Below are positions 1-64,000 of a DNA stretch of 64,000 bases, piece by piece. The stretch covers positions 1,178,001 through 1,242,000 of the forward strand of contig JAKVNR010000001.1 of assembly GCA_022483245.1 (NCBI GenBank), written 5' to 3'. The stretch is from Lactobacillus sp. (GTDB lineage: Bacteria > Bacillota > Bacilli > Lactobacillales > Lactobacillaceae). The notes below the pieces were generated by a model. The model worked only from the letters and a program-made list of their open reading frames with translations. It ran no database searches and was not told the origin of the DNA. The position numbers and the translations under genes were made by a program. The stretch's first letter is position 1, and every line of letters starts with the position of its first letter.

Positions 1-800
1 GACATATCAGGTTGAGCAAGTAGCCGCTTAGCCTCAATCATCCGGCGTTCGTTGACATGGTCCACGAAGGACTTGCCAGTTTTATTTTTCACTAAAGTGG
101 AGAAGTAATTTTCGTTAAAGCCGAAATAGTCAGCTGCCTGCTTCAAAGTTACATCCATATAGTGAGCATCAATGAAGCCATCAAGCGTGCTGCCCTCAAA
201 AACAACTTGGTTCACATCACCAGCCATGGTGTAACGCTGAGCTTGAATCGAATAAACCAAAGCTGACGCTAATTGTGCATTAGCCAGCGGAGCTGCAAAC
301 ATATCCTTGTTGAAATAAGAATTGACCGTATCTTCTAACAGCTGGGCTGGCCGCATGGCTAATTTATTTTTAAGCCATAAACAGCCTTCATCATCAATTT
401 TTTGATTAAGCTGATCTGCAATCTGACTTTCTTCTTGGTCAAGTTCTACTGGCGGCAATAAAGCTTGCAGCTGCATTTCAGGTGAAAATTTCATTTTCAC
501 CAGCAGCGCTTCTTTACCCATTGCTGCACCAATTTGCTCATCTTTTGGCAAAAACAAGGCATTGCCTGGTTTAATTTTGAGCTTTTTCCCGCGGACACGC
601 ACAGTCGCCTTACCCGCTAAAATCAACCAAATTTCGTTAGTGCTTAAGTCATATTCATGTACTTCTGGTGTCTGACTTTCCAGATATAAACTAAAAAAAT
701 GAAACCCCGGTCGCCCTGGTTTCAGGTAGAGTTCATTACCCTCAAAACTGCGACCTGACAGCAAGCTAGTCAGGTACGAGTGCAGTGAAAATACCACCAT
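1..800 (-). CDS. AraC-family transcriptional regulator, C-terminus cut by window edge
   Basis: About 266 residues are visible and the reading frame continues past the left edge. The N-terminal half looks like a cupin-type sensing domain (EIWLILAGKATVRVRGKKL, LFLPKDEQIGAAMG). The C-terminal part holds an AraC helix-turn-helix: MDVTLKQAADYFGFNENYFS followed by KNKTGKSFVDHVNERRMIEA, with the second HTH incomplete. The start at 800 is chosen because GAGGTGA lies 6 bases upstream. It is divergent from the thiamine-precursor transporter operon but nothing in the sequence ties it to that operon. Ligand unknown; family assignment is firm. Confidence 0.85.
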   Translation of the reverse strand, partial: MVVFSLHSYLTSLLSGRSFEGNELYLKPGRPGFHFFSLYLESQTPEVHEYDLSTNEIWLILAGKATVRVRGKKLKIKPGNALFLPKDEQIGAAMGKEALLVKMKFSPEMQLQALLPPVELDQEESQIADQLNQKIDDEGCLWLKNKLAMRPAQLLEDTVNSYFNKDMFAAPLANAQLASALVYSIQAQRYTMAGDVNQVVFEGSTLDGFIDAHYMDVTLKQAADYFGFNENYFSTLVKNKTGKSFVDHVNERRMIEAKRLLAQPDM

Positions 801-861
801 TCAAATCACCTCATTCTTCCTCTGTTGCATATATTATACAGCTTGCGGGCAGCCGCTGGCT

Positions 862-889
862 TTGCTTTTCCGATTAAATCATTTACAAT
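862..889 (+). promoter_or_regulatory. Candidate sigma-A promoter for the ykoEDC leader
   Basis: TTGCTT (862-867) and TACAAT (884-889) are separated by 16 bases and lie just upstream of the TPP riboswitch, the expected position for the leader promoter. Inferred from pattern only. Confidence 0.5.
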
Positions 890-901
890 GAGAATGACAT
901 T

Positions 902-972
902 TGGGGTGCTGCAAGGCTGAGATTATACCCGTTGAACCTGCTCTGGTTAGCGCCAGCGAAGGGATAAGCTTT
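902..972 (+). promoter_or_regulatory. TPP (thi-box) riboswitch
   Basis: The conserved blocks of the thiamine pyrophosphate aptamer are present in order: GGGGTGC, GGCTGAGA, ACCC, TTGAACCTG, the variable GTTAGCGCCAGC block and GAAGGGA. A Rho-independent terminator follows at once, so TPP binding would be expected to stop transcription of the transporter operon. The genes downstream are of the YkoEDC class, a known target of this riboswitch. Confidence 0.94.
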
Positions 973-981
973 GAATTGACA

Positions 982-1014
982 AACTAGTCGCCCTTTTTGG
1001 CGACTAGTTTTTTT
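982..1014 (+). terminator. Riboswitch expression-platform terminator
   Basis: AACTAGTCGCC pairs perfectly with GGCGACTAGTT across a short loop and is followed by an uninterrupted T run. It sits between the TPP aptamer and ykoE, making it the likely OFF-state terminator. Confidence 0.87.
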
Positions 1015-1044
1015 GTACCCTGTTTTTAACAGGAAGGATTTAGC

Positions 1045-1599
1045 ATGCAAAAACTGCACGTAAAAGACATTATTTTTTTAACATTGATCTCAATTATTTT
1101 CGGACTGATTTATCTAGGAACGGATTTCATCTATGATGGGCTCACAATTGCCCTTACGCCGTTTAAATTAGGACCACTGGCTAATGATATTATGCTGGGC
1201 ATTTGGTGCATGGCGGGCCCGCTGGCCGGCTTAATCATCCGCAAACCTGGAGCAGGATTTTTAGCAGAGTTTTTGGGTGCGGCGGTTGAATTAGCAATTG
1301 GCGGACAATGGGGCGTGGCCAATTTATTATCAGGACTGACACAAGGCCTAGGCGTTGAGCTTGGCTTTGCCCTATGCCGCTACCGGCGTTATGATTGGCT
1401 GACCTTAATTAGCACAACTACAATGACTGCCCTAGTTACGTTTGCCTACGACCTGGTCAAAAATGGTTATAGCCACTTTGCACCAGCTTTAATTGCACTC
1501 TATTTCTGCGTACGCTGGCTTTCTTTATTTATCTTCTCAGGTATCTTAGTCAAAGCCATCGCCCAATTGGTTGCTAAAAGCCAACAGGTTCGGCCATGA
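1045..1599 (+). CDS. ykoE: ECF transporter S component, YkoE family (thiamine precursor uptake)
   Basis: 184 residues, mostly hydrophobic, with five to six predicted membrane segments; GLIIRKPGAGFLAEFLGA and the GGQWG segment are typical of YkoE-like substrate-binding components. In the family, YkoE binds hydroxymethylpyrimidine or related thiamine precursors and works with an energising module. Here the module genes follow directly: ykoD overlaps by 4 bases and ykoC follows. AGGAAGGAT precedes the ATG. TPP riboswitch control supports the thiamine assignment; the exact substrate is inferred. Confidence 0.87.
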   Translation: MQKLHVKDIIFLTLISIIFGLIYLGTDFIYDGLTIALTPFKLGPLANDIMLGIWCMAGPLAGLIIRKPGAGFLAEFLGAAVELAIGGQWGVANLLSGLTQGLGVELGFALCRYRRYDWLTLISTTTMTALVTFAYDLVKNGYSHFAPALIALYFCVRWLSLFIFSGILVKAIAQLVAKSQQVRP

Positions 1600-2933
1600 C
1601 CACGATTAGCGCGCATAACCTGGTGATGTCCTATCAGCAAGAACAAGTATTAACTGGCTGTGATTTTACCATCCCTGATCATGAACTAAGTTTGCTAGTT
1701 GGCGACACTGGCAGCGGGAAATCAACTTTACTGATGCTGCTAGCCAAATTGCTTAAACCACAAGCCGGGCAAGTTAGTCCAGAACTGGCCGGTTTTATGT
1801 TCCAAGATCCGCGCCAGCAATTTGCAATGGCGACACCGCTGGATCAATTTATTTTTATTATGGAAAACCGGCAGCTAACAGCAGAAGCTGCGTGGCAAAA
1901 AATCAAAGTAGTCAGCCGGCAGTTAAAGATTACGGACTTGTGGCGGCAGCCGCTGACAACTTTATCCGGCGGGCAATTGCAGCGGGTAGCGCTGGCAGCC
2001 GCTCTGCTGCTAGAACGCGATATTTTACTGCTCGATGAACCGTTTGCTAGTGTCGACCCACAAAACCGGCAATTTATGCTGGATTTGCTCCACCGGCTCC
2101 AGCAAGCCGGCAAAACAATTTTAATTATTGACCATGACTTATCAGGCTATGAGCAGCTTTGCCAGCATATTTTTCGTTTGCAAACAGGGAAAATAACTGA
2201 ATTAACTGCTACTGAAAAAGATGCTTTATACCAAGCTGCTCAACCTAAGCAGCAAAAGTTCGCTTTGCCAGCTAACACTGAAGCAGCAGCTTTTGCTTTA
2301 AAAAACTTTTCCCTGCAGCGCGGACAGACACAATTGCTGCAGCAAATTGCCTTAAACATCCCTAGTGGGAACAGTATCCTGCTGACGGGTAGTAACGGCA
2401 GCGGAAAAAGCTCGCTCCTGCAGGTATTCAGCAAACTGCTACCCTACCAAGGACACTGCTTATATCAAGGCCGTGACCTTAGCAAGTGGCCGCGGCGGCG
2501 CTTTTTTAGTGAAGTTGGGCAAGTTTTTCAAACGGCCAGCGATCAATTTCTAACAGTCTCAGTCGCTGAAGAACTGCAGCTTAGCCAGCAGCATGGCCGC
2601 TGCAAATCAGACGTTATTCAGCAGATGCTGGTTGATTTTAACCTGGAAAAATATTTGCAGCATTCGCCTTACCTCTTGTCAGGCGGCCAGCAAAAACTCG
2701 TCCAGTTGCTCGTCATGCTCATCATGGGCCGGCCAGTTCTTCTACTTGATGAACCACTGGCTGGTCTTGACCAGGCTATGACTAAACAAGCTGCTAAGTG
2801 GTTAGCTTGGTCGCAGCAAAATTTTGCACAAACGCAAATCATTGTTAGCCACCAATCCGGTTTAAACCAGCTCTGCCGCTATCATTTGCGACTGGCTAAC
2901 CAGAGTTTATCGTTTCAGGAGGGTCTAGCATGA
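1596..2933 (+). CDS. ykoD: ECF transporter duplicated ATPase, YkoD family
   Basis: 445 residues holding two complete ABC ATPase domains in one chain, as in YkoD rather than the separate EcfA1/EcfA2. Domain 1 shows Walker A GDTGSGKST (about residue 36), signature LSGGQLQRVALA and Walker B ILLLDEP. Domain 2 shows Walker A GSNGSGKSS, signature LSGGQQKLVQ and Walker B VLLLDEP. It would hydrolyse ATP at the inner face of the membrane to drive uptake through YkoE/YkoC. The start codon overlaps the ykoE stop and its end overlaps ykoC, indicating translational coupling. Confidence 0.92.
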   Translation: MTTISAHNLVMSYQQEQVLTGCDFTIPDHELSLLVGDTGSGKSTLLMLLAKLLKPQAGQVSPELAGFMFQDPRQQFAMATPLDQFIFIMENRQLTAEAAWQKIKVVSRQLKITDLWRQPLTTLSGGQLQRVALAAALLLERDILLLDEPFASVDPQNRQFMLDLLHRLQQAGKTILIIDHDLSGYEQLCQHIFRLQTGKITELTATEKDALYQAAQPKQQKFALPANTEAAAFALKNFSLQRGQTQLLQQIALNIPSGNSILLTGSNGSGKSSLLQVFSKLLPYQGHCLYQGRDLSKWPRRRFFSEVGQVFQTASDQFLTVSVAEELQLSQQHGRCKSDVIQQMLVDFNLEKYLQHSPYLLSGGQQKLVQLLVMLIMGRPVLLLDEPLAGLDQAMTKQAAKWLAWSQQNFAQTQIIVSHQSGLNQLCRYHLRLANQSLSFQEGLA

Positions 2934-3583
2934 ATCCAGGCGTTAAACTACTGCTGGCAATCCTCATTGCCTTTTTAGCTTCAATCAACGCCAGCCTGAC
3001 TGCTAACTTAGCAGTCATCATTGGTGGCTGTTTATATCTGCTTTTTAAAAAGTTAACTTGGCGGCGCTGGCTCCTACTTATCTTTTTGCCGCTGCCAGCC
3101 GCTGCCGCTATTTTTTCAGCTATTTACTGGGGCAAAACTCATACCAGTTTGCAATATGCGTTAATTTTAACTACACGGATTTATGTTTTCGTTATTGCTG
3201 GTACCTGCGTTGGTGTTCATTTGTCACCCACAACTTTGGTCAGATCGCTTGAACAAAATTTCCACTTGCCAAGTAAATATGCTTATGGGATCTTAGCTGG
3301 TCTTAATTTATTTCCGCAAATGCAGCGAGCCGTGAAGGTAATTCGCGCTGCTGGCGACATGCGCGGCGAATTTTTATCATGGTGGTCGCCGCGCCTATAT
3401 TTCAAGGCTTGTGTAACAGCTATTAGCGCTGCTGAAAACTTAACCCAGGGACTGCAAGCAGCCGCCTTTATCGAAGATCAGCCGCGCAGCGTGATCGCTT
3501 CGGTATCACTAACTAAAAAAGACTGGCAAGAATTCAGTCTAATCCTCGCCAGCTTTTGCCTGCTTTTATTTACTTGTCCTTAA
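2930..3583 (+). CDS. ykoC: ECF transporter transmembrane T component, YkoC family
   Basis: 217 residues with several hydrophobic segments and the cytoplasmic coupling-helix motif RAAGDMRGE typical of EcfT proteins, which contacts the ATPase domains. It is the last gene of the riboswitch-controlled operon, overlaps ykoD by 4 bases and converges with the DUF4931 gene, the two stop codons overlapping. Slightly shorter than many EcfT proteins but within the range of YkoC. Confidence 0.87.
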   Translation: MNPGVKLLLAILIAFLASINASLTANLAVIIGGCLYLLFKKLTWRRWLLLIFLPLPAAAAIFSAIYWGKTHTSLQYALILTTRIYVFVIAGTCVGVHLSPTTLVRSLEQNFHLPSKYAYGILAGLNLFPQMQRAVKVIRAAGDMRGEFLSWWSPRLYFKACVTAISAAENLTQGLQAAAFIEDQPRSVIASVSLTKKDWQEFSLILASFCLLLFTCP

Positions 3584-4386
3584 TCAAACCGAATGCCATT
3601 AGTGATAAAACCGTGCAAACGGTTAGCTTCCCAGTGCAGCGTTTCTTCATCGTCCACTTGAGACAGCTTATAGCCTACAAAATATGGCGGGGCATAAAAC
3701 CGCGGGATAATCTTGCAGCAAGTTCCCTCACCGCCTTTTAACGGATAGAAAAACAAATTATAGGAATCCACGCCATGCGAGAGCACTGCTCGCACGTACT
3801 GGGTTCCTTTTTGAATGAGATCAGCCCAAACCGACAAATGCGTATTATCAGCCGTAATAATATTGACCTCTTGATAGCCTTGCACAGGATGCTCGGATAA
3901 ATTCATCTCAATCGGTCCGCTTTTGGCAACCTCATAACCCGTAAAATTATTTGGCTTAATCTGCCGGTAAGCATCTTGTTGATAAAAACCAACCAGCTGC
4001 ATATGCGGGTGCCGCAAAGAACCATCGGCCTTCGGGCCAAAATTTTTATACCAAACGACACTATGAAAGCGGCCAGAATTATTCATTTTTTGAAAACATG
4101 ACAAGGCAAATTTCATCAAAGCGCGGTTGCTTTCCACCGTATAAGTTGAAATATCTCCCTGGTGGTCACTTGATTCGATCAAAATCGTCTGTTCAGTATC
4201 ACGCAAGGTCGGATACTTATTGTGCAACCAGATCATATCTTTTTCACACCGGTAAATGCCAGTCAAATGCGGGACATCGCAAAATGGGCACGGCTGCGGG
4301 GTATTGCTGGCCCGATTGGAAAAGTCATAGTCATAGGGCTTGCGTTTGCCAATCCGGTACTCATAAACTAATGGATCATCATTCAT
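3580..4386 (-). CDS. DUF4931 protein, HIT/GalT-like fold
   Basis: 268 residues. PCPFCD near residue 33 resembles the zinc-binding CxxC of galactose-1-phosphate uridylyltransferases, and RHPHMQLVGF in the middle matches the HPHxQ nucleotidyl-transfer motif of the HIT superfamily. DUF4931 proteins are widespread in lactobacilli but their substrate is not established. It lies 9 bases downstream of rlmH and is probably co-transcribed with it; AAGGAG precedes the ATG. Confidence 0.78.
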   Translation of the reverse strand: MNDDPLVYEYRIGKRKPYDYDFSNRASNTPQPCPFCDVPHLTGIYRCEKDMIWLHNKYPTLRDTEQTILIESSDHQGDISTYTVESNRALMKFALSCFQKMNNSGRFHSVVWYKNFGPKADGSLRHPHMQLVGFYQQDAYRQIKPNNFTGYEVAKSGPIEMNLSEHPVQGYQEVNIITADNTHLSVWADLIQKGTQYVRAVLSHGVDSYNLFFYPLKGGEGTCCKIIPRFYAPPYFVGYKLSQVDDEETLHWEANRLHGFITNGIRFD

Positions 4387-4395
4387 AATTGCTCC

Positions 4396-4875
4396 TTACT
4401 TGTGGTATGGACTGCCGCTATTAATCATGAAAGCCCGATAAATCTGTTCAATCAGGACTAGCCGCATCAACTGGTGCGGCATCGTAAATTTGCCAAAACT
4501 CAGCAAATCATCGCCGCGCTGGTTAACAGCTGGACTAGTGCCAAGCGAGCCGCCAATAACAAAAGTCAAATTTGAATGCCCATAAGTTGTCAGGTCCGCA
4601 ATTTTTTGCGCAAACTCTTCGCTAGTACGTTCTTTGCCCTTAATGGCGGTGACAAATACATACTCATTATCCTTAATCTTGCTTAAAATTCGCTCGCCCT
4701 CGGTAGCTTTAACCTGGTTCATTTGCGCCGGGCTTAAAGTTTCCGGGGCTTTTTCATCTGGAACTTGGACAATTTCTACCTTCGCAAAGCGGGTCAGCCG
4801 TTTGCTGTACTCTGCAATCGCTTCTCGCCAATAGCGTTCTTTCAGTTTTCCAACACATACAATCTTAATTTTCAT
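4396..4875 (-). CDS. rlmH: 23S rRNA (pseudouridine1915-N3)-methyltransferase RlmH
   Basis: 159 residues from the start at 4875 ([16 protein letters not shown]), the usual length of this SPOUT methyltransferase. The SAM-binding knot segment [10 protein letters not shown] and the conserved C-terminus [11 protein letters not shown]...SPYHK are intact. An in-frame extension upstream exists but lacks family similarity and crosses the DnaA-box region, so the shorter start is preferred. Gene order after htrA matches other lactobacilli. Confidence 0.97.
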
Positions 4876-4879
4876 AATT

Positions 4880-5280
4880 TCTATTTTACCACCAGAATTT
4901 ACATTGATTCCACATGGCTTATCCACATGTGTGTATAAGCAAATCGAATATTTAGTGGCAAATTTTTGTTCTGCCCCATAAATTGTGGTGGCAAATTTTT
5001 TTGAAAAAATTTTTCCAGTGAATTTAACCACAGTCGGTGTAAATCTTTGTTAATTACAGATAATCCTTGCCAAATGCTGATATATCGCGCTGAACACTTG
5101 TTCAAAGCAACAATTTTTATGATGTTTTTGACACAAATTAACGTATTTTCCACACTAGTCTTCGACAGAATTCGCCAATTTATCCACAATCCACAGTTTT
5201 ATCCACATTTTTACACAAGTAGTGCTTAAGTTGACAAGTTTTGACAAATGTCATTTCCGAACAGGAACATGTTTCACATT
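4880..5280. promoter_or_regulatory. Intergenic cluster of DnaA-box-like 9-mers between rlmH and htrA
   Basis: Perfect TTATCCACA occurs at 4919-4927, 5180-5188 and 5199-5207. TGTGTATAA (inverse of TTATNCACA form) lies at 4930-4938 and a one-mismatch TTTTCCACA at 5146-5154. A further perfect TTATCCACA sits in the htrA coding region at 6451-6459. The 470-base gap is AT-rich and has no gene. The boxes could titrate DnaA or regulate rlmH; the true oriC should be near dnaA beyond the right edge. Function is inferred. Confidence 0.55.
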
Positions 5281-5291
5281 ATTTTTATTAA

Positions 5292-5325
5292 TAAAAAACA
5301 GACGACTGCTGAGCAATCGTCTGTT
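5292..5325 (-). terminator. htrA terminator
   Basis: An inverted repeat (AACAGACGA...TCGTCTGTT) directly downstream of htrA on the minus strand is followed by a T run. Confidence 0.82.
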
Positions 5326-5348
5326 AATTATTAAATAGTAAACTTTTC

Positions 5349-6581
5349 TTACTTGCGCAAGTTTACTGATAAGTTAGTCTTATGGCCATCACGCACAATT
5401 TGCAAGCTAATCGTATCGCCCAGCTTGTGAGAGTACAGGATCGTATGCAAGGTAGCCACATCGTCAACCTGCTTATTATCAGCCTTCACGATAATGTCGC
5501 CCTTGTGGACACCGGCACTAGCTGCACTTGATCCGCGAGTAACGCTGGCCACATAAACGCCAGATTTAACTGAATCAGGAATTGATAATTTCTTGCGTCC
5601 GTAGGAAGTCAGCTGGTTAATATCAGCCACTTTAATTCCTAATTGTGGGCGGGTGATTTTACCATTTTTAACTAACTGGTTGATAATCACAACTACTTCA
5701 TCACTTGGGATCGCGAAGCCCATCCCTTCAACTGACGTCCCGTCGCTTGATTGTGACAGTTTCATTGAATTGATGCCGACCACCTTGCCGTTTTGATCAA
5801 CTAATGGGCCACCAGAGTTACCTGGGTTAATCGCAGCGTCAGTCTGGATAACGGTGGCCTGACTGCCAGAAGTGCTGGTGGTAATGGTCCGCCGTGAAGC
5901 AGAAATAATCCCTTGCGTCACAGAAGTTGCATATTCACTACCCATTGGTGAACCAACCGCGATCACTGGATCGCCTGGCTGCAAATTCTTAGAACTGCCA
6001 AATTGCGCGGTTTGAGTAACGTACTTACTGTCAATTGTTAACACGGCTAGGTCAGTCACCGAGTCAGTCCCGACTAATTTAGCAGTAACTTTTTTGCCAG
6101 AACTCAAAATAACTTGCAACTTATCACTGCCTGAAACCACGTGATTATTAGTTACAATGTAGCCCTTGCCGCCACTAGTCATATAAATCACGCCAGAGCC
6201 TTCACTATAAGTTTCCAGCTTGCTTGATGAACTCTTGCTATTGCTGCTACTGCCGCCATCACCGCCAAACAGGCTCCACAAGTCATCTTCAGATGATTGT
6301 GACTTAGCCCGCTGCAAGTTAACAACTGACACGACAGCATTCTTAACTTTTTTGAAAGCAGGCGTCATTTGCCCACTATTCGCTGAAGATTTGCTGGAAC
6401 TAGAGCTGCTTGATTGCGTAATCGTTGCTTGCGGGGTGCTTGCCTGATTGTTATCCACACGGCTTAACCCTGCATAAGCGATCCCACCACCGAGCAGACC
6501 GGCGACAACGCCTATCACGCCAGCTTTAACTAAAATACTTTGTTTTTTTTGCGTTTGTTTTGGTTTTTGTTCAGTAGTCAT
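5349..6581 (-). CDS. htrA: HtrA/DegP-like membrane-anchored serine protease
   Basis: About 410 residues. A cytoplasmic N-terminus is followed by one membrane anchor (AGVIGVVAGLLGGGIAYAGL), a Ser-rich linker, the trypsin-like protease domain and one C-terminal PDZ domain. Catalytic triad: His in VTNNHVVSG, Asp in SVTDLAVL, Ser in NPGNSGGPL. It degrades misfolded exported proteins at the cell surface. The start MTTEQ (6581) is preferred over the ATG six bases upstream because GAGG is then 7 bases away. A TATAAT at 6615-6620 (minus) may give it its own promoter at the end of the wal operon. Confidence 0.95.
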   Translation of the reverse strand: MTTEQKPKQTQKKQSILVKAGVIGVVAGLLGGGIAYAGLSRVDNNQASTPQATITQSSSSSSSKSSANSGQMTPAFKKVKNAVVSVVNLQRAKSQSSEDDLWSLFGGDGGSSSNSKSSSSKLETYSEGSGVIYMTSGGKGYIVTNNHVVSGSDKLQVILSSGKKVTAKLVGTDSVTDLAVLTIDSKYVTQTAQFGSSKNLQPGDPVIAVGSPMGSEYATSVTQGIISASRRTITTSTSGSQATVIQTDAAINPGNSGGPLVDQNGKVVGINSMKLSQSSDGTSVEGMGFAIPSDEVVVIINQLVKNGKITRPQLGIKVADINQLTSYGRKKLSIPDSVKSGVYVASVTRGSSAASAGVHKGDIIVKADNKQVDDVATLHTILYSHKLGDTISLQIVRDGHKTNLSVNLRK

Positions 6582-6653
6582 TTGCATCCCTCACTGATCA
6601 TTATTAATTGTTATTATATAAAACAAACTTGAAAAAAGTATGAATTTTGCTTT

Positions 6654-7451
6654 TTAAATTGTAATTAACCCAGTCGGTTGTTCTGGTTCAGTGTCAATCA
6701 ACCGCAAATCTGAGGCAAAATCAGCATCCTGCTGGATAAGCAAATCTTTAGCTACTTGATGGGCCAACTGCTGAGTGTTGTTGTGCTGACTGCGGTGGGC
6801 TAAAAATACGTGCTTAGTCCGTTTAGTAATAACATCGGCTAAGGCAGTGCCAGCTTCTTTGTTAGACAAATGCCCCACATCCGACAAAATTCGCTGCTTT
6901 AGCGACCATGAATAAGGGCCATGGCGCAGCATTTGCGTATCATAGTTAAATTCCATCAAATAAGCATCACAATCTTGAATCGTGTCTTCAACTTGCGCTG
7001 AAACATAACCAGTATCGGTTAAAAAAGCCATCCGCTGGCCGCCGCTGCTAAAAACATAATATTGCGGTTGAGCTGCATCATGACTAGTTGCAAAGGCAGT
7101 CACGTCCAAATCACCTAAAGTTTTTGTTTGCCCTGGTTCGATCGTATTCAACTGCTGGACTGGCAAACGGCCAATTTTATCGGTATCGAGCAAATACTGC
7201 CAAGTACCAGCATTAGCAAAGGCAGAAATTCGCGGGTAACGGCGCAACAAGACGCCCAAACCGCCGCTGTGGTCAGTATGATCATGGCTCAAAAAGGCGA
7301 GGTCAATTTCATCAATGTCCACACCAACAGCTTGCAGCAGCTGTTTAGTTTTTTTACCAGATAAACCGGCATCCATCAAAATTTTGTGCTGTTTTGTTTG
7401 CAGCAGACTGACATTACCAGTCGAACCGCTCGCTAAAACTGCGACCTGCAT
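6654..7451 (-). CDS. walJ: WalJ (YycJ) metallo-beta-lactamase-fold hydrolase
   Basis: 265 residues with the metal-binding signature SHDHTDHSGG near residue 56, and further ligands in TSHDAA and the C-terminal AHRSQHN. YycJ proteins are cytoplasmic MBL-fold nucleases/phosphodiesterases linked to the WalRK operon and to coordination of cell division with replication. Lies 15 bases after yycI in the operon. Confidence 0.94.
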   Translation of the reverse strand: MQVAVLASGSTGNVSLLQTKQHKILMDAGLSGKKTKQLLQAVGVDIDEIDLAFLSHDHTDHSGGLGVLLRRYPRISAFANAGTWQYLLDTDKIGRLPVQQLNTIEPGQTKTLGDLDVTAFATSHDAAQPQYYVFSSGGQRMAFLTDTGYVSAQVEDTIQDCDAYLMEFNYDTQMLRHGPYSWSLKQRILSDVGHLSNKEAGTALADVITKRTKHVFLAHRSQHNNTQQLAHQVAKDLLIQQDADFASDLRLIDTEPEQPTGLITI

Positions 7452-7466
7452 CCCCTCATCCCTTCT

Positions 7467-8261
7467 TTAATTGCTAGTTGGCAGGAGCGCCCCAGTAAAG
7501 GCGTTAATTTGCTTAACACTAGTCCCACCTGTTGCCCGGCTGACCAAATCAATCCGCCAGACCGGCAAGAAAATGATATTGCCGCGGACATTAGTCAAAT
7601 GGCCGTAGCCTAATTTAACGGCTTTAACTTTAGTATTATTAGGCAATTCGCTCAATGTATATAACGATTTCACCGCATGGCGGGCGCCAATGGTGGCTTG
7701 CTTTTCACGCACAGCTGTCACGCTGCTCAAATATGACTGCCGGTAACTGATAATACTGTTCCGGCTGACGGTAATTTCTAGTTTTGCACCATTAAAATAC
7801 AGCGGTCCATAATCTGAATTTTGTACAAAAACATAGGTATTTTCATTAGAAGCCACACTATCGTATAAATAGTGTTTGCCATACGCCACATTAGCTGGAT
7901 CACGGACAAACTTTTTCACTTGTTGCAAAGCTTTAGCAGCATGCTTACTAAGTTTTACTGGCTTCGTCAAAGTCACTGTCAAAATTTTATCGCTTGTTGA
8001 ATAAGAGCGAGTGCCATGAACATTCACTTGATTCAACTGATCTTTTTGCTTAGCTGCTAAATAATACCCATCCTGAGGTTGGTCAGAGAGTTTTTTAGGC
8101 AGCACAATATTATCCGTTGCCATTTCCCGATACAAGCTCGTCCAACTTTTTTGAGCTGGATCAGACAACTGGATCGGGGTGTGCAAAATTTCAAAGCCTA
8201 AAAAGATGTTAATGCCGAGGAAAACCACCAGCAAAATAGCTTCAATGCGTTTAAAATCCAT
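7467..8261 (-). CDS. yycI: WalRK regulatory membrane protein YycI
   Basis: 264 residues with one N-terminal membrane helix (AILLVVFLGINIFLGFEIL) and an extracellular domain. In Firmicutes YycI pairs with YycH outside the membrane and restrains or tunes the WalK kinase. The start follows the yycH stop by one base, and the gene order yycH-yycI-walJ is conserved. Confidence 0.92.
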   Translation of the reverse strand: MDFKRIEAILLVVFLGINIFLGFEILHTPIQLSDPAQKSWTSLYREMATDNIVLPKKLSDQPQDGYYLAAKQKDQLNQVNVHGTRSYSTSDKILTVTLTKPVKLSKHAAKALQQVKKFVRDPANVAYGKHYLYDSVASNENTYVFVQNSDYGPLYFNGAKLEITVSRNSIISYRQSYLSSVTAVREKQATIGARHAVKSLYTLSELPNNTKVKAVKLGYGHLTNVRGNIIFLPVWRIDLVSRATGGTSVKQINAFTGALLPTSN

Positions 8262-8262
8262 G

Positions 8263-9564
8263 CTATTGCGCCTCGATTTGGTTCTGCTGCCGCAACGTCA
8301 GCAACTCGCTGACCGGCTGCCAATGATGATTAATTTTTGCATAATATGCAGGCACCAAGTTGACTAATTTTTCATGACTACTGTCTTGATTGATGCTATA
8401 GCCAATCGTCAATCCCTGCAGGTGGTGCAGATTAACCCCAGCGCCTTGCAATTGATCCAAAATTGTCTGAGTTGCCGGCAAAGTCTGCATTTGACCTGCT
8501 ACCGGAATTGGAATCTGCAAATCCGTGCTGTTAAAGTACACGTTCAGACCATGGCTACTGTAATCAACTGCAATTTGCGCTTCATACCGGTTCTGTACAA
8601 AGACTGGCACGCCTTCAATAAAGTTTTGATAACAAACGCGGCTGCCATCTTTTTCAAAGAAGCGCAAATCTTGATTCATTAGACCAACCTGGTTAACAAA
8701 ATAGACGCTATCAGTCAGCTGACGGTAAGTCTTTTTTACTTTGCGACCTTCATAGTAATTGAAATAGTGGTAGTTGTGCGTGGCCTGAGTCACTGATAGC
8801 CGTTGATAAACACCGCCATTTAAATTATAGGTGGTAGTGCCATTGTGGCTATGCCGAGCAACCGATGACGTTCCTAGCAGGCGGGAACTAAAGTATGAAT
8901 CCGATTGTTGGTTGATTAAATAGCTGTAAACATGCAGTGAGTGGCTGCGCTGATGAACTACCAAATAATAGTGATTAAGCCGGCGAAGATGAACTGGCAC
9001 GACTTGTTTAGCCTGTTTAACCAATTTGCGCAGTTTTTTAAAATGCTGCTTTTGGTCTGGCAAACGATATAAAGCATAGTTGCGGTCATTGCCCGCATAA
9101 ATACGATGATGATCCACAAAAATACGGTTAAACTCTCGTGTTTTATTACGCTTAAAATGGTTGTCAATGGCGCCGAAACTGACTTGATCAGGGAAAGTTA
9201 ACTGCACATAGTTTGTCTTGTGGAGCTTTTTTTCATAAGCTGTTTTCGTACTTGAAACTAAAATCGGTGAACCGGTATCCCGTTTTGCATATTCTTTGGA
9301 AAATTCCAACGGCAAATTGCTTTTAGTATCATTGACTTGGTAAAAATGACCATCACGGTACGCAAAGACTTGGGTAGGCATGAACAAATTATGCAAACCC
9401 TTAACTGTACGATGATAAGACGAAGAAGAATCCGAATCTGGGCTCAACTGAGTAAAGCGCTCATCGTTAGTCCAAATAAAAATCGAAAGGACCAGCGATA
9501 AAACGACCAGAGCAACTAAAGCAATGCCCATGACGGTAGCTGTCAGCGTGCGCTTAAACTTCAT
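8263..9564 (-). CDS. yycH: WalRK regulatory membrane protein YycH
   Basis: 433 residues from MKFKRTLTATVMGIALVALV; one N-terminal membrane helix and a large extracellular domain. The start at 9564 overlaps the end of walK by 11 bases, with GGAG 9 bases upstream; longer in-frame versions would run deep into walK. Acts with YycI on WalK activity. Sequence is poorly conserved in this family, so identification leans on operon position and the anchor-plus-ectodomain architecture. Confidence 0.92.
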   Translation of the reverse strand: MKFKRTLTATVMGIALVALVVLSLVLSIFIWTNDERFTQLSPDSDSSSSYHRTVKGLHNLFMPTQVFAYRDGHFYQVNDTKSNLPLEFSKEYAKRDTGSPILVSSTKTAYEKKLHKTNYVQLTFPDQVSFGAIDNHFKRNKTREFNRIFVDHHRIYAGNDRNYALYRLPDQKQHFKKLRKLVKQAKQVVPVHLRRLNHYYLVVHQRSHSLHVYSYLINQQSDSYFSSRLLGTSSVARHSHNGTTTYNLNGGVYQRLSVTQATHNYHYFNYYEGRKVKKTYRQLTDSVYFVNQVGLMNQDLRFFEKDGSRVCYQNFIEGVPVFVQNRYEAQIAVDYSSHGLNVYFNSTDLQIPIPVAGQMQTLPATQTILDQLQGAGVNLHHLQGLTIGYSINQDSSHEKLVNLVPAYYAKINHHWQPVSELLTLRQQNQIEAQ

Positions 9565-11434
9565 CCCATTCATCTCCTTCTTCAACCATTGGTTCATATG
9601 GCAGCGAAATATAGAAGGTGGACCCTTTACCCTCAGCACTATCGGCCCAAATCTTGCCGTGGTGGGCTTCAACAATTTCTTTAGAAATAGCTAGCCCCAA
9701 ACCAGTCCCGCCTTGTTCACGAGACCGAGCTTTATCAACCCGGTAGAAACGGTCAAAAATTTTGGTCAAATCTTGCCGCGGAATTCCCAAACCTTGGTCA
9801 GAAATACTGATAATCACATATTTTTGCGTATGCGTCAGCCGCGCGGTGATCACCCCGCCATCAGGTGAGTACTTGATGGCATTGTTCATAATATTATCGA
9901 TCACTTGCTGCATTTTATCGGTATCAATTTCCACCCAAATATCTTGTTTGGTTAGCTCACGCTTAATCCGATACTTCTTATGCTGCTTACTCTCATCCTT
10001 GGCTTCGGCTTTAATCATCATGTCAAACCGGTTCAAGATATGAGTAAAGAAATCATTCAGATTAACCCATTCAACGTCCATTTTGGCGACGCCGCGGTCC
10101 ATTCGCGACAGGCTCAGCAAGTCATTGATCATCCGGATCATCCGTTCAGTTTCTTTTTGCGTAACTTCCAAAAAGTGCGGGGCAACATCGGGATCTTTCC
10201 AAGCACCGTCATTTAAGGCTTCAATATAAGCCCGCAGCGAAGTTAACGGCGTCCGCAACTCATGCGAAACGTTTGAAACAAACTGCCGCTGCTCATTTTC
10301 ATTTTTCTGTTGTTCAGTCACATCGTGAAGCACGCACACAGCTCCGGACACAAAGCCAGTCACCCGCTGAATCAAAGATAAGTTCACGTGCAGGATCAAT
10401 TCATCGCTGCTTTCAGGATTAATGGTAATAATGCGTTCAGTCTGCTCGCTCATTAAATCTTGCAGGCTGACATCTTCAATCCCTAAGAGCTTTGTAATTG
10501 GCTGTTTTTGCGCCTCTTTAGCCGTTAAATGCAAAAAGTCGAGCGCGGTTTGGTTGATAATCGTGACATTGCCGTGCCGGTCAGTCCCAATTACCCCGTC
10601 AGTCATGTGCGACAAAATACTGTCGAGCCGGCGCCGTTCACTTTCGGTAGCTTCCTGGGTTTGTTCGATTTTAACTGATAAGTTGTTAAAAGCTTCTGCC
10701 AGTTGCCCCAGCTCATCGTGTGAGTAAACATGCACGCGGCGAGAATAGTCACCTTCTGCGATTTCAAGGGCCTGCTTTCGCATTTCTTCAATCGGCCGGG
10801 TAATTGCCCTGGAAATAATCAGTGCTAAAATTCCGCTTAACACCGAAGCGGCGATCGACGCCGTGAAAAACATGACCGACACATTGCGGATGTTATCAAA
10901 CACGCTTTGCATCGAGGCCCGCACATAAATGGCCCCAACAGTAGCATTGGTCCCATTGGAAGCATTAATCGGCGTAATCTGCACCATAAAAGTGCTGCCA
11001 TTTTCATTAACAATTCGCGAACTTTGCCGGCCGGTTGAAATCGCCTGCTTTACAGCGGTACTGGTTGATTTTTGCCCAATGCGGCTTTGTTCATTCAAAT
11101 TAGAAACTGCCCGAATCGTGTCTTTACTGTCAATAACCATTAAGTCGCTAATTGCCGTGTTGCTGTAATTAGACACAATCTGGTTCAAGCTGTGATCAGC
11201 TGACTTTTTCCCACTTGTTAACCGGGTAGAAATCTGATTGGTCACTAGTGATGGAATCTGAATTGAAGATTGAAAATTGGCAATCGAATCTTGTTCCAGC
11301 TGCCGCACGAAATAAGCCCCAATAATTTCAATGGTGGCTAGTAGCAGCAAAATCATAATGAGAGCAATTTTGGTATTAATTGAAGTAAAAAATCTTTTAA
11401 TTGCACGTTTCATTGTCTGCACAAAATAAGCCAC
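9554..11434 (-). CDS. walK: Sensor histidine kinase WalK
   Basis: 626 residues from a GTG at 11434, or 619 from the ATG at 11413 (MKRAIKRFF). Two membrane helices flank an extracellular sensing domain. HAMP follows (ITRPIEEMRKQALEIAEGDYS), then PAS, the HisKA box VSHELRTPLTSL with the phosphorylated His, and HATPase motifs (DNIMNNAIKYS, GLGIPRQDL, GGTGLGLAIS). It senses cell-wall status and phosphorylates WalR. The true start is uncertain because neither candidate has a strong ribosome-binding site. Confidence 0.95.
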   Translation of the reverse strand: MAYFVQTMKRAIKRFFTSINTKIALIMILLLLATIEIIGAYFVRQLEQDSIANFQSSIQIPSLVTNQISTRLTSGKKSADHSLNQIVSNYSNTAISDLMVIDSKDTIRAVSNLNEQSRIGQKSTSTAVKQAISTGRQSSRIVNENGSTFMVQITPINASNGTNATVGAIYVRASMQSVFDNIRNVSVMFFTASIAASVLSGILALIISRAITRPIEEMRKQALEIAEGDYSRRVHVYSHDELGQLAEAFNNLSVKIEQTQEATESERRRLDSILSHMTDGVIGTDRHGNVTIINQTALDFLHLTAKEAQKQPITKLLGIEDVSLQDLMSEQTERIITINPESSDELILHVNLSLIQRVTGFVSGAVCVLHDVTEQQKNENEQRQFVSNVSHELRTPLTSLRAYIEALNDGAWKDPDVAPHFLEVTQKETERMIRMINDLLSLSRMDRGVAKMDVEWVNLNDFFTHILNRFDMMIKAEAKDESKQHKKYRIKRELTKQDIWVEIDTDKMQQVIDNIMNNAIKYSPDGGVITARLTHTQKYVIISISDQGLGIPRQDLTKIFDRFYRVDKARSREQGGTGLGLAISKEIVEAHHGKIWADSAEGKGSTFYISLPYEPMVEEGDEWDEV

Positions 11435-11462
11435 TCATAAACAGTGGCTTGATCTTTCTTAA

Positions 11463-12170
11463 TTAATCGTCACTCGGACTTTTGACAAAATAACCAACCC
11501 CGCGCCGGGTAATCAAAATTGTTGGCTTGCTTGGGTCATCTTCGATTTTTTCACGCAAACGCCGCACGGTCACGTCAACAGTCCGGACATCGCCGAAATA
11601 ATCGTAGCCCCAAACGGTTTGCAGCAAATGCTCCCGGGTCATAACTTGACCAATGTGCTGGGCTAAGTAGTGCAGGAGCTCAAATTCACGGTGGGTCAAC
11701 TCGATCTTTTGATCATCTTTTTCAACTAAATATGCATCTGGCATAATCGTCAAATTGCCCAGCTTAATATCCTTGCTGGCACTTTCGGCACTAGCTTGTT
11801 CATTCAAATTGCTGCGCCGCAAATTAGCCTTGACTCGGGAAACGAGTTCACGGTTAGAAAATGGCTTAGTTACGTAATCATCAGCGCCCATTTCCAAACC
11901 AAGCACTTTGTCGATTTCAGTATCTTTTGCAGTAACCATAATAATCGGCAAATCATGGGTTTTACGAACTTCACGAGCTACTTCCAACCCATCTTTTTTA
12001 GGAAGCATTAAATCCAGGATCATCAGATCCGGATTGTATTCTTCAACCTTTTCAATGGCTTCCTCGCCATCATAAGCCTTCTCGACATCAAAGCCTTCTT
12101 TATTCAGATTAAATTTGATAATATCAGAAATTGGCTTTTCATCATCCACGACTAAAATTTTCTGTGGCAT
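11463..12170 (-). CDS. walR: Response regulator WalR
   Basis: 235 residues from [15 protein letters not shown]. The receiver domain has the acidic pair VVDDE, the phospho-acceptor Asp in LMILDLMLP and the Lys in VTKPFSN. The C-terminal OmpR-type winged helix ends with [16 protein letters not shown] and RRGVGYFV. Controls autolysin and cell-wall genes; essential in most low-GC Gram-positives. AAAGGAGG precedes the ATG at 12170; a longer frame is an upstream extension into the promoter and is rejected. Confidence 0.97.
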
Positions 12171-12200
12171 GAGTGTACTGCCTCCTTTACATTTAATAGT

Positions 12201-12229
12201 ATTATACTTTTTTTTGAATTTTTCAGCAA
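12201..12229 (-). promoter_or_regulatory. Promoter of the wal operon
   Basis: On the minus strand TTGCTG (12224-12229) and TATAAT (12201-12206) are 17 bases apart, about 30 bases ahead of the walR start. Confidence 0.62.
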
Positions 12230-12303
12230 AAAGCATTGCATTTCTAAAATTTTGTGACATAATATTATTTGTTGATCGCGTGATCAGCAAGAAATAAAAA
12301 CTT

Positions 12304-12376
12304 GGGTGGTTAGCTCAGCTGGCAGAGCAACGGACTCTTAATCCGTGGGTCCAGGGTTCGATCCCCTGACCACCCA
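12304..12376 (+). tRNA. tRNA-Lys (anticodon CTT)
   Basis: 73 bases fold as a full cloverleaf. The acceptor stem pairs GGGTGGT with ACCACCC. The anticodon stem ACGGA/TCCGT encloses the loop CTCTTAA, giving anticodon CTT. The T arm contains GGTTCGATCCC. CCA is not encoded. A promoter-like TTGCAT (12236-12241) and TAATAT (12260-12265) lie upstream. Confidence 0.97.
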
Positions 12377-12383
12377 TCGTAAA

Positions 12384-12411
12384 AGCATCGTCGTTTGACG
12401 GTGCTTTTTTG
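12384..12411 (+). terminator. tRNA-Lys terminator
   Basis: AGCATCGTC pairs with GACGGTGCT across a GTTT loop and is followed by six T residues. Confidence 0.87.
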
Positions 12412-12479
12412 TTTAACTTTTTTTGCCCGGTTCGGTAAAATTATCATAGTAACTTAGGAAAAGAAAGGATTGGCATTTT

Positions 12480-13130
12480 ATGGCAAAAACACATCGCGGC
12501 AGCACTTTACGCCGCTTATCAATCGGACTCATGGCAGCATTGACTGGTGGTTCAGCCCTTTTGCTGCGAGCAGAAAAACAAGCCAAGGCCAAACTAAAAA
12601 AATCAGCTAAAGAAACTGTCTTGGATGACCAAGCAGATTTGAAACATGCCAAGATTATTTTACAAGATGAACACGGTAAAACCGTATTGACCAACATCAT
12701 CAGCGGTAAAGCTGGACAAACTGTCCCAGTCCACCTGCAGCTGCCAACTGACTGGGAAGTCGCTTCAACTGAGGTCATCCCTGACACTTATACTTTCCAC
12801 GAATCAGGCAATAATGACCTGCTGATCGAAGTTCGTCACCTGCTGACAACCGGGACAGAAAATAAAACTGTTCACCGGATCATTAAAATCGTTGGCCCCG
12901 ATGGCAGCGAAGATCAAGAAGTACAAACTGCAACTTTCAGCCGCAGCCTTTTAACCAACCACGCCCATGAACGGACTAGCTATGGCGAATGGAAACCTGC
13001 TAAGCAAGACCTGCCAGCCTACACGGCGCCAAAAATTGCAGGTTACCACGCTGATAAAAAAGTTGCTCCGCTGACTGTTTCAGCAGAACACCCTGATATT
13101 CACGTAACAATTGCCTACGTAGAGAATTAA
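12480..13130 (+). CDS. Secreted or anchored protein with MucBP/Mub-B2-like domain
   Basis: 216 residues. The N-terminus has a basic stretch and a short hydrophobic segment (LSIGLMAALTGGSALLL) that could be a signal or anchor. The C-terminal half, from KTVHRIIKIVGPDG to the end at IHVTIAYVEN, resembles the Mub B2-like repeat of lactobacillus mucus-binding proteins, including a YGEWKPA segment. No LPXTG sorting signal is present, and there is only one repeat, so this is much smaller than true mucus adhesins. Flanked by terminators on both sides, so monocistronic. Function in adhesion is only suggested. Confidence 0.62.
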   Translation: MAKTHRGSTLRRLSIGLMAALTGGSALLLRAEKQAKAKLKKSAKETVLDDQADLKHAKIILQDEHGKTVLTNIISGKAGQTVPVHLQLPTDWEVASTEVIPDTYTFHESGNNDLLIEVRHLLTTGTENKTVHRIIKIVGPDGSEDQEVQTATFSRSLLTNHAHERTSYGEWKPAKQDLPAYTAPKIAGYHADKKVAPLTVSAEHPDIHVTIAYVEN

Positions 13131-13138
13131 GACGGCTT

Positions 13139-13166
13139 AGCTCCAGTTTAACTGGGGCTTTTTTGG
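13139..13166 (+). terminator. Terminator after the MucBP-like gene
   Basis: AGCTCCAG pairs with CTGGGGCT around a TTTAA loop, followed by a run of T residues. Confidence 0.8.
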
Positions 13167-13271
13167 TAAAAATTTAAAATTTATTAATTTTTTAAGCCAA
13201 AACTATTGTCAAATAGGGCATTAAAGTTATACATTAAAATAAAATAAAAATTTTATTGGAGGATGAGGACC

Positions 13272-13976
13272 ATGAGGTGGATCCTGCTTTTAATCGTCAT
13301 TATTGTTGTCATTGTCTATGTGATTAAGGCACAAGTTGATAAGAAAAAAGATGCTGCTAAAAAAGCCGAAGTGCAAAGCCACGAAGACAAGGACATGATT
13401 ATTGCGGAAATGTATAATGCTAACCACACTAATCACTTAGCGCTCGACAACCAAGGCCAGCTGTTTTACAACCTTTACCATGACGGCAAAGAACCAATTC
13501 CTGGCGGGGCAACTAACTTTACTATTTTCTATGAAAATAAGCAGCATGTGACCTTGCTGACCCTGCTAAATGAAGGCAGCCAAGACTTTGGCGATGTCGA
13601 GCCGGCAGCTACGGAAAAATTCCTAGAAATTTTCCACAAAGTTGGCGGCCACGTTACAACTAAATGCCACTACATTGAACTTAACGAAGATGATATGAAC
13701 GACTTGAAGCTGCATTCAAAAGAAATGCCGGCCCACTTCTACTTCTATGTCGAAGAAGTCGAACCAAACAAGAAACGCATCTTCTTCTCATCTGATCCAA
13801 ATTCTATCGCTTATGAATTAATCGACTTGGTTGCAGTCAATGGACAAGCTGAAGGTGAATTGCACCGGATCAACATGACCCTGCAAACCGATAAAGGCCA
13901 AACCTTCTCAATTTACACTGCTTTAAGCGATGCTGAAGTAGCTGACTTAATGGCTAACTACTTATCAAAAAAATAA
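13272..13976 (+). CDS. Membrane-anchored hypothetical protein
   Basis: 234 residues from MRWILLLIVIIVVIVYVI, an N-terminal membrane helix followed by a basic/alanine-rich linker and a soluble domain of about 190 residues. I do not recognise the soluble domain. The ATG at 13272 is preferred over the one at 13263 because GGAGG then lies 9 bases upstream. It is bracketed by terminators and probably transcribed alone. Confidence 0.72.
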   Translation: MRWILLLIVIIVVIVYVIKAQVDKKKDAAKKAEVQSHEDKDMIIAEMYNANHTNHLALDNQGQLFYNLYHDGKEPIPGGATNFTIFYENKQHVTLLTLLNEGSQDFGDVEPAATEKFLEIFHKVGGHVTTKCHYIELNEDDMNDLKLHSKEMPAHFYFYVEEVEPNKKRIFFSSDPNSIAYELIDLVAVNGQAEGELHRINMTLQTDKGQTFSIYTALSDAEVADLMANYLSKK

Positions 13977-13993
13977 ATAGCTTTTGCTAACCG

Positions 13994-14022
13994 AAAACTC
14001 CGCTCATTGGCGGGGGTTTTTT
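13994..14022 (+). terminator. Terminator after the membrane-anchored hypothetical
   Basis: AACTCCGC pairs (with G-T pairs) with GCGGGGGTT over a short loop, followed by a T run. Confidence 0.7.
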
Positions 14023-14030
14023 ATGCATGA

Positions 14031-14056
14031 AAAAACGAGGAAATTAACTTTCCTCG
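14031..14056 (-). terminator. exoA terminator
   Basis: CGAGGAAA and TTTCCTCG form a stem just downstream of exoA on the minus strand, followed by a T run. Confidence 0.77.
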
Positions 14057-14068
14057 CTTTGTTGTTTA

Positions 14069-14896
14069 TTAAAGATCAATTTCTAACAAAATTGGGCAGT
14101 GATCGCGCCGCTCGCCGGTATCCACCATTTCTGACCGGATAACTTTATCAGCCAACCGATTCGACACCAAGTAGTAGTCAATCCGCCAGCCTGAATTGTT
14201 AGCCTTCGCGGAACGCACCCGCTGTGCCCACCAAGAATAGGCACCAGTCACATCCCCATGAACATGGCGGAAAGTATCCGTAAAGCCGGCCTGCAGCAAT
14301 TGACCAAAATCGGCCCGTTCTTCATCGGTAAAGCCAGCTGAGTGATGGTTGTTGGCAGGATGGGCCAGATCAATCTCGCGGTAAGCTGCGTTAAAATCAC
14401 CAGAAACAATCACAGGCTTAGTTTGATCAAGCTGCTGCAAATATTGGCAATATGCATGATCCCATGCCTGCCGCCCGTCTAAACGCCGCAATTCTGCTCC
14501 TGAATTAGGGGTATAAACTTGCGAAATATAAACTTCTGGCAGTTCCAAAGTGATAATGCGGCCTTCTTCGTCCATTGGCTCAGGTGCTGAAATTTTTGGC
14601 CGTGTAACCGCTGGCGCAAGGCCTGATTTATACAAAAACATCGTGCCAGCGTAACCTTTACGAGCTGGTTCTTCTGATGAACGCCAGACATACTCATAGT
14701 CAGGGAAAATTTCAGCTAGCAATTGCTGGTGCTTTTTAGTCGGACCAGTTGCTCGCAATTTGGTTTCTTGAATTGCCAACACGTCTGGCTGCATGTCAGC
14801 TAATTTTCGCAGGACTGCTCGCGTCTCAGTAGCCCGGGCAGATGTACCTGTCAAAGCCGCATTTAATGAATCAATATTCCAAGAAATTAATAGCAT
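14069..14896 (-). CDS. exoA: Exodeoxyribonuclease III / AP endonuclease
   Basis: 275 residues of the exonuclease-endonuclease-phosphatase fold. Visible active-site blocks: N-terminal SWNIDSL, metal-binding Glu in AIQETKL, SGDFNAA with the catalytic Asp/Asn, WRIDYYLVS and the terminal RRDHCPILL with the catalytic His. Repairs abasic sites in DNA. Lies 21 bases downstream of the HAD phosphatase gene. Confidence 0.94.
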   Translation of the reverse strand: MLLISWNIDSLNAALTGTSARATETRAVLRKLADMQPDVLAIQETKLRATGPTKKHQQLLAEIFPDYEYVWRSSEEPARKGYAGTMFLYKSGLAPAVTRPKISAPEPMDEEGRIITLELPEVYISQVYTPNSGAELRRLDGRQAWDHAYCQYLQQLDQTKPVIVSGDFNAAYREIDLAHPANNHHSAGFTDEERADFGQLLQAGFTDTFRHVHGDVTGAYSWWAQRVRSAKANNSGWRIDYYLVSNRLADKVIRSEMVDTGERRDHCPILLEIDL

Positions 14897-14917
14897 TTTC
14901 GCCCTTCTTTTCTAGTC

Positions 14918-15637
14918 CTAGCGCTTAATCAGCGGTGCCTTATGGGTCCACCGCTTCAATAGCTGCTTCAGGACCGCATAATTTTTCACAGTATAAGTTG
15001 GTTTAACCCCGGTTTGTCCGCGGAGGCGACGATAATTGTACCAAACTGAATCAATGCCGTAATTTTGCGCGCCCAGAATATCTGATGGCAAACCGTCACC
15101 AATCATGAGACTGGATTGCGGCGGGAACTTAGCGAGTTTAAAAAAATAATCGAAAGTTTGCGGATTAGGTTTTTGTTCACCAGCAATTTCGGAAGTGACT
15201 ATCGGATCAAAATAGTGAATGATTCCTGCTTCTGTCAATCGCTTGACCTGCTCAGCCTGATTGCCATTTGATAAAACCGCAAGTTGGTAGCCAAGGTGCT
15301 TGGCTGTTTCTAGCAAGTCGCGCACCCCTGGCATTAATTCATGCGTTTGTCCCCAATAATAATGAAATAGGTAATTGGCTTCGCGGTTATCAATGATAAT
15401 GCCCCACTCGCGCCTGGCAAAGTGAGCAAACCGCAAGTTCATTAGTTCGTGGAGGGTGATTTCCTGTTTTTCCAATTTGCGCCAAAGCGACTGATTATAA
15501 TCGTGATAGTCGCGCTCTGTTTCTGGAGTTAACGGCCAGTGCTCGTCAGCAAATAAATGCTTAAGCACGTATTTTTCAGTTTTTTCAAAATCAATCAAAG
15601 TGTCATCAACATCAAAAATTAGCTGTTGGTAGCGCAA
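14918..15637 (-). CDS. HAD-family hydrolase, YjjG-like pyrimidine nucleotidase
   Basis: 239 residues with HAD motif I DVDDTLIDF, motif II VLSNGN, and motif III/IV GDGLPSDILGA. The helical cap and overall length match the YjjG/YfnB group, which dephosphorylates non-canonical pyrimidine nucleotides ('house-cleaning'). Substrate specificity is inferred from family resemblance. Sits between the permease gene and exoA, all on the minus strand. Confidence 0.83.
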   Translation of the reverse strand: MRYQQLIFDVDDTLIDFEKTEKYVLKHLFADEHWPLTPETERDYHDYNQSLWRKLEKQEITLHELMNLRFAHFARREWGIIIDNREANYLFHYYWGQTHELMPGVRDLLETAKHLGYQLAVLSNGNQAEQVKRLTEAGIIHYFDPIVTSEIAGEQKPNPQTFDYFFKLAKFPPQSSLMIGDGLPSDILGAQNYGIDSVWYNYRRLRGQTGVKPTYTVKNYAVLKQLLKRWTHKAPLIKR

Positions 15638-15659
15638 ACAAGCCCCCCTTCCTGTTTAA

Positions 15660-17057
15660 TTATTGCTGCAGGTGTGAATGGTATTGCCCGTAAACAAAAT
15701 AGATTAGCAAACCAAACAGCAGCCAGCCGCCGACCATTAATTTAGTCGACCAAGGCAGCATAATAATGAAGTACAAGCTGAACAGACCAGCAATAATTGG
15801 TAAAACTGGATATAGCGGCATTTTAAAGCCATCATTTGGAATATCGCGGCGGTGGCGCAAAGGCAAAATGCCAAAGGAAATAAAGGTAAAGGCAATCAAA
15901 GTCCCCGCATTAATCAGGGACGCCAATTTGGTTAATGGCACTAAGCCCGCAAATACAGCCGCAATCACGGTTGAAATCAAGATTGCACGTTGTGGAATCC
16001 CGAATTTAGCGTCCACTTTGCCCATTGCTTTTGGCAGCAAGCCATCCCGGCCCAATGCATACAGCAGACGCGAGCCGCCCATCAGCATTGTCAGCATTGC
16101 TGTAAAAATGCCGATCAAGGCACCAATGGTGATTAATTTATTCCAACTGTTCAGACCTATTAATTTTAATGCATAAGCGGCTGGATCATCAACATCTAGC
16201 TGACGGTAATTCACCATACCAGTTAAAACTAGTGAAAAACTGACATACAACACTACGGCTACTAAAACAGTTCCTAAGATCCCGCGCACAACGTTTTTGC
16301 CAGGATCAATCGTTTCAGCCGAATTCGCCGCCAGGGCATCAAAACCAATGAAGGCAAAGAAAACTGTGGCTGCCGCCGTTGAAATGCCACCTAAGCCAAA
16401 GGGCGGAGTTTGAAATTTTTTCGGATAAAAAGGCACATAATTTTGAGCTTTGATATAAAAAATGCCCACAAAAATAAAAGCTAAGATGATCAAAACTTTT
16501 AAAATCACTAAAAAGTCTTCGACCCGCTTTGATAAGTTAGCGCCTTGATAAACAATAACTGCCACTAATAAGACCACTACAAAAGCTGACAAATTGATGA
16601 CGCCGCCTTCAAGTGGCCCCGCCTGCAAGGATTTAGGCAAATGCAGGCCCAGGGCTGATAAAATATTATCGTTGAAATAAGAGGCAAAGCCGGTCGCTTC
16701 GGCAGATACTGCCAAGAAATATTCAAGCAGGAGGGCCCACCCGATCAGCCAGCCAATCAACTCACCATAAATGACTGAACCAAAAGAATAAGCTGATCCA
16801 GCTACAGGCATTGCTGAAGAAAATTCAGCATAAGCCATGCCAACAATGCCTGAAACCAAAGCTGCAAGTAAAAAAGAAATAGCTACAGCTGGGCCAGCAT
16901 GCAAAGCAGCCTCATGCCCAGGGAGAATAAAAATTCCTGTGCCAATCACTGCTCCAATGCCCAAGGCAACCAAATCACGTGCCCGCAAGCTCCTAACCAA
17001 TTTAGCATCTGCTTTGAGGAAAGTTTGGACTGGCGTCCGTTTGAATGGATTTTTCAT
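15660..17057 (-). CDS. APC-family amino acid permease (cationic amino acid transporter-like)
   Basis: 465 residues, about 12 membrane helices. The N-terminal signature LVALGIGAVIGTGIFILPG and the segment FFAFIGFDALAANSAET are typical of the CAT/YfnA branch of the APC superfamily. The start at 17057 (MKNPF) is favoured because the ribosome-binding GAGG is then 6 bases upstream; the ATG at 17063 would abut it. Substrate could be a basic or neutral amino acid; not decidable from sequence. Confidence 0.88.
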   Translation of the reverse strand: MKNPFKRTPVQTFLKADAKLVRSLRARDLVALGIGAVIGTGIFILPGHEAALHAGPAVAISFLLAALVSGIVGMAYAEFSSAMPVAGSAYSFGSVIYGELIGWLIGWALLLEYFLAVSAEATGFASYFNDNILSALGLHLPKSLQAGPLEGGVINLSAFVVVLLVAVIVYQGANLSKRVEDFLVILKVLIILAFIFVGIFYIKAQNYVPFYPKKFQTPPFGLGGISTAAATVFFAFIGFDALAANSAETIDPGKNVVRGILGTVLVAVVLYVSFSLVLTGMVNYRQLDVDDPAAYALKLIGLNSWNKLITIGALIGIFTAMLTMLMGGSRLLYALGRDGLLPKAMGKVDAKFGIPQRAILISTVIAAVFAGLVPLTKLASLINAGTLIAFTFISFGILPLRHRRDIPNDGFKMPLYPVLPIIAGLFSLYFIIMLPWSTKLMVGGWLLFGLLIYFVYGQYHSHLQQ

Positions 17058-17120
17058 GTTCATCCTCTCCTTAAATTAAAACAAAATGATAAAAGTATTA
17101 TACAGGTTTTGCGGATAAAT

Positions 17121-17146
17121 AAAAAAGCTTCCGCAGAAGCTTTTTT
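17121..17146. terminator. Bidirectional terminator between sigma factor and permease
   Basis: AAAAAAGCTTC and GAAGCTTTTTT form a compact stem with A and T runs on both sides, so it can work on either strand. It lies immediately after the sigma-factor gene. Confidence 0.82.
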
Positions 17147-17151
17147 GATTT

Positions 17152-18048
17152 TTATTCACTTGATTCCATAAAGTCTTTCAACTTTTTAGCTCTGGATGGT
17201 TGCCGTAATTTTTGCAAGGCCTTGGATTGGATCTGTCTGATCCGCTCTCTGGTCACACCAAAAATATGGCCAACTTCTTCCAAAGTCATCGGTTTCCCAT
17301 TGCCTAAGCCAAACCGCAAACGCAGGACGACCTCTTCACGATCAGTCAAAGTATCAAGCACCCCATCAAGTTCGCTACGCAAGGCATCAGCCGTGGTAGC
17401 TCGCTCTGGGTCCATCGACTTTTCATCCTTAATGAAGTCTGACAATTCTGAATCGTCTTCATAGCCAATTGGAGTATCCAAAGAAATTGTGCCCTCAGTC
17501 TTATGCAAGATATAGCGAATTTCCTTAGGCTCCATATCCATTTCGGCGCCGATTTCCTCAGCAGTGGCATCACGGCCAGTGTCTTCGGTAATCTGTTGCC
17601 GAATCCGTTTCAATTTGTTGATCGTTTCGATCATGTGAACGGGAATTCTGATCGTCCGTGCTTGGTCAGCTATTGCCCGGGTAATAGCCTGCCGAATCCA
17701 CCAAGTTGCATAAGTTGAAAACTTAAACCCTTTAGTATAATCAAATTTGCTCACTGCCCGCATCAAGCCAATGTTGCCTTCTTGAATCAAATCCAAAAAA
17801 GACAGGCCGCGGTGCACATAGTGCTTGGCAACTGCCACAACCAGCCGCAGGTTGGCATCGGTTAATTCATGCTTGGCTTCTAAATCGCCCTCTTGGATCC
17901 GCTTGCCTAACTCCGCTTCTTCTTCAGCCGTTAACAGTTTGCTTTTACCAGCTGCTTGTAAGTACAAGCGAACAGGGTTCTCGGTCAAAGCTGCTTTCGC
18001 GCGTGAATACTGTTTTGTTTGTTTACTACTAGCCTTTTCGTTTGTCAA
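17152..18048 (-). CDS. RpoD-like (sigma-70 group 1/2) sigma factor
   Basis: 298 residues, shorter than a typical Firmicutes RpoD (about 370) because region 1.1 is missing. Region 1.2 begins at [11 protein letters not shown]. Region 2 is strongly conserved ([46 protein letters not shown]). Region 4 ends with [19 protein letters not shown]. Start is TTG at 18048, with GGAGG 8 bases upstream. The gene is not next to dnaG, the usual place of rpoD in lactobacilli, so this may be a second, alternative primary-like factor; a relocated sole RpoD cannot be excluded from this window. Confidence 0.9.
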
Positions 18049-18182
18049 TCAGTATTCCTCCTCTACACGGCACATTAAGAGTACATTACCTATTGTAAAC
18101 TTTTTTTGCAAAAAAGGTTGAAATTTGCACAAAAGTTTATTATAACTCAATCATTTTTAAAGGCTAGGTAAAAATTCTAGTT

Positions 18183-18893
18183 CTACATAGAAATAACGTG
18201 AATTTGGATGATATCTTTGTTTTTAGCTAAATCAGTGATAATTTGGCTATAAGTCCGATTTTTCGGCAGCTTGACCTTGTAAAGGCTAGTATAAATCCGC
18301 TTATCCGTATCTGAGGAATAATTATTGGACCGAAATCCCATATGATTAGCCACAATCGCCGTCTTTTTAAAATATTCGTCTAAATATTTAGACGTTTTCG
18401 GACCGTTGTAAAAACGAACTTCCACTTTTCTAATGGGTGCGGAAGGCACTACCCGGTGTAAAACCAACAGGTCAAATAAAACCATAATCGTTCCGATTAA
18501 GGCGATTTGATAATAGCCCATGCCTGTGGTCAAACCAATCGCAGCAATGGTCCACAAAGAAGCTGCCGTGGTTAAACCGCTAACAAAGCGGCGGGTAATA
18601 ACAATTGTCCCCGCACCTAAAAAACCAATCCCGCTGACAATTTGCGCGATTAGCCGTGTCACATCAGCTCGGACAGCAAAGGCGGCTTTAGTACTATGAA
18701 CTGATAAGCTAATGATTTCTTGACAAGCTGCTACTTGGGTCATGGCTAAAATGCAGGCCCCGACAGCTACCAAAATATGCGTTCTCATTCCTGCCGGGTG
18801 ACTGTGCTGTTCACGGTCATAGCCGACCAAACCAGCAGCAACTGTCGAGATCAGCACTCGGATCAGGATGTCAGTTGTTTGCAATTTAAACAT
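18183..18893 (-). CDS. MgtC/SapB family membrane protein (copy 1)
   Basis: 236 residues. Four to five membrane helices carry the MgtC signature: GLVGYDREQHSHPAGMRTH, then QIVSGIGFLGAGTIV and GLTTAASLW. A soluble C-terminal domain of about 90 residues follows. Family members are linked to growth at low magnesium and to ATP synthase modulation in pathogens; the role in lactobacilli is unclear. A second homologue lies at 57.4 kb on the other strand. Confidence 0.9.
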   Translation of the reverse strand: MFKLQTTDILIRVLISTVAAGLVGYDREQHSHPAGMRTHILVAVGACILAMTQVAACQEIISLSVHSTKAAFAVRADVTRLIAQIVSGIGFLGAGTIVITRRFVSGLTTAASLWTIAAIGLTTGMGYYQIALIGTIMVLFDLLVLHRVVPSAPIRKVEVRFYNGPKTSKYLDEYFKKTAIVANHMGFRSNNYSSDTDKRIYTSLYKVKLPKNRTYSQIITDLAKNKDIIQIHVISM

Positions 18894-19070
18894 AAGTATT
18901 AACTTTCCATCTTTCTCTATACTATGCCTCTCATTATAGCAAACGGTTACAGTTATTCATGCTTATATTCGCGAAAGAATGCTTTTTTGCAATAGCTTTT
19001 GATAGCAAACAGGTATTTCAGCTCAAATAACGCTCTGGCTATAATTAATGTTAAGAAGGAAGTGTAACGC

Positions 19071-19886
19071 ATGGACTATCTAACATTAAATACTGGTAAG
19101 CAGGTGCCAGTACTCGGTTTTGGCACTTATGAAATCCCGCCGCAGGCAACCGAAGCGGCAGTCACAGCAGCTTTAAGTGCTGGCTATCGCAGCATTGATA
19201 CTGCGCAATATTACAATAATGAAGCTGAAGTTGGGACGGCAATCCGCAAAGCCAATTTACAAAGAGCTAATGTTTTCATCACTACTAAAGCTGCTACCAC
19301 TGGCTATGAAGCAACCCGTGAAGGCATCGATCAATCACTGCGAACTGCAGGCTTAGATTATTTCGACTTAATGATTATTCACTGGCCGATGGGTGATTCG
19401 CTGGGGACTTACCGCGCTTTAGAAGAGGCTATGCGAGCTGGTAAATTAAAACAGATTGGCCTTTCCAATTTTAATATTCGCCAAACAAAAGAAATTCTGA
19501 CTAATTTCGCTACGATTCCAGCCGTTGACCAAATTGAAACTCACCTATTCTTACAGCAAACTAAAATGCACCAGTTTTTGACGGCTAACCATATTGTTCA
19601 TGAGGCTTGGTCGCCGCTGATTGAAGGACCAAGAACTTTAGCTCAGCAGCCGGTGCTTGCTAAATTAAGCAAAAAATATCAAAAGACGCCGATCCAAATT
19701 GTTTTACGGTTTTTAACGCAAAATCAAATTATGACAATTCCGCGTTCAGTGAATCCAGACCATATCCGGCAAAATTTTGATATTTTTGACTTCAAACTTA
19801 CTGATGAAGAAATGCAGCAAATCATGCAGCTCGACCGTCACCAATCTGCGGTGGGCTGGCCAAGTGCGATGGCTGAAGATGAATAA
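19071..19886 (+). CDS. Aldo/keto reductase
   Basis: 271 residues of TIM-barrel AKR type. The catalytic Asp and Tyr are in SIDTAQYYNNE, Lys in FITTKAAT and His in IIHWPMGD. NADP(H)-binding segments occur near the C-terminus (IPRSVNPDHIRQNFDIFDF). Resembles 2,5-diketo-gluconate reductase-like enzymes. AAGAAGGAAG precedes the ATG, and TATAAT at about 19040 suggests its own promoter. Physiological substrate unknown. Confidence 0.9.
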   Translation: MDYLTLNTGKQVPVLGFGTYEIPPQATEAAVTAALSAGYRSIDTAQYYNNEAEVGTAIRKANLQRANVFITTKAATTGYEATREGIDQSLRTAGLDYFDLMIIHWPMGDSLGTYRALEEAMRAGKLKQIGLSNFNIRQTKEILTNFATIPAVDQIETHLFLQQTKMHQFLTANHIVHEAWSPLIEGPRTLAQQPVLAKLSKKYQKTPIQIVLRFLTQNQIMTIPRSVNPDHIRQNFDIFDFKLTDEEMQQIMQLDRHQSAVGWPSAMAEDE

Positions 19887-19969
19887 TTTCCCAGGAAATA
19901 TTTAAATTTTTGCACTTTTTTCTTGCAAGATTTTCTGTTTAGGTTTATCTTCAAGGTGTATTAATTGAA

Positions 19970-20017
19970 CAGGTGATGACGTTCACCATTAAACGAGTGA
20001 GATCTAATGACGTCTAC
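19970..20017 (+). promoter_or_regulatory. Fluoride riboswitch (crcB motif)
   Basis: AGGTGATGACGTTCACC forms the first stem with the conserved GATG and GTTC. AACG and a second short stem follow, ending in AATGACGTCTAC, which corresponds to the conserved TGATGAC-CTAC 3' block. The order and spacing match the crcB/fluoride aptamer. A strong terminator overlaps its 3' end. The gene controlled is an enolase, a fluoride-inhibited enzyme and a known member of this regulon. Confidence 0.9.
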
Positions 20018-20048
20018 TGAAACCTACAGGTTTTGGTAGGCGTCTTTT
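20009..20048 (+). terminator. Expression-platform terminator of the fluoride riboswitch
   Basis: GACGTCTAC pairs with GTAGGCGTC, with an inner GAAACC/GGTTTT extension, followed by a T run. It shares the GACGTCTAC strand with the aptamer, so ligand binding would block terminator formation and switch transcription on. Confidence 0.87.
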
Positions 20049-20085
20049 TCATGGTCGCACTCTTTTTGTTTAGGAGGTATTTACA

Positions 20086-21372
20086 ATGTCTGTTTACATT
20101 ACTGAAGTCAAGGGCCGGGAAATTTACGACTCTCGTGGCAATCCAACAGTTGAAGTCAACTGTTATTTGTCAGATGGGACAGTCAGCAAAGCCGAAGTTC
20201 CATCAGGTGCTTCTACTGGTGAAAAAGAAGCCGTCGAATTGCGCGATGGTGGCAACCGGTTAAACGGCAAGGGTGTTTTAAAAGCCATTAAAAATATCAA
20301 CACTGAAATTAATGATGCTTTAAAAGACCGCAGCCCGTTCAACCAAGCCGCTATTGATAATTTGATGATTCAATTAGACGGCACGCCTAACAAGGCACGG
20401 CTAGGTGCTAATGCGATTTTAGGTGTTTCAATGGCAGTCGCCCGGGCCGCAGCTTTATCACTGCACGAACCTTTGTACCGCTACTTAGGCGGCTGCGACT
20501 TAGAATTGCCGCAAACATTCCACAATGTAATTAACGGTGGCAAACATGCTGATAATGGCATTGATATTCAAGAATTCATGATTACTCCGGTGAACAAGAC
20601 CAGCTTCCGTGATGGTTTTGAAAAGATTGTCAACACCTACCACACTTTAAAAAAAGTTATCGAAGATGCTGGCTTTACCACTGGTTTAGGTGACGAAGGC
20701 GGTTTTGCACCAAACTTAAAGAATTCCGAAGAAGCTTTGCAAATGCTGCATGATGCAATTACCAAAGCCGGCTATGTACCTGGCAAAGATATTGCGATTG
20801 CCTTTGACTCAGCTGCTTCAAGCTTCTACAACAAAGAAGATGGCAAATACCACTTTGAAGGCCATGTTTGGGGCGGCGATGAAATGCTCGATTACTACGG
20901 CAAATTATTAGATGAGTTCCCAGAAATCATTTCAGCCGAAGACCCATTCGATGAAAATGACTGGGACAATTTCGAAAAATTTACTGCTCGTTTCGGCAAC
21001 CGGATCCAAGTAGTTGCTGATGACAATGTCTGCACCAATCCTAAACTGGTCCGCAAGGCGATCAAGGATAAGCTGTGCAATGCTGTTCTGATCAAGGTTA
21101 ACCAAATTGGGACCATTACTGAAACCCTAGAAACTATTCGGTTAGCACGTAAAAACAACTACACAACTATGATTTCTCACCGGTCTGGTGAAACCGGCGA
21201 CACGTTTATCGCCGATTTAACTGTTGCAACTAACGCAGCTGAACTGAAATCAGGTGCGCCAGCTCGTAGCGAACGTGTTGAAAAATACAACCGGCTGCTG
21301 GAAATTGAAGATGAGTTAGGCACAGAAAATGAACGCTTAGCTCATTTCCCAAACAACGTTGACTTTGATTAA
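20086..21372 (+). CDS. eno: Enolase (phosphopyruvate hydratase), fluoride-riboswitch controlled
   Basis: 428 residues, full length. Catalyses 2-phosphoglycerate to phosphoenolpyruvate in glycolysis. Visible motifs: N-terminal EVKGREIYDSRGNPTVEV, the loop SGASTGEKEAVELRD, catalytic Glu in GDEGGFAP, metal ligands in AFDSAAS, SAEDPFDEND and VADDNVCTN, the active-site Lys in IKVNQIGT, and SHRSGETGDTFIADL. It is monocistronic, not in the usual gapA-pgk-tpi operon, and preceded by a fluoride riboswitch. This suggests an inducible extra enolase. TAGGAGGT lies 7 bases before the ATG. Confidence 0.96.
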   Translation: MSVYITEVKGREIYDSRGNPTVEVNCYLSDGTVSKAEVPSGASTGEKEAVELRDGGNRLNGKGVLKAIKNINTEINDALKDRSPFNQAAIDNLMIQLDGTPNKARLGANAILGVSMAVARAAALSLHEPLYRYLGGCDLELPQTFHNVINGGKHADNGIDIQEFMITPVNKTSFRDGFEKIVNTYHTLKKVIEDAGFTTGLGDEGGFAPNLKNSEEALQMLHDAITKAGYVPGKDIAIAFDSAASSFYNKEDGKYHFEGHVWGGDEMLDYYGKLLDEFPEIISAEDPFDENDWDNFEKFTARFGNRIQVVADDNVCTNPKLVRKAIKDKLCNAVLIKVNQIGTITETLETIRLARKNNYTTMISHRSGETGDTFIADLTVATNAAELKSGAPARSERVEKYNRLLEIEDELGTENERLAHFPNNVDFD

Positions 21373-21451
21373 TTTCGTCTAATCCATTCCATTTTCTATT
21401 TATCTATATACTCAATCTATAACTGATTTAAGCATTCAAAGTTACCACTCG

Positions 21452-21488
21452 ATAAACGGCTTTTTGAAAAAAGGCCGTTTATTTTGTT
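21452..21488 (+). terminator. eno terminator
   Basis: ATAAACGGC and GCCGTTTAT form the stem, with an A/T-rich loop and a following T run. Confidence 0.82.
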
Positions 21489-21511
21489 TACAACAATTTC
21501 CATGATATAAT
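21484..21511 (+). promoter_or_regulatory. Candidate promoter of the kup leader
   Basis: TTGTTT (21484-21489) and a consensus TATAAT (21506-21511) are 16 bases apart. The initiated transcript would enter the attenuator-like leader below. Confidence 0.6.
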
Positions 21512-21517
21512 ACATAC

Positions 21518-21590
21518 GTAATAAGCTTAACGAGTTTAACACGAACTCACAAAAAGCACTATCTCTGGTCAGATAGTGCTTTTCTTTTGT
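21518..21590 (+). promoter_or_regulatory. Short attenuator-like leader of kup
   Basis: The leader has two hairpins: GAGTT/AACTC (21532-21548) and a perfect 13-bp stem with a 6-base loop (21552-21583) ending in a T-rich tract. The second looks like a factor-independent terminator placed about 95 bases before the kup start, with no gene in between. It would end transcripts after about 65 bases unless read through. It is too short for a known c-di-AMP (ydaO) riboswitch. The gap 21373-21677 holds nothing else recognisable. Confidence 0.6.
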
Positions 21591-21677
21591 CTCTAATTTA
21601 TCGTCGTATTTTTATCATCTACTTCTGCAAAAAAAGAGTAAGATAGATGGAGATATTTGATGAGGAGGATCACGCTT

Positions 21678-23684
21678 ATGCAAGGAAAGCACCGTGGTTT
21701 TTTAGCTAGCGCCCTGGTTGCGCTAGGGATCGTCTACGGCGATATTGGTACTTCGCCGCTGTATGTTATGAACGCTTTGATTAACGATGCCGGCGGCACC
21801 GTGCATTTAACTAAAGAATATATTATTGGCTCTATCTCTTTGGTTTTTTGGACTTTAATGCTGATGACAACCGTCAAATATGTCTTGATTGCCATGCGAG
21901 CTGATAACCACGGTGAAGGCGGGATCTTCGCCCTCTATGCCCTGGTGCGCAAAAAGCATTCCTGGCTGATCGTCCCAGCATTAATCGGCGGCGCAGCCCT
22001 GCTAGCTGATGGGACACTAACACCAGCCGTCACGGTTACAACTGCCATTGAAGGGCTAAAAGGCGTTAAATTTGGTGCAGATGTGCCAGTCAGCAGCCAA
22101 ACAGAGGTGGTTTGGATTACCTTTGCAATTTTGCTGGTCCTGTTCTTAATTCAGCGATTTGGAACCGCCACGATTGGTAAAGCCTTTGGCCCAATTATGC
22201 TGCTATGGTTTTTGTTCTTAGCCGTCTTTGGGATCGCTAACCTTGTCCACGAACCAGAAATTTTAGCTGCTTTGTCCCCGCACTACGGAATTATGCTGCT
22301 CTTTTCACCAGCAAATAAAGTCGGCGTCTTCATTTTAGGGTCGGTTTTCTTGGCTACTACTGGTGCCGAAGCTTTGTACTCAGACATGGGACACGTTGGC
22401 CGCCGCAGCATTTATGTCACTTGGCCAATTGTTGCCATTTCACTAGTTTTAAACTACATGGGACAAGGCGCTTTTTTAATCCACAACTTGGATAAATTAG
22501 GTCAGCAAGGTTCAGGCTACAATCCTTTCTACCAAATGCTGCCACACAGCGTTTACTTGTTCAGCATTGTCTTAGCCACATTGGCTGCAATTATTGCCTC
22601 GCAAGCTTTAATCACCGGTTCGTTTACCTTGGTTGAAGAAGCAATCGGCTTAAAATTGCTGCCGCGCTTAAAAATCAAGCACCCATCCCTGTCACAGGGA
22701 CAGATTTACATTTCGCCAATCAACTGGCTGCTCTGTTTAATCACCAGCTCAATTTTGTTCTATTTCCAAACGTCAGCTCACATGGAGGCAGCTTACGGCT
22801 TGGCAATTACCGCCACAATGCTGATGACAACGGTCCTGCTATATGAATATTTGGAAGACCGCTGGCCAAAAGTTGGCGCGCTAGCATTCTTAATTATTTA
22901 TGCAGCGATTGAATCATGCTTCTTAATTTCTAGTTTGACCAAATTCGTTCACGGCGGCTACGTCACAGTTATTTTGACCCTGCTAATTTTACTGGTCATG
23001 ATTGGCTGGTACTTCGGCAACCGCCTGCGGAATGAACTCAACGACGAAACTAAATACCTCAATTTGGACGACTACCTGCCGCAATTACAAAAATTGTCGG
23101 CCGATGAATCCATCCCGCTGTATATTTCTAACCTGGTGTCAATTGTCCGTATTACGCCGGAGCATCAATTAAAGCGGGAGGTCTTGTACTCAATTCTAGA
23201 TAAGCAGCCGAAACGGGCCCGTATTTACTGGTTTATCACGGTGAATACGACCGATGAGCCGTATACTTCCTACTACACAGTCGACATGCTGGGAACGCGC
23301 AATATAGTTAACTTGCAGCTGTATTTAGGCTTTAAGATCGATAATTCAGTCAACATTTACCTGCGGCAAGTCGTGGGCGAGCTGATGAAACAAGGTATCA
23401 TTGACCAGCAGCCGCAAACTTATACAACAACGCCAGGTAGAGAAGTTGGCGACTTCCGCTTCCTGTTCTTCAAAGAGCGGCTCTCACCTAACTCGGAAAT
23501 TACCGGCTGGCGGCGAATGCTAGTACAGCTGCGGCTCTTTATTCAAAACCACAGCTTGAGCCCGGCGCAATATTACGGCTTGGAGTTCTCTAATATTCAA
23601 GAAGAAATTGTCCCGCTGTTTATTAAAAACCGGCGCGGCATTCACCTGGAACAAGCCGAAGTTAAACATGCTGTAAAGAAATAA
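21678..23684 (+). CDS. kup: KUP-family potassium uptake protein
   Basis: 668 residues from the ATG at 21678, with GAGGAGG upstream; a TTG eight codons earlier is less likely. About 12 membrane helices begin with the family signature LGIVYGDIGTSPLYVMNAL and include the GEGGIFALYALVR loop. A soluble C-terminal domain of about 180 residues follows. Imports K+ with protons. In lactic acid bacteria Kup is a target of c-di-AMP, and gdpP, the c-di-AMP hydrolase, is in this same window. Confidence 0.94.
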   Translation: MQGKHRGFLASALVALGIVYGDIGTSPLYVMNALINDAGGTVHLTKEYIIGSISLVFWTLMLMTTVKYVLIAMRADNHGEGGIFALYALVRKKHSWLIVPALIGGAALLADGTLTPAVTVTTAIEGLKGVKFGADVPVSSQTEVVWITFAILLVLFLIQRFGTATIGKAFGPIMLLWFLFLAVFGIANLVHEPEILAALSPHYGIMLLFSPANKVGVFILGSVFLATTGAEALYSDMGHVGRRSIYVTWPIVAISLVLNYMGQGAFLIHNLDKLGQQGSGYNPFYQMLPHSVYLFSIVLATLAAIIASQALITGSFTLVEEAIGLKLLPRLKIKHPSLSQGQIYISPINWLLCLITSSILFYFQTSAHMEAAYGLAITATMLMTTVLLYEYLEDRWPKVGALAFLIIYAAIESCFLISSLTKFVHGGYVTVILTLLILLVMIGWYFGNRLRNELNDETKYLNLDDYLPQLQKLSADESIPLYISNLVSIVRITPEHQLKREVLYSILDKQPKRARIYWFITVNTTDEPYTSYYTVDMLGTRNIVNLQLYLGFKIDNSVNIYLRQVVGELMKQGIIDQQPQTYTTTPGREVGDFRFLFFKERLSPNSEITGWRRMLVQLRLFIQNHSLSPAQYYGLEFSNIQEEIVPLFIKNRRGIHLEQAEVKHAVKK

Positions 23685-23699
23685 ATTGATGAAAACAAG

Positions 23700-23769
23700 A
23701 TCGTTTCCCAGATATGGGAAGCGATTTTTTGATGCAAACAAAAAGATTTCCCATATATGGGAAATCTTT
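23700..23769. terminator. Tandem palindromic terminators after kup
   Basis: Hairpin 1 (23700-23730) pairs ATCGTTTCCCA with TGGGAAGCGAT and is followed by a T run. Hairpin 2 (23742-23769) is a perfect 28-bp palindrome centred on CCCATATATGGG. The two share the CCCA-ATATGGGAA core, so the second may be a copy of the first. Confidence 0.75.
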
Positions 23770-23834
23770 CAACAATTATTCGATTTTGTGCTAGTGGCAT
23801 TTGCGCCGATCTGCAAACAAGCACAATACAAACC

Positions 23835-23868
23835 AAAAACGCCCGCTCACAACTGAGCAGGCGTTTTT
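23835..23868. terminator. Bidirectional terminator between kup and dcuC
   Basis: AAAAACGCC-GCTC pairs with GAGC-GGCGTTTTT. The A and T runs allow function on both strands. Confidence 0.83.
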
Positions 23869-23898
23869 AGCACACATAATTTTAGTTAAAGCACGATT

Positions 23899-25269
23899 TT
23901 AAAAGATAAACATGAACATCGTGACAAGCAAGGTTACGATAAATTCAATAATCAGCAGTGGTGCTGATAACTTAATCATTTCAAAGACATCAATGTCAGC
24001 ATACCCGGCAATCGCAATCGTACAACCGGCAACTGGTGACAATGACCGACCAATTGATGAACCTAATTCCATTGGCAGCATGATCGACAGCGAGTTGACG
24101 GACAGCTTGCTGGCAATGCTTGGAACCAGCGGTGCAAAAGCAAACCATGAAGCTGAACCAGAACCCATGATCACAGCGGCCATGAACGTAATCAGGCCCA
24201 TTAAGATCATCGTCAAGATTGATGCGCCTTGCAGGTGGGAAATAGCATCGGCGATGATGGTGATCCCGCCCATCTTGTTGATCGCAGCGGCAAAGATTGA
24301 AGCTGCAATAATGATTGATACCACGTTAGTGAATGATTCACCCATTGCCTTAAAGACAACCTTCATCTGTGAAGCAACCTTCTTGCTTTCCTTTGGGTGA
24401 CGCAGTAATTCAACTAAGGCAACGAAGATAATACCGATAAAGTTGGCTGCCACAACGTCTGGGGAAGCCTTCGGCACGAAAGCCCATACGATCAAAATAA
24501 CCAGTGGCAAAGCTGGGAATAAGGCGTAGTACCAAGGACAATCTGGGTTCTCCACGTCCTTTTTCTCAACTGGTTCTTCCTTGCCAGAAGCCAAAGCCTT
24601 TTTATCCATATGCTTGTAATAGAAAGGAATAATAATCGCAAGCACAATAGTGACGATTACAACCACTTTAAACTGGTAGCGCATAAACATGTTCAAAACT
24701 GGCATCTTAGCCAATTGGGCCATGTAGATTGAACTACCTTCGTTTGGACCGTAGTCCAAAGCAGCTAACGTCAGCAAACTGGCAGCAGTCAATTTGTTAA
24801 TGCCTAAAGCCGTGAAAATTGGGAACACCGTTGCTAGCAGCAGCAATGACAAGGCTGACTGACTAGTGATCGCCGACTTCAAAACCATACACAAAACAAA
24901 GACCGCACTCAGCACGATATATGGACTCTTCAGCTTCTTCAGCGGCTTAACAGCATAGTAAGCCAGCTTTTCAGAAGCCTTCAAGTGACTCATGTAAGCT
25001 GCATAACCAGTAACTGACATGATCATGGCACCGACTTGCGACATCGTGTTTGAGAACGTCTGTGAGACGAAGCCAAACACGTCCATATAAATGTTGCCCG
25101 TGCTGCTGCTCTTTGGCAGGAGCGACTTTTGGGTACAAATTGTATAAATTAGCAATACCAGGACACCAGTGATTAAAAACACAAACAGTGTGTTATAGTG
25201 CTTCAAAACTAAGTAAGCAGCTAAAACAATCACCAGCAAGGTAAGCAATACCAATAATAAATCCATCAT
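23899..25269 (-). CDS. DcuC-family C4-dicarboxylate transporter
   Basis: 456 residues and about 12 membrane helices. Conserved polar loops in both halves, such as SAITSQSALSLLLLATVFP, ALDYGPNEGSS and IMGSGSASWFAFAPLVP, are typical of the DcuC/ion-transporter superfamily. It probably moves succinate, fumarate or malate across the membrane, but specificity is not visible. Two adjacent ATG codons open the frame; either could serve. Confidence 0.83.
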   Translation of the reverse strand: MMDLLLVLLTLLVIVLAAYLVLKHYNTLFVFLITGVLVLLIYTICTQKSLLPKSSSTGNIYMDVFGFVSQTFSNTMSQVGAMIMSVTGYAAYMSHLKASEKLAYYAVKPLKKLKSPYIVLSAVFVLCMVLKSAITSQSALSLLLLATVFPIFTALGINKLTAASLLTLAALDYGPNEGSSIYMAQLAKMPVLNMFMRYQFKVVVIVTIVLAIIIPFYYKHMDKKALASGKEEPVEKKDVENPDCPWYYALFPALPLVILIVWAFVPKASPDVVAANFIGIIFVALVELLRHPKESKKVASQMKVVFKAMGESFTNVVSIIIAASIFAAAINKMGGITIIADAISHLQGASILTMILMGLITFMAAVIMGSGSASWFAFAPLVPSIASKLSVNSLSIMLPMELGSSIGRSLSPVAGCTIAIAGYADIDVFEMIKLSAPLLIIEFIVTLLVTMFMFIF

Positions 25270-25382
25270 AGTTTCTTGCCTTTTTCTCTAAAGTGATAGT
25301 GAAACAATTAACATTCGTTCAACAGTGTAAAGTTTACATATTTGTGAAATGTTTTTCAAATTAATTTTAAATTAGAAAATGA

Positions 25383-25411
25383 AAAAGCGATTACATTTTC
25401 CGCAATCGCTG
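25383..25411 (-). terminator. Terminator of the CmpB-like gene
   Basis: CAGCGATT and AATCGCTT form the stem on the minus strand just after the stop at 25424, followed by a T run. Confidence 0.7.
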
Positions 25412-25423
25412 ATCACATAAGCT

Positions 25424-26212
25424 TTACCGCTTCTTTGGATGCAACCATTCATGCTTGGTTTCATTAAAGTTCTTCGCATCCAAGACTTTTAATTGCGGGA
25501 AACTTGTCAGCAGCCGCCGGTGGTTCCAACTGAAACTCCGGTGCGGACGCAGCTCGTCAAAGTGTTCGCGCAAAAGCAAGTGAATGTTGTTAGCTTGTCG
25601 GCGCAAACGTGGCCGTTCGATTGGGGAAGCCTCGCGTAAACGTTCACGCAGTTTCCGCAAAGAGGCCTTGAAGTTTTCGTCCACTTCTTTGGTCGTCTGG
25701 TGGAAGTGGAAGACGGAAATCATGGTCAAAATAGTATCAGTGCCCATGACAACCGTAATGATAACGGCGAGCCAGCCATGTGTCAGCTGTTCTTCCCAAT
25801 TAACCAGGCGCTGAACAGTTGGTTGAACGCATTTGACCAAAAAGACTACGCCGGCGCCCCAAAAGATTGAGATTATCGGAGCAATCCGGCCTTGCACGTT
25901 ACCCCACAAGTCAGAATAATCCCACAGTTTCAACTTAAAGACTTTCTCTAAAAAGAGGCTGGCGATATATTCAAAAATTGTCGCCACAATCATCCCTACT
26001 ACAAAAAGCAAGACGACATTATCTTGTACGGATTGAGTGCAGAGAAGAATGGTTGCTACAGCAAAACCGTAAACTGGGCAATATGGGCCAAACAAAAAGC
26101 CCCGGTAATCGAGGTGATGGTCTTTGATCGAGCAGTAGACGGTTTCCCAAATCCAACCAATAACTGCATAGACAAAGAACAATACAATAATTTCTGAGCA
26201 GGTATAAGTCAT
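25424..26212 (-). CDS. CmpB-like putative ABC transporter permease (membrane protein)
   Basis: 262 residues. The N-terminal segment VYAVIGWIWETVYCSIKDH followed by RGFLFGPYCPVYGFA is characteristic of the Pfam ABC_trans_CmpB family. About five membrane helices lead to an arginine-rich cytoplasmic tail (RKLRERLREASPIERPRLRR). No ATPase partner lies nearby, so the transporter label rests on the family name only. Confidence 0.78.
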   Translation of the reverse strand: MTYTCSEIIVLFFVYAVIGWIWETVYCSIKDHHLDYRGFLFGPYCPVYGFAVATILLCTQSVQDNVVLLFVVGMIVATIFEYIASLFLEKVFKLKLWDYSDLWGNVQGRIAPIISIFWGAGVVFLVKCVQPTVQRLVNWEEQLTHGWLAVIITVVMGTDTILTMISVFHFHQTTKEVDENFKASLRKLRERLREASPIERPRLRRQANNIHLLLREHFDELRPHRSFSWNHRRLLTSFPQLKVLDAKNFNETKHEWLHPKKR

Positions 26213-26269
26213 GAATTCCCTCCTGTTTCTATTGTCCCATAGCTAAGCAGTTTTGCGAAAAACAATTTC

Positions 26270-26285
26270 AGTTTCACGTGAAACC
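26270..26285. promoter_or_regulatory. parS-like palindrome
   Basis: AGTTTCACGTGAAACC matches the ParB/Spo0J site TGTTTCACGTGAAACA at all inner 14 positions and differs only at the two outermost bases. It lies between the AAA ATPase stop and the CmpB gene. ParB binding is inferred. Confidence 0.55.
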
Positions 26286-26288
26286 ACT

Positions 26289-27371
26289 TTATAAACCTAG
26301 ATAAAAAATTGAATCGATATTTTTTGTAGCCTGTAAATAATCTTCAAAATACGGCAGCGTAAATTCCACGTATCCATAAGCTGCCGGTTTAATTAAATGT
26401 CGCTCTAACGCTCTGCGCCGATACTGCGCCACATAAACATTGCTCTTGCCCATAATTTGAGCAATTTCTCCTAAATCATGATGTCCGCAAATTGCGTAGA
26501 AATATTGCTGATCGACTGCTGACATATCCTGAAAGATTTTCTGGTAAGCATTATTAAACAAGTGAGCTTGATACTTGTCCTCTAACTCCTGTAAATCGGT
26601 TATCGCTGGCGTTTTTCCCTGCATCTGTTCATACAGGATATATCCCAGTAATTGGAAAGCATAAGAATAGCCTTTCGTCATCCGGAACATCGCTGCCGCC
26701 ACCTGACTGGAGCAGTGAAAGACATCCTGATAAGTTTGAAAAATATCAAGTTTTTCTAGTGGCGTCATTTCAATCTTGTCAGACCGCAGTAAAAAAGTTA
26801 ATTTATCGTCATTTTGCAAATTTAAAATCAAATCTGGCAAACCGGTCATTAATAGAAAAATTGGACAATCTTGCCGCTTCATCGCATTAAAGACCTGCAC
26901 AAAATCTTTAATCGGCGCACTATTATCGACTTCATCCAAAGTCACCAAGATGCGTTTGTGACTTTTCTTAACTTTGTCCATTAATTTAGTTAGCAGCACA
27001 TCTACATTAGGACTTTCGACATCCCTGCTAATACTTAATTTGCCAACACCTAGGCTGTTAATCGATTGCAAAACTGAACTAGCCTGTGGTCCTAACGCAT
27101 AAGCAAGCAAACGAGCAAAGTTAGTCACAATGCCAGGCTTATTCAGTAAATCAACGTAATAATAATCTGGATCGGCTGCAAAATGTTGGGCGACCTTCAT
27201 CATAAAAGCAGTTTTACCAGATCCACGCACACCTGAAATAAAAATCGAACGTGCAAAATCGCTATGCTCAACCATCCCTACTACTTGGTCATAGTAATCT
27301 TGATCCTGGCTGCGTAAAAAGATTTTCGGCACATCCCCAAAAGTCGGGTTAAATGGATTATCAGCAATCAT
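26289..27371 (-). CDS. AAA ATPase of STAND/AAA_16 type
   Basis: 360 residues. Walker A is SGVRGSGKTAFM (about residue 46), Walker B ILVTLDEVD (about 145) and sensor-like LMTGLPD follows. The C-terminal half ends with a winged-helix-like segment (LGEIAQIMGKSNVYVAQYRR...), typical of orphan ATP-binding proteins that act as regulators or toxin-like sensors. No partner gene is adjacent. Directly upstream, three AT-rich direct repeats could be operators. Confidence 0.75.
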   Translation of the reverse strand: MIADNPFNPTFGDVPKIFLRSQDQDYYDQVVGMVEHSDFARSIFISGVRGSGKTAFMMKVAQHFAADPDYYYVDLLNKPGIVTNFARLLAYALGPQASSVLQSINSLGVGKLSISRDVESPNVDVLLTKLMDKVKKSHKRILVTLDEVDNSAPIKDFVQVFNAMKRQDCPIFLLMTGLPDLILNLQNDDKLTFLLRSDKIEMTPLEKLDIFQTYQDVFHCSSQVAAAMFRMTKGYSYAFQLLGYILYEQMQGKTPAITDLQELEDKYQAHLFNNAYQKIFQDMSAVDQQYFYAICGHHDLGEIAQIMGKSNVYVAQYRRRALERHLIKPAAYGYVEFTLPYFEDYLQATKNIDSIFYLGL

Positions 27372-27450
27372 TTTTAAATCCTTTTAAATCTTGGCTTTAT
27401 TTTTAAATCTCTTTAAATCTTTATCTTCATTTTAAATCTCTTTAAATTTT
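27371..27450. repeat. Three AT-rich direct repeats upstream of the AAA ATPase gene
   Basis: A unit of the form TTTTAAATCTCTTTAAATCTT occurs three times with a period of about 30 bases (starting near 27371, 27400 and 27430). Each contains two TTTAAAT boxes. They abut the ATG of the ATPase gene and may be binding sites for an autoregulator. Confidence 0.65.
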
Positions 27451-27491
27451 GGCGCAAAAAATAAGCTTGGCTTTCACCAAACTCATTTTTT

Positions 27492-28442
27492 CTAATTAAC
27501 TTGGTTCAACACTTTTCCATCAAGCAAATATGAAGTAATATTTTTCGCCGCTTCTTGCGCCAAATTATACCGTGCTTGCAACGTAGCCGAACCAACATGT
27601 GGCGTCAGCACCACATTATCCATCTGTTTCAATTCATCGGAGACCTGCGGTTCATGTTCAAACACATCCAGCCCTGCGCCAGCAATTTCTCCTTGCTTCA
27701 AAGCTTGCACCAATGCCTGTTCATCAACTAAGGCGCCGCGACCGACATTGATTAAAATTGCTGTCGATTTCATTTTCTTAAAGGCCGACGCATTCATAAT
27801 TCCAGTCGTTTCAGGCGTAGCCGGTGCGTTTAAGCTTAAATAATCAGCTTGGGCTAACAGCGTGTCAAAATCGACCAATTTTGCCCCTAATTCAATCTCA
27901 TCTTTGGCATGATGACGATTATGATAGATAATCTTCATCCCCAGCATTTTGCCAAAACGAGCCATTTGGCTGCCAATTCGGCCCATGCCTAAAATACCTA
28001 GCGTCGCACCGCGAACATTAAAGCCCTGGTTTTCAATTAAATCACCGTTGAGCCAGTGACCATCGCGCAAATTGTGATCATAGAGCCGCAATCTGCGCGC
28101 GCAAGCCAAAAGCAAGGTTAAATCCAATTCAGCTGTTGGCCACAAAACGCTTTGCGGACAATTCGACACTACAATTCCGCGTTTTTTAGCTTCTGCTAAA
28201 TCAACATGGTCAAAACCCACCGCGTAAGTTGAAATAATTTTCAAATTTTTAGCAGCAGCTAACATTTCTGTATCAAACTTCATTTTCGCCGAAATCACGC
28301 CGTCATAGCCGCCAATGTGCTGCAGCACCCACTGCCGGTCACTAGCTTTTGCATGGTCCGGCATCGTCACCTCGCAAGTAGTCAGCAAGTCGCTAATCGC
28401 ATCCCGGCGCAAAGCATCTAAAATTAGAATTTTTGGTTTCAT
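27492..28442 (-). CDS. D-isomer-specific 2-hydroxyacid dehydrogenase
   Basis: 316 residues. The NAD-binding Rossmann motif is GILGMGRIGSQMARF (about 150-164). The catalytic Arg is in INVGRGALVDE, Glu in GLDVFEHEP and His in LTPHVGSATL. Belongs to the phosphoglycerate/glyoxylate-type reductase family. The exact substrate is not evident. Upstream is a GlsB-like stress gene on the same strand, separated by a terminator. Confidence 0.9.
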   Translation of the reverse strand: MKPKILILDALRRDAISDLLTTCEVTMPDHAKASDRQWVLQHIGGYDGVISAKMKFDTEMLAAAKNLKIISTYAVGFDHVDLAEAKKRGIVVSNCPQSVLWPTAELDLTLLLACARRLRLYDHNLRDGHWLNGDLIENQGFNVRGATLGILGMGRIGSQMARFGKMLGMKIIYHNRHHAKDEIELGAKLVDFDTLLAQADYLSLNAPATPETTGIMNASAFKKMKSTAILINVGRGALVDEQALVQALKQGEIAGAGLDVFEHEPQVSDELKQMDNVVLTPHVGSATLQARYNLAQEAAKNITSYLLDGKVLNQVN

Positions 28443-28503
28443 CTTTAACCGCTTCCTTAAGTTTAAGTCTCGACTTTACTATACAACTTTTAGGCACAAA
28501 AAT

Positions 28504-28533
28504 AGCGGGACAGCGACTGCCTGCTGCCCCGCG
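28504..28533 (-). terminator. Terminator after the GlsB-like gene
   Basis: An inverted repeat built on GCGGG...CCCGC with an inner GCAG...CTGC-like stem lies just after the gene on the minus strand, followed by a T-rich tract. Confidence 0.65.
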
Positions 28534-28548
28534 TAATTTATTCAGTTG

Positions 28549-28809
28549 TTAAGCTGGATCTTTTTTGAACCAGCCAAATAGCCAGGATGTTAGCAAAACT
28601 AGGATGACTGCCCCTAGAATTGATGGAACGAGTGCCATCTCGGCAAGTTGTGGTCCCCAATAACCTAAAATAGCCTCGCCAAAGGCCGATCCTACTAGAC
28701 CAGCGATAATATTGGCAATCCAGTTCATTGACCCGCCGCGGCGCGTCAGCCAACCAGCAATAATGCCAATCAAGGCGCCAACAATTAAAACCCATACCCA
28801 GTGAAGCAT
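28549..28809 (-). CDS. GlsB/YeaQ/YmgE family stress membrane protein
   Basis: 86 residues and three short membrane helices. The segments LIGIIAGWLTRRGGSMNWI and NIIAGLVGSAFGEAILG match the transglycosylase-associated (GlsB/YeaQ) family. These proteins are often induced by general stress, alongside Asp23-type proteins in Gram-positives; none is visible nearby. GGAGAG precedes the ATG. Confidence 0.85.
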   Translation of the reverse strand: MLHWVWVLIVGALIGIIAGWLTRRGGSMNWIANIIAGLVGSAFGEAILGYWGPQLAEMALVPSILGAVILVLLTSWLFGWFKKDPA

Positions 28810-29109
28810 AATTCTCTCCTTTGCATCAATCGTGTTTCATTAAGTACAGTGTGCAAACTCACTTTTTTGCTTGGCCAAGCTCTGGTGATTTGCTGATTAA
28901 ATCATACCAATTCACGCTCCTAGGCGGAATTCAGACCGGTTGAAACTTACCTGGTTTAGGATTTTCTTAATAGTCATTCAAATTTACTTGTTTTTATCTT
29001 CAAATAAAATTCATACCCATAAATACAGCCTATTAGTGTTTATTAAGAATAGGTATTATACAGCCAGCGACCAACTACCTAGAATGAAGCTAAAAGGAAG
29101 TAACGACTA
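28810..29109. other. Intergenic region, no feature recognised
   Basis: 300 bases between divergent genes. It should hold both promoters; TATTAT near 29055 is a possible -10 for the rightward hydrolase gene. I see no structured RNA or repeat. Confidence 0.5.
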
Positions 29110-30000
29110 ATGAAGAAAAAAATCGGCATCACCCTAGCTATCATTGTCAGTTTGCTGCTCATTGCTAGCCTAGGCTGGCATTTTCACCGGCAAAATTTAG
29201 CTAAACAATATCAGCAAACAACTACACCAACCCTCTTTTTCCATGGCTATGGCAGCAGTGCTAACGCCGAAACCAAGATGACTCATGCCGCCAAACGCGC
29301 CGGTGTGACGCAAACCATCGTGCGAGCTAACGTCAGCAACCAAGGTAAAGTAACTTTTAACCAGCATATCCCTTCTCACGCAGTTAACCCCATCGTCGAA
29401 GTTAACTTAGCCGACAAGACGCTAGCTAATGCCCCGCACAGCCGGACTAATTACGCCAGTGCATATCCTTACGGCGCTCGCTACGTTGCAGCAGTGATTA
29501 ATGCTTTAGAAAAGCAGCACCATTACCGCAGCGTAAACTTAGTTGGCCATTTTATGGGCAATTTGGAAATTATCTATTATCTCAAAGCACACACTAAGCA
29601 AATCCAGCAAGGCAAACTCCCTGCTGTGAAGCACTATGTCGCAATTGCGGGCCATTTTGACGGAATTTTGGGCATGAATGATCAGGCCAACAGTTTAAAA
29701 ATTGACCCTAAAACTGGCAAGCCTAGCAAGATGGCACCTGAATATAAGGCACTGCTGCCCCTCAGGCAAACTTTTCCGCATGAAACGAAAGTTTTGAATA
29801 TTTTTGGCAATTTAGAGGATGGCAGCAATTCTGATGGTGATGTTTCTACTGCATCGGCTCGTTCACTGCGCTACCTAATTAATCACCACGCCAGTTATCA
29901 AGAATTAAAGGTCAGAGGCAAACAAGCCCAACATAGTCAGTTGCACAATGGCAATCATCAAGTTGATCAAGCACTAATTAATTTTTTGTGGAAGAAATAA
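29110..30000 (+). CDS. DUF915-type alpha/beta hydrolase with substituted nucleophile
   Basis: 296 residues. An N-terminal membrane anchor or signal ([17 protein letters not shown]) is followed by an alpha/beta-hydrolase domain starting at [14 protein letters not shown], as in DUF915 surface hydrolases of lactobacilli. The nucleophile elbow, normally GHSMGN, reads GHFMGN because the codon is TTT where TCT would give Ser. A possible acid ([12 protein letters not shown]) and His (GNHQVDQ) remain. The protein is probably catalytically inactive or specialised. It overlaps the convergent pcp gene by 23 bases. Confidence 0.8.
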
Positions 30001-30592
30001 TAGCAGTAATAGCGGCTGTTAGCCCAGTTACACAATCAGTTAACGCCATTGATGGCTGGCTCGGTTTATTCACAACTTGTTCCGGCAAATACGGGATATG
30101 AATAAAGCCGGCTTGTAAAGATGGGAACTCCTGCTCACGCAAGTATTCCACTTGATAAAACAAATGGTTGCAAACATAGGTCCCAGCCGAATTTGAAATT
30201 TGCGCCGGCAATCCGGCCGCTTGAATGGCGGCTACTTCTGCTTCAATTGGCAACTGGGTAAAATAAGCAGCTGGCCCAGCTAATTGAATTGGCTCGCCAT
30301 GCGGCTGATAACCGGCATTATCAGGAATGCTGCCTTCATTAATGTTAATTGCGACCCGCTCGGGCGTAATAGCCGCGCGGCCACCAGCCTGGCCTACGCA
30401 CAGCACCACCTGCGGCCGCTGCTTAATAATTGCTTGTTTAACTACTGCCGCACAGCGGTTAAATTCAGTCGGTACTTCTAACTTAATAATTTTTGTCCCA
30501 GCAATTTGATCAGGCAAACGTTTGACCGTTTCAATTGCTGGATTAATTTTTTCTCCGCCAAAAGGGTTAAACCCTGTTACCAAAATCTTCAT
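29978..30592 (-). CDS. pcp: Pyrrolidone-carboxylate peptidase (pyroglutamyl-peptidase I)
   Basis: 204 residues of the C15 family. It begins [17 protein letters not shown]. The catalytic Glu lies in the TPERVAINI region, the nucleophile Cys in [12 protein letters not shown] and the His in [11 protein letters not shown]. Removes N-terminal pyroglutamate from peptides in the cytoplasm. Length is near the family's usual 200-215. Confidence 0.94.
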
Positions 30593-30716
30593 TTGCGCTT
30601 CCTCTTTTCTAACTTATTGCTATTTAACTATCTGCTGGCTAGAGCTTGTTTGTGCTTCTTGTTAAAATTAATTATTATATAGCAAGCTTTATCAACAAAC
30701 AGGTGATTTTCCCGAT

Positions 30717-31892
30717 ATGAAAAATAAAATTAAGATTGCAAGCTATGTGTCTTTCTGGTCGCTCATTATCGGCATAATGGTCGGTGGCTACCTGACTTTA
30801 GTCAATTGGTGCATTGATGCCGTCTGGAAGCATGCCAAATTAGGCTTACCGTGGGCGGGCAAAGTTTTCGTCATTTGTCTAACCGGCGGGCTAATAATTG
30901 GCCTGCTCAACAAATTTTTAGGCGACTACCCACTGACCATTGCCGAAGTCCTTACCCAAACTCGGCAAGAAGGACATCTTGATTATCACAACTGGTGGAA
31001 ATCGTTCGTTTTAGGCCTCACGGTTTTAGCCTCCGGAGGCAGCGTTGGTCCAGAAGCATCCGCCACCGTTTTAACCGCTAGCATGATCAACTGGGTGGGC
31101 GACCGCTGGCGTTTAGCTCACTTTACTGATCATTTTAAGCTATGGACTGGCTCACTCAAAAAAGAAAAATTATCTGCGCTGCCGCGTTTTCACGAAATGT
31201 TTGCCAGCAAGCGCCAGCAAAAGTTGATTACTACCCTATTAACGTTAGTCGGTGTAGTCGGTCTAGCTATCGTGCTGAAAATCTTTCCAGAAGAAGGCGT
31301 CTTTGGCATTCATTTGCGTCAAATTGATTGGGCCTGGTCATCTTGCTGGGCCATTCTTCCAGCACTAATGGTTGGATTTGTATTTGGGTGGCTCTTTGTT
31401 AAAAGTGGCTCCTTGTTTGCCAAGATTATCCAGCCTAATTGGTCACCAATTATTAAAGCAGTGGTCTTTGGCTTGCTGCTAGCTTGTGCTGGCTTATTCA
31501 GCCAAGATGCCCTTTTTTCTGGTGAATTTCGGATTGTGCCATTTGCTAAAGAGGCGATGTTCTTGCCGCCGCTGTATTTAATTTGCGTTGCCTTTATTAA
31601 ATTAATTACCACTAACTTTGGCTTCTTCATGGGCTGGCGCGGCGGGACAATTTTCCCAGCTATCTTTTCAAGTGCAGCAATCGGGTCAGCCTTAGCCTTG
31701 ATTATGCCTGGCAGCTTTCAAGTTACCGCTGCAATTGTCTTATCCGTCAGCGTAACTGTCATCTTGAGGCGGCCACTCTTAACTGCAATTTTACTCATCT
31801 TATTAGTTTCAATTTACCTGGCACCTTTAGTTTTAGTCACTTGCTACTTGACTGCCTGGATTATGAAAAAATTCCCAATTTTGCAGCCATAA
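30717..31892 (+). CDS. Divergent ClC-type anion channel/transporter
   Basis: 391 residues and about ten membrane helices. The usual selectivity motif GREGP is replaced by GSVGPEA, and the C-terminal MGWRGGTIFPAIF corresponds to the GGxFxP motif. The Glu that gates canonical ClC exchangers is Val here. This resembles the YfeO-like branch rather than known fluoride-specific ClC proteins. No fluoride riboswitch precedes it. AGGTGA precedes the ATG. Confidence 0.82.
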   Translation: MKNKIKIASYVSFWSLIIGIMVGGYLTLVNWCIDAVWKHAKLGLPWAGKVFVICLTGGLIIGLLNKFLGDYPLTIAEVLTQTRQEGHLDYHNWWKSFVLGLTVLASGGSVGPEASATVLTASMINWVGDRWRLAHFTDHFKLWTGSLKKEKLSALPRFHEMFASKRQQKLITTLLTLVGVVGLAIVLKIFPEEGVFGIHLRQIDWAWSSCWAILPALMVGFVFGWLFVKSGSLFAKIIQPNWSPIIKAVVFGLLLACAGLFSQDALFSGEFRIVPFAKEAMFLPPLYLICVAFIKLITTNFGFFMGWRGGTIFPAIFSSAAIGSALALIMPGSFQVTAAIVLSVSVTVILRRPLLTAILLILLVSIYLAPLVLVTCYLTAWIMKKFPILQP

Positions 31893-31893
31893 G

Positions 31894-31930
31894 AAAAAAG
31901 CGCTCCTTCTAATTTGAAAGAGCGCTTTTA
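31894..31930. terminator. Bidirectional terminator between clc and L,D-transpeptidase genes
   Basis: AAAAAGCGCTC and GAGCGCTTTT form the stem; A and T runs flank both sides of the convergent genes. Confidence 0.83.
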
Positions 31931-31944
31931 ACTTGCACAAATTT

Positions 31945-33222
31945 TTAACGGTTAGCGATTACAACACGAGTTCCAGTTGGCAGCTGGTTGTACAGCCAAT
32001 GTGCATCTGAAACAGTTAACCGAACGCAGCCATGAGAAGCAGGTTGCGTACCTAAGTACTTGGTTTGGCTTAAGTCGTATGGACCATTGTAACCCTTAGT
32101 TACCGTAGAGTGGAATAAGTAAACTCCGTGGTCTTTCCAGCTTACCCAGTAGTGGCCACCAGCAAAAGTTAAGCCGCGTTCAGCTTGAACATGGTACGTA
32201 CCAGTTGGCGTCAAGCTGCGGCCATTAACTACCCGGCCAGCTGATGAGTACATGCAGTACAGCATTTGACCGCCAGACATAATGTAAGTCCGGTTGCCTA
32301 AAATTGAAACTCTAACCCACAAATTGCGGACATTGCGCAAGTTCGGGTAAGCCTTGGTTTCACTTGATAAGCGCCATTGCATTGGCTTGCGCATATCGCT
32401 TGGATCAGCGTAAGGTGCGTAAGCGTTTGGCTTTTTAGCAGGTTGTTGAACTGGAGCTTGGGTAGTCTTGCCGTCAGCTACCTTGGTTTGGTCAGTCGTG
32501 TATTGGGAAGTAATCCATTGATTGCCGCCTAAGTTGTACCAAACCCAGCCATTTTCTTTTGGATAAGCAACTTTAAAAGTCTTCCAAGCACTACCAGGGT
32601 TGAGATATTTGCCTGTCACATGCCGGCCTTGACCATAACTGTTCCAGACAGCAACTTTACCGCGGCCGGTGTAATAAACCGTTACTTTACCGTTACGGTT
32701 AACAACTTCAAAATTGCTATCTGCAGCTGGTTGCGTCGGCTTAGTAGGCTGTGTTGGTTGCGTAGGTTTGGAAACTTGGCTAGCGCCTTGGTCGATAGCA
32801 TATTGACCAGAAACCCATTGATTACCACCTAAGTTGTACCAAGTATAAGTTTCACCAGTTGGTTTGATTTGGGCAAAACTCTTCCAAGATGAATTCTTTG
32901 GTAAATATTTGCCAGTTACATGCCGGCCAGCTTGGTAAGTATTCCAAACAGCCACCCCGCCGCGGCCAGTATAGTTAATTTTAACTACAGTTTGAACAGC
33001 TGTTGGAGTTTGGGTCTGTGCTTGTTCAGTTGTTTGGTCCGCTTTTTGCGCAGGTGCTTGCGTCTGCGTATCAGTCTTAGCAGTTGCAGCTGAGCTACTG
33101 GTTTCAGTAGTGTTAGTAGTTGTATCTACACCAGTAGTATCAGCAGCTTTAGCTTGGTTAGCCCCAAGCCAAAGCGGAACAGCGGCTAAGGCAACTGCCA
33201 ATGCCATTTGTTCTTTCTTCAT
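31945..33222 (-). CDS. Secreted L,D-transpeptidase with two SLAP-like repeats
   Basis: 425 residues from MKKEQMALAVALAAVPLW, a signal peptide with a likely cut after AKA. A Thr/Gln-rich linker follows. Two repeats of about 65 residues each contain YTGRG-VAVWN, GRHVTGKYL and WYNLGGNQW, resembling the S-layer/SLAP cell-wall binding domain of Lactobacillus. The C-terminal YkuD domain carries the catalytic Cys in SHGCVRLT. It would cross-link peptidoglycan in a beta-lactam-insensitive way, or attach other stems. AAGGAT sits 7 bases upstream of the start at 33222. Confidence 0.88.
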   Translation of the reverse strand: MKKEQMALAVALAAVPLWLGANQAKAADTTGVDTTTNTTETSSSAATAKTDTQTQAPAQKADQTTEQAQTQTPTAVQTVVKINYTGRGGVAVWNTYQAGRHVTGKYLPKNSSWKSFAQIKPTGETYTWYNLGGNQWVSGQYAIDQGASQVSKPTQPTQPTKPTQPAADSNFEVVNRNGKVTVYYTGRGKVAVWNSYGQGRHVTGKYLNPGSAWKTFKVAYPKENGWVWYNLGGNQWITSQYTTDQTKVADGKTTQAPVQQPAKKPNAYAPYADPSDMRKPMQWRLSSETKAYPNLRNVRNLWVRVSILGNRTYIMSGGQMLYCMYSSAGRVVNGRSLTPTGTYHVQAERGLTFAGGHYWVSWKDHGVYLFHSTVTKGYNGPYDLSQTKYLGTQPASHGCVRLTVSDAHWLYNQLPTGTRVVIANR

Positions 33223-33328
33223 TATCCTTCTCCTATTTTCCATTCAATTAACAAAGGTAATTTTAAAACTCTCTGCCTGAAATGCAATTTAAATTCGGCA
33301 ATTAAATAAAAAAATAAGAATTGCCAAA

Positions 33329-34426
33329 TTAGTGAAAAACTTCCGTCAGCATCTGCAAAGCCGGGCTCGATTCATTGACTGTGATTCCCAAGCCATGCGT
33401 ATCTGGCAACATCAGTTCAGGCCCATTAACAATCACGCCGCCCATAAATGGCGTTTCCTTAATGAAATCTAACCCGTCTAAGTCATAAAACTTAACGTTA
33501 GACAGGCTGGCACTCAATTTAGCGGCCATTGTAATTGCAATATTGGCTTCAGACGTACAGCCAAACATGCAATCCACCTGGTGTTGCGCTGCATACTGTG
33601 CAATTTGAACAGCTTCTAGCGGACCACCGCATTTAATCAGCTTAATATTGAGCATGTTGGCCGATTTAGCGGCAATAATCTTTTTAGCATCAGCCAAAGT
33701 AAACACTGCTTCATCAGCCACAATCGGGATTAAGTCAGCGGCTGCCAAGGCTTGCATCGTTTCAGTCTGTTCAACTGCCACCGGCTGTTCAATAAAATCA
33801 ATCTTTAAAGAACTGTCAGCTAGCAATTGCAGATAGTTCATCGCTTCGGCTGGCTCCCAAGCCTGGTTGGGATCAATCCGAACAGTCGTCCCTTCGGGCA
33901 GCAATTGTTCCAAGCGCTGCAAACGAGCAATTTCATCTTTGCCCGGCCCAATCTTATATTTCAAATGCTTATAGCCGCGCACGACAAAAGGCGTAGTCGT
34001 ATCCAGCATATTTTCAGCATCCATAATACTGATCGTCGTGTCATTCTCCAGCCGCTGCTGAGCAGCCGGCAGCTGCAGATATTTCGCGATTGTTTGACCC
34101 TTGCTGCGGCAAACTGCATCCAGGACGGCAGTTTCTAAACCATATTTAACTGGCAAGTAGTCGGTTGCAGCCAATTGCCGCAGAGCAGCTTCAGCATCTT
34201 GCTTCACAATCTGGCTACTCAATGTTTTGCCATCCGCAAACATCGCCTCAAAATCATCACCAGTTAAGTTTTTATTTTCGGCCGCCTCACCCCAACCAGC
34301 AGTGTCATCATCTAAAACCACTTTGAACAGCAAACTGGTCATGTCTGTTGAGTAACGTTTATTCGTGATAAACGGGTGTTTCAATGGCAAAGTTAATTTA
34401 AATAATGAAATCTTCTGAATGATCAT
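33329..34426 (-). CDS. L-Ala-D/L-Glu-type dipeptide epimerase (enolase superfamily)
   Basis: 365 residues. Catalytic residues of the muconate-lactonising/dipeptide epimerase group are visible: the Lys pair in KYKIGPG, metal ligands in RIDPNQAW, DFIEQP and VADEAVF, and the second Lys in NIKLIKCGG. These enzymes recycle murein peptides by epimerising L-Ala-D-Glu. The neighbours do not test this. Confidence 0.87.
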   Translation of the reverse strand: MIIQKISLFKLTLPLKHPFITNKRYSTDMTSLLFKVVLDDDTAGWGEAAENKNLTGDDFEAMFADGKTLSSQIVKQDAEAALRQLAATDYLPVKYGLETAVLDAVCRSKGQTIAKYLQLPAAQQRLENDTTISIMDAENMLDTTTPFVVRGYKHLKYKIGPGKDEIARLQRLEQLLPEGTTVRIDPNQAWEPAEAMNYLQLLADSSLKIDFIEQPVAVEQTETMQALAAADLIPIVADEAVFTLADAKKIIAAKSANMLNIKLIKCGGPLEAVQIAQYAAQHQVDCMFGCTSEANIAITMAAKLSASLSNVKFYDLDGLDFIKETPFMGGVIVNGPELMLPDTHGLGITVNESSPALQMLTEVFH

Positions 34427-34441
34427 AGTTACCCTTTCAAG

Positions 34442-35059
34442 CTAATCAAACTTAGGTGCCGACGTATCAGGATCTTGTTCAAAATCAGCCACTTGTGCAG
34501 CCCAATACTGCCGATCTGCATCAGTAATCTGTCTGACTGGACGACAAGGATTACCGACGGCAACGGTATGACTAGGAATATCTTTAACTACAACGCTGCC
34601 TGAACCAATTACTACGTCATCGCCAATGGTTACGCCAGGATTAATGACCGCATGACCGCCAATCCAAACATCATTGCCAATATTGATCGTTTTACCATAT
34701 TCGAGCCCGCTTTGACGAGTTTCACCAGTAATTGGATGACCAACTGCATAGATGCCAACTTGCGGTCCAATCATGACATTATTGCCGATATTTACGGGCG
34801 CATCGTCAAGAATTACCAAACCAGTATTGGCATAAAAATTCTCGCCGCAAAAAATGTTATAGCCACGGTCGCAGTAAAATTGCGGCGTTACATGCCAGAA
34901 CTTGCCATTTTTTCCCATCAGTTCCTGCAGAGTATGCAGCGCACTCTGATCGTGCCAAAATTCTGATTCATTAAACTGTTTGCAAGCGGATCTGATCTTA
35001 CTATTGTCATAAACTGGTGAAAACAATTTACCGGCCAGCATCCGTTCTTGATCTTTCAT
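34442..35059 (-). CDS. Maltose/galactoside O-acetyltransferase-like protein
   Basis: 205 residues from the ATG at 35059, with GAGG 6 bases upstream. The N-terminal MKDQERMLAGKLFSPVYD is the Maa signature. The rest is left-handed beta-helix hexapeptide repeats (INIGNDVWIGGHAVINPG, IGDDVVIGSGSVVVKDI), with the acetyl-CoA site His in VGHPI. Transfers acetyl to sugars; natural acceptor unknown. Confidence 0.9.
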   Translation of the reverse strand: MKDQERMLAGKLFSPVYDNSKIRSACKQFNESEFWHDQSALHTLQELMGKNGKFWHVTPQFYCDRGYNIFCGENFYANTGLVILDDAPVNIGNNVMIGPQVGIYAVGHPITGETRQSGLEYGKTINIGNDVWIGGHAVINPGVTIGDDVVIGSGSVVVKDIPSHTVAVGNPCRPVRQITDADRQYWAAQVADFEQDPDTSAPKFD

Positions 35060-35153
35060 CTTATTCCTCACTCATTTATACAAAGATTAAGCCTTATTGA
35101 TAATTTTACACTTGCTGCGCCTCAAAAGATTATTTCCTGGGAAATTTATTGCA

Positions 35154-35187
35154 AGAAAAAAAGGCATTCAGAATTAATCTCAATGCC
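35154..35187 (-). terminator. trxB terminator
   Basis: GGCATT pairs with AATGCC across an AT-rich loop, followed on the minus strand by seven T residues. Confidence 0.77.
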
Positions 35188-35194
35188 CAAATTA

Positions 35195-36133
35195 TTATTT
35201 ACTTGCTTGTAATCGTTCGATATAGTTAAAGGCTTCTTGCCCGGCAATGCCGCCATCGCCAACAGCCGTGGTAATCTGGCGCAAACGTTTACCGCGAATA
35301 TCGCCCGCTGCGAAAATGCCCGGTATTTTCGTCTGCATTGCATCGTCAGTAGCAATCCAGCCATGCTCATCAGTTAAACCCAGTTCTGCAAAAGGCTGTG
35401 ACATTGGCACAGCTCCAACATAAATGAAGACGCCCTTGGTTGGCAGCTCTTGTTCTTGTCCAGTCTCCTTGTTCTTCACTTTCACTGCCGTGACTTGTTC
35501 ACCATCGCCTTCAATTGCTTCGACTTGTGAATTCCAGGTGAAGCCCATTTTATCATTTTTAAAAGCTTGGTCTTGCAAAATCTTTTCTGCCCTCAAGCTA
35601 TCGCGCCGGTGAACAACATTGACGTTTTTAGCTAAATTGGCAAGATACAGCCCTTCTTCAATTGCTGAATTACCACCGCCAATGACCGTGACATCTTCAT
35701 CTTTGAAAAACGGACCATCGCAAACCGCGCAGTAAGAAACGCCGCGGCCGCCATATTCTTCTTCGCCGGTCACGCCTAGCTTACGCGGCTCGGAACCGGT
35801 AGCAATAATTACGGCTGGAGCAGTTAATTCTTCATCACCGTCAGTATCAACGTGCTTAATTCCTTGTTCATCAACCGTCAAAGCAGTCACATCGCCATAA
35901 ACGTAGTCAGTTCCAAAACGAGTGGTACTGTCATACATTTGCTTCGCCAGATCCGGCCCTTGCACGCTGCTGAAGCCCGGGTAATTTTCAATTTTATCAG
36001 TATTATTCATTTGACCGCCATAGATTCCGCGATCTAACAGGGCGGTTTTAAGGTTAGCACGTGAAGCATATAGGGCAGCTGTCATACCGGCAGGGCCTGC
36101 CCCAATCACAATCACGTCATACTGTTTTGTCAT
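35195..36133 (-). CDS. trxB: Thioredoxin-disulfide reductase
   Basis: 312 residues from MTKQYDVIVIGAGPAGMTAA. FAD-binding GxGxxG is at the N-terminus, the redox pair in YCAVCDG, the NADPH site in VIGGGNSAIEEG and the C-terminal FAD motif GIFAAGDIR. Reduces thioredoxin with NADPH. The start at 36133 has GGGAGGG upstream; the longer frame is an extension. Confidence 0.96.
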   Translation of the reverse strand: MTKQYDVIVIGAGPAGMTAALYASRANLKTALLDRGIYGGQMNNTDKIENYPGFSSVQGPDLAKQMYDSTTRFGTDYVYGDVTALTVDEQGIKHVDTDGDEELTAPAVIIATGSEPRKLGVTGEEEYGGRGVSYCAVCDGPFFKDEDVTVIGGGNSAIEEGLYLANLAKNVNVVHRRDSLRAEKILQDQAFKNDKMGFTWNSQVEAIEGDGEQVTAVKVKNKETGQEQELPTKGVFIYVGAVPMSQPFAELGLTDEHGWIATDDAMQTKIPGIFAAGDIRGKRLRQITTAVGDGGIAGQEAFNYIERLQASK

Positions 36134-36239
36134 TTTGTGCCCTCCCATAATTGGAATCAATTTCTTTAAACAAATTAATCATATCCAACTGAATTTTGAG
36201 GGTCAACAAATATGCTTACTTTTTGTTAGTGAAATGTTT

Positions 36240-37493
36240 CTAGCGAACTTGATATTTTGTTGCCCGGCCTTGGCCGGTTTTTTCGACATAACCCAAAGCA
36301 ATCAATTTATTGAGCAAAGCCAAAGTTTTAGTCCTGCTAAAGCCACTTTGATCGACCAATTGGCTAGTTTGCGTATGGCCACTTTGAAGCAAATTGTAAA
36401 TTCGATTCTGATCTGATGATAAAGCACTCAAGTTCGATACCACCAATGGCAAAACAACTTTCAACGAATTTTCAAAAATTTCAAATTGTGGCTTGCTCTT
36501 ACTTTGCTGATAACTATGGATAATTCGTCTAATCCCGGTTCCAAATTGTTCAATAATTCCTAATCGATAAAAAACATTGGCAATAATTGGATTCCTTAGC
36601 ATTGAAATTTGACCAGATAGATATTCGTCTTTACTCAGCCCGCTAGGAAGGCCGCCGGGTGAAACAATTTCAATCCGATCTTCAAACATCGAGATCCGAA
36701 TTTGTGCAGGTACGTCCCAAGTCCGATGCACTAAAGCGTTCGCCACTGCCTCCCTAAACGCTTCCTCTGGCACAGAAGAAATGGTTTGGCGAATTGCACC
36801 TTTAATCTCTTCATGCTGATAGTATTGACGATATTTAATTAGAGAAACGTCTAGCGCTTTTAAAATAGAAGCATTTTGACAAGTTGTACGATCAAGCAGC
36901 ACGTCAATACTGTCACCAAACCTGACCAAATCAACACCCGGGTAAAGGTTAGCATCAGCTAGCAAAGCGCCGGCATTGGTATAGCCATGATTTTTGGTTA
37001 ACAAGCCTAAGGTGATCAATGAATCTTTTGACAGTTGCTGAATTCCTAGTTTTTCTCTAAATTGCTGTTCCAGATAGTTAAAACTCAATTGCTGCTGGTC
37101 AGCTGGCAAACTATCATAGGTCTTGTTTTCTCCCAGTAAAATCAACCGAGACAATTCACGTGTGTCCACCGGCACAGTCGAACTATCATTGCGTTTATAG
37201 GCTTTAGATTTGTACAAATATGGAGGATTGTCACCCTGACTAACACGCAAAGTTACGACATTTGTTTCTGAATCAATTGTTAGGATGTAATCAGGATTAG
37301 GACTGATAGCATCATTAATCTTGTTTTCAATTTGTAAGCATGCTTGCTTAGGATTTTTGATGCCAATAATAGTCCCGTCATATTGAATACCAAATTTAAC
37401 TTCGCCAGTTCCATAATTAGCATAAGCACTGACAGTTTTTAAAAAAGTGTTAGTGAGTTCAGTTTTAAACTCAAGATTCCTGGTTTCGCGCAT
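36240..37493 (-). CDS. AlbA_2/Schlafen-type ATP-binding regulator-like protein
   Basis: 417 residues from the ATG at 37493. It begins with an AlbA_2 domain (RNLEFKTELTNTFLKTVSAYANYGTG) and continues with a GHKL-like ATPase region, including EAVANALVHRTWD and the glycine-rich QFGTGIRRI. A C-terminal winged helix ends in GYVEKTGQGRATKYQV. Such proteins are often regulators or defence-associated. Directly upstream are long direct repeats that could be its operators. Confidence 0.78.
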   Translation of the reverse strand: MRETRNLEFKTELTNTFLKTVSAYANYGTGEVKFGIQYDGTIIGIKNPKQACLQIENKINDAISPNPDYILTIDSETNVVTLRVSQGDNPPYLYKSKAYKRNDSSTVPVDTRELSRLILLGENKTYDSLPADQQQLSFNYLEQQFREKLGIQQLSKDSLITLGLLTKNHGYTNAGALLADANLYPGVDLVRFGDSIDVLLDRTTCQNASILKALDVSLIKYRQYYQHEEIKGAIRQTISSVPEEAFREAVANALVHRTWDVPAQIRISMFEDRIEIVSPGGLPSGLSKDEYLSGQISMLRNPIIANVFYRLGIIEQFGTGIRRIIHSYQQSKSKPQFEIFENSLKVVLPLVVSNLSALSSDQNRIYNLLQSGHTQTSQLVDQSGFSRTKTLALLNKLIALGYVEKTGQGRATKYQVR

Positions 37494-37528
37494 CAAATCA
37501 CCTCTCCTTAATCATATCATGAAAGCGT

Positions 37529-37643
37529 GTAAAAAAGTGTGATTCGCTAATCCATCTTTTTTTCGACCAAAAGAGTGTGATTTTTGATCATTTTTCGCTC
37601 TTTTTAGTGCGTAAAAAAGTGTGATTCGCTAATCCATCTTTTT
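37529..37643. repeat. Two 33-bp identical direct repeats upstream of the AlbA_2 gene
   Basis: An identical stretch of 33 bases containing GTAAAAAAGTGTGATTCGC occurs at 37529-37561 and 37611-37643. A partial copy of its core (GAGTGTGATTTTTGATC) lies between them near 37573. The period is 82 bases. They sit between the divergent AlbA_2 and lipoprotein genes. Confidence 0.88.
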
Positions 37644-37697
37644 ATCGCACATTTACCAACAATTATTTCTGCTAAAATTGTCCATAAGGAGGAAGAA

Positions 37698-38312
37698 ATG
37701 AAAACACGTATTTTACTTGTAGCAACCAGTCTTCTTTGTTTATCTTTAACTGGCTGTCAGCAGCCAAAGACTAATACTAGTCAAAAAACTGTGCGAAGCA
37801 GTCATGTCAAAAAGAAGTCTAATTCACACTCTGATACTAAGAAAAAAGCAAAAACATCTTCTGACAATCAAAAACAAACCGAGACTCAAGCAACCAATAA
37901 AAATAAAACACTTTGGAATAGTACCAAAGATCAAGCCTTAGCTGCTTTCATGACTAGCTGGGGTCAAACAATGAAACAAGACTACCAAAAATATAATGGT
38001 ACTAACTCATTACACGTTTCAGTTGGAATCGACTATCCAGACATGCTGCCTACTGAACAAGTTAATGGGCAAGAAGGCTTATTAGGCTGGACGCCTACTG
38101 GTAAAGGTTCATATCAATACAACGTAGTAGCTATTTACAATCATGATGGAACCGAACCACCACTACCTAACCGAATTACTTACTTCTTCTGCTTTGATCA
38201 GCAAGGTACACCGATTATTTTAGTAGATGAATCACGTGATGGCCCTGCCAGAGCTGTCCCAACCGCTAATCAACAACTTTTGGCTGGTTTTAAGAAAATC
38301 GCTCAACAATAA
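37698..38312 (+). CDS. Hypothetical lipoprotein
   Basis: 204 residues. The signal peptide MKTRILLVATSLLCLSL ends in the lipobox LTGC with the lipidated Cys near residue 20. A low-complexity Lys/Ser/Thr-rich linker of about 50 residues leads to a C-terminal domain (residues about 75-204). I do not recognise that domain. AGGAGG precedes the ATG. Transcribed away from the repeat-flanked AlbA_2 gene. Confidence 0.8.
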   Translation: MKTRILLVATSLLCLSLTGCQQPKTNTSQKTVRSSHVKKKSNSHSDTKKKAKTSSDNQKQTETQATNKNKTLWNSTKDQALAAFMTSWGQTMKQDYQKYNGTNSLHVSVGIDYPDMLPTEQVNGQEGLLGWTPTGKGSYQYNVVAIYNHDGTEPPLPNRITYFFCFDQQGTPIILVDESRDGPARAVPTANQQLLAGFKKIAQQ

Positions 38313-38317
38313 AAAGA

Positions 38318-38356
38318 AAACTCTGCTGTTGGAACTTATCCAAAGCAGAGTTTTTG
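38318..38356 (+). terminator. Terminator after the lipoprotein gene
   Basis: AACTCTGCT pairs with AGCAGAGTT around a loop with a second short GTTGG/CCAA-like helix, followed by a T run. Confidence 0.82.
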
Positions 38357-38448
38357 TTACACATGAAACAATTGCCAAAGAAACTGGAACCAATTATTTA
38401 TAAATTGCATATTTAACCTTACAATTAAGCACAAGGAGGCTTGCTGCT

Positions 38449-39239
38449 ATGACAAATTTTTCAGTGGAAATCTCACCCGGGCTAAAGACAAAGACTGCCG
38501 ATTTGCTGAACGCATTAACGAAACTCCAGCCTGACCTTGTTAGCATTACCTGCCGCGTTAAAAATTCTTCGTCAATCAGTGACACGCTAGCATTGGCAAA
38601 CGCCGTACAAAATCAGTGTCATATATCAGCCATGCCGCACTTGCCAGCCGTATATCTCACTCATGAAAAAGCGCGGGCAGTGTTAAACCAATTAACTACG
38701 CAAAAGATCACCCATGTGCTGGCTTTGCGCGGCGATTTACGGCCAGACATGATCCAGAATGATTTTTCATCGGCCGGCGAGCTAATAAAATTCATCAAAA
38801 ACAAGCAGCCTGAAATTCAAATCAGCGGAGTTTGTCAGCTCGAACAACTTAATTTGCCAAATTTACGCACAAAATAGCTGGCGGTTGCACCAGCTTAATT
38901 ACTCAAATTTTCTATGACAATGCGGCTTTTTATCGTCTGCGCAGTGCTTGCCAGCAAGCCGGTCTCAATGCACCAATCATTGCCGGCATCATGCCGATTA
39001 CTAGTTATCAGCAAGCTCAACGAATCCAGCGACTTGGGCGAATTAGCATCCCTGACAAGCTCAATCAAATCCTAGAAAAATACCAAGCTAACCCAGCATC
39101 TTTAAAACAGGCCAGCCTTGACTACACTTTGCGGCAAGTATCTGACTTAATCGACCATCAAGTTGCAGGCATTCATGTCTTTACTATGAATGACCTCACC
39201 GCCGCGGCTGCAATTAAACGCAATTTTAATTTTACGTAA
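38449..39239 (+). pseudogene. metF: Frameshifted methylenetetrahydrofolate reductase
   Basis: The first frame (38449-38877, 142 residues) starts NFSVEISPG and holds the MTHFR-like FAD/barrel segment THVLALRGDL. It stops at TAG directly after an A-run, at ACAAAATAG. The barrel continues one frame back from 38874: SLITQIFYDNAAFYRL, then IIAGIMPI and, at 39165, VAGIHVFTMN. Together they give about 263 residues, close to a short MTHFR. One missing base in the A-run explains the break. A -1 slip on the A-AAA could also restore it. Confidence 0.8.
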
Positions 39240-39756
39240 TTGGCACAGTTGGGTAGCGCTTCACGACTGCTGGAGTAACTTTTAAATGAATGGGTTGAAT
39301 ATTAGCTTTGTCAGCAGCTCGCAAAATTTTAGCAGGAATTTTATCCAAACTAAACTTATTAGGGTTAATAAAATTGCCATAACCGTTCACGGCAAACATC
39401 GTCACCTTGATCTTTTGCCCCGCTTTCAACTCATTGTTGGCATTCAAGATGACTGTAAATTTATGGTGACGCACTCTTGGATAATTCAGTTTGCGATAAT
39501 CGGCATCATCACTTGGATAAGCCTTGTTAACATGTTTAGACCGACTAGCTGGATATTGATATTCAGCCATGACGACCGCGTTAGTCGGTGCCTTCGTGGT
39601 CCCAGCAACTTCAAAGCTGCCATCATCTTTAATTTTTACACGGGTAGTTTTTACGGGGTAAACTTTAGGATGCTGGCTGTGCGCCGAATTTTGGCATCCT
39701 GTCACCAGCAGCATTAGTCCTAAAACTAACCCCAAAATAACTGTATTTCTTTTCAT
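39232..39756 (-). CDS. Hypothetical lipoprotein
   Basis: 174 residues from MKRNTVILGLVLGLMLLVTGCQ, with a clear lipobox VTGC. The mature part contains two beta-rich segments (VAGTTKAPTNAVVMAEYQYP; HHKFTVILNANNELKAGQ) that look Ig-like. Family not recognised. It converges with the broken metF, overlapping it by 8 bases. Confidence 0.78.
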   Translation of the reverse strand: MKRNTVILGLVLGLMLLVTGCQNSAHSQHPKVYPVKTTRVKIKDDGSFEVAGTTKAPTNAVVMAEYQYPASRSKHVNKAYPSDDADYRKLNYPRVRHHKFTVILNANNELKAGQKIKVTMFAVNGYGNFINPNKFSLDKIPAKILRAADKANIQPIHLKVTPAVVKRYPTVPIT

Positions 39757-39868
39757 TCCAATTCTCCTGCCTTGTGCAGTTTTTTCGATACTTATAATTA
39801 TATAACTAAATGACAAACACGATCTTAGGTTAATGCAACTCAAAATCGTGTTTTTTTAGTGTATTTTC

Positions 39869-39930
39869 GATTTATCAGTGCAAAAACAGCCCATTTTGCA
39901 CCGATAAATCATTCTTTGCACCGATAAATG
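39869..39930. repeat. Small repeat array next to a parS-like site
   Basis: TTTGCACCGATAAAT occurs at 39895-39909 and 39915-39929 in direct orientation. An inverted near-copy, ATTTATCAGTGCAAA, lies at 39870-39884. The group lies downstream of rarA and beside the parS-like palindrome. A regulatory or terminator-like role is not clear. Confidence 0.65.
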
Positions 39931-39943
39931 CAATTATGTCGCC

Positions 39944-39961
39944 AAGTTTCACGTGAAACTT
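39944..39961. promoter_or_regulatory. parS-like palindrome
   Basis: AAGTTTCACGTGAAACTT is a perfect 18-bp palindrome containing the parS core GTTTCACGTGAAAC. Only the outermost base on each side differs from the canonical parS 16-mer. Confidence 0.6.
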
Positions 39962-39981
39962 AGGAACCGTAATAATTAATT

Positions 39982-41283
39982 TTACTTAATATGGCTGCTA
40001 GTAAAGTGCTCAAAGTGGTCAGGAAATTCGGTTGGAATAAATGGCCGCTGATAAATATATTTGAACAAGGCCTGATATTGCGAATACAATTTTTGCTCTG
40101 CACGATTCGGCGCAGGAACATAATAATGCTTACCCACTAAATCTTTTGGCAAATACTCTTGCTGGGCGATCTTGTGCGGAAGATCAAACATGTTCTGCAT
40201 CTCTCCAGCTCCGCGCAAGGCACCGGCTCCTTGATAATGCGAATCTTGCAAGTACTTCGGCATTGGATGCGCCGCCGGATGTTCTGCATCTTTAGCCGCC
40301 TGATAATATGCCTGCATTGCTGAATCGGACCGAGGCGAGATTGCGAGCAAAATTGTAGCCATAGCCAAATGAGTCGAAGCTCGTGGCAAACCAATTTCTA
40401 ATGCGGTATTGGCCAAAGTAATAACCTGTGTCGCCCGCGCCGGATCAGCTAGTCCCACATCAAGTGCCGCCGCATCTTTGAGCCTGCGAACAACCGATTC
40501 CAAATCGCCTGCTTTTAAAATGACCGCTAAATAATATAGAGCCGCATCTGCGTCTGAGCCCTCAATTGAATCCTGAAAAGCTGACAAGTAGTCATAATGC
40601 TTCGTTGCATCTTTATCAAAGGCAAAATGCTGGTTGCGGGCAAATTCTTCAATATCTTTCATCGACAGCTCATCCGGATGCATCGCATGCAATGTATCCA
40701 AAATATTGAGCGAAACCCGTACGTCACCATTGCCGCTGTTTGCAATCGCATGAGCCTGCTCCGCCGTGAGGGTAAAATGCAAATGTTCTTTAGCGGCCCT
40801 CATCAAGACCGGCTCAATTTCACTAGCCGCAATTGGATAAAATTCAAAGATCTGGCAGCGAGAACGAATAGCTGGTTGAATTGCCATAATCGGATTTTCT
40901 GTCGTTGTTCCAACTAGTAAAATATGACCATTTTCTAGATACGGCAGCAAATAATCCTGCAGCGGCTTCGTCAAGCGGTGAATTTCGTCTAGTAACAGGA
41001 CAAAACTCTCATCAGCGTGGTGATTAACTAATTTTTGCAACTGGCTTTTATTCTGGATAGATGCATTGAATTTTTCAAAGGGCAGCTGCAAGGTTTGCGA
41101 CATGACGTAAGCTAACGTCGTCTTTCCAGAACCCGGCGGTCCCCATAAGAGCAAGCTAACTGATAAATGTTCCTTAATGATTTGATAAAGCGGCCGACCT
41201 GGTGCTAACAGGTGCTCCTGCCCGACCATTTCTTCTAACGAAGTAGGGCGCATTAAATCAGCCAGTGGTTGTTTAAATGGCAT
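39982..41283 (-). CDS. rarA: Replication-associated recombination protein A (MgsA/WRNIP1 type)
   Basis: 433 residues. It opens with the family hallmark RPTSLEEMVGQEHL, then Walker A GPPGSGKTTL (about 50), Walker B LLLDEIHRL and sensor VGTTTENP. The C-terminal tetramerisation domain ends with a PAPNRAEQKLYS segment. A AAA ATPase acting at stalled replication forks. AAAGGGA lies upstream; 15 bases separate it from the antiporter gene. Confidence 0.94.
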   Translation of the reverse strand: MPFKQPLADLMRPTSLEEMVGQEHLLAPGRPLYQIIKEHLSVSLLLWGPPGSGKTTLAYVMSQTLQLPFEKFNASIQNKSQLQKLVNHHADESFVLLLDEIHRLTKPLQDYLLPYLENGHILLVGTTTENPIMAIQPAIRSRCQIFEFYPIAASEIEPVLMRAAKEHLHFTLTAEQAHAIANSGNGDVRVSLNILDTLHAMHPDELSMKDIEEFARNQHFAFDKDATKHYDYLSAFQDSIEGSDADAALYYLAVILKAGDLESVVRRLKDAAALDVGLADPARATQVITLANTALEIGLPRASTHLAMATILLAISPRSDSAMQAYYQAAKDAEHPAAHPMPKYLQDSHYQGAGALRGAGEMQNMFDLPHKIAQQEYLPKDLVGKHYYVPAPNRAEQKLYSQYQALFKYIYQRPFIPTEFPDHFEHFTSSHIK

Positions 41284-41298
41284 AAAAACATCCCTTTC

Positions 41299-42864
41299 TT
41301 ATCGCAGTTCATTGTCAGGATCAATCAAGATCGATTCAGCTAACAAAACCGCATTATAGAGCTGGTAAACATAATCACGTAAATTTTCTTTTTGCGAAAT
41401 CATATCTAAATATTCCCGTTCCGCGCGAAAGGCCCAGCGCAGAGCCCGCTGCTCCATTTCCTTTTCTCCTGGTGATAAATCCGGCTGGCGACTTGCCCGC
41501 AGCCAGTGCTGCCAAAACTTTTTCAAAGAATTAGCCGATTGCTGATCACGCAGATTATAGAGAACATTATCCCGCACATCTGGCGGCAAATAGATCTGTT
41601 CGACTGCCTTCAGTCCTTCTTCGACCATTTCTTGCTTAATGCTATTGACCCGTTGCATCACTTCTTTTTGCGAAATATCATGTTCCAGCAGGAACGGGAA
41701 AATAATCGACGGTACTAGCATACTCAGCAGCACCACTAGTGTTTCAACCAACATAATCTGGTTAAACTGTCCGCCGCTAACGCTACCAGCAATTGAATAG
41801 ACCAGAGCCAGCGTAACAGCTCCTCTAACTCCGCCTAATGAAAAAATCAGGCTGCCCTTCCTCGTCATCTTGACTACGCGGCCATAAAGATACCTAATAA
41901 TGAGATTAATGAGGTATAAGCTCAAGCCGATTAGCAGCCATTTACTGTTGTAACTATTAGTTGCCACATCATGATAAATGACCCGGGAAATAATAATTCC
42001 AAGATTAACAAAAACCATGTTGTTCAAGACCTCTTGCATCAGCCCCATGAGCACAATTCCATTGTGATATTGCCGAGGATGAATAAACTGCGAGCTTACG
42101 CTTTCACTATTCTGCATCAGCCCGGCACAAACAACCGCGATAATGCCTGAAACATGCAACCTTTCAGAAAGATAGTAAACAACAAAAGGCGTTGCAATAA
42201 ACAGCAAGTTTTGAGCATTGGCCGCCCAAGAATTCAGCTGCTGCAAGCCGCGGCGAAAAGTTATCATTAATAAAGCCGCCGCAATTCCGATTAAAATGCC
42301 ACCAATTGCTTCAATGAAAAAATGTGCAATGGTCCATTGATACTGAAATACCCCATTTTGCAGCCACAGCGTGCAAGCAGTAATTAAAATGATCCCGGAA
42401 GCATCGTTAAACAGGGACTCCATTTTAAGTAAATCATTTTGCCGCTTAGGAACAATTAAGCCGCTAGACACGGCAGCAGTCGCCGTTGCATCTGTTGGTG
42501 TACTCAAAGACGCAATCAAGAACGCCAAGGCCGCCGGAATTCCCAATAATGAGAGCAGCGACCCAGAGCAAATTAGTGCAGCCACAACCAAAACTACCGC
42601 CGTGCCTAAAATTTTACCAAGTGAGCGGCGCACAACGTTTAAACGAGTAGTTTGGCCCTCAAAATAAATTAACGGGGCCACGATATACATAAAAATTTCA
42701 GGATCAAACTGCGTGATCAGGTGATTGAGCGGGCCAATTGCTACAATCAGAATCCCTAAGAACATGCAGACATAATTGACCGATATTCGAGGAATAAAAC
42801 CGGCTAAAATACTGGCAAACACTGCCGCGCCTAAGACGGCGATCGTAGAAACCAATATCGACAT
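41299..42864 (-). CDS. CPA1-family Na+/H+ antiporter
   Basis: 521 residues from the start at 42864 (MSILVSTIAVLGAAVFASIL), chosen for AAGGAG 7 bases upstream. About 11-12 membrane helices; the Asp pair typical of CPA1 lies in SLFNDASGIILI after TPTDATA. The conserved motif SLGGVRGAVTLALVY is intact. A cytoplasmic tail of about 140 residues follows. Exchanges Na+ or K+ for H+. Upstream an inverted repeat TGCTGAT-TAAC-ATCAGCA (42897-42914) might be an operator. Confidence 0.88.
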   Translation of the reverse strand: MSILVSTIAVLGAAVFASILAGFIPRISVNYVCMFLGILIVAIGPLNHLITQFDPEIFMYIVAPLIYFEGQTTRLNVVRRSLGKILGTAVVLVVAALICSGSLLSLLGIPAALAFLIASLSTPTDATATAAVSSGLIVPKRQNDLLKMESLFNDASGIILITACTLWLQNGVFQYQWTIAHFFIEAIGGILIGIAAALLMITFRRGLQQLNSWAANAQNLLFIATPFVVYYLSERLHVSGIIAVVCAGLMQNSESVSSQFIHPRQYHNGIVLMGLMQEVLNNMVFVNLGIIISRVIYHDVATNSYNSKWLLIGLSLYLINLIIRYLYGRVVKMTRKGSLIFSLGGVRGAVTLALVYSIAGSVSGGQFNQIMLVETLVVLLSMLVPSIIFPFLLEHDISQKEVMQRVNSIKQEMVEEGLKAVEQIYLPPDVRDNVLYNLRDQQSANSLKKFWQHWLRASRQPDLSPGEKEMEQRALRWAFRAEREYLDMISQKENLRDYVYQLYNAVLLAESILIDPDNELR

Positions 42865-43047
42865 TTTTTGCTCCTTACATTCATCCTGACAGGAAGTGCT
42901 GATTAACATCAGCAATCTTTTCATCTCTTATAAAAATTCGCGCGGGTTCGTAATACTTAAATTATCAACAAAAACAGCATTGAAAGGAAAAATTTTATCT
43001 CGAAATTTATAGTAAGTTGCATTATTAACTCGCTTTCTTCCGACACT

Positions 43048-43080
43048 AAAAAGGCGTCCGCTTACGCGAACGTCCTTTTT
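43048..43080. terminator. Hairpin terminator, sister of the one at 43625
   Basis: AAAAGG(C)GTCCGC pairs with GCGAAC GTCC TTTTT; nearly identical in sequence and flank to the terminator at 43625-43658. It follows the tRNA remnant on the minus strand, as expected for a tRNA terminator. The gap 42865-43222 otherwise holds only the antiporter promoter region and the tRNA remnant. Confidence 0.75.
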
Positions 43081-43100
43081 AATTATGCTAAATATCTGAA

Positions 43101-43160
43101 ATGCCCCAAAAAGGATTCGAACCTTTAATAATGCAGAATCCCCAGTCTTAAATAAACTCT
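43101..43160 (-). pseudogene. 3'-terminal remnant of a tRNA gene
   Basis: On the minus strand AAAGGTTCGAATCCTTT folds as a T arm and is followed by TGGGGCA, which could be a 3' acceptor strand plus discriminator. There is no matching 5' half upstream; the D and anticodon arms cannot be folded. The remnant is followed by a terminator like that of tRNA-Thr. Possibly a past integration scar. Moderately sure of the T arm only. Confidence 0.5.
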
Positions 43161-43222
43161 AAAAATCTTTGATTCAAAATTTGTTCAAAGAATTTACAGC
43201 CACGGTCATTAGTCATCTTAAC

Positions 43223-43583
43223 TTATAAATTCAACAAAAATAATTCCATTGCTGCCGGAAATACCTGCGCCAAAAATATCTTCTTGCTAGCAGTAAATCC
43301 GCCAAATAAACCAACGACAAGAATAAAGGTCATCAAAAGCTGCCAAATTTTAACTAAAGTTGCTCCTTTGAAAATAAAAAAGCAGAAAATAATTAATAGC
43401 CCCAGCATCCCATTGTAGATACCTTGGTTAGCCATCGAAACTCGCGCTTCTTTTTGCTGGGTAAATTTAATATCCAAGTCGAAGGCTTTAGCTTGATATT
43501 TGGGACTGCCAAAAATTTCCATTAAACCAATCCCAATATGTTCTAAGCCAATTACAAATTGCTAAAACTGCCGGTCCTGTCAT
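43223..43583 (-). pseudogene. DUF1304 membrane protein, frameshifted near the start
   Basis: The frame from 43522 downwards encodes MEIFGSPKYQAKAFDL, QQKEARVSMANQGIYNGML and GLFGGFTASKKIFL, typical of the small DUF1304 family (about 118 residues). The family's N-terminus (VIGLEHIGIGLMEIFG) is encoded just upstream. It joins the only good start (43583, with GAGGAAG) in another frame, so one base has been gained or two lost near 43553-43560. No ribosome-binding site precedes the internal ATG at 43522. Confidence 0.7.
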
Positions 43584-43624
43584 CTTTATCTTCCTCTAAA
43601 TTTGCTTAATTTATCATATTATAC

Positions 43625-43658
43625 AAAAAAGACGCCCGCTTCTGCGAACGTCTTTTTA
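43625..43658. terminator. Displaced tRNA-Thr terminator
   Basis: AAAAAGACG-CCGC and GCGAACGTCTTTTT form the stem. On the minus strand it directly follows the left att repeat, so before integration it would have been the terminator of tRNA-Thr. Confidence 0.77.
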
Positions 43659-43674
43659 AATTATGCTGACTAAA
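43658..43674. repeat. Left attachment site of the element
   Basis: 17-bp direct repeat matching the right end at 57138-57154. It contains GCTGACTAAA, the complement of the tRNA-Thr 3' end. Confidence 0.87.
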
Positions 43675-43765
43675 AGAGAAGTAGATGCTCTCTCTAGCCG
43701 CTATATTAAGCTTTTCAAGCAAACAAAAATCATTCTGTGTGTTCGATCTGTGTTAGCTTTTCTGA

Positions 43766-45016
43766 CTACATGCTTTTTAAATTTAAACCCATGCTAGAAT
43801 CTTGATTCATCAAATTCATCATAGTTTCGCTTTTATCATTTTCTGGATGAACGTAAGTCTTCATAAACATGTTCAAACTATGCCCCATTCTAGCAGCAGC
43901 CCACGGATATGACATCCCTGGAGTATTTCCCAACTTGCTAGCTACGGTATGCCGACATGTGTACATGCTAATCTGCTCACCTTCATCACCAATACCTAAC
44001 TCACGGCATAGATTTTGCAACAGATCATTCATACTACGCTGCCCAAGTGGTATGCCTGCTTTCATCAAACGAGTATTGCGACAATTTAAAACAATGAAAT
44101 CATTCTTATTAACGATCCGCTTTTGTTCTAAAAAATGTCGTTGTTTAATACTATAAATCCTAAGCACTCCAAGAACTTCTGAAGACAAATTAAGTGTTAA
44201 ACGGGAAACGCCACGTGCCCGAGCTTTAAGATGACCATTTAATCTATTAAGCTTTTCTGACCATGAGTCATTTATTTTAAACACTTCAAAGCTACCATCA
44301 TGAACCAATTGGTTCCATTTAACTGCCTGTATTTCCTGTGGTCGCATACCTGTATCTAAAGCAATCAGGATAGCAATTCTACTACCCCAAAAACTTACTG
44401 GTAGACCATAAAGATCATTAACGATCCTTTCTTTTAATGATACGACTTCATCGTTGGAAAAAATATACTTTTCGGAAGAAATGGAAAATTCATCGACTCT
44501 AAAAAATTTCTTCAAAGCATTTTTAGGAACAGGGTTGCGTTGCACGATGCCTTCTTCCCGCAACATTTCAAAATAACCTCGAAGATGTTGTAAACGTTTA
44601 TCAACAGTAGCATGTCTAGAAACGCCAGCTCTTTTATGGGTAGAGATATAGTTTCTGGCAAAAGCGCGAATTTTATTTTCGTCAACATCTCTAATTTTGA
44701 TTTTATTAAAATATTCAGCAATTAACCGATAAGTATATTGCCAGTCATAATAGGTGACATCATTCCATCTTCCCGCTGAATATTCACCATCACAATAGTC
44801 TTTCAGAGCTTGTGCAAAATCTAATGATGCTTTTGGAGTAAATTTACCTTCGTAATATTCATTCCACATTTGGCGTTCCACTTTTTGAGCTTCCAGTCTA
44901 GTAGGAACCACTCTACTAGGAACACTTATTGCCTTACCAGTTTTCTCATCTATTGGTTGAATTCGAACCCGATAATTTCCTTCTTTTCTACCTGATCTAA
45001 TTCTAGAGATTGCCAT
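43766..45016 (-). CDS. int: Tyrosine recombinase integrase
   Basis: 416 residues from MAISRIRSGRKEG, with AAGGAGAG upstream at 45016. An N-terminal AP2-like and SAM-like binding part (about 1-170) leads to the catalytic domain: Arg in DTGMRPQEIQ, the CRHT box with Arg in YTCRHTVAS, the His in MGHSLNMFM and the nucleophile Tyr in KTYVHPE. It catalyses integration and excision at the tRNA-Thr att site 90 bases away. A longer frame upstream overlaps the xis-like gene and is rejected. Confidence 0.93.
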   Translation of the reverse strand: MAISRIRSGRKEGNYRVRIQPIDEKTGKAISVPSRVVPTRLEAQKVERQMWNEYYEGKFTPKASLDFAQALKDYCDGEYSAGRWNDVTYYDWQYTYRLIAEYFNKIKIRDVDENKIRAFARNYISTHKRAGVSRHATVDKRLQHLRGYFEMLREEGIVQRNPVPKNALKKFFRVDEFSISSEKYIFSNDEVVSLKERIVNDLYGLPVSFWGSRIAILIALDTGMRPQEIQAVKWNQLVHDGSFEVFKINDSWSEKLNRLNGHLKARARGVSRLTLNLSSEVLGVLRIYSIKQRHFLEQKRIVNKNDFIVLNCRNTRLMKAGIPLGQRSMNDLLQNLCRELGIGDEGEQISMYTCRHTVASKLGNTPGMSYPWAAARMGHSLNMFMKTYVHPENDKSETMMNLMNQDSSMGLNLKSM

Positions 45017-45078
45017 TTTTCTCTCCTTGTTAAAAAGAGAGTGCCACACTGGCACTCTCCATTTTACCTCAAATCCTC

Positions 45079-45300
45079 CTATTCCCGATAATCCGCAACC
45101 ATCTCTAGCCACTGTTTAATTTCCGAAGCATAAAAGTATTTTCTTCCGCCAGGATACAAGGCATGGACTGGCATCTTGTCTAATTTAAACTTCTTAGCCT
45201 TCTTCGATGAATATTTCAAACAACGCCACAAAGTTGTAGTTCCAATACCTAGTGATGATGCTAATTGTTTCTTATTCAATCCTCTTTCTTGGGTTTCCAC
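45079..45300 (-). CDS. Small HTH protein, excisionase-like
   Basis: 73 residues with a MerR-type helix-turn-helix (NKKQLASSLGIGTTTLWRCL) and the C-terminal RKYFYASEIKQWLE, common in excisionases next to tyrosine integrases. Directly precedes int in the transcription direction and overlaps the upstream gene by 25 bases. Function in excision is inferred from position. Confidence 0.75.
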   Translation of the reverse strand: METQERGLNKKQLASSLGIGTTTLWRCLKYSSKKAKKFKLDKMPVHALYPGGRKYFYASEIKQWLEMVADYRE

Positions 45301-45752
45301 CCCGTCACCTTCTTTTTAAATCCATCGCGTTTAACCAAGTCCTTACTTAGTAAATTTAAAATGCTAGTTAACTGTTCCAATTTCATGTTTTTAAACATAG
45401 TATTTCGTTGATTAATAGACGTTTGCAATGCTTTAGATGGATGATAATGTCCTGGCTTAGAATTATCGGTCACAAACCAAGATATAAATTCAAAGAATAT
45501 TTCTAATCCCTGATCACCCCAGATATATTTGACCAAATACAATATTCCAGCCGCACCATTCAAAATAAACCACGCAAGTTTGTTCACAATCCAACTATCA
45601 ATCAGTGCAGTATCATCATTTCGAACTATATGTTTCACGTGGAACAGAGTCAGCCATTCATTTGCTAAATTAAAGCCCTCATACTGGCAAAGCATCATTC
45701 TTAACGGCTTCCACTCTGTACTCCAAACATGATCATTTTTTCTTTTCGTCAT
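45276..45752 (-). CDS. Element-encoded hypothetical protein
   Basis: 158 residues, not recognised. It contains an aromatic/hydrophobic middle section (WFILNGAAGILYLVKYIWGD) and a basic C-terminus (KKKVTGWKPKKED). Its start overlaps the Rep-like gene's end by 20 bases, indicating translational coupling in the element's core operon. An exact parS sequence is embedded in its codons (residues LFHVKH). Confidence 0.68.
   Translation of the reverse strand: MTKRKNDHVWSTEWKPLRMMLCQYEGFNLANEWLTLFHVKHIVRNDDTALIDSWIVNKLAWFILNGAAGILYLVKYIWGDQGLEIFFEFISWFVTDNSKPGHYHPSKALQTSINQRNTMFKNMKLEQLTSILNLLSKDLVKRDGFKKKVTGWKPKKED
45631..45646. promoter_or_regulatory. Exact parS 16-mer inside the element
   Basis: TGTTTCACGTGGAACA is the reverse complement of TGTTCCACGTGAAACA, one of the canonical ParB/Spo0J binding sites. 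It lies within an element-encoded hypothetical gene. A chance exact match in a 64-kb window is improbable (15 fixed bases). Confidence 0.8.
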
Positions 45753-46536
45753 CGTTAGTTACCAAAATCCAGTGATTAGTTATGCAGCTGACTAAGTATG
45801 GGTAGAATCTTGGTGCAGCTACTAAATACGTGATTTCCTCACCTATTTTTTGTGCTGTTCGGTGTTTAAATTCCGCCTCAATTCTTATCCAATCGATTAC
45901 ACGCTGAGCTTGAAAGTAATAACTGTTATGTTTGTTCAATGCTTCTTTTCTTTTATTGTATAGACGTAAAAAACTATCTGACCTGCGACTACCAACGTAA
46001 ATAGTGTCAACTTTACCTGAATCACCGAAAGTAGTAATTCGGTCTAACTCAATTTTTCTTTTTGTCTTGCCATTTACAAACTCATATATACCCTGATTTA
46101 GTTTGCCGTCAATTGCATGAATAGAATAGCCATAATTGATTAAATCAGCCGCAATATCAATCCTGGAAATATGCCCGCGAAAATGTAAATAGACTTCTTG
46201 AATTATCTTTTGCCAATCAATATGTATTCCGCAGTTTCGAGCAAGCTCTTCGTATAATTTTTTACCACTTCCGTAAAAGATTACCATGACGCCCATTTGC
46301 GGCTGTTCAGCAGACCACATAATCAATACATTTTCAGTTTCGGTGCCGTACTTCAATGATTTAGTATAGCCATTTAGACCATATTCAAGTTCTTGACCTG
46401 CACCAAGAATCTTCTCAAAGGAAAAGAATTTAATAACTTTTAAAGCAACTTTTTTGCCTGTTTCTATACCATTCCCATGATTAACCGGGAAATTGAAACT
46501 AATCTGGTCGATACTAATATTGTTTATTTTTTTCAT
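45733..46536 (-). CDS. Replication initiator / MobT-like relaxase (Rep_trans family)
   Basis: 267 residues from the ATG at 46536 (MKKINNISIDQISFNFP). Typical blocks: HISRIDIAADL, DTIYVGSRRSDSFLRLYNKRKEA and IRIEAEFK. These match the Rep_trans group that includes pT181 Rep and the relaxases of Tn916-like and small mobilizable elements. It would nick at the nearby hairpin region to start rolling-circle replication or transfer. Overlaps the next gene; the preceding gene is the FtsK-like coupling protein. A start upstream at an earlier ATG lacks a ribosome-binding site. Confidence 0.85.
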   Translation of the reverse strand: MKKINNISIDQISFNFPVNHGNGIETGKKVALKVIKFFSFEKILGAGQELEYGLNGYTKSLKYGTETENVLIMWSAEQPQMGVMVIFYGSGKKLYEELARNCGIHIDWQKIIQEVYLHFRGHISRIDIAADLINYGYSIHAIDGKLNQGIYEFVNGKTKRKIELDRITTFGDSGKVDTIYVGSRRSDSFLRLYNKRKEALNKHNSYYFQAQRVIDWIRIEAEFKHRTAQKIGEEITYLVAAPRFYPYLVSCITNHWILVTNDDEKKK

Positions 46537-46548
46537 GCTACCCCGCTC

Positions 46549-46620
46549 AACAGGCATATTATTATGCGCCTGTTTAGGCCGCACGTTCCACTTGACCAGA
46601 CATCCGTCTGGTCAGCGGCC
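46549..46620. promoter_or_regulatory. Candidate oriT / double-strand origin hairpins
   Basis: Hairpin A pairs AACAGGC (46549-46555) with GCCTGTT (46568-46574). Hairpin B pairs TGACCAGAC with GTCTGGTCA around ATCC (46593-46614), and is extended by an outer GGCCGC/GCGGCC pair. The region lies in the only long gap between the coupling-protein and Rep-like genes, the usual place for the nick site in this element class. Confidence 0.62.
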
Positions 46621-46627
46621 ATACCAT

Positions 46628-47425
46628 CTAAAATGGCCAATAATCTTCATGTGCAAACTTTCTAGAATGATTCCGTTCATCTAATAGGCGAGCTACCATG
46701 GGGACATCTACTTCACTCAAATTTGGCGCAACAAATTGTTGTGGAAGATTATTACTAAAACTATCACTGTAAATCAGACCATGCCCAGGTATATTAGGAA
46801 CTACTGGAATTTGATCTAAATCACACTGTGGAAATGCAAGCCTTAAACTGACAGAATCAAGGTTCTCCATCGCAATCCTGGTTGCAAATTCTGCACTAAC
46901 GTTTACATCTAACACGTTCGAATTTAAACGCTGTGAACACAACACAGTAAAAATTCCTCCCATTTGTCGGGATTTGAATACCAGCTGTTTCATATAGTTA
47001 TCAATTTCATTTACCGTGGATTTGTCGGCTTCAGCAATAGTGGCCGAATATTCGTCCAGAATTAAAACAACCGGACGTAATCGAAAATCAACCCAATCCT
47101 TTCCCCAGGCATTATGCTTCTCATAGCGTTGATTCATCAGGCTATTTAATTTCCTTAGTAAACCTGCTACTTGTGCAGGGGTAGCAGCTGATCTTGGCAC
47201 ACTTTTTTCATCCAGCTCCGATCGACTTAGCATCTTACCAAGTTGAAAAAAATCACTTCTTTTCGTGTCGGCAAAAACTGGGAATGCTCCCAGCTTCATA
47301 GCAATCAACATAATATATGACGCTAGCATTGATTTCCCACTTCCAGGACGACCAACTACTTCGCATCCAGATTGTCCTCGGAGATTAATAGTAATGTCAT
47401 CAGCAATTGGAAATGAAGTCATCAT
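46628..47425 (-). CDS. FtsK/SpoIIIE-type coupling ATPase, C-terminal part
   Basis: 265 residues holding the ATPase core. Walker A is GRPGSGKSMLASY (about residue 25), Walker B VVLILDEYSA and the later QMGGIFTVLCSQR belongs to the FtsK arginine-finger/sensor region. This corresponds to the motor domain of TcpA-like coupling proteins of Gram-positive ICEs. It lacks the membrane anchor, which is supplied by the preceding overlapping gene. The two may be one gene split by a frameshift. Confidence 0.83.
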   Translation of the reverse strand: MMTSFPIADDITINLRGQSGCEVVGRPGSGKSMLASYIMLIAMKLGAFPVFADTKRSDFFQLGKMLSRSELDEKSVPRSAATPAQVAGLLRKLNSLMNQRYEKHNAWGKDWVDFRLRPVVLILDEYSATIAEADKSTVNEIDNYMKQLVFKSRQMGGIFTVLCSQRLNSNVLDVNVSAEFATRIAMENLDSVSLRLAFPQCDLDQIPVVPNIPGHGLIYSDSFSNNLPQQFVAPNLSEVDVPMVARLLDERNHSRKFAHEDYWPF

Positions 47426-47936
47426 TGTTTAATTTTTTCCCGCCTACACTTAGCTTTTTTAAAGTGAATACCAATGGGTATTTACTTCGTACTCCTACAC
47501 TCCACTCTGGCAACTCTCTTTGCAAAGTTGATAAGAGATCTGCATCAGCATTTGGACATCCATCTGCGTGAAATTCCAACTCAAAACCACCGCTAAAGCC
47601 TCGGTATATATCGAAAGATGGAGCAAATTCACGCCGGTAATAACCAAATATCGTTCGATATGACGGTCTGCTAAGTGTGATCATTTGAAGAGACTGTGCG
47701 GAATATGATAATGCTTGAATTAACCATCCCCATTTAAGTTTCCTAATCAACTCGTAGCCTGCAAGCACAATACTTGGCAGTAACGATAACGTTACCCAAT
47801 CGACCACAGATCCGGAAGCAATCATGCTAAGTAGAACAAACAATATAACCCACCAGAATTGAATCAATCCAAACAATACTGGACTAATGCCCCATGGTTT
47901 GCGTAAATCCAATGTGAAGAGATACTGCCTACCCAT
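47400..47936 (-). CDS. FtsK/TcpA-like coupling protein, N-terminal membrane part
   Basis: 178 residues. Two membrane helices (FGLIQFWWVILFVLLSMIA and LSLLPSIVLAGYELI) are followed by a soluble stretch. Its end, KKLNNDDFIS, reads straight into the other frame (IADDITINLRGQ) that begins the ATPase gene. In Tn916-like proteins the two parts are one chain of about 450 residues; together here they give about 437. A one-base insertion near 47405-47415 would explain the split. Confidence 0.7.
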   Translation of the reverse strand: MGRQYLFTLDLRKPWGISPVLFGLIQFWWVILFVLLSMIASGSVVDWVTLSLLPSIVLAGYELIRKLKWGWLIQALSYSAQSLQMITLSRPSYRTIFGYYRREFAPSFDIYRGFSGGFELEFHADGCPNADADLLSTLQRELPEWSVGVRSKYPLVFTLKKLSVGGKKLNNDDFISNC

Positions 47937-48429
47937 TGATTATTCCCGCCGCATTATCAACACGTTGCACACCTGTGGCTAGTAAACTTTCCCCACCGTT
48001 AAAATGATAATAAGAGAGATTATTGAACGATAGGATGATAGGCTTATGTTCGCCAAACATAATTTCATCTAATTCCTTGTCTGAAATAATAGGTTTGGAA
48101 TCTTTAATTTTGATATGTAGTTCAGTCCCCCGATCTATCCAAACACTCTTGCTAACAATGCGAACGCTATAGATTGTGGCATGGGTAATTTGATCAGGAT
48201 TAGAATAATTCGGTTTTTCCTCGTATCTAGCGTCCACTAACGCAAAATAATTACCAATAGCTTTGGGTAACTGCCTATCTAGCATTGCTTGAATAGGAGC
48301 TGTTTTGCTTAATCGCACCTCGGCAAATGTGGATCCTGAACCGGAAACAGAGTTTGAACTATTAAATTGTTCAAATTCTTTAAATTTTTGAACTGCGCTT
48401 TTGGCATTTTTCATTTTTTCATCTGGCAT
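47929..48429 (-). CDS. Element core hypothetical (ICE Orf23-like position)
   Basis: 166 residues from MPDEKMKNAKSAVQKFKEF, with AAAGGA 8 bases upstream. No transmembrane segment. It is the first gene of the core operon and overlaps the next by 8 bases. Family not recognised; position matches small conserved proteins upstream of the coupling protein in Tn916-like elements. Confidence 0.65.
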   Translation of the reverse strand: MPDEKMKNAKSAVQKFKEFEQFNSSNSVSGSGSTFAEVRLSKTAPIQAMLDRQLPKAIGNYFALVDARYEEKPNYSNPDQITHATIYSVRIVSKSVWIDRGTELHIKIKDSKPIISDKELDEIMFGEHKPIILSFNNLSYYHFNGGESLLATGVQRVDNAAGIING

Positions 48430-48607
48430 CGATGTTTTCCTTTCTTTTTTCAAATGGTAATTAATTCAAATCGGTTCGAACTGATTTACATTTACTTTAT
48501 TCTGTTTAAATAGTTTTAAAAATCACCAAAAAAAGGAACCAATTTGGTCCTTTTTTTCGCAACTATTCTTAAATTTTTTCTATTTTTAGCATTCCCCTTA
48601 CTTTATT

Positions 48608-49312
48608 TTGTCTCCTATATTCTTGGAATACCGGCAATTAAAAAAGAAGGGAGAAAGACGGGCCCGTTTTGCAAAATTAATGCAAAACAAAGCAAAAAAT
48701 GGTTTAGCCATGTTAATAAAAAATAGTTCGTTTTCGTATGCTCAAGTAGGTAAAAGCATAGCAACGGAAGCTAACTGGCTTAATAATGACTATTATTACT
48801 GCAAAGATCGCATTAGTAAATTAGTACATGGCACTAATCCAACATGCGAAGAGAAAAAAGCACTTGCAAAATTGTTTTTTCACGATGCTGACAGATGGAG
48901 AGATCTTTACTTCTACAATGATGCAAGCACATACTTATTTATGTGCAGTGTCTTCTTTGATGAAATTTCTAAGCAAACATATAATTATTCGCAATTAAAG
49001 AAGCTAGCAGATAACTATTCAAAAATTTCTGCAAGACAAAATATTTCTAACCCAAAAATGCCAGTGAAAAAATTGGTAGAGCGCATGTTTATCATTCTGT
49101 ATTTTAGAGCGGATGATGAAGTTCGGATAGGAATTCGAAAAAAGCGCAGAAACATCCCAAATTACGCTCGAGAATGGTTCAACGAAATCAAGCCCAATTC
49201 GCCTCTTGTAAAAGAGTTGACACCAAAACTAAGAGAGGCGCTTTCTTTAAATCATGCGAACAGAAAAAAGTTAAAACAGATTATGTTCTGCCAACTCATA
49301 TCCGCACTGTGA
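48608..49312 (+). CDS. Putative HTH regulator of the element (start uncertain)
   Basis: Up to 234 residues from a TTG at 48608; in-frame ATGs at 48680 and 48710 are alternative starts, and no strong ribosome-binding site decides among them. A region near the N-terminus (SYAQVGKSIATEANWLNND...) resembles an XRE-type helix-turn-helix. The rest is unrecognised and rich in Lys and Arg. It is divergent from the core operon, so could control it. Confidence 0.6.
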   Translation: MSPIFLEYRQLKKKGERRARFAKLMQNKAKNGLAMLIKNSSFSYAQVGKSIATEANWLNNDYYYCKDRISKLVHGTNPTCEEKKALAKLFFHDADRWRDLYFYNDASTYLFMCSVFFDEISKQTYNYSQLKKLADNYSKISARQNISNPKMPVKKLVERMFIILYFRADDEVRIGIRKKRRNIPNYAREWFNEIKPNSPLVKELTPKLREALSLNHANRKKLKQIMFCQLISAL

Positions 49313-49431
49313 CACAAAATCAAAAACGCCGATTACAGATGTAAGTCTGCACCGGCCTCTTTTTGACATGCTTTAGAATTTATCACTGTCACGACATTAT
49401 TACTAACTAGTCTAAAAAACTAATCAAAGCA

Positions 49432-49475
49432 AAACCTGAAGTAAATTCTCCTATGAATCTACTTCAGGTTTTTTC
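49432..49475. terminator. Terminator between the HTH gene and the restriction-modification operon
   Basis: AAACCTGAAGTA pairs with TACTTCAGGTTT, with a loop of about 16 bases and a T run on the plus strand. It lies between two convergent genes. A second weaker stem (GCCG...CGGC) lies at about 49334-49368. Confidence 0.8.
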
Positions 49476-49481
49476 TTAAAA

Positions 49482-50159
49482 TTATTCAACTAACTGTTTA
49501 TATACGTCTTCCCATTTCACTATGGTGTAATGTCTATCCGGCTCTTTAGCAGGCTGCTCATCCGGATCAGCAAATAGATCTATTTCTTCATATTGCTTGT
49601 TAACTGTACCAGTTGAGTCTCCACCTTCAATAATAGATTCAAAAGTATACTCTGTACGCTGTACCTTACTTTTACCAATAGGTTTCCATTCGCTAAAAAC
49701 AATTGGTGCCCCAGTACTAGTTTTATGTGTTAAAGTATCGCCTTGCGCCATATTAGCAGAGATGATTACTTGCGCACTACACAATATTTTTCGGCTTTGT
49801 TCTTTAGGCTTAAATGTCTGGAAATATATCTGTTGAAAAGTACTATTCATATTCATAACTAACATTTCAACATTATCTTCCATTATTTCTATGCCATATA
49901 AGGTAGATAAGGCTTGCAAAAATTTATTTTGTAGGTCTTTTTTGCCATTGGCTTGTGACTTTGCATAAATCAATTTGCGCTTAAGTAGCTCAACCAGAAA
50001 TGCACCTTCGCCTGCTGATGGTTCAAGAAAAGTAGCAGTCAATGAATTTACTTTTGCTGCAATCTCTGGCTGATCTAACATGAAGTCTACTGTCTTTTGA
50101 GGAGTAAAAACTTCGCCTATATTTTTTACACGATCAGCAGATTTAATTATTTTTTCCAA
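49482..50159 (-). CDS. Small N6-adenine methyltransferase subunit with SAM-binding motif only
   Basis: 225 residues from a TTG at 50159, four bases after the DUF2971 stop. Opens with VKNIGEVFTPQKTVDFMLDQ, followed by methyltransferase motif I FLEPSAGEGAF (about residues 45-55). Unlike normal adenine methyltransferases it has no NPPY motif. The last third (DLFADPDEQPAKEPDRHY) is unlike a target-recognition domain. The adjacent large protein has NPPY but lacks motif I, suggesting the two form one enzyme. Basis: motifs seen; joint function inferred. Confidence 0.78.
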   Translation of the reverse strand: MEKIIKSADRVKNIGEVFTPQKTVDFMLDQPEIAAKVNSLTATFLEPSAGEGAFLVELLKRKLIYAKSQANGKKDLQNKFLQALSTLYGIEIMEDNVEMLVMNMNSTFQQIYFQTFKPKEQSRKILCSAQVIISANMAQGDTLTHKTSTGAPIVFSEWKPIGKSKVQRTEYTFESIIEGGDSTGTVNKQYEEIDLFADPDEQPAKEPDRHYTIVKWEDVYKQLVE

Positions 50160-50162
50160 CAG

Positions 50163-50966
50163 TTATTCCCATACAAGTTTGCTATTTATTACTCTAGAAT
50201 TTGGATAATCATTCTTTACTATATTTCTAATTTCATTTTCCTTATTCGAATCCACTTTACTACCAATTATTATTTCTAACCCATCTAAGTTTATCGGTAT
50301 ATCTAAGTAATCTACAGGGCAAGGAGAAGAAATTTTACGCAGTATTGCCTTTAATATCATTGCCTGAAAATCTAATTCATTCATCGGATGATGTAAATCC
50401 AGAAGTGTAGGTCTTAACCGATATCTATATTCACTTTGGTAGGACCATTTATTATTCTTATACTTTCCTAAATTACCATTAAAATACCGTAATTCTTTCT
50501 CATCCTGTGAGGTCACTACAGGATATAGCAAGTTGTCATCATCTGAATATTTTATCTTCAATTCTTCAACGCACGTTGGTTCAAATAAAAAATTATTTTC
50601 ATTTATATATTTTTCTATTCCACCTGTATAGCAAAGTTCATCGATGTTATCTATAGAACTGAAAAAACTGTCATTTCCAATGAACATATTCCCGAAATTT
50701 GTATAAAACGGATAATTGGGTAAAGATAGGCAAACTCCGGCTCCTTCCACTCCATATTTATAAAACATGTTTCTGTTATCTCGAAGGTCAGTCCAACTAG
50801 AAGTAAAGACCCATCTTCCAGCATTATATGAATCTCTAGATTTTGCTTCCTCAGGATCATCCATAGCGGTTAAATTATTGAATCGTAACGTTTGATTTTC
50901 CAATATTTTAAATAAGGTTTCAACACTAGTGTAATGATACAACCTTATCATCTTTGAATAATACAT
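50163..50966 (-). CDS. DUF2971 domain protein
   Basis: 267 residues from the ATG at 50966, with GAGG 6 bases upstream. The N-terminal LYHYTSVETLFKILENQTLRF and the following MDDPEEAK block are the DUF2971 signature; YRYRLRP occurs in the middle. The family is common in bacterial defence neighbourhoods but its activity is not established. It sits between the two halves of the methylation/restriction system and is probably co-transcribed. Confidence 0.73.
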   Translation of the reverse strand: MYYSKMIRLYHYTSVETLFKILENQTLRFNNLTAMDDPEEAKSRDSYNAGRWVFTSSWTDLRDNRNMFYKYGVEGAGVCLSLPNYPFYTNFGNMFIGNDSFFSSIDNIDELCYTGGIEKYINENNFLFEPTCVEELKIKYSDDDNLLYPVVTSQDEKELRYFNGNLGKYKNNKWSYQSEYRYRLRPTLLDLHHPMNELDFQAMILKAILRKISSPCPVDYLDIPINLDGLEIIIGSKVDSNKENEIRNIVKNDYPNSRVINSKLVWE

Positions 50967-51012
50967 AATAAACCTCAAAAATCCCCAAATACTGTCTAAC
51001 TACTCAATTTTG

Positions 51013-51344
51013 CTATTGCATAGTCTGAACTTTTGATTCAATAAAGTTAATCTCATCTGCTGAAAGATTGTATTTCTTATATAATTGCTGATCGATGTCA
51101 GAAATGCTCTTTGACCAGTCAATGTCAGAATCCGAAGTAAAGGCTTGCATTGGAATAAGTTTCCAAGTCATTACAGAATTGTGTTGCGTAATTTTTAAAA
51201 TTCCTAGTAATACACGAACAAATTTAGTTTTAATATATTTCTCTGCAGCTAAGGCCTCTGATTTTGTATCAAAAGCACCGATACTCATAAAAGTTTCTGT
51301 TGAAGCAACTGCTGGTCCACAAACTATAGGTTTACCAATTTCTC
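51013..51344 (-). pseudogene. C-terminal end of the restriction-modification protein, cut off by IS256
   Basis: The reading frame downstream of the insertion encodes EIGKPIVCGPAV, ETFMSIGAFDTKSEALAAEK and TSDSDIDWSKSISDIDQQLYKK, ending at 51013. It continues in frame from the large protein when the IS element and one target copy are removed (GEIG | KPIV). This tail is typical of the end of helicase-fused Eco57I-like methylases. Its fragment has an internal ATG but no likely independent function. Confidence 0.83.
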
Positions 51345-52709
51345 GACACTGTCAATTCTTTTGTGTAAATAAATCTTTCCGATAGGTTGATTCTTTAATT
51401 ATGTTTTAATCGAAGTATGATTCCAACGTGTCTGTCACCTGACCAAAGCCTTTATGAGTCCGATTGGCATTCCGGTCGTTGTAGCCGATAGCCTGTACAC
51501 CTAAGAAGTTGTCTAGGGACTCTTCAGTTGGAAATTCTGACTTTGGCTTTGTCTTGCGTTTGATCATGTTGTTTATCGACTCGATCATGTTCGTTGAGTA
51601 GATCGAGGGCCGAATCTGCTTAGGGTACTGGTAAAAGACCAGCAGGTCTTCCTCAATCTTCTGCAGATTCTTGATCATGCTTGAGTATTTTGAGTCGTAT
51701 TTGTCATAGAAAGCGTGGAGAACCGTTTCTGCCTCTTTTAAGCTAGATTGCTTATGAACTTGCTTGAAGTCGTCCAGAGCCTCTTTATGATCGCTTACAC
51801 GGACTTTTCCCTTGATATTTCGCATGACATGAACTAGGCAACGTTGGAATTTAGATTTTGGGTAATACTGCTTTAGCATGTCTTTAATGCCTACAAACCC
51901 ATCTGATAGGAATAGCTCAACCTGCTCAAGGCCGCGTTCCTTGAAGTTGGAAATCATTTCACCCCAAATTTCGATATTCTCCACCGGGGCAATACGATAA
52001 TCAATGATCTCCTTATGGCCATTAGGCTTAATCCCAACAGCCACATAGACTGCCTCACGCTGGTACGTATCTCTACGCAGAGGAATGTAAGTGGCGTCGA
52101 GATACACGCAGAAGAACTTGTCGCTCAGCTGACGTTGGTGATATCTTTCGACCTGGCTGGCAACCTGCTTAGAGATGTTGGAGACAGTGCCAGCTGAGTA
52201 ATAGCTGCCATACATTTTCTCAATCAAATCAGAGATCTCCCGGGTCGTTACGCCATGCGAATAGAGCTGAATCACGGTTGCTTCTAGCGTATCAGTGTGT
52301 TGGCCGTATGCTGGGAGAGTATGTTGGTGAAACTCACCTTTTCTGTCCCGAGGAACTTGAACTCTGATCGGTCCGAATTGAGTTTTAACTTGTCTAAAAT
52401 AGCTACCGTTTCTAGAGTTTCCAGAGTTCCAACCCTCTCGAGCATAGGGATCATAACCAAGAAAGGCAGTCAATTCGCTTTCTAGGAGTTGATCGAGTCC
52501 TTCTTCAAGCTGAGTACGCATGAATTCATCGAATTTCTCTTTGTTCAATAGCGCATTGAGGCATTCTTTGTTAAAATCAGTCATAGGGGATTCCCTTTCG
52601 TATTGATAGTATTCAAATCAATTATACGGAAAGGGAGTCCCTTTTTTATACCCAATTGGAATTTAGTTTAAGGAACTGTTCATCCTTACACATAAAATTA
52701 TACAGTTCC
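51345..52709 (-). mobile_element. IS256-family insertion sequence, 1365 bp, with 8-bp target duplication
   Basis: The element is bounded by AATTTCTC at 51337-51344 and 52710-52717. Its ends are imperfect inverted repeats (GACACTGTC-AATT... at the left; ...AATTATACAGTTCC at the right, read in the plus strand). One transposase gene fills most of it. Size and duplication length suit IS256. It interrupts the restriction-modification gene. Confidence 0.88.
51406..52584 (-). CDS. IS256-family transposase
   Basis: 392 residues. The mutator-type DDE residues fit CVYLDATYIPLRR, FLSDGFVGIKDM and IYSTNMIESINNMIKRKTK. The C-terminal signature and overall length are typical of Lactobacillus IS256 members. 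Full length with no stops, so the copy could be active. AAGGGA precedes the ATG at 52584. Confidence 0.95.
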   Translation of the reverse strand: MTDFNKECLNALLNKEKFDEFMRTQLEEGLDQLLESELTAFLGYDPYAREGWNSGNSRNGSYFRQVKTQFGPIRVQVPRDRKGEFHQHTLPAYGQHTDTLEATVIQLYSHGVTTREISDLIEKMYGSYYSAGTVSNISKQVASQVERYHQRQLSDKFFCVYLDATYIPLRRDTYQREAVYVAVGIKPNGHKEIIDYRIAPVENIEIWGEMISNFKERGLEQVELFLSDGFVGIKDMLKQYYPKSKFQRCLVHVMRNIKGKVRVSDHKEALDDFKQVHKQSSLKEAETVLHAFYDKYDSKYSSMIKNLQKIEEDLLVFYQYPKQIRPSIYSTNMIESINNMIKRKTKPKSEFPTEESLDNFLGVQAIGYNDRNANRTHKGFGQVTDTLESYFD

Positions 52710-55700
52710 AATTTCTCCGAAAGAACCACTTCCATTAGCTGCAGGAATTAATACTTTGAATGAATCTAAGTTATCTGGACTGTTCAAATATTTCCTATTA
52801 ACATACATAACTTCTCTTTTAAAGTTTTTACGACCAATAATTTTTACATATTGTTGTCCATCTTTAGGAATTTCCTTATAAAAGATCTTTGGCAATCTAT
52901 CAAAAATATTAGAAGAAACATCATTTGCATGACCTTTACTTAATTTTGAGATTGCTTCAGGGTGCTCAATATGCATTTCTTTGGTGAAATTATATATAGT
53001 TCTAGGGTGAACAATTTTACTAAAACTATCAAAATTACCATTAACAACTTTTCTCATAATGTTTACTAATGGCTTGTATGGAATGTATATACCAGCGGGA
53101 GCATAATCTGTCACAATTGAGCCATAATTTTGATTTAAATTCCAAAGACTGATTATGATACCACCCTTGATATCCGTATTTGGAAATACATCTGCGCTCT
53201 TTTCAATATACTTAACAACTTTAAAATGAGGATCATTTAAAATCTTATTATTCCATTCTTTAGGCGTACTACCTGCGCCAAATAAGAATCTAGCTGGCGT
53301 AATTAAAGTAACTAAATCCGAGAGCTTGTATGATAAATCCATAAATTCATTGTAAATAGGGGCTGTAAAATTACTTTGATCACCATGAGCCTGATCTTGA
53401 TAAGGTGGGTTGCCAATCACAACATCAAATTTCATATTTCCAAACAACCCCTCAATCTTTTTAGCTTCCTTGTTAACGTTATCTTTAGAATCTTCAACTA
53501 TCTTTTCAACGTATTCTGCGTTAATAATCCAATCATCGTGATAGCCAGTTAGAGTTCGTCTAGCTATTTCTTTGGCCATTGGCGTTTTTGCTACTAAGAA
53601 AATGTTTTCTCTTAGAATTCTTTGCCACAACAGTAGCTCATCTTCAAAGCTAAATTTACCCGCAGTTTGATTGTTCATATTCTCAAACTCACGCCAGTAA
53701 ATTGAAGTAGCAGCATATAGAGGATATAGTCCTGTCTTAGAATTAATTTCTAAAACATGTGAATCCCTATTTAAAACTTGATCAGTGTAATCAGTTTTTA
53801 TCCAGCGTCTGATGACATTGCCGTCTTCATAAGAATACTGATAATCTTTATCGTAAAACGATAAGCCACCAATAGTTTTACCTAAGTGCATGTTAACCAC
53901 ACGCCACGGAGTTAGAACAGTTTCCTTATCTGGGTTTCTGAAAGTTCCAAAAATATCAGCAATTTTTCCTACCCGCTCTAAAGGATCTTCTTTATCTAGT
54001 TCTTTAACACGTCGGCGAATAATCTTACCTGCTTCAATAAAGACATCAGCATCATAGTATTTGATAAACTTATTGAACAGTTCTTTAGTAACACCTTTAG
54101 GCATAAATTCTTGCCAAGATACGTCATCAATATTGTTAACGAATTTTCTGATAGAAACATCTTCGTCAAACTTAATATTCATTCCATAGATCATCATCGG
54201 AATTCTAATCGAAACTCCACGAAGAACGGAAATCATTGTACGACGTTGTTTCTTTAGTGCCTTAACTTTATCAATTGCAGCTTGTTCCTCAGCACTTCTC
54301 TCCTTTGGCTTCTTTTTTCTAGCCTTTTCAGCCTTGTCATACTCATCCTCATCAAGGCCTTGATGGTTAACATCAACCGTTAATTTAGCTTTTTCTTTCT
54401 TAGTAGTCCCAACAATACCCTTTAGATCATTAAAGTCTTCTAGATCCGCATCCTTAATCATAAGCAACTCATCGCTGTAAATAGAATCATCATCAAAACC
54501 AGTTCTAACAGCTTTTTCCGCATAAGCACGCTTAATCTTAGATAACAGACTATCAACCTTGAATGGCTTCATCTTCTGATTGCTTTCACCAATAATAGGT
54601 AAAAAGTTCATAAGTTTAGCCATTCTAGCGCGTTGTTCTTTGGTTTGAATCTTACCTACACCAGTAGCCAAGCTCGTTGATTCTGCCATAACAGTTAAAG
54701 CTCGATCAGGGGCAAAGTCAAAAATGTAGCAATTTTCTTTTTTACCATATTTAGGTGATGAATACGGAGTCTGTGCCCTAAAAGCAGCTTGCAAATATTG
54801 CATTGCGCTATTGGTGTTTGACAAAAACAAAACAGCTGACCATTCAGGTACAGTGGCACCAGTAGTCAATTTGCGCACAGTTAAGGTAATTGTCTTCAAG
54901 TCTTTTTCATCTGCTTCAGCAATTGCCTTATTTTCTGCTTCTACATCATTATCGGTTCCAACTTCTTTATCGTTCCTATCATTTCTAACTACGTTAAGAA
55001 TGCGGTATTCCGAGCCAAAAATGGGATGCTTTTCTAATAAATCCTGCAGAGCGTTAGCTTCTTTAATTCCTGGTAAAATCCATAAAGTATGCCGCAACCT
55101 ATTTCTAAATGATCTAGTAGAGAATGGATAATTAGTTGGGCCTGGATTAGTGATATTATCCAAGAAATGTCTTACATCAGTTTCATAGACAAATTTTCCA
55201 TTCTGATCAGTTCTAAAGAACTCTTTGAAATTGAAAGTATATTTTCCTAAGCCATCACCAGTAAATCGTGGATCAGAAAAATGTTTATTCATTTCAAAAG
55301 TAAACATTGATACTTTAGGCAGACCAGCATATGGATTAGCCTGATTGGGATGCTCTTGATACCATGCAGCTTTAGCTTCTTGCTCCATTGTATAGTCCCA
55401 CGTAAATACTTGATCTTCATCGTAATCAGACAAAATATTGAAAGGCGTACCCGATAAATCAAGCTCCTTAGTGTGCTTCTTAATAACCGATTTTAAAATG
55501 TTTTGAGTTAGGTCTGTTTGTGTTCCTTCATGGGCTTCATCAACAATAACTAAGTCCCATTGAACAGCAAATAAGTCACGGTTCTTATCTGAAATCTTGC
55601 CGCCAACTGATTCTGATCCGCCTAAATCTTGAATGCTTGCAAAATAAACATAAGGCTTGCCAGATGCTTCAAGATCTTTAATCTCTCTATGACCCTTCTT

Positions 55701-55796
55701 TTTAGAGCCATAAATATATCCAGCGTCAGGCATCCCTATTTTATTAAAGTCGTCAAACCAGCCGCCATCTACTACAGGCCGGTGTGTCATAATCAA
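52710..55796 (-). pseudogene. Restriction-modification protein, helicase and Eco57I-type methylase part
   Basis: About 1030 residues remain open and now stop inside the IS. The helicase region holds DLVIVDEAHEGTQ (about residue 86), SGTPFN and MQYLQAAFRAQT. Further on lies VVIGNPPYQDQ (about 796-799), the N6-adenine methylase motif IV, and ITPARFLFGAG. No SAM-binding motif I is visible here. The start at 55796 is artificial: the same helicase begins in the previous frame. The C-terminus is severed by IS256. Confidence 0.83.
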
Positions 55797-56845
55797 AACT
55801 TTTTTAAAGTTTTTTCTTTAACTAATTCAAGTGCTGACAAAGTCTTCCCGAAACGCATTTTTGCATTCCAAAGCATCTTATTGCCAGATTTAAAAGCATC
55901 CTTAGTCTTATCAACTGCTTCCCGCTGCTCAGGGCGCAAAACAACCTTTATCTCTGTTTGAGGAATTACTTTATCTAAACTATCCTTACCCTCTTTAACA
56001 GCTTTAATAGCGCTTTTAGCAGTTTCTAGATTTGTTTCAAACCATTCATTTCCAGCTAAGTCTTGACTATGCTTGATTCCTGATCTCTCAAGGACACGAT
56101 AAACATCATGATCACTAAACCACCAACCATCAGACTGTCGATAAGCTAATTCAGCCCACTCTAAATTAGCTGGTACACCTGATGTTTTCATATATTGATC
56201 AATTCTCTTTTCAGCCCATGAACGTAAGTACGGACTATTATCAGAATTATCTTCTGCAAGATCACCAACACCAGTTTTACCAATTTTTTGGCTGTTAGCA
56301 TAAACAGCAAATTTACCAGAAGAATTATCTGCAGTTTGAATATAAATTAAATTCTTTTCTGCATTAGATGGCTGGATTGTCGTCGTATGATACATAAAAT
56401 CAGTTTCAGCAGGTTCTTTGAAACTTGTAATATCAATTTTTTCATCATAAAAAGTACCGACAAACCAAACCATTAATGCGAATAACTGTTTTAAAGCCCT
56501 TAAAGCATCTTTTTGAGAGCTATCTTCAAGCGTATGAGCAGCTACATTACCAGGATTTTTAATATCATAGAAAAGTTGAAGTGCATATTCATCAATACAT
56601 GCCTTTTGCTTCAATCTTCTAAGTACATCATTAAAGGTTGCGCGCTTACCCAGCTTAATAAACTTTTGATCCGCAACATCTCTAGCCATGTTTTCGGCAA
56701 TTGCACGAACTGCAGTAAGTACGCCAGGGTAAATACCCACAGCATAACTTATTTCTGCTTGTGTCGCCCTTGTATAATACTGTCTCGTTAATATATCGTG
56801 ATTGAGAAATTCGAAGTTGCTTTCCATGTCTATGTTGTCCTGCAT
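55793..56845 (-). pseudogene. Restriction-modification protein, N-terminal nuclease/helicase part
   Basis: 350 residues. A DUF4145-like helical start is followed by a segment (GKFAVYANSQKIGKTG ... GNEWFETNLETA) that recalls GIY-YIG/T5orf172 nucleases. The helicase motif I follows: MLWNAKMRFGKTLSALELV near the end. It stops at TGA immediately before IMTHRPV of the next frame. Adding one A to the run of six at about 55801-55806 joins both into a single reading frame. Start codon uncertain (56845 or six codons later). The nuclease assignment is tentative. Confidence 0.75.
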
Positions 56846-57075
56846 TTATATCTTGTTTACTTCAATACTTTAATTATACAAAGCACAAAGAGCAAATTCA
56901 CTCAAACACACAAAAAAACAGGCATAAAGCCTGTTATTACGCCAGTTTGACACTCTCAAGAATTTTCATTTTTAGCTTAAAACACACCTTGTGTGTTCTC
57001 GTGTGTTTGTTTCAACACATTTCAATAAAATTCAAACTTTTTAAATTTATTCCTTGATGGTTCAAAACAAGCAAA

Positions 57076-57119
57076 AAGCCTTTCAAATCAACACTCAGAA
57101 AGTATTGTTTGAAAGGCTT
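57076..57119 (-). terminator. Element-supplied terminator next to tRNA-Thr
   Basis: AAGCCTTTCAAA pairs with TTTGAAAGGCTT on the minus strand and is followed by a T run. It replaces the tRNA terminator displaced by the insertion. Confidence 0.8.
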
Positions 57120-57137
57120 CCATGCGCTCTCGCATAA

Positions 57138-57154
57138 AAATTATGCTGACTAAA
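57138..57154. repeat. Right attachment site of the element (in tRNA-Thr 3' end)
   Basis: AAATTATGCTGACTAAA, identical to the left copy at 43658. It keeps the tRNA 3' sequence intact after integration. Confidence 0.87.
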
Positions 57155-57216
57155 GGGTTCGAACCTTCGACCTCCTCATTACTAGTGAGGTGCTCTGCCA
57201 GCTGAGCTAAGTCAGC
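57144..57216 (-). tRNA. tRNA-Thr (anticodon AGT)
   Basis: 73 bases. Acceptor GCTGACT pairs with AGTCAGC; the anticodon stem CCTCA/TGAGG encloses CTAGTAA, giving AGT. The T arm GAAGG-TTCGAAC-CCTTT closes with one G-T pair. CCA is not encoded. It is the insertion target of the adjacent element and stays intact. Confidence 0.95.
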
Positions 57217-57244
57217 ACATGTATTGTCATCGACAACATCAATT

Positions 57245-57273
57245 ATTATGCTACTGTTTACCCATAATTGCAA
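57245..57273 (-). promoter_or_regulatory. tRNA-Thr promoter
   Basis: On the minus strand TTGCAA and CATAAT are separated by 17 bases, ending 28 bases before the tRNA. Confidence 0.65.
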
Positions 57274-57450
57274 GTACTTTTTTCAACTATCTAAAAATTT
57301 TAACAATGCTTTTACTAGCTTTTAATTTTTAAGCGTGTATAATTATTATCTATGCTTTCAAGTTCGAACAACCATTCTATAATAGAGAGTATAGTTGGTA
57401 AAAATACGAACTTAATTGATAAAATCTCATACAGAAAGGAAGAATTATTG

Positions 57451-58164
57451 ATGAATTCACCTGCAATTTTAACTTCTTGGTCAGTTCAATTAGATTGGCT
57501 CTTTAGAATTGCCTTAGCTGCTCTTTGCGGCGGCGCGATTGGTTATGAACGTGCTACTCAGCGTAAAAGTGCCGGCATCAGAACTCACGTGGTCGTTGCC
57601 GTTGCCTCTGCCTTATTTATGATCGTTTCCAAATATGGTTTTACTGATATTTTGACCAGTAAAGGCGTTGGCCTCGACCCTTCCCGGATCGCGGCCCAAA
57701 TCGTCACCGGTATTTCATTTATCGGTGCTGGGACGATTCTGGTTCGTCACACGCAAGTGTCTGGCTTAACTACTGCCGCCGGTGTCTGGGCCGTTTCTGC
57801 CATTGGTATGGCTATCGGTGCTGGCATGCACTGGATTGGCGTTTTGGCCACCATCTTCATCTTTATCATCCAAATGCTCTTCCACGACGACAGCCTGATC
57901 AATGCCCTGATCCCGCACGTTCGGTTCAACATTACCGTCCAAACGTCAAACCATGATGGCATCATGGATGAAACTAGACAAATTTTAACCGACAGCCATG
58001 TTGAAGATATTTATATGAAAATCCTCGATATTGATGACGACCACATTACTTTCAATATTGACGGCATTATCAAGAATAAAGACGACGAAAACAAGATTAT
58101 CATCAACCTGCGCAAGAATGATGATATTCGCCGCATCAGCTACACGACTCGTGGCAGCATGTAA
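57451..58164 (+). CDS. MgtC/SapB family membrane protein (copy 2)
   Basis: 237 residues from the ATG at 57451 (MNSPAILTSWSVQLDW), with AAAGGAAG upstream; a longer frame to 57352 lacks a ribosome-binding site. MgtC motifs: GGAIGYERATQRKSAGIRTH, QIVTGISFIGAGTILV, GLTTAAGVWAV. A soluble C-terminal domain follows (HVEDIYMKILDIDD...). Paralogue of the gene at 18.2 kb, but with a distinct C-terminal domain. Both are divergent to their neighbours. Confidence 0.9.
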   Translation: MNSPAILTSWSVQLDWLFRIALAALCGGAIGYERATQRKSAGIRTHVVVAVASALFMIVSKYGFTDILTSKGVGLDPSRIAAQIVTGISFIGAGTILVRHTQVSGLTTAAGVWAVSAIGMAIGAGMHWIGVLATIFIFIIQMLFHDDSLINALIPHVRFNITVQTSNHDGIMDETRQILTDSHVEDIYMKILDIDDDHITFNIDGIIKNKDDENKIIINLRKNDDIRRISYTTRGSM

Positions 58165-58168
58165 TTTT

Positions 58169-58193
58169 AGAAGGCCTCAGGCCTTCTTTTTTT
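58169..58193 (+). terminator. Terminator after mgtC copy 2
   Basis: AGAAGGCC and GGCCTTCT pair around TCA, followed by a T run. Confidence 0.87.
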
Positions 58194-58252
58194 GCCGTTT
58201 TTTTCGTCAATAGCTTAAAATAGACTTAATTAGGATTGAAAGGAGTCGAGTC

Positions 58253-59377
58253 ATGGCTGGAATATTATCGTATTTACGCTGGCGTGGGGATATTTCTTTT
58301 AAGCAAAAGCCCTTTAACAGTATTGATGCTGCCCTGCTGGCAACGATCTCTTACCTACCTTTTAAAGAGCAAGACAAAGGTAAAACTTTAGAAGCAGCTG
58401 CTAAACGAATCATCAAAGACCCCGCTTCTAATAGCAACTTGAATACCGAAGCCGGCTTGCAGCTGCAGCTACTCGCGCAAAGCCCGCGTTTGGGCCACTG
58501 TGAACTCCTTGATTGGACTGAGCGCAAGCGCAGCCAGCCTGCCCTGCAATTTGCGGCGATGACTGTCCGCCTTTCCAAACACAAAATTTTATTAGCTTAT
58601 CGGGGAACTGATCGGTCGATGACCGGCCTGAATGAAGATATGACGATGAGCTATACTGACGAAATTTATGGTCAGGAAATCGCCGCCGATTATTTGCGGC
58701 TGATGGCGCATGATTTCCCGTTAGACCAGATCTATTTGACAGGCCACTCAAAAGGCGGCAACTATGCTTGTTATAGTGCTGGAGCAGTCAGTGGCACAAT
58801 TCAAGCCCGGATCGTGCAAGCTTATAGTTTCGATGGTCCTGGCTTTACGAAAAAAGTCTATACTGCCCAGCCTTTTCAACGCGCTTTGCCAAAGATGAAA
58901 ACCTATTTGCCTGAAGGTTCATTTTTTGGTGCCATGCTTGATCACCCCGAACGCACCATTATCGTAAAAAGCACCTATCCCATGCCCCACCAGCACAACC
59001 CTTGGCACTGGAGTGTTGGCCGTGACCGCTTTGTTTTAGCAAAAGGCTTAACCACTTCTTCACACGTCATCCGGACATCTTTAATTAGCTTTAATAAAAA
59101 TATTCCTAGCAAAGACCGCGATGAATTATGGTCCGCCCTCTTTGCTGCTTTTGAAGATATGAATATCACTCAAGCTGGACAACTAACTGATAATAAAGTA
59201 GTTGGTGCTTTCACGCTGACTAAAGCCTATATAGCGCTCAGCCCGCGCTTGCGCACCATTGCCCGGCAAATTGTTGCCGACCTTTATCAAGCTGTCCGTC
59301 AGCAAGCCAAGCGCAATTACCCAATTAGCAACGACTCAGCTAAGGCCCCAATTTTTGACGATTCTTATGCTGATTAA
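58253..59377 (+). CDS. DUF2974 alpha/beta hydrolase (Mbeg1-like)
   Basis: 374 residues. The lipase-like core holds LAYRGTDRSMTGLNEDM and the nucleophile elbow YLTGHSKGGNYACY with an intact Ser. A plausible Asp (AYSFDGPG) and a His (HNPWHW) occur downstream. DUF2974 proteins are common in lactobacilli as cytoplasmic esterase/lipase-like enzymes. AAAGGAGT precedes the ATG. Confidence 0.85.
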   Translation: MAGILSYLRWRGDISFKQKPFNSIDAALLATISYLPFKEQDKGKTLEAAAKRIIKDPASNSNLNTEAGLQLQLLAQSPRLGHCELLDWTERKRSQPALQFAAMTVRLSKHKILLAYRGTDRSMTGLNEDMTMSYTDEIYGQEIAADYLRLMAHDFPLDQIYLTGHSKGGNYACYSAGAVSGTIQARIVQAYSFDGPGFTKKVYTAQPFQRALPKMKTYLPEGSFFGAMLDHPERTIIVKSTYPMPHQHNPWHWSVGRDRFVLAKGLTTSSHVIRTSLISFNKNIPSKDRDELWSALFAAFEDMNITQAGQLTDNKVVGAFTLTKAYIALSPRLRTIARQIVADLYQAVRQQAKRNYPISNDSAKAPIFDDSYAD

Positions 59378-59390
59378 TTTTAAGCAAGCA

Positions 59391-59422
59391 AAAACTGTGT
59401 TTCACATGAAACACAGTTTTTT
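59391..59422. terminator. Terminator that overlaps a parS-like site
   Basis: AAAACTGTGTTTCA pairs with TGAAACACAGTTTT around CA, followed by a T run, and lies between two convergent genes. The central 16 bases (59398-59413) read TGTTTCACATGAAACA, one base from the ParB site TGTTTCACGTGAAACA. Confidence 0.75.
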
Positions 59423-59435
59423 ATTTATTAAGTTT

Positions 59436-60815
59436 TTAGTTATTTGGATCATCATGCTGGTAGTCCAAGTTCGAAAACCGGTTATAAGGTTTGGAGAACA
59501 TTAGCTTGACCGTCCCTCTAGTACCGGACCGGTTCTTTTCAATAATGACTTCAACCTCACCATTAGCTTGTTCAGCCCCAACTTCTTGGTCTGAACCATC
59601 GTCTTTTTCATCCCGGTAATAGTCATCCCGGTATAAAAAGGCAACAATATCGGCATCCTGCTCAATTGAGCCTGATTCACGAATGTCCGATAAGACTGGC
59701 CGCTTATCTTGCCGCTGTTCAACTGCCCGCGACAACTGCGACAGGGCTATGACTGGTACATGCAATTCTTTAGCCAATTTTTTCAATTGCCGTGAAATTG
59801 CAGAGACTTCCTGCTGCCGTGATTCCGACCGCGGCCCTTCAATTAGTTGCAAGTAGTCAATCACGATCAGGCCTAGGTTGCCCTTTTCTTTAGCCAATCG
59901 GCGCGATTTTGCCCGAATTTCACTCATCTTGATGCCAGGCGTATCGTCAATATAAATGCTGGTCTGATCAAGTGAGCCAGCCGCTACGATCAATTTTGAC
60001 CATTCTTCTTCTGTTAATTGCCCGGTCCGCAAGTGCTGTGAATCAATCAAACCTTCTGAGGCAAGCATCCGCTGCACCAATTGATCGGCACCCATTTCAA
60101 GGGAGAAGACAGCCACGGTTTTATCAGTATGCAAGCCGACATTTTGGGCAACATTCAGAGCAAAGGCAGTTTTACCTACCCCTGGACGGGCAGCCAAAAT
60201 AATCAGCTCATCGTCATGAAAACCGGTCGTCATCTTGTCTAAACCATCAAAGCCGGTCGGCAAGCCCGTGACCATATTTCCATCTTCGGGAATATTATTG
60301 ATTTGTTCAACTGCTTCATTCAGCACGTCATGGATCGGTTTAAAACCGCCCGTCAAATTAGCTGATGAAACAGTTAAAATCTTGCTTTCAGCCTCATCCA
60401 AGATGTCAGTGACGTCGCCATCTTCTTCCATCGCTGTCTGGGCAATATCTTGACAGGTTGAAATCAAATTGCGCAAAAGCGACTTACGCTTAACAATGTG
60501 GGCATAGTAAGCCATGTGCGCCGCTGTCGGCGTCGCCGTTGCCAGTTCAGCAATGTAAGCAATCCCGCCAATATCATCCAGCTGATTGTGCGCCTTCAGC
60601 TCATCCTGCATCGTTAACGGGTCAATCGCCCCGCCACGGTCAGAAATCGTCCCCATCGCCTGAAAAACCAAACGATTGGCATGATCATAAAAATCATCGG
60701 GCTGCAGAATATCAGAGGCTTCAATATACGCCTCAGGATTGATAAAAATTGCCCCTAAAACCGCTTTTTCAGCCTCGACATTGTGGGGAATACTTTGTGA
60801 GACAATATTATCCAT
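59436..60815 (-). CDS. dnaB: Replicative DNA helicase DnaB
   Basis: 459 residues. The N-terminal primase-binding domain (SIPHNVEAEKAVLGAIF) is followed by the RecA-like motor: Walker A ARPGVGKTAFALN (about residue 210), FSLEMGADQLVQRM and DYLQLIEGP. The C-terminus ends YNRFSNLDY. It unwinds the fork at the origin. Overlaps nothing; rplI lies 23 bases upstream, and gdpP-rplI-dnaB is the usual order. Confidence 0.97.
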   Translation of the reverse strand: MDNIVSQSIPHNVEAEKAVLGAIFINPEAYIEASDILQPDDFYDHANRLVFQAMGTISDRGGAIDPLTMQDELKAHNQLDDIGGIAYIAELATATPTAAHMAYYAHIVKRKSLLRNLISTCQDIAQTAMEEDGDVTDILDEAESKILTVSSANLTGGFKPIHDVLNEAVEQINNIPEDGNMVTGLPTGFDGLDKMTTGFHDDELIILAARPGVGKTAFALNVAQNVGLHTDKTVAVFSLEMGADQLVQRMLASEGLIDSQHLRTGQLTEEEWSKLIVAAGSLDQTSIYIDDTPGIKMSEIRAKSRRLAKEKGNLGLIVIDYLQLIEGPRSESRQQEVSAISRQLKKLAKELHVPVIALSQLSRAVEQRQDKRPVLSDIRESGSIEQDADIVAFLYRDDYYRDEKDDGSDQEVGAEQANGEVEVIIEKNRSGTRGTVKLMFSKPYNRFSNLDYQHDDPNN

Positions 60816-60838
60816 CTGTTAGCTCGCCTGGTTCTTGT

Positions 60839-61294
60839 TTAATCTTGCTCGGTAATATGTACCCGGATAACTGAGTCAACGCCCTTAAACAGCTTAACTG
60901 GGACGTTAGTGTAACCTAATGATTTAATTGGTTCTGGCAATTGCAGCTTGCGCTTGTCGATCTTAATTCCAAATTGGTCTTCTAAAGCAGCGACAATCTT
61001 TTTGCCTGAAATGGAACCAAATAACCGTGAATCAGTCCCAGCCTTTGATTGCAGCTTAACGACTGTATCATCGGCCTCTAATTTAGCTTTTAATGCTTTA
61101 GCTTCGGCTACGTTAGCGTCATAAGCATCCTGTTCAGCTTTTTCAATCCGGGCTAAAGTATGTAAATTAGCCTTCGTAGCTTGCTTAGCAAAGCCGCGCT
61201 TGATTAAAAAGTTTTGGGCGTAGCCATCTGGTACATTCTTAACCTGACCACGTTTGCCGCGTCCACGTACATCTTGCGTAAAAATAACTTTCAT
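60839..61294 (-). CDS. rplI: 50S ribosomal protein L9
   Basis: 151 residues. The N-terminal [16 protein letters not shown] and [14 protein letters not shown] are the L9 signature; a long connecting helix and C-terminal globular domain follow. Full length. AAGGAGAATAGC precedes the ATG. In an operon with gdpP and dnaB. Confidence 0.97.
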
Positions 61295-61306
61295 TGCTAT
61301 TCTCCT

Positions 61307-63325
61307 TTATTCTTCGTTTTCTTGCAGGTACTCATCAATTGCCTTGAGCAGTTGGTCTTTAGCTTCATCGACAGTCAGATCATGCAATTGGGTAGCCGCG
61401 TTAGATAAGTGGCCGCCGCCACCCATTTTTTCCATAATCAGCTGAACGTTGATTTCGCCTAAAGACCGGGCAGAAATACCGATCGTGTCTTTATCGCGCC
61501 GGGTAATCGCAAAGCTGGCATTAACATGCTTGAGCGAAAGTGCCGTATCGGCAGCTTGGGCGGCAATAATTGGGTCATAGATTTGATCATCGTCCCCAGC
61601 CAGGATGGCGATATGATCTTTGATCATCTTCAAAGTTGCCACTAAGTGACTGCGCTGAACAAAGCTATCAATGTCTTCTTTGAGCAGGTTTGAAACGACC
61701 CGGTTATCAGCCCCAATTGATTGCAGGTAGGAAGCAGCGTCAAACGTCCGCGTCCCGGTCCGCAAAGAGAATTCTTTCGAGTCAACTGTAATCCCGGCCA
61801 GCATGGCTGAAGCTTCTAGACCCGTCAGCAGTTTATCATTCTGCGGCTGGTATTCAATCAATTCAGTCACTAGCTCACAAGTTGATGAAGCGTAGGTTTC
61901 AACATAAACCAGCATCGGATTTTCTGGGAATTCTTCGCCCCGGCGGTGGTGGTCGATAACGATCAACCGATCCTTCATTTGGTCATACAGGTCTTGGCTA
62001 TAAGTAATCGAATACTTCGAGTGGTCAACTAAAATCAGGAGTGACTTGTCAGTCGCCGCATCCATCGCTTCTTCTGGCGTCATAAAGACATCTTGGTCTT
62101 CTTTTTCCTCCCGCATTTTGTCAATTAACCGGCCAACATCGAAATTAACCTGGTCAGTATCCAAAATCACGTGCGCCTTAGCTTGGTGCAGGCGGGCAAT
62201 TTTAACCAAACCTAATCCAGAACCGATCGCGTCCATATCAGGCCGCTTATGCCCCATGACAAAGACCTGGTCAGCATCTTTGAACAATTCACTTAAAGCG
62301 TTCGACACCATCCGGGCCCGGACTCTAGTCCGCTTTTCCATTGGGTTAGACTTGCCGCCATAGAAGTGCGCCTGCTTGCCAGGGTCACGAACAACTACTT
62401 GGTCGCCGCCCCGGCCTAAAGCCAGGTCCAAATTAGATTGAGCCATATCGGCAATATCATTAAGCTTATCGCCGCCAGAAGCAATCCCGATTGACAAAGT
62501 CAGCGGAATATTGCGCCGGCTGGACTCAACCCGCAAATTTTCTAATAGTGAGAACTTATCGTCTTCCATCTTTTGCAAGTCACTAGCGTGGGCTAGCATC
62601 AGGAAGTGGTCCTCATCTACCCGTTTCAAGTAGGCGTTGAATTTTTCAGCATAAGCATTCAAAGCACTTGAAACGTAGTTACTCATGGTCGATACACTCT
62701 GGTCGCCCATTGATTGGCTCAATTCATCATAGTTGTCGATGAAAATTTGCCCAATGGCCAAGCGTTCATTTTGATAGCGTTCCTCAATCCGCGCATAGCG
62801 AGTTACATCTAGCAGATAAACTACGCCCAGATCATCTTGCACGCTCATTTCAAAAGTCCGCTGACCCCACTTAACCAATTGATTATCGGTTTTATGCTCA
62901 TTAATAGCCGACGTGATCAAATCATTCAGTTCTGGGTCTAGGCCAGCAATTGTATGACCAATGACATCTTTATCTTTTAAATACAACTGCAAATATGGGT
63001 TAACCCATTGCACTTGATAGTGTTCATCATAAAGCATGATTCCCATCGGCATTTGAATCATTGCTTCCTGCTCGCCGCGCTTAATGCGGTAAGACAGGTT
63101 AGACACGAAATTATTCGTCAAATCGGCGACAATGTAGGCACCATAAATGACGCCAATCAGGGCTAATACCCAAATCAGCAGCAAAGCCAGGCCAAACCAA
63201 AGATTGATAAAAAAGCAGACAACTGTTGCTAGCAGCAACAAGCCTAAAACTGAAACAACTGAAGCAGTCAGTCGTGAATCTTTGATAAAAGCTGGCAATT
63301 CCAACTTTCGTAACAAACCCTTCAT
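61307..63325 (-). CDS. gdpP: c-di-AMP phosphodiesterase GdpP (YybT)
   Basis: 672 residues. Two N-terminal membrane helices are followed by a PAS-like domain, a degenerate GGDEF domain (about 190-320, SIGIASGGDKLND) and a DHH-DHHA1 phosphodiesterase (GHKRPDMDAIGS, IVIDHHRRGEE, GGGGHLSNAA). It hydrolyses c-di-AMP, which controls potassium and osmolyte uptake; Kup in this window is a plausible downstream target. Starts with GAGAGG upstream. Confidence 0.96.
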   Translation of the reverse strand: MKGLLRKLELPAFIKDSRLTASVVSVLGLLLLATVVCFFINLWFGLALLLIWVLALIGVIYGAYIVADLTNNFVSNLSYRIKRGEQEAMIQMPMGIMLYDEHYQVQWVNPYLQLYLKDKDVIGHTIAGLDPELNDLITSAINEHKTDNQLVKWGQRTFEMSVQDDLGVVYLLDVTRYARIEERYQNERLAIGQIFIDNYDELSQSMGDQSVSTMSNYVSSALNAYAEKFNAYLKRVDEDHFLMLAHASDLQKMEDDKFSLLENLRVESSRRNIPLTLSIGIASGGDKLNDIADMAQSNLDLALGRGGDQVVVRDPGKQAHFYGGKSNPMEKRTRVRARMVSNALSELFKDADQVFVMGHKRPDMDAIGSGLGLVKIARLHQAKAHVILDTDQVNFDVGRLIDKMREEKEDQDVFMTPEEAMDAATDKSLLILVDHSKYSITYSQDLYDQMKDRLIVIDHHRRGEEFPENPMLVYVETYASSTCELVTELIEYQPQNDKLLTGLEASAMLAGITVDSKEFSLRTGTRTFDAASYLQSIGADNRVVSNLLKEDIDSFVQRSHLVATLKMIKDHIAILAGDDDQIYDPIIAAQAADTALSLKHVNASFAITRRDKDTIGISARSLGEINVQLIMEKMGGGGHLSNAATQLHDLTVDEAKDQLLKAIDEYLQENEE

Positions 63326-63412
63326 ACAGGTCCTCTCTTGTTTACTTTCATCCCATTTAAAAGCACACTGTTACTAGTTTATTATACTCTACTGACTACC
63401 ACTACATAAAAC

Positions 63413-63443
63413 AAAAAACCGTTCGCAATTAGCGAACGGTTTT
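63413..63443 (-). terminator. Terminator after rpsR
   Basis: AAACCGTTCGC and GCGAACGGTTTT form a near-perfect stem on the minus strand, followed by T residues. It separates the ssb-rpsR operon from gdpP. Confidence 0.87.
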
Positions 63444-63459
63444 AATTTTCTCTTTTAGA

Positions 63460-63696
63460 TTAGTCTTCTGCAACAAATGGCAGCAGGCCCATGATCCGGG
63501 CACGCTTGATTGCAACAGTCAACTTGCGTTGGTTCTTAGCGCTAGTGCCAGTAACCCGACGTGGCAAGATCTTGCCTCTTTCAGAGATAAAGCGCTTCAG
63601 CAAATCAACATCTTTGTAGTCAACGTAGTCGATGTGATTAGCTGCGATGTAGTCGACCTTACGGCGACGACGGCCACCTCTTCTAAATTGAGCCAT
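63460..63696 (-). CDS. rpsR: 30S ribosomal protein S18
   Basis: 78 residues, normal length. Signature [18 protein letters not shown] and [19 protein letters not shown]. Basic throughout. Follows ssb by 30 bases in the usual rpsF-ssb-rpsR order. Confidence 0.97.
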
Positions 63697-63726
63697 GATC
63701 CGCAGCTCCTTTCTTTATGAAATTAA

Positions 63727-64000
63727 CTAAAACGGCAGGTCATCATCAGAAATATCGATGGTCTTGCCAGAATCCGCAAACGGATCAGCTGGCTTAGGTT
63801 GTTCTGGCTGAGTAGCTGGCTGACTTGGCACGCTATTATTCGTGCTTGGTGCATTCCGGTTTGGATTAAAGGCTTGACCTTGGTCGCCGCCATTAAATCC
63901 GCCGGCTTGCTGCCGAGCTTGCCGCTCACGACGCGACTCTAAGAATGAGAAGTTATCAACGACGACTTCCGTCACATAAACTCGTTGACCATCCTTATTC
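63727..64000 (-). CDS. ssb: Single-stranded DNA-binding protein, C-terminal part (cut by window edge)
   Basis: About 91 residues, reading frame open to the right edge. The last OB-fold strands (DGQRVYVTEVVVDNFSFLE) are followed by a Gly/Gln/Asn-rich linker and the acidic C-terminal tip DISDDDLPF that binds partner proteins. Position beside rpsR supports the assignment. Confidence 0.96.
   Translation of the reverse strand, partial: NKDGQRVYVTEVVVDNFSFLESRRERQARQQAGGFNGGDQGQAFNPNRNAPSTNNSVPSQPATQPEQPKPADPFADSGKTIDISDDDLPF

What the first reader, a model, noticed from the sequence alone, without database searches (positions are those of the whole stretch)
49482..56845. Restriction-modification cargo with methyltransferase motifs split between two proteins
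Seen: the small protein (49482-50159) has SAM-binding motif I (EPSAGEG) but no NPPY; the large protein has NPPY (about 53400-53414, minus) but no motif I, plus a DEAH helicase and a possible GIY-YIG segment. A DUF2971 protein lies between them. Known: helicase-fused Eco57I-like methylases usually carry both motifs in one chain. Inference: the m6A enzyme works only as a complex, with helicase, nuclease and SAM site divided across subunits. If general, this is an unusual or undescribed arrangement.
Basis: partly seen in the sequence, partly recalled or inferred. Interest (0 to 1): 0.82.

Follow-up and report, generated by a model that had tools for sequence, protein, structure and literature searches.

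The report
Split adenine methyltransferase restriction system, broken
This is a damaged copy of a bacterial anti-phage restriction system whose DNA-methylating enzyme is spread over two proteins; the arrangement is already known from a few laboratory-tested relatives, but why one protein keeps a disabled-looking copy of the other's cofactor site is unexplained.

Summary
The motif observation holds. The small protein (49482-50159) has motifs X, I (EPSAGEG), II and III and no NPPY; the large one has NPPY (53400-53411). But the large protein is not empty at the motif I position: it has a homologous, degenerate version (SHVLEINSKTGLY, 53724-53762). There Lys replaces the first Gly (85 of 85 aligned relatives), and the motif II acid is mostly Ala. 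A close relative of this part is predicted to fold as a complete gamma-class methyltransferase (pLDDT 91.5). Small and large genes travel together: 74 of 80 genome loci hold the NPPY half. Natural fusions join the small protein straight to the NPPY half (59 aligned). The pair is homologous to M1/M2.DrdVI, a family called 'split methylase/RM genes' in print; the cloned M1-M2 pairs of DrdVI and MaeIV methylate adenine in E. coli. So the split reading is largely right but not undescribed. DUF2971 is an accessory. The window copy is broken by a frame change and an IS256-type insertion; the same genome holds an intact relative. Open: whether the SAM used by NPPY sits in the small protein (favoured) or in the Lys-variant site.

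The parts
49482..50159 (-). Small protein, M1-like: SAM-binding half (motifs X, I, II, III) of a gamma-class N6-adenine methyltransferase, no motif IV
   Evidence: 35% identity over 207 aa to M1.DrdVI, E=2e-32
50163..50978 (-). DUF2971 protein, accessory gene between large and small
   Evidence: PF11185 E=2.9e-4; relatives only in L011/L002, one place in the own genome, among the loci searched
51013..51288 (-). C-terminal piece of the large protein (end of the target-recognition part), cut off by the IS
   Evidence: PDLC03626 positions 1278-1359; continuous in database protein P0121
51406..52584 (-). IS256-family transposase of the insertion sequence inside the large gene; flanks share 10 bases; one of three full-length identical copies in the genome
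52698..55796 (-). Main part of the large protein: SF2 helicase/translocase, degenerate SAM-binding half (KxG), Eco57I NPPY half and target-recognition region
53724..53762 (-). Degenerate motif I SHVLEINSKTGLY (Lys in place of the first Gly)
53400..53411 (-). NPPY (motif IV), catalytic motif
55793..56845 (-). N-terminal part of the large protein: DUF4145, GIY-YIG-like region, start of helicase; separated by a change of frame at a run A-AAA-AAG
43766..45112 (-). Tyrosine recombinase (integrase) of the carrying element, named from its sequence (no family search)
43658..43674 (+). attachment repeat AAATTATGCTGACTAAA, copy 1
57138..57154 (+). attachment repeat copy 2, overlapping the 3' end of tRNA-Thr (57143-57217, -)

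Best explanation
The locus is a broken copy of a DrdVI-type split restriction-modification system carried by an integrative element in tRNA-Thr. In the intact form the large protein is the GIY-YIG nuclease, SF2 translocase and M2 methyltransferase chain (NPPY catalytic half plus target recognition) in one polypeptide, and the small protein is M1, the half that binds SAM. Shown here: homology, gene linkage, motif conservation, natural fusions, and (by prediction, for a relative) the complete fold of the M2 part. Inferred: the NPPY half methylates adenine with SAM held by the small protein, because the large chain's own SAM-binding half has an invariant Lys in the glycine loop and Ala at the place of the acid that usually binds the ribose (role recalled); unmethylated sites trigger translocation and cutting. 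The window copy is unlikely to restrict as it stands; its small protein could still be made.
For: M1.DrdVI and M2.DrdVI homology (SMALL, NPPY and helicase profile hits in L111). Published m6A activity of M1-M2.DrdVI (GCAGCC) and M1-M2.MaeIV (GCACY) cloned in E. coli, called 'split methylase/RM genes' (PMC6430315 whole text; PMC10113651 passages). NPPY half in 74 of 80 genome loci of the small family and in the same cluster in 15 of 15 plasmid loci fetched. Natural small-NPPY fusions: 2 of 80 genome loci, 59 of 84 database hits aligned over both halves with GEG and NPPY invariant (the other 25 were left out as near-duplicates, short or weak), and L151 with no KSG half. In the class C loci printed the NPPY protein begins shortly before motif IV, right after the small gene. 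Motif I: Gly 108/108 in the small family, Lys 85/85 in the large family.
Confidence: 0.62

Rival explanations
1. The KxG half is a working non-canonical SAM site, so the large protein is the complete methyltransferase; the small protein is a SAM-binding regulatory or structural partner without catalysis.
For: Complete fold prediction of the cis chain of a relative; K-x-G invariant; motifs X, I, IV in canonical order in one chain.
Against: The acid of motif II is Ala in 83 of 85; natural small-NPPY chains exist, one without any KxG half (L151); the separate small gene keeps its SAM motifs and is linked in 74 of 80 loci.
Confidence: 0.23
2. The small protein is an unrelated or degraded methyltransferase fragment that happens to lie beside the large gene.
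For: In the window the neighbouring large gene is broken; the small protein lacks NPPY.
Against: 1238 relatives at E<=1e-3 (the tool admits only 0.55-1.75 times the query length, and the 120 listed are 212-255 aa); linkage in 74 of 80 genome loci and in 27 of 29 DrdVI-like viral loci; fusions.
Confidence: 0.02
3. The large protein is a stand-alone Type ISP-like enzyme (LlaGI/LlaBIII type), and the small gene is dispensable.
Against: Degenerate SAM motif; separate small gene kept; published relatives were cloned as M1-M2.
Confidence: 0.08
4. The frame change in the large gene is programmed ribosomal frameshifting rather than damage.
For: The two ORFs meet at A-AAA-AAG, a slippery type of run (type recalled); database protein P0121 begins within this frame as well.
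Against: Intact relatives are one continuous ORF, including L011 in the same genome; the IS breaks this copy anyway.
Confidence: 0.05

Closest known systems
DrdVI (M1, M2, DrdVI) of Deinococcus wulumuqiensis plasmid pDrdVI; MaeIV of Methanococcus aeolicus
   Same: M1 small GxG half without NPPY, M2 with KSG half plus NPPYQ, and a helicase protein, in one cluster (L111)
   Different: In DrdVI three separate genes; in the window type the nuclease-translocase and M2 are one ~1480 aa chain with an extra N-terminal DUF4145 region, and small comes last. MaeIV genes were not fetched here.
Btr188ORF1790/1760 of Bibersteinia trehalosi (PMC4996451, passages)
   Different: M1 and M2 similarity in one (frameshifted or multiple-ORF) gene; not active in the strains studied
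OspHL35III type (PMC4752239, figure-legend passage)
   Same: Type IIG-like set with translocase and GIY-YIG endonuclease next to a methyltransferase
   Different: MmeI-like methyltransferase in one protein, translocase and nuclease separate; not compared by sequence here
Type ISP enzymes LlaGI / LlaBIII
   Same: Nuclease, helicase, gamma MTase, TRD in one chain (recalled); M2 part of a relative matches structurally
   Different: Window type keeps a separate SAM-binding partner and has a Lys-variant motif I
PADLOC PDLC03626 (REase_MTase_IIG) and PDLC03375 (MTase_II)
   Same: Models match the large protein and its NPPY half
   Different: PADLOC names them as Type IIG and Type II enzymes; the models that hit the small protein cover only part of it

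Membership tests
DrdVI-type split methylase/RM | M1: short protein with SAM motif I, no NPPY, homologous to M1.DrdVI | tested here: met
   35% over 207 aa, E=2e-32
DrdVI-type split methylase/RM | M2: N-half with K-S/T-G plus Eco57I NPPY half, homologous to M2.DrdVI | tested here: met
   41% over 108 aa, E=1e-18; KXG profile of the relatives vs N-half of M2.DrdVI and four relatives, probability 99.2
DrdVI-type split methylase/RM | Helicase/translocase in the cluster | tested here: met
   ResIII in the window (E=7.1e-7); HEL profile hits L111; fused to M2 in the window type rather than separate
DrdVI-type split methylase/RM | GIY-YIG nuclease in the cluster | tested here: inconclusive
   Weak in the window copy (E=0.085), clearer in L012; relatives annotated GIY-YIG; the GIY profile built here did not hit L111
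DrdVI-type split methylase/RM | M1 and M2 together give m6A at a short site | not testable with these tools
   Published for DrdVI and MaeIV only
DrdVI-type split methylase/RM | Intact genes | tested here: not met
   Window large gene in three ORFs; intact relative in L011
Type ISP single-chain R-M | One polypeptide with its own canonical SAM motif (recalled definition) | tested here: not met
   KxG in place of GxG; separate M1 gene kept
Type I R-M | Separate specificity (S) subunit gene beside M and R | tested here: inconclusive
   None among the 7 proteins scanned; no dedicated S-subunit search was made; only about 160 N-terminal residues resemble a Type I R protein

The most novel reading that the evidence does not exclude
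A DNA methyltransferase built from three half-domains: the catalytic NPPY half is parked on a dummy SAM-binding half whose invariant lysine keeps SAM out, and becomes active only when the small SAM-loaded half replaces or joins that dummy, so that assembly state could switch the enzyme between cutting and methylating.
Probability: 0.3. Interest if true: 0.75.

Novelty: new variant of a known kind. Interest (0 to 1): 0.45.

Why it matters
These genes occur on plasmids (71 of 72,556 records match the small protein), on an integrative element and on phage contigs, in lactic acid bacteria, enterococci and other phyla; records label the halves separately as 'N-6 DNA methylase' and 'Eco57I' proteins. 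Recognising one unit with re-cut borders (separate, fused to the helicase, or fused to each other) changes annotation. It also raises a testable question in enzymology: how a catalytic half that already has a degenerate cofactor half in the same chain uses a second one in trans.

Tried and rejected
Considered and rejected: small protein as a chance fragment (linkage); DUF2971 as a core part; the claim that the large chain has no N-half. Alignment A3, mixing small-only and NPPY-only rows with a fusion, was misaligned and not used. PDB sequence searches: none for A5 and A4, one weak match for A1, RM.BsaXI E=0.0027. Phage hit H142 looked at first like another M1-NPPY chain without KSG; reading it showed the ordinary M1, M2, R order. 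Loci without an NPPY half among the 80: L058, L059, L067, L069 (contig ends), L039 (truncated large gene), L061 (none found within 1.3 kb before the contig end). L020 and L033 (contig starts) and L072 are counted as 'NPPY separate' though they may be cut copies of other classes. Viral L135 holds only an NPPY half and L125 starts inside M2; these are the 2 of 29 without M1. Some viral loci are not independent (L132 is the contig of L098; L145-L147 look near-identical). Phage L101-L107 matched the small profile only in part and were not followed.

The fold of the fusion (A5), the more telling model, could not be run; a small-large complex was not modelled. Of the 76 loci of the M2 viral scan only L122-L150 entered the counts; of the weaker rows, L151 and L152 were scanned, L151 was read, and the rest were not looked at. 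Of four M1-like neighbours without annotation, two (Pediococcus L120, E. faecium L121) score only 12-30 bits and are called M1-like by reading (LEITCGE), not by a firm match. Of the papers listed by my searches I read one whole and passages of four others (with 68, 72, 73); the rest I saw as listings only.

Full report
What is there. On the minus strand the window holds, in reading order, a large gene in pieces, a DUF2971 gene and a small gene. The large gene runs from 56845 to 51013. Its first ORF (55793-56845) and second ORF (52698-55796) meet at a change of frame next to the run A-AAA-AAG. An IS256-family element (transposase 51406-52584) separates the last piece (51013-51288). The IS flanks share 10 bases (printed, compared by eye), and this transposase is one of three identical full-length copies in the genome, so the insertion is probably recent. 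Database protein P0121 (cluster of 9 sequences) is the second ORF with its C-terminus continuous, without the IS; it begins within the same frame. So the IS is not in every close relative, and the frame change may be. Intact copies of this family exist, one in the same genome (L011, 1489 aa).

Carrier. A tyrosine recombinase (43766-45112; named from its sequence, no family search) and a 17-base direct repeat at 43658-43674 and 57138-57154, overlapping the 3' end of tRNA-Thr, mark an integrative element of about 13.5 kb with this system as cargo.

Motifs. The small protein has GEVFTP (motif X), EPSAGEGAF (I), YGIEIMEDN (II) and NMAQGDTL (III) and no motif IV (motif names recalled). In the 111 aligned rows (from 109 loci, including the window's own copy L001, the short duplicates L002 and L003, fragments and near-identical copies), the two glycines of motif I are kept in 108 of 108 and the motif II acid in 107 of 107 (E 102, D 5). 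In the large protein NPPY lies at 53400-53411. Upstream of it, in the order expected of a gamma-class enzyme, are a motif X-like LTPWRVV and SHVLEINSKTGLY. In relatives this loop reads K-x-G with Lys in 85 of 85 and Gly in 85 of 85, and the place of the motif II acid is Ala in 83 of 85. Profile comparison gives 95.3% probability for the small family against this half, over motifs X and I, and 99.2% for this half against the N-half of M2.DrdVI and four relatives; the small family against the NPPY half gives 0.4%. So the large chain does carry a SAM-binding-type half, but a degenerate one.

Linkage. Of the best 80 of 177 genome loci found with the small family, 74 hold the NPPY half in the fetched stretch: 51 with KxG and NPPY in one ORF (32 large gene first, 19 small gene first), 21 with NPPY in an ORF without KxG, and 2 with small and NPPY fused. 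Of the 6 others, 4 end with the contig, 1 has a truncated large gene and 1 (L061) shows none. All 15 plasmid loci that I fetched (of 71 and 74 records with a match) have both in one cluster. The own genome shows three versions: the window; L011 (intact large, DUF2971, small); and L012, with small, a separate 345-aa protein that starts just before motif IV, and a GIY-YIG/helicase protein ending in the degenerate half.

Fusions. Proteins with the small part and NPPY half in one chain are a family: 84 hits with the small part of L079, of which I aligned 59 over both halves, with EPSAGEG and NPPYQ invariant; the 25 left out were near-duplicates, short, or weak hits. In L079 the separate helicase gene that follows keeps the KxG half; in L092 the following ORF (636 aa) shows GIY and helicase but no KxG. 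A viral contig (L151) encodes a 523-aa M1-NPPY chain in the DrdVI branch with no KSG half and no helicase match; it is a single metagenomic case. These say that small plus NPPY can make a full set of motifs. Against this stand the 51 genome loci, and DrdVI itself, in which NPPY is fused to the KxG half.

Known family. The plasmid pDrdVI of Deinococcus wulumuqiensis (L111) has small, KSG-NPPYQ and helicase genes. The window's small protein is 35% identical to its M1 (E=2e-32), and the large protein matches its M2 around NPPY (41% over 108 aa, E=1e-18). That these three genes are M1, M2 and DrdVI is my assignment from the plasmid's name and the papers. Fomenkov et al. 2019 (PMC6430315, whole text) list for pDrdVI M1-2.DrdVI, GCAGCC, 6mA, IIG, MTase genes cloned in E. 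coli. The M. [quoted passage not shown] The Bibersteinia paper (PMC4996451, passages) describes DrdVI as a fused translocase and REase. So the split is in print. In the listings of my searches and the passages I opened I saw no account of the degenerate K-x-G half, of the fused R-M2 form or of the small-NPPY fusions; that covers only the held open-access library, most listed papers were not opened, and supplements were not open to me.

How general. With DrdVI-like M2 proteins, 29 viral loci (L122-L150, some not independent) were checked: 27 have M1 upstream of M2 (0.9 kb away in L131), L125 begins inside M2 and L135 has only an NPPY half. Of the 28 with the N-half, all 28 read K-S/T-G. Four plasmid M2 genes without an annotated M1 each have a 260-306 aa gene just upstream: two show a clear M1 motif I, two only a looser form. 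Two phage records carry the full three-gene set by reading.

DUF2971. BLASTP of the window protein against ORFs of the 117 loci held found relatives only in the window's own locus (L001) and in L011/L002, one place in the same genome. Other plasmid loci have another gene (L004, L005) or none (L006, L007, L010) between large and small. It is best read as an accessory.

Mechanism. I favour SAM held by the small protein and methyl transfer at the NPPY half of the large one. How this fits with the cis KxG half is open: exchange, composite site, or a working Lys-variant site with the small protein as an accessory.

Noticed in passing
window 43658-57154: Integrative element of about 13.5 kb with tyrosine recombinase, Rep-like and FtsK-like genes (named by eye from sequence) and 17-base attachment repeats in tRNA-Thr.
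   Followed up: partly
L012:5282-15268: A second, three-gene version of the system in the same genome, flanked by an 870-aa helicase-like protein upstream and a 656-aa DUF262-like protein downstream (named by eye); possible defence island.
   Followed up: partly
window 48608-49312 (+): 234-aa ORF next to the small gene with no Pfam match; weak PADLOC HEC-02B hit (E=5.8e-4).
   Followed up: no
L120:2188-3105, L121:1943-2788: Divergent M1-like neighbours with LEITCGE in place of EPxxGxG beside a large gene with the NPPY half; one is annotated 'restriction endonuclease' in E. faecium.
   Followed up: partly
L151:5452-7023: Phage-contig protein joining M1 directly to the NPPY half without the KSG half.
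   Followed up: partly
class C loci such as L012, L076, L081, L094, L095: Small and NPPY genes lie in the same frame with a single stop codon between them (TAG in these loci).
   Followed up: partly
L135:1761-4001 and 8258-11290: Viral proteins that look intein-bearing (by eye).
   Followed up: no
L061:7860-8774: Small gene without a large gene in view, followed by another putative methyltransferase (by eye) near the contig end.
   Followed up: no
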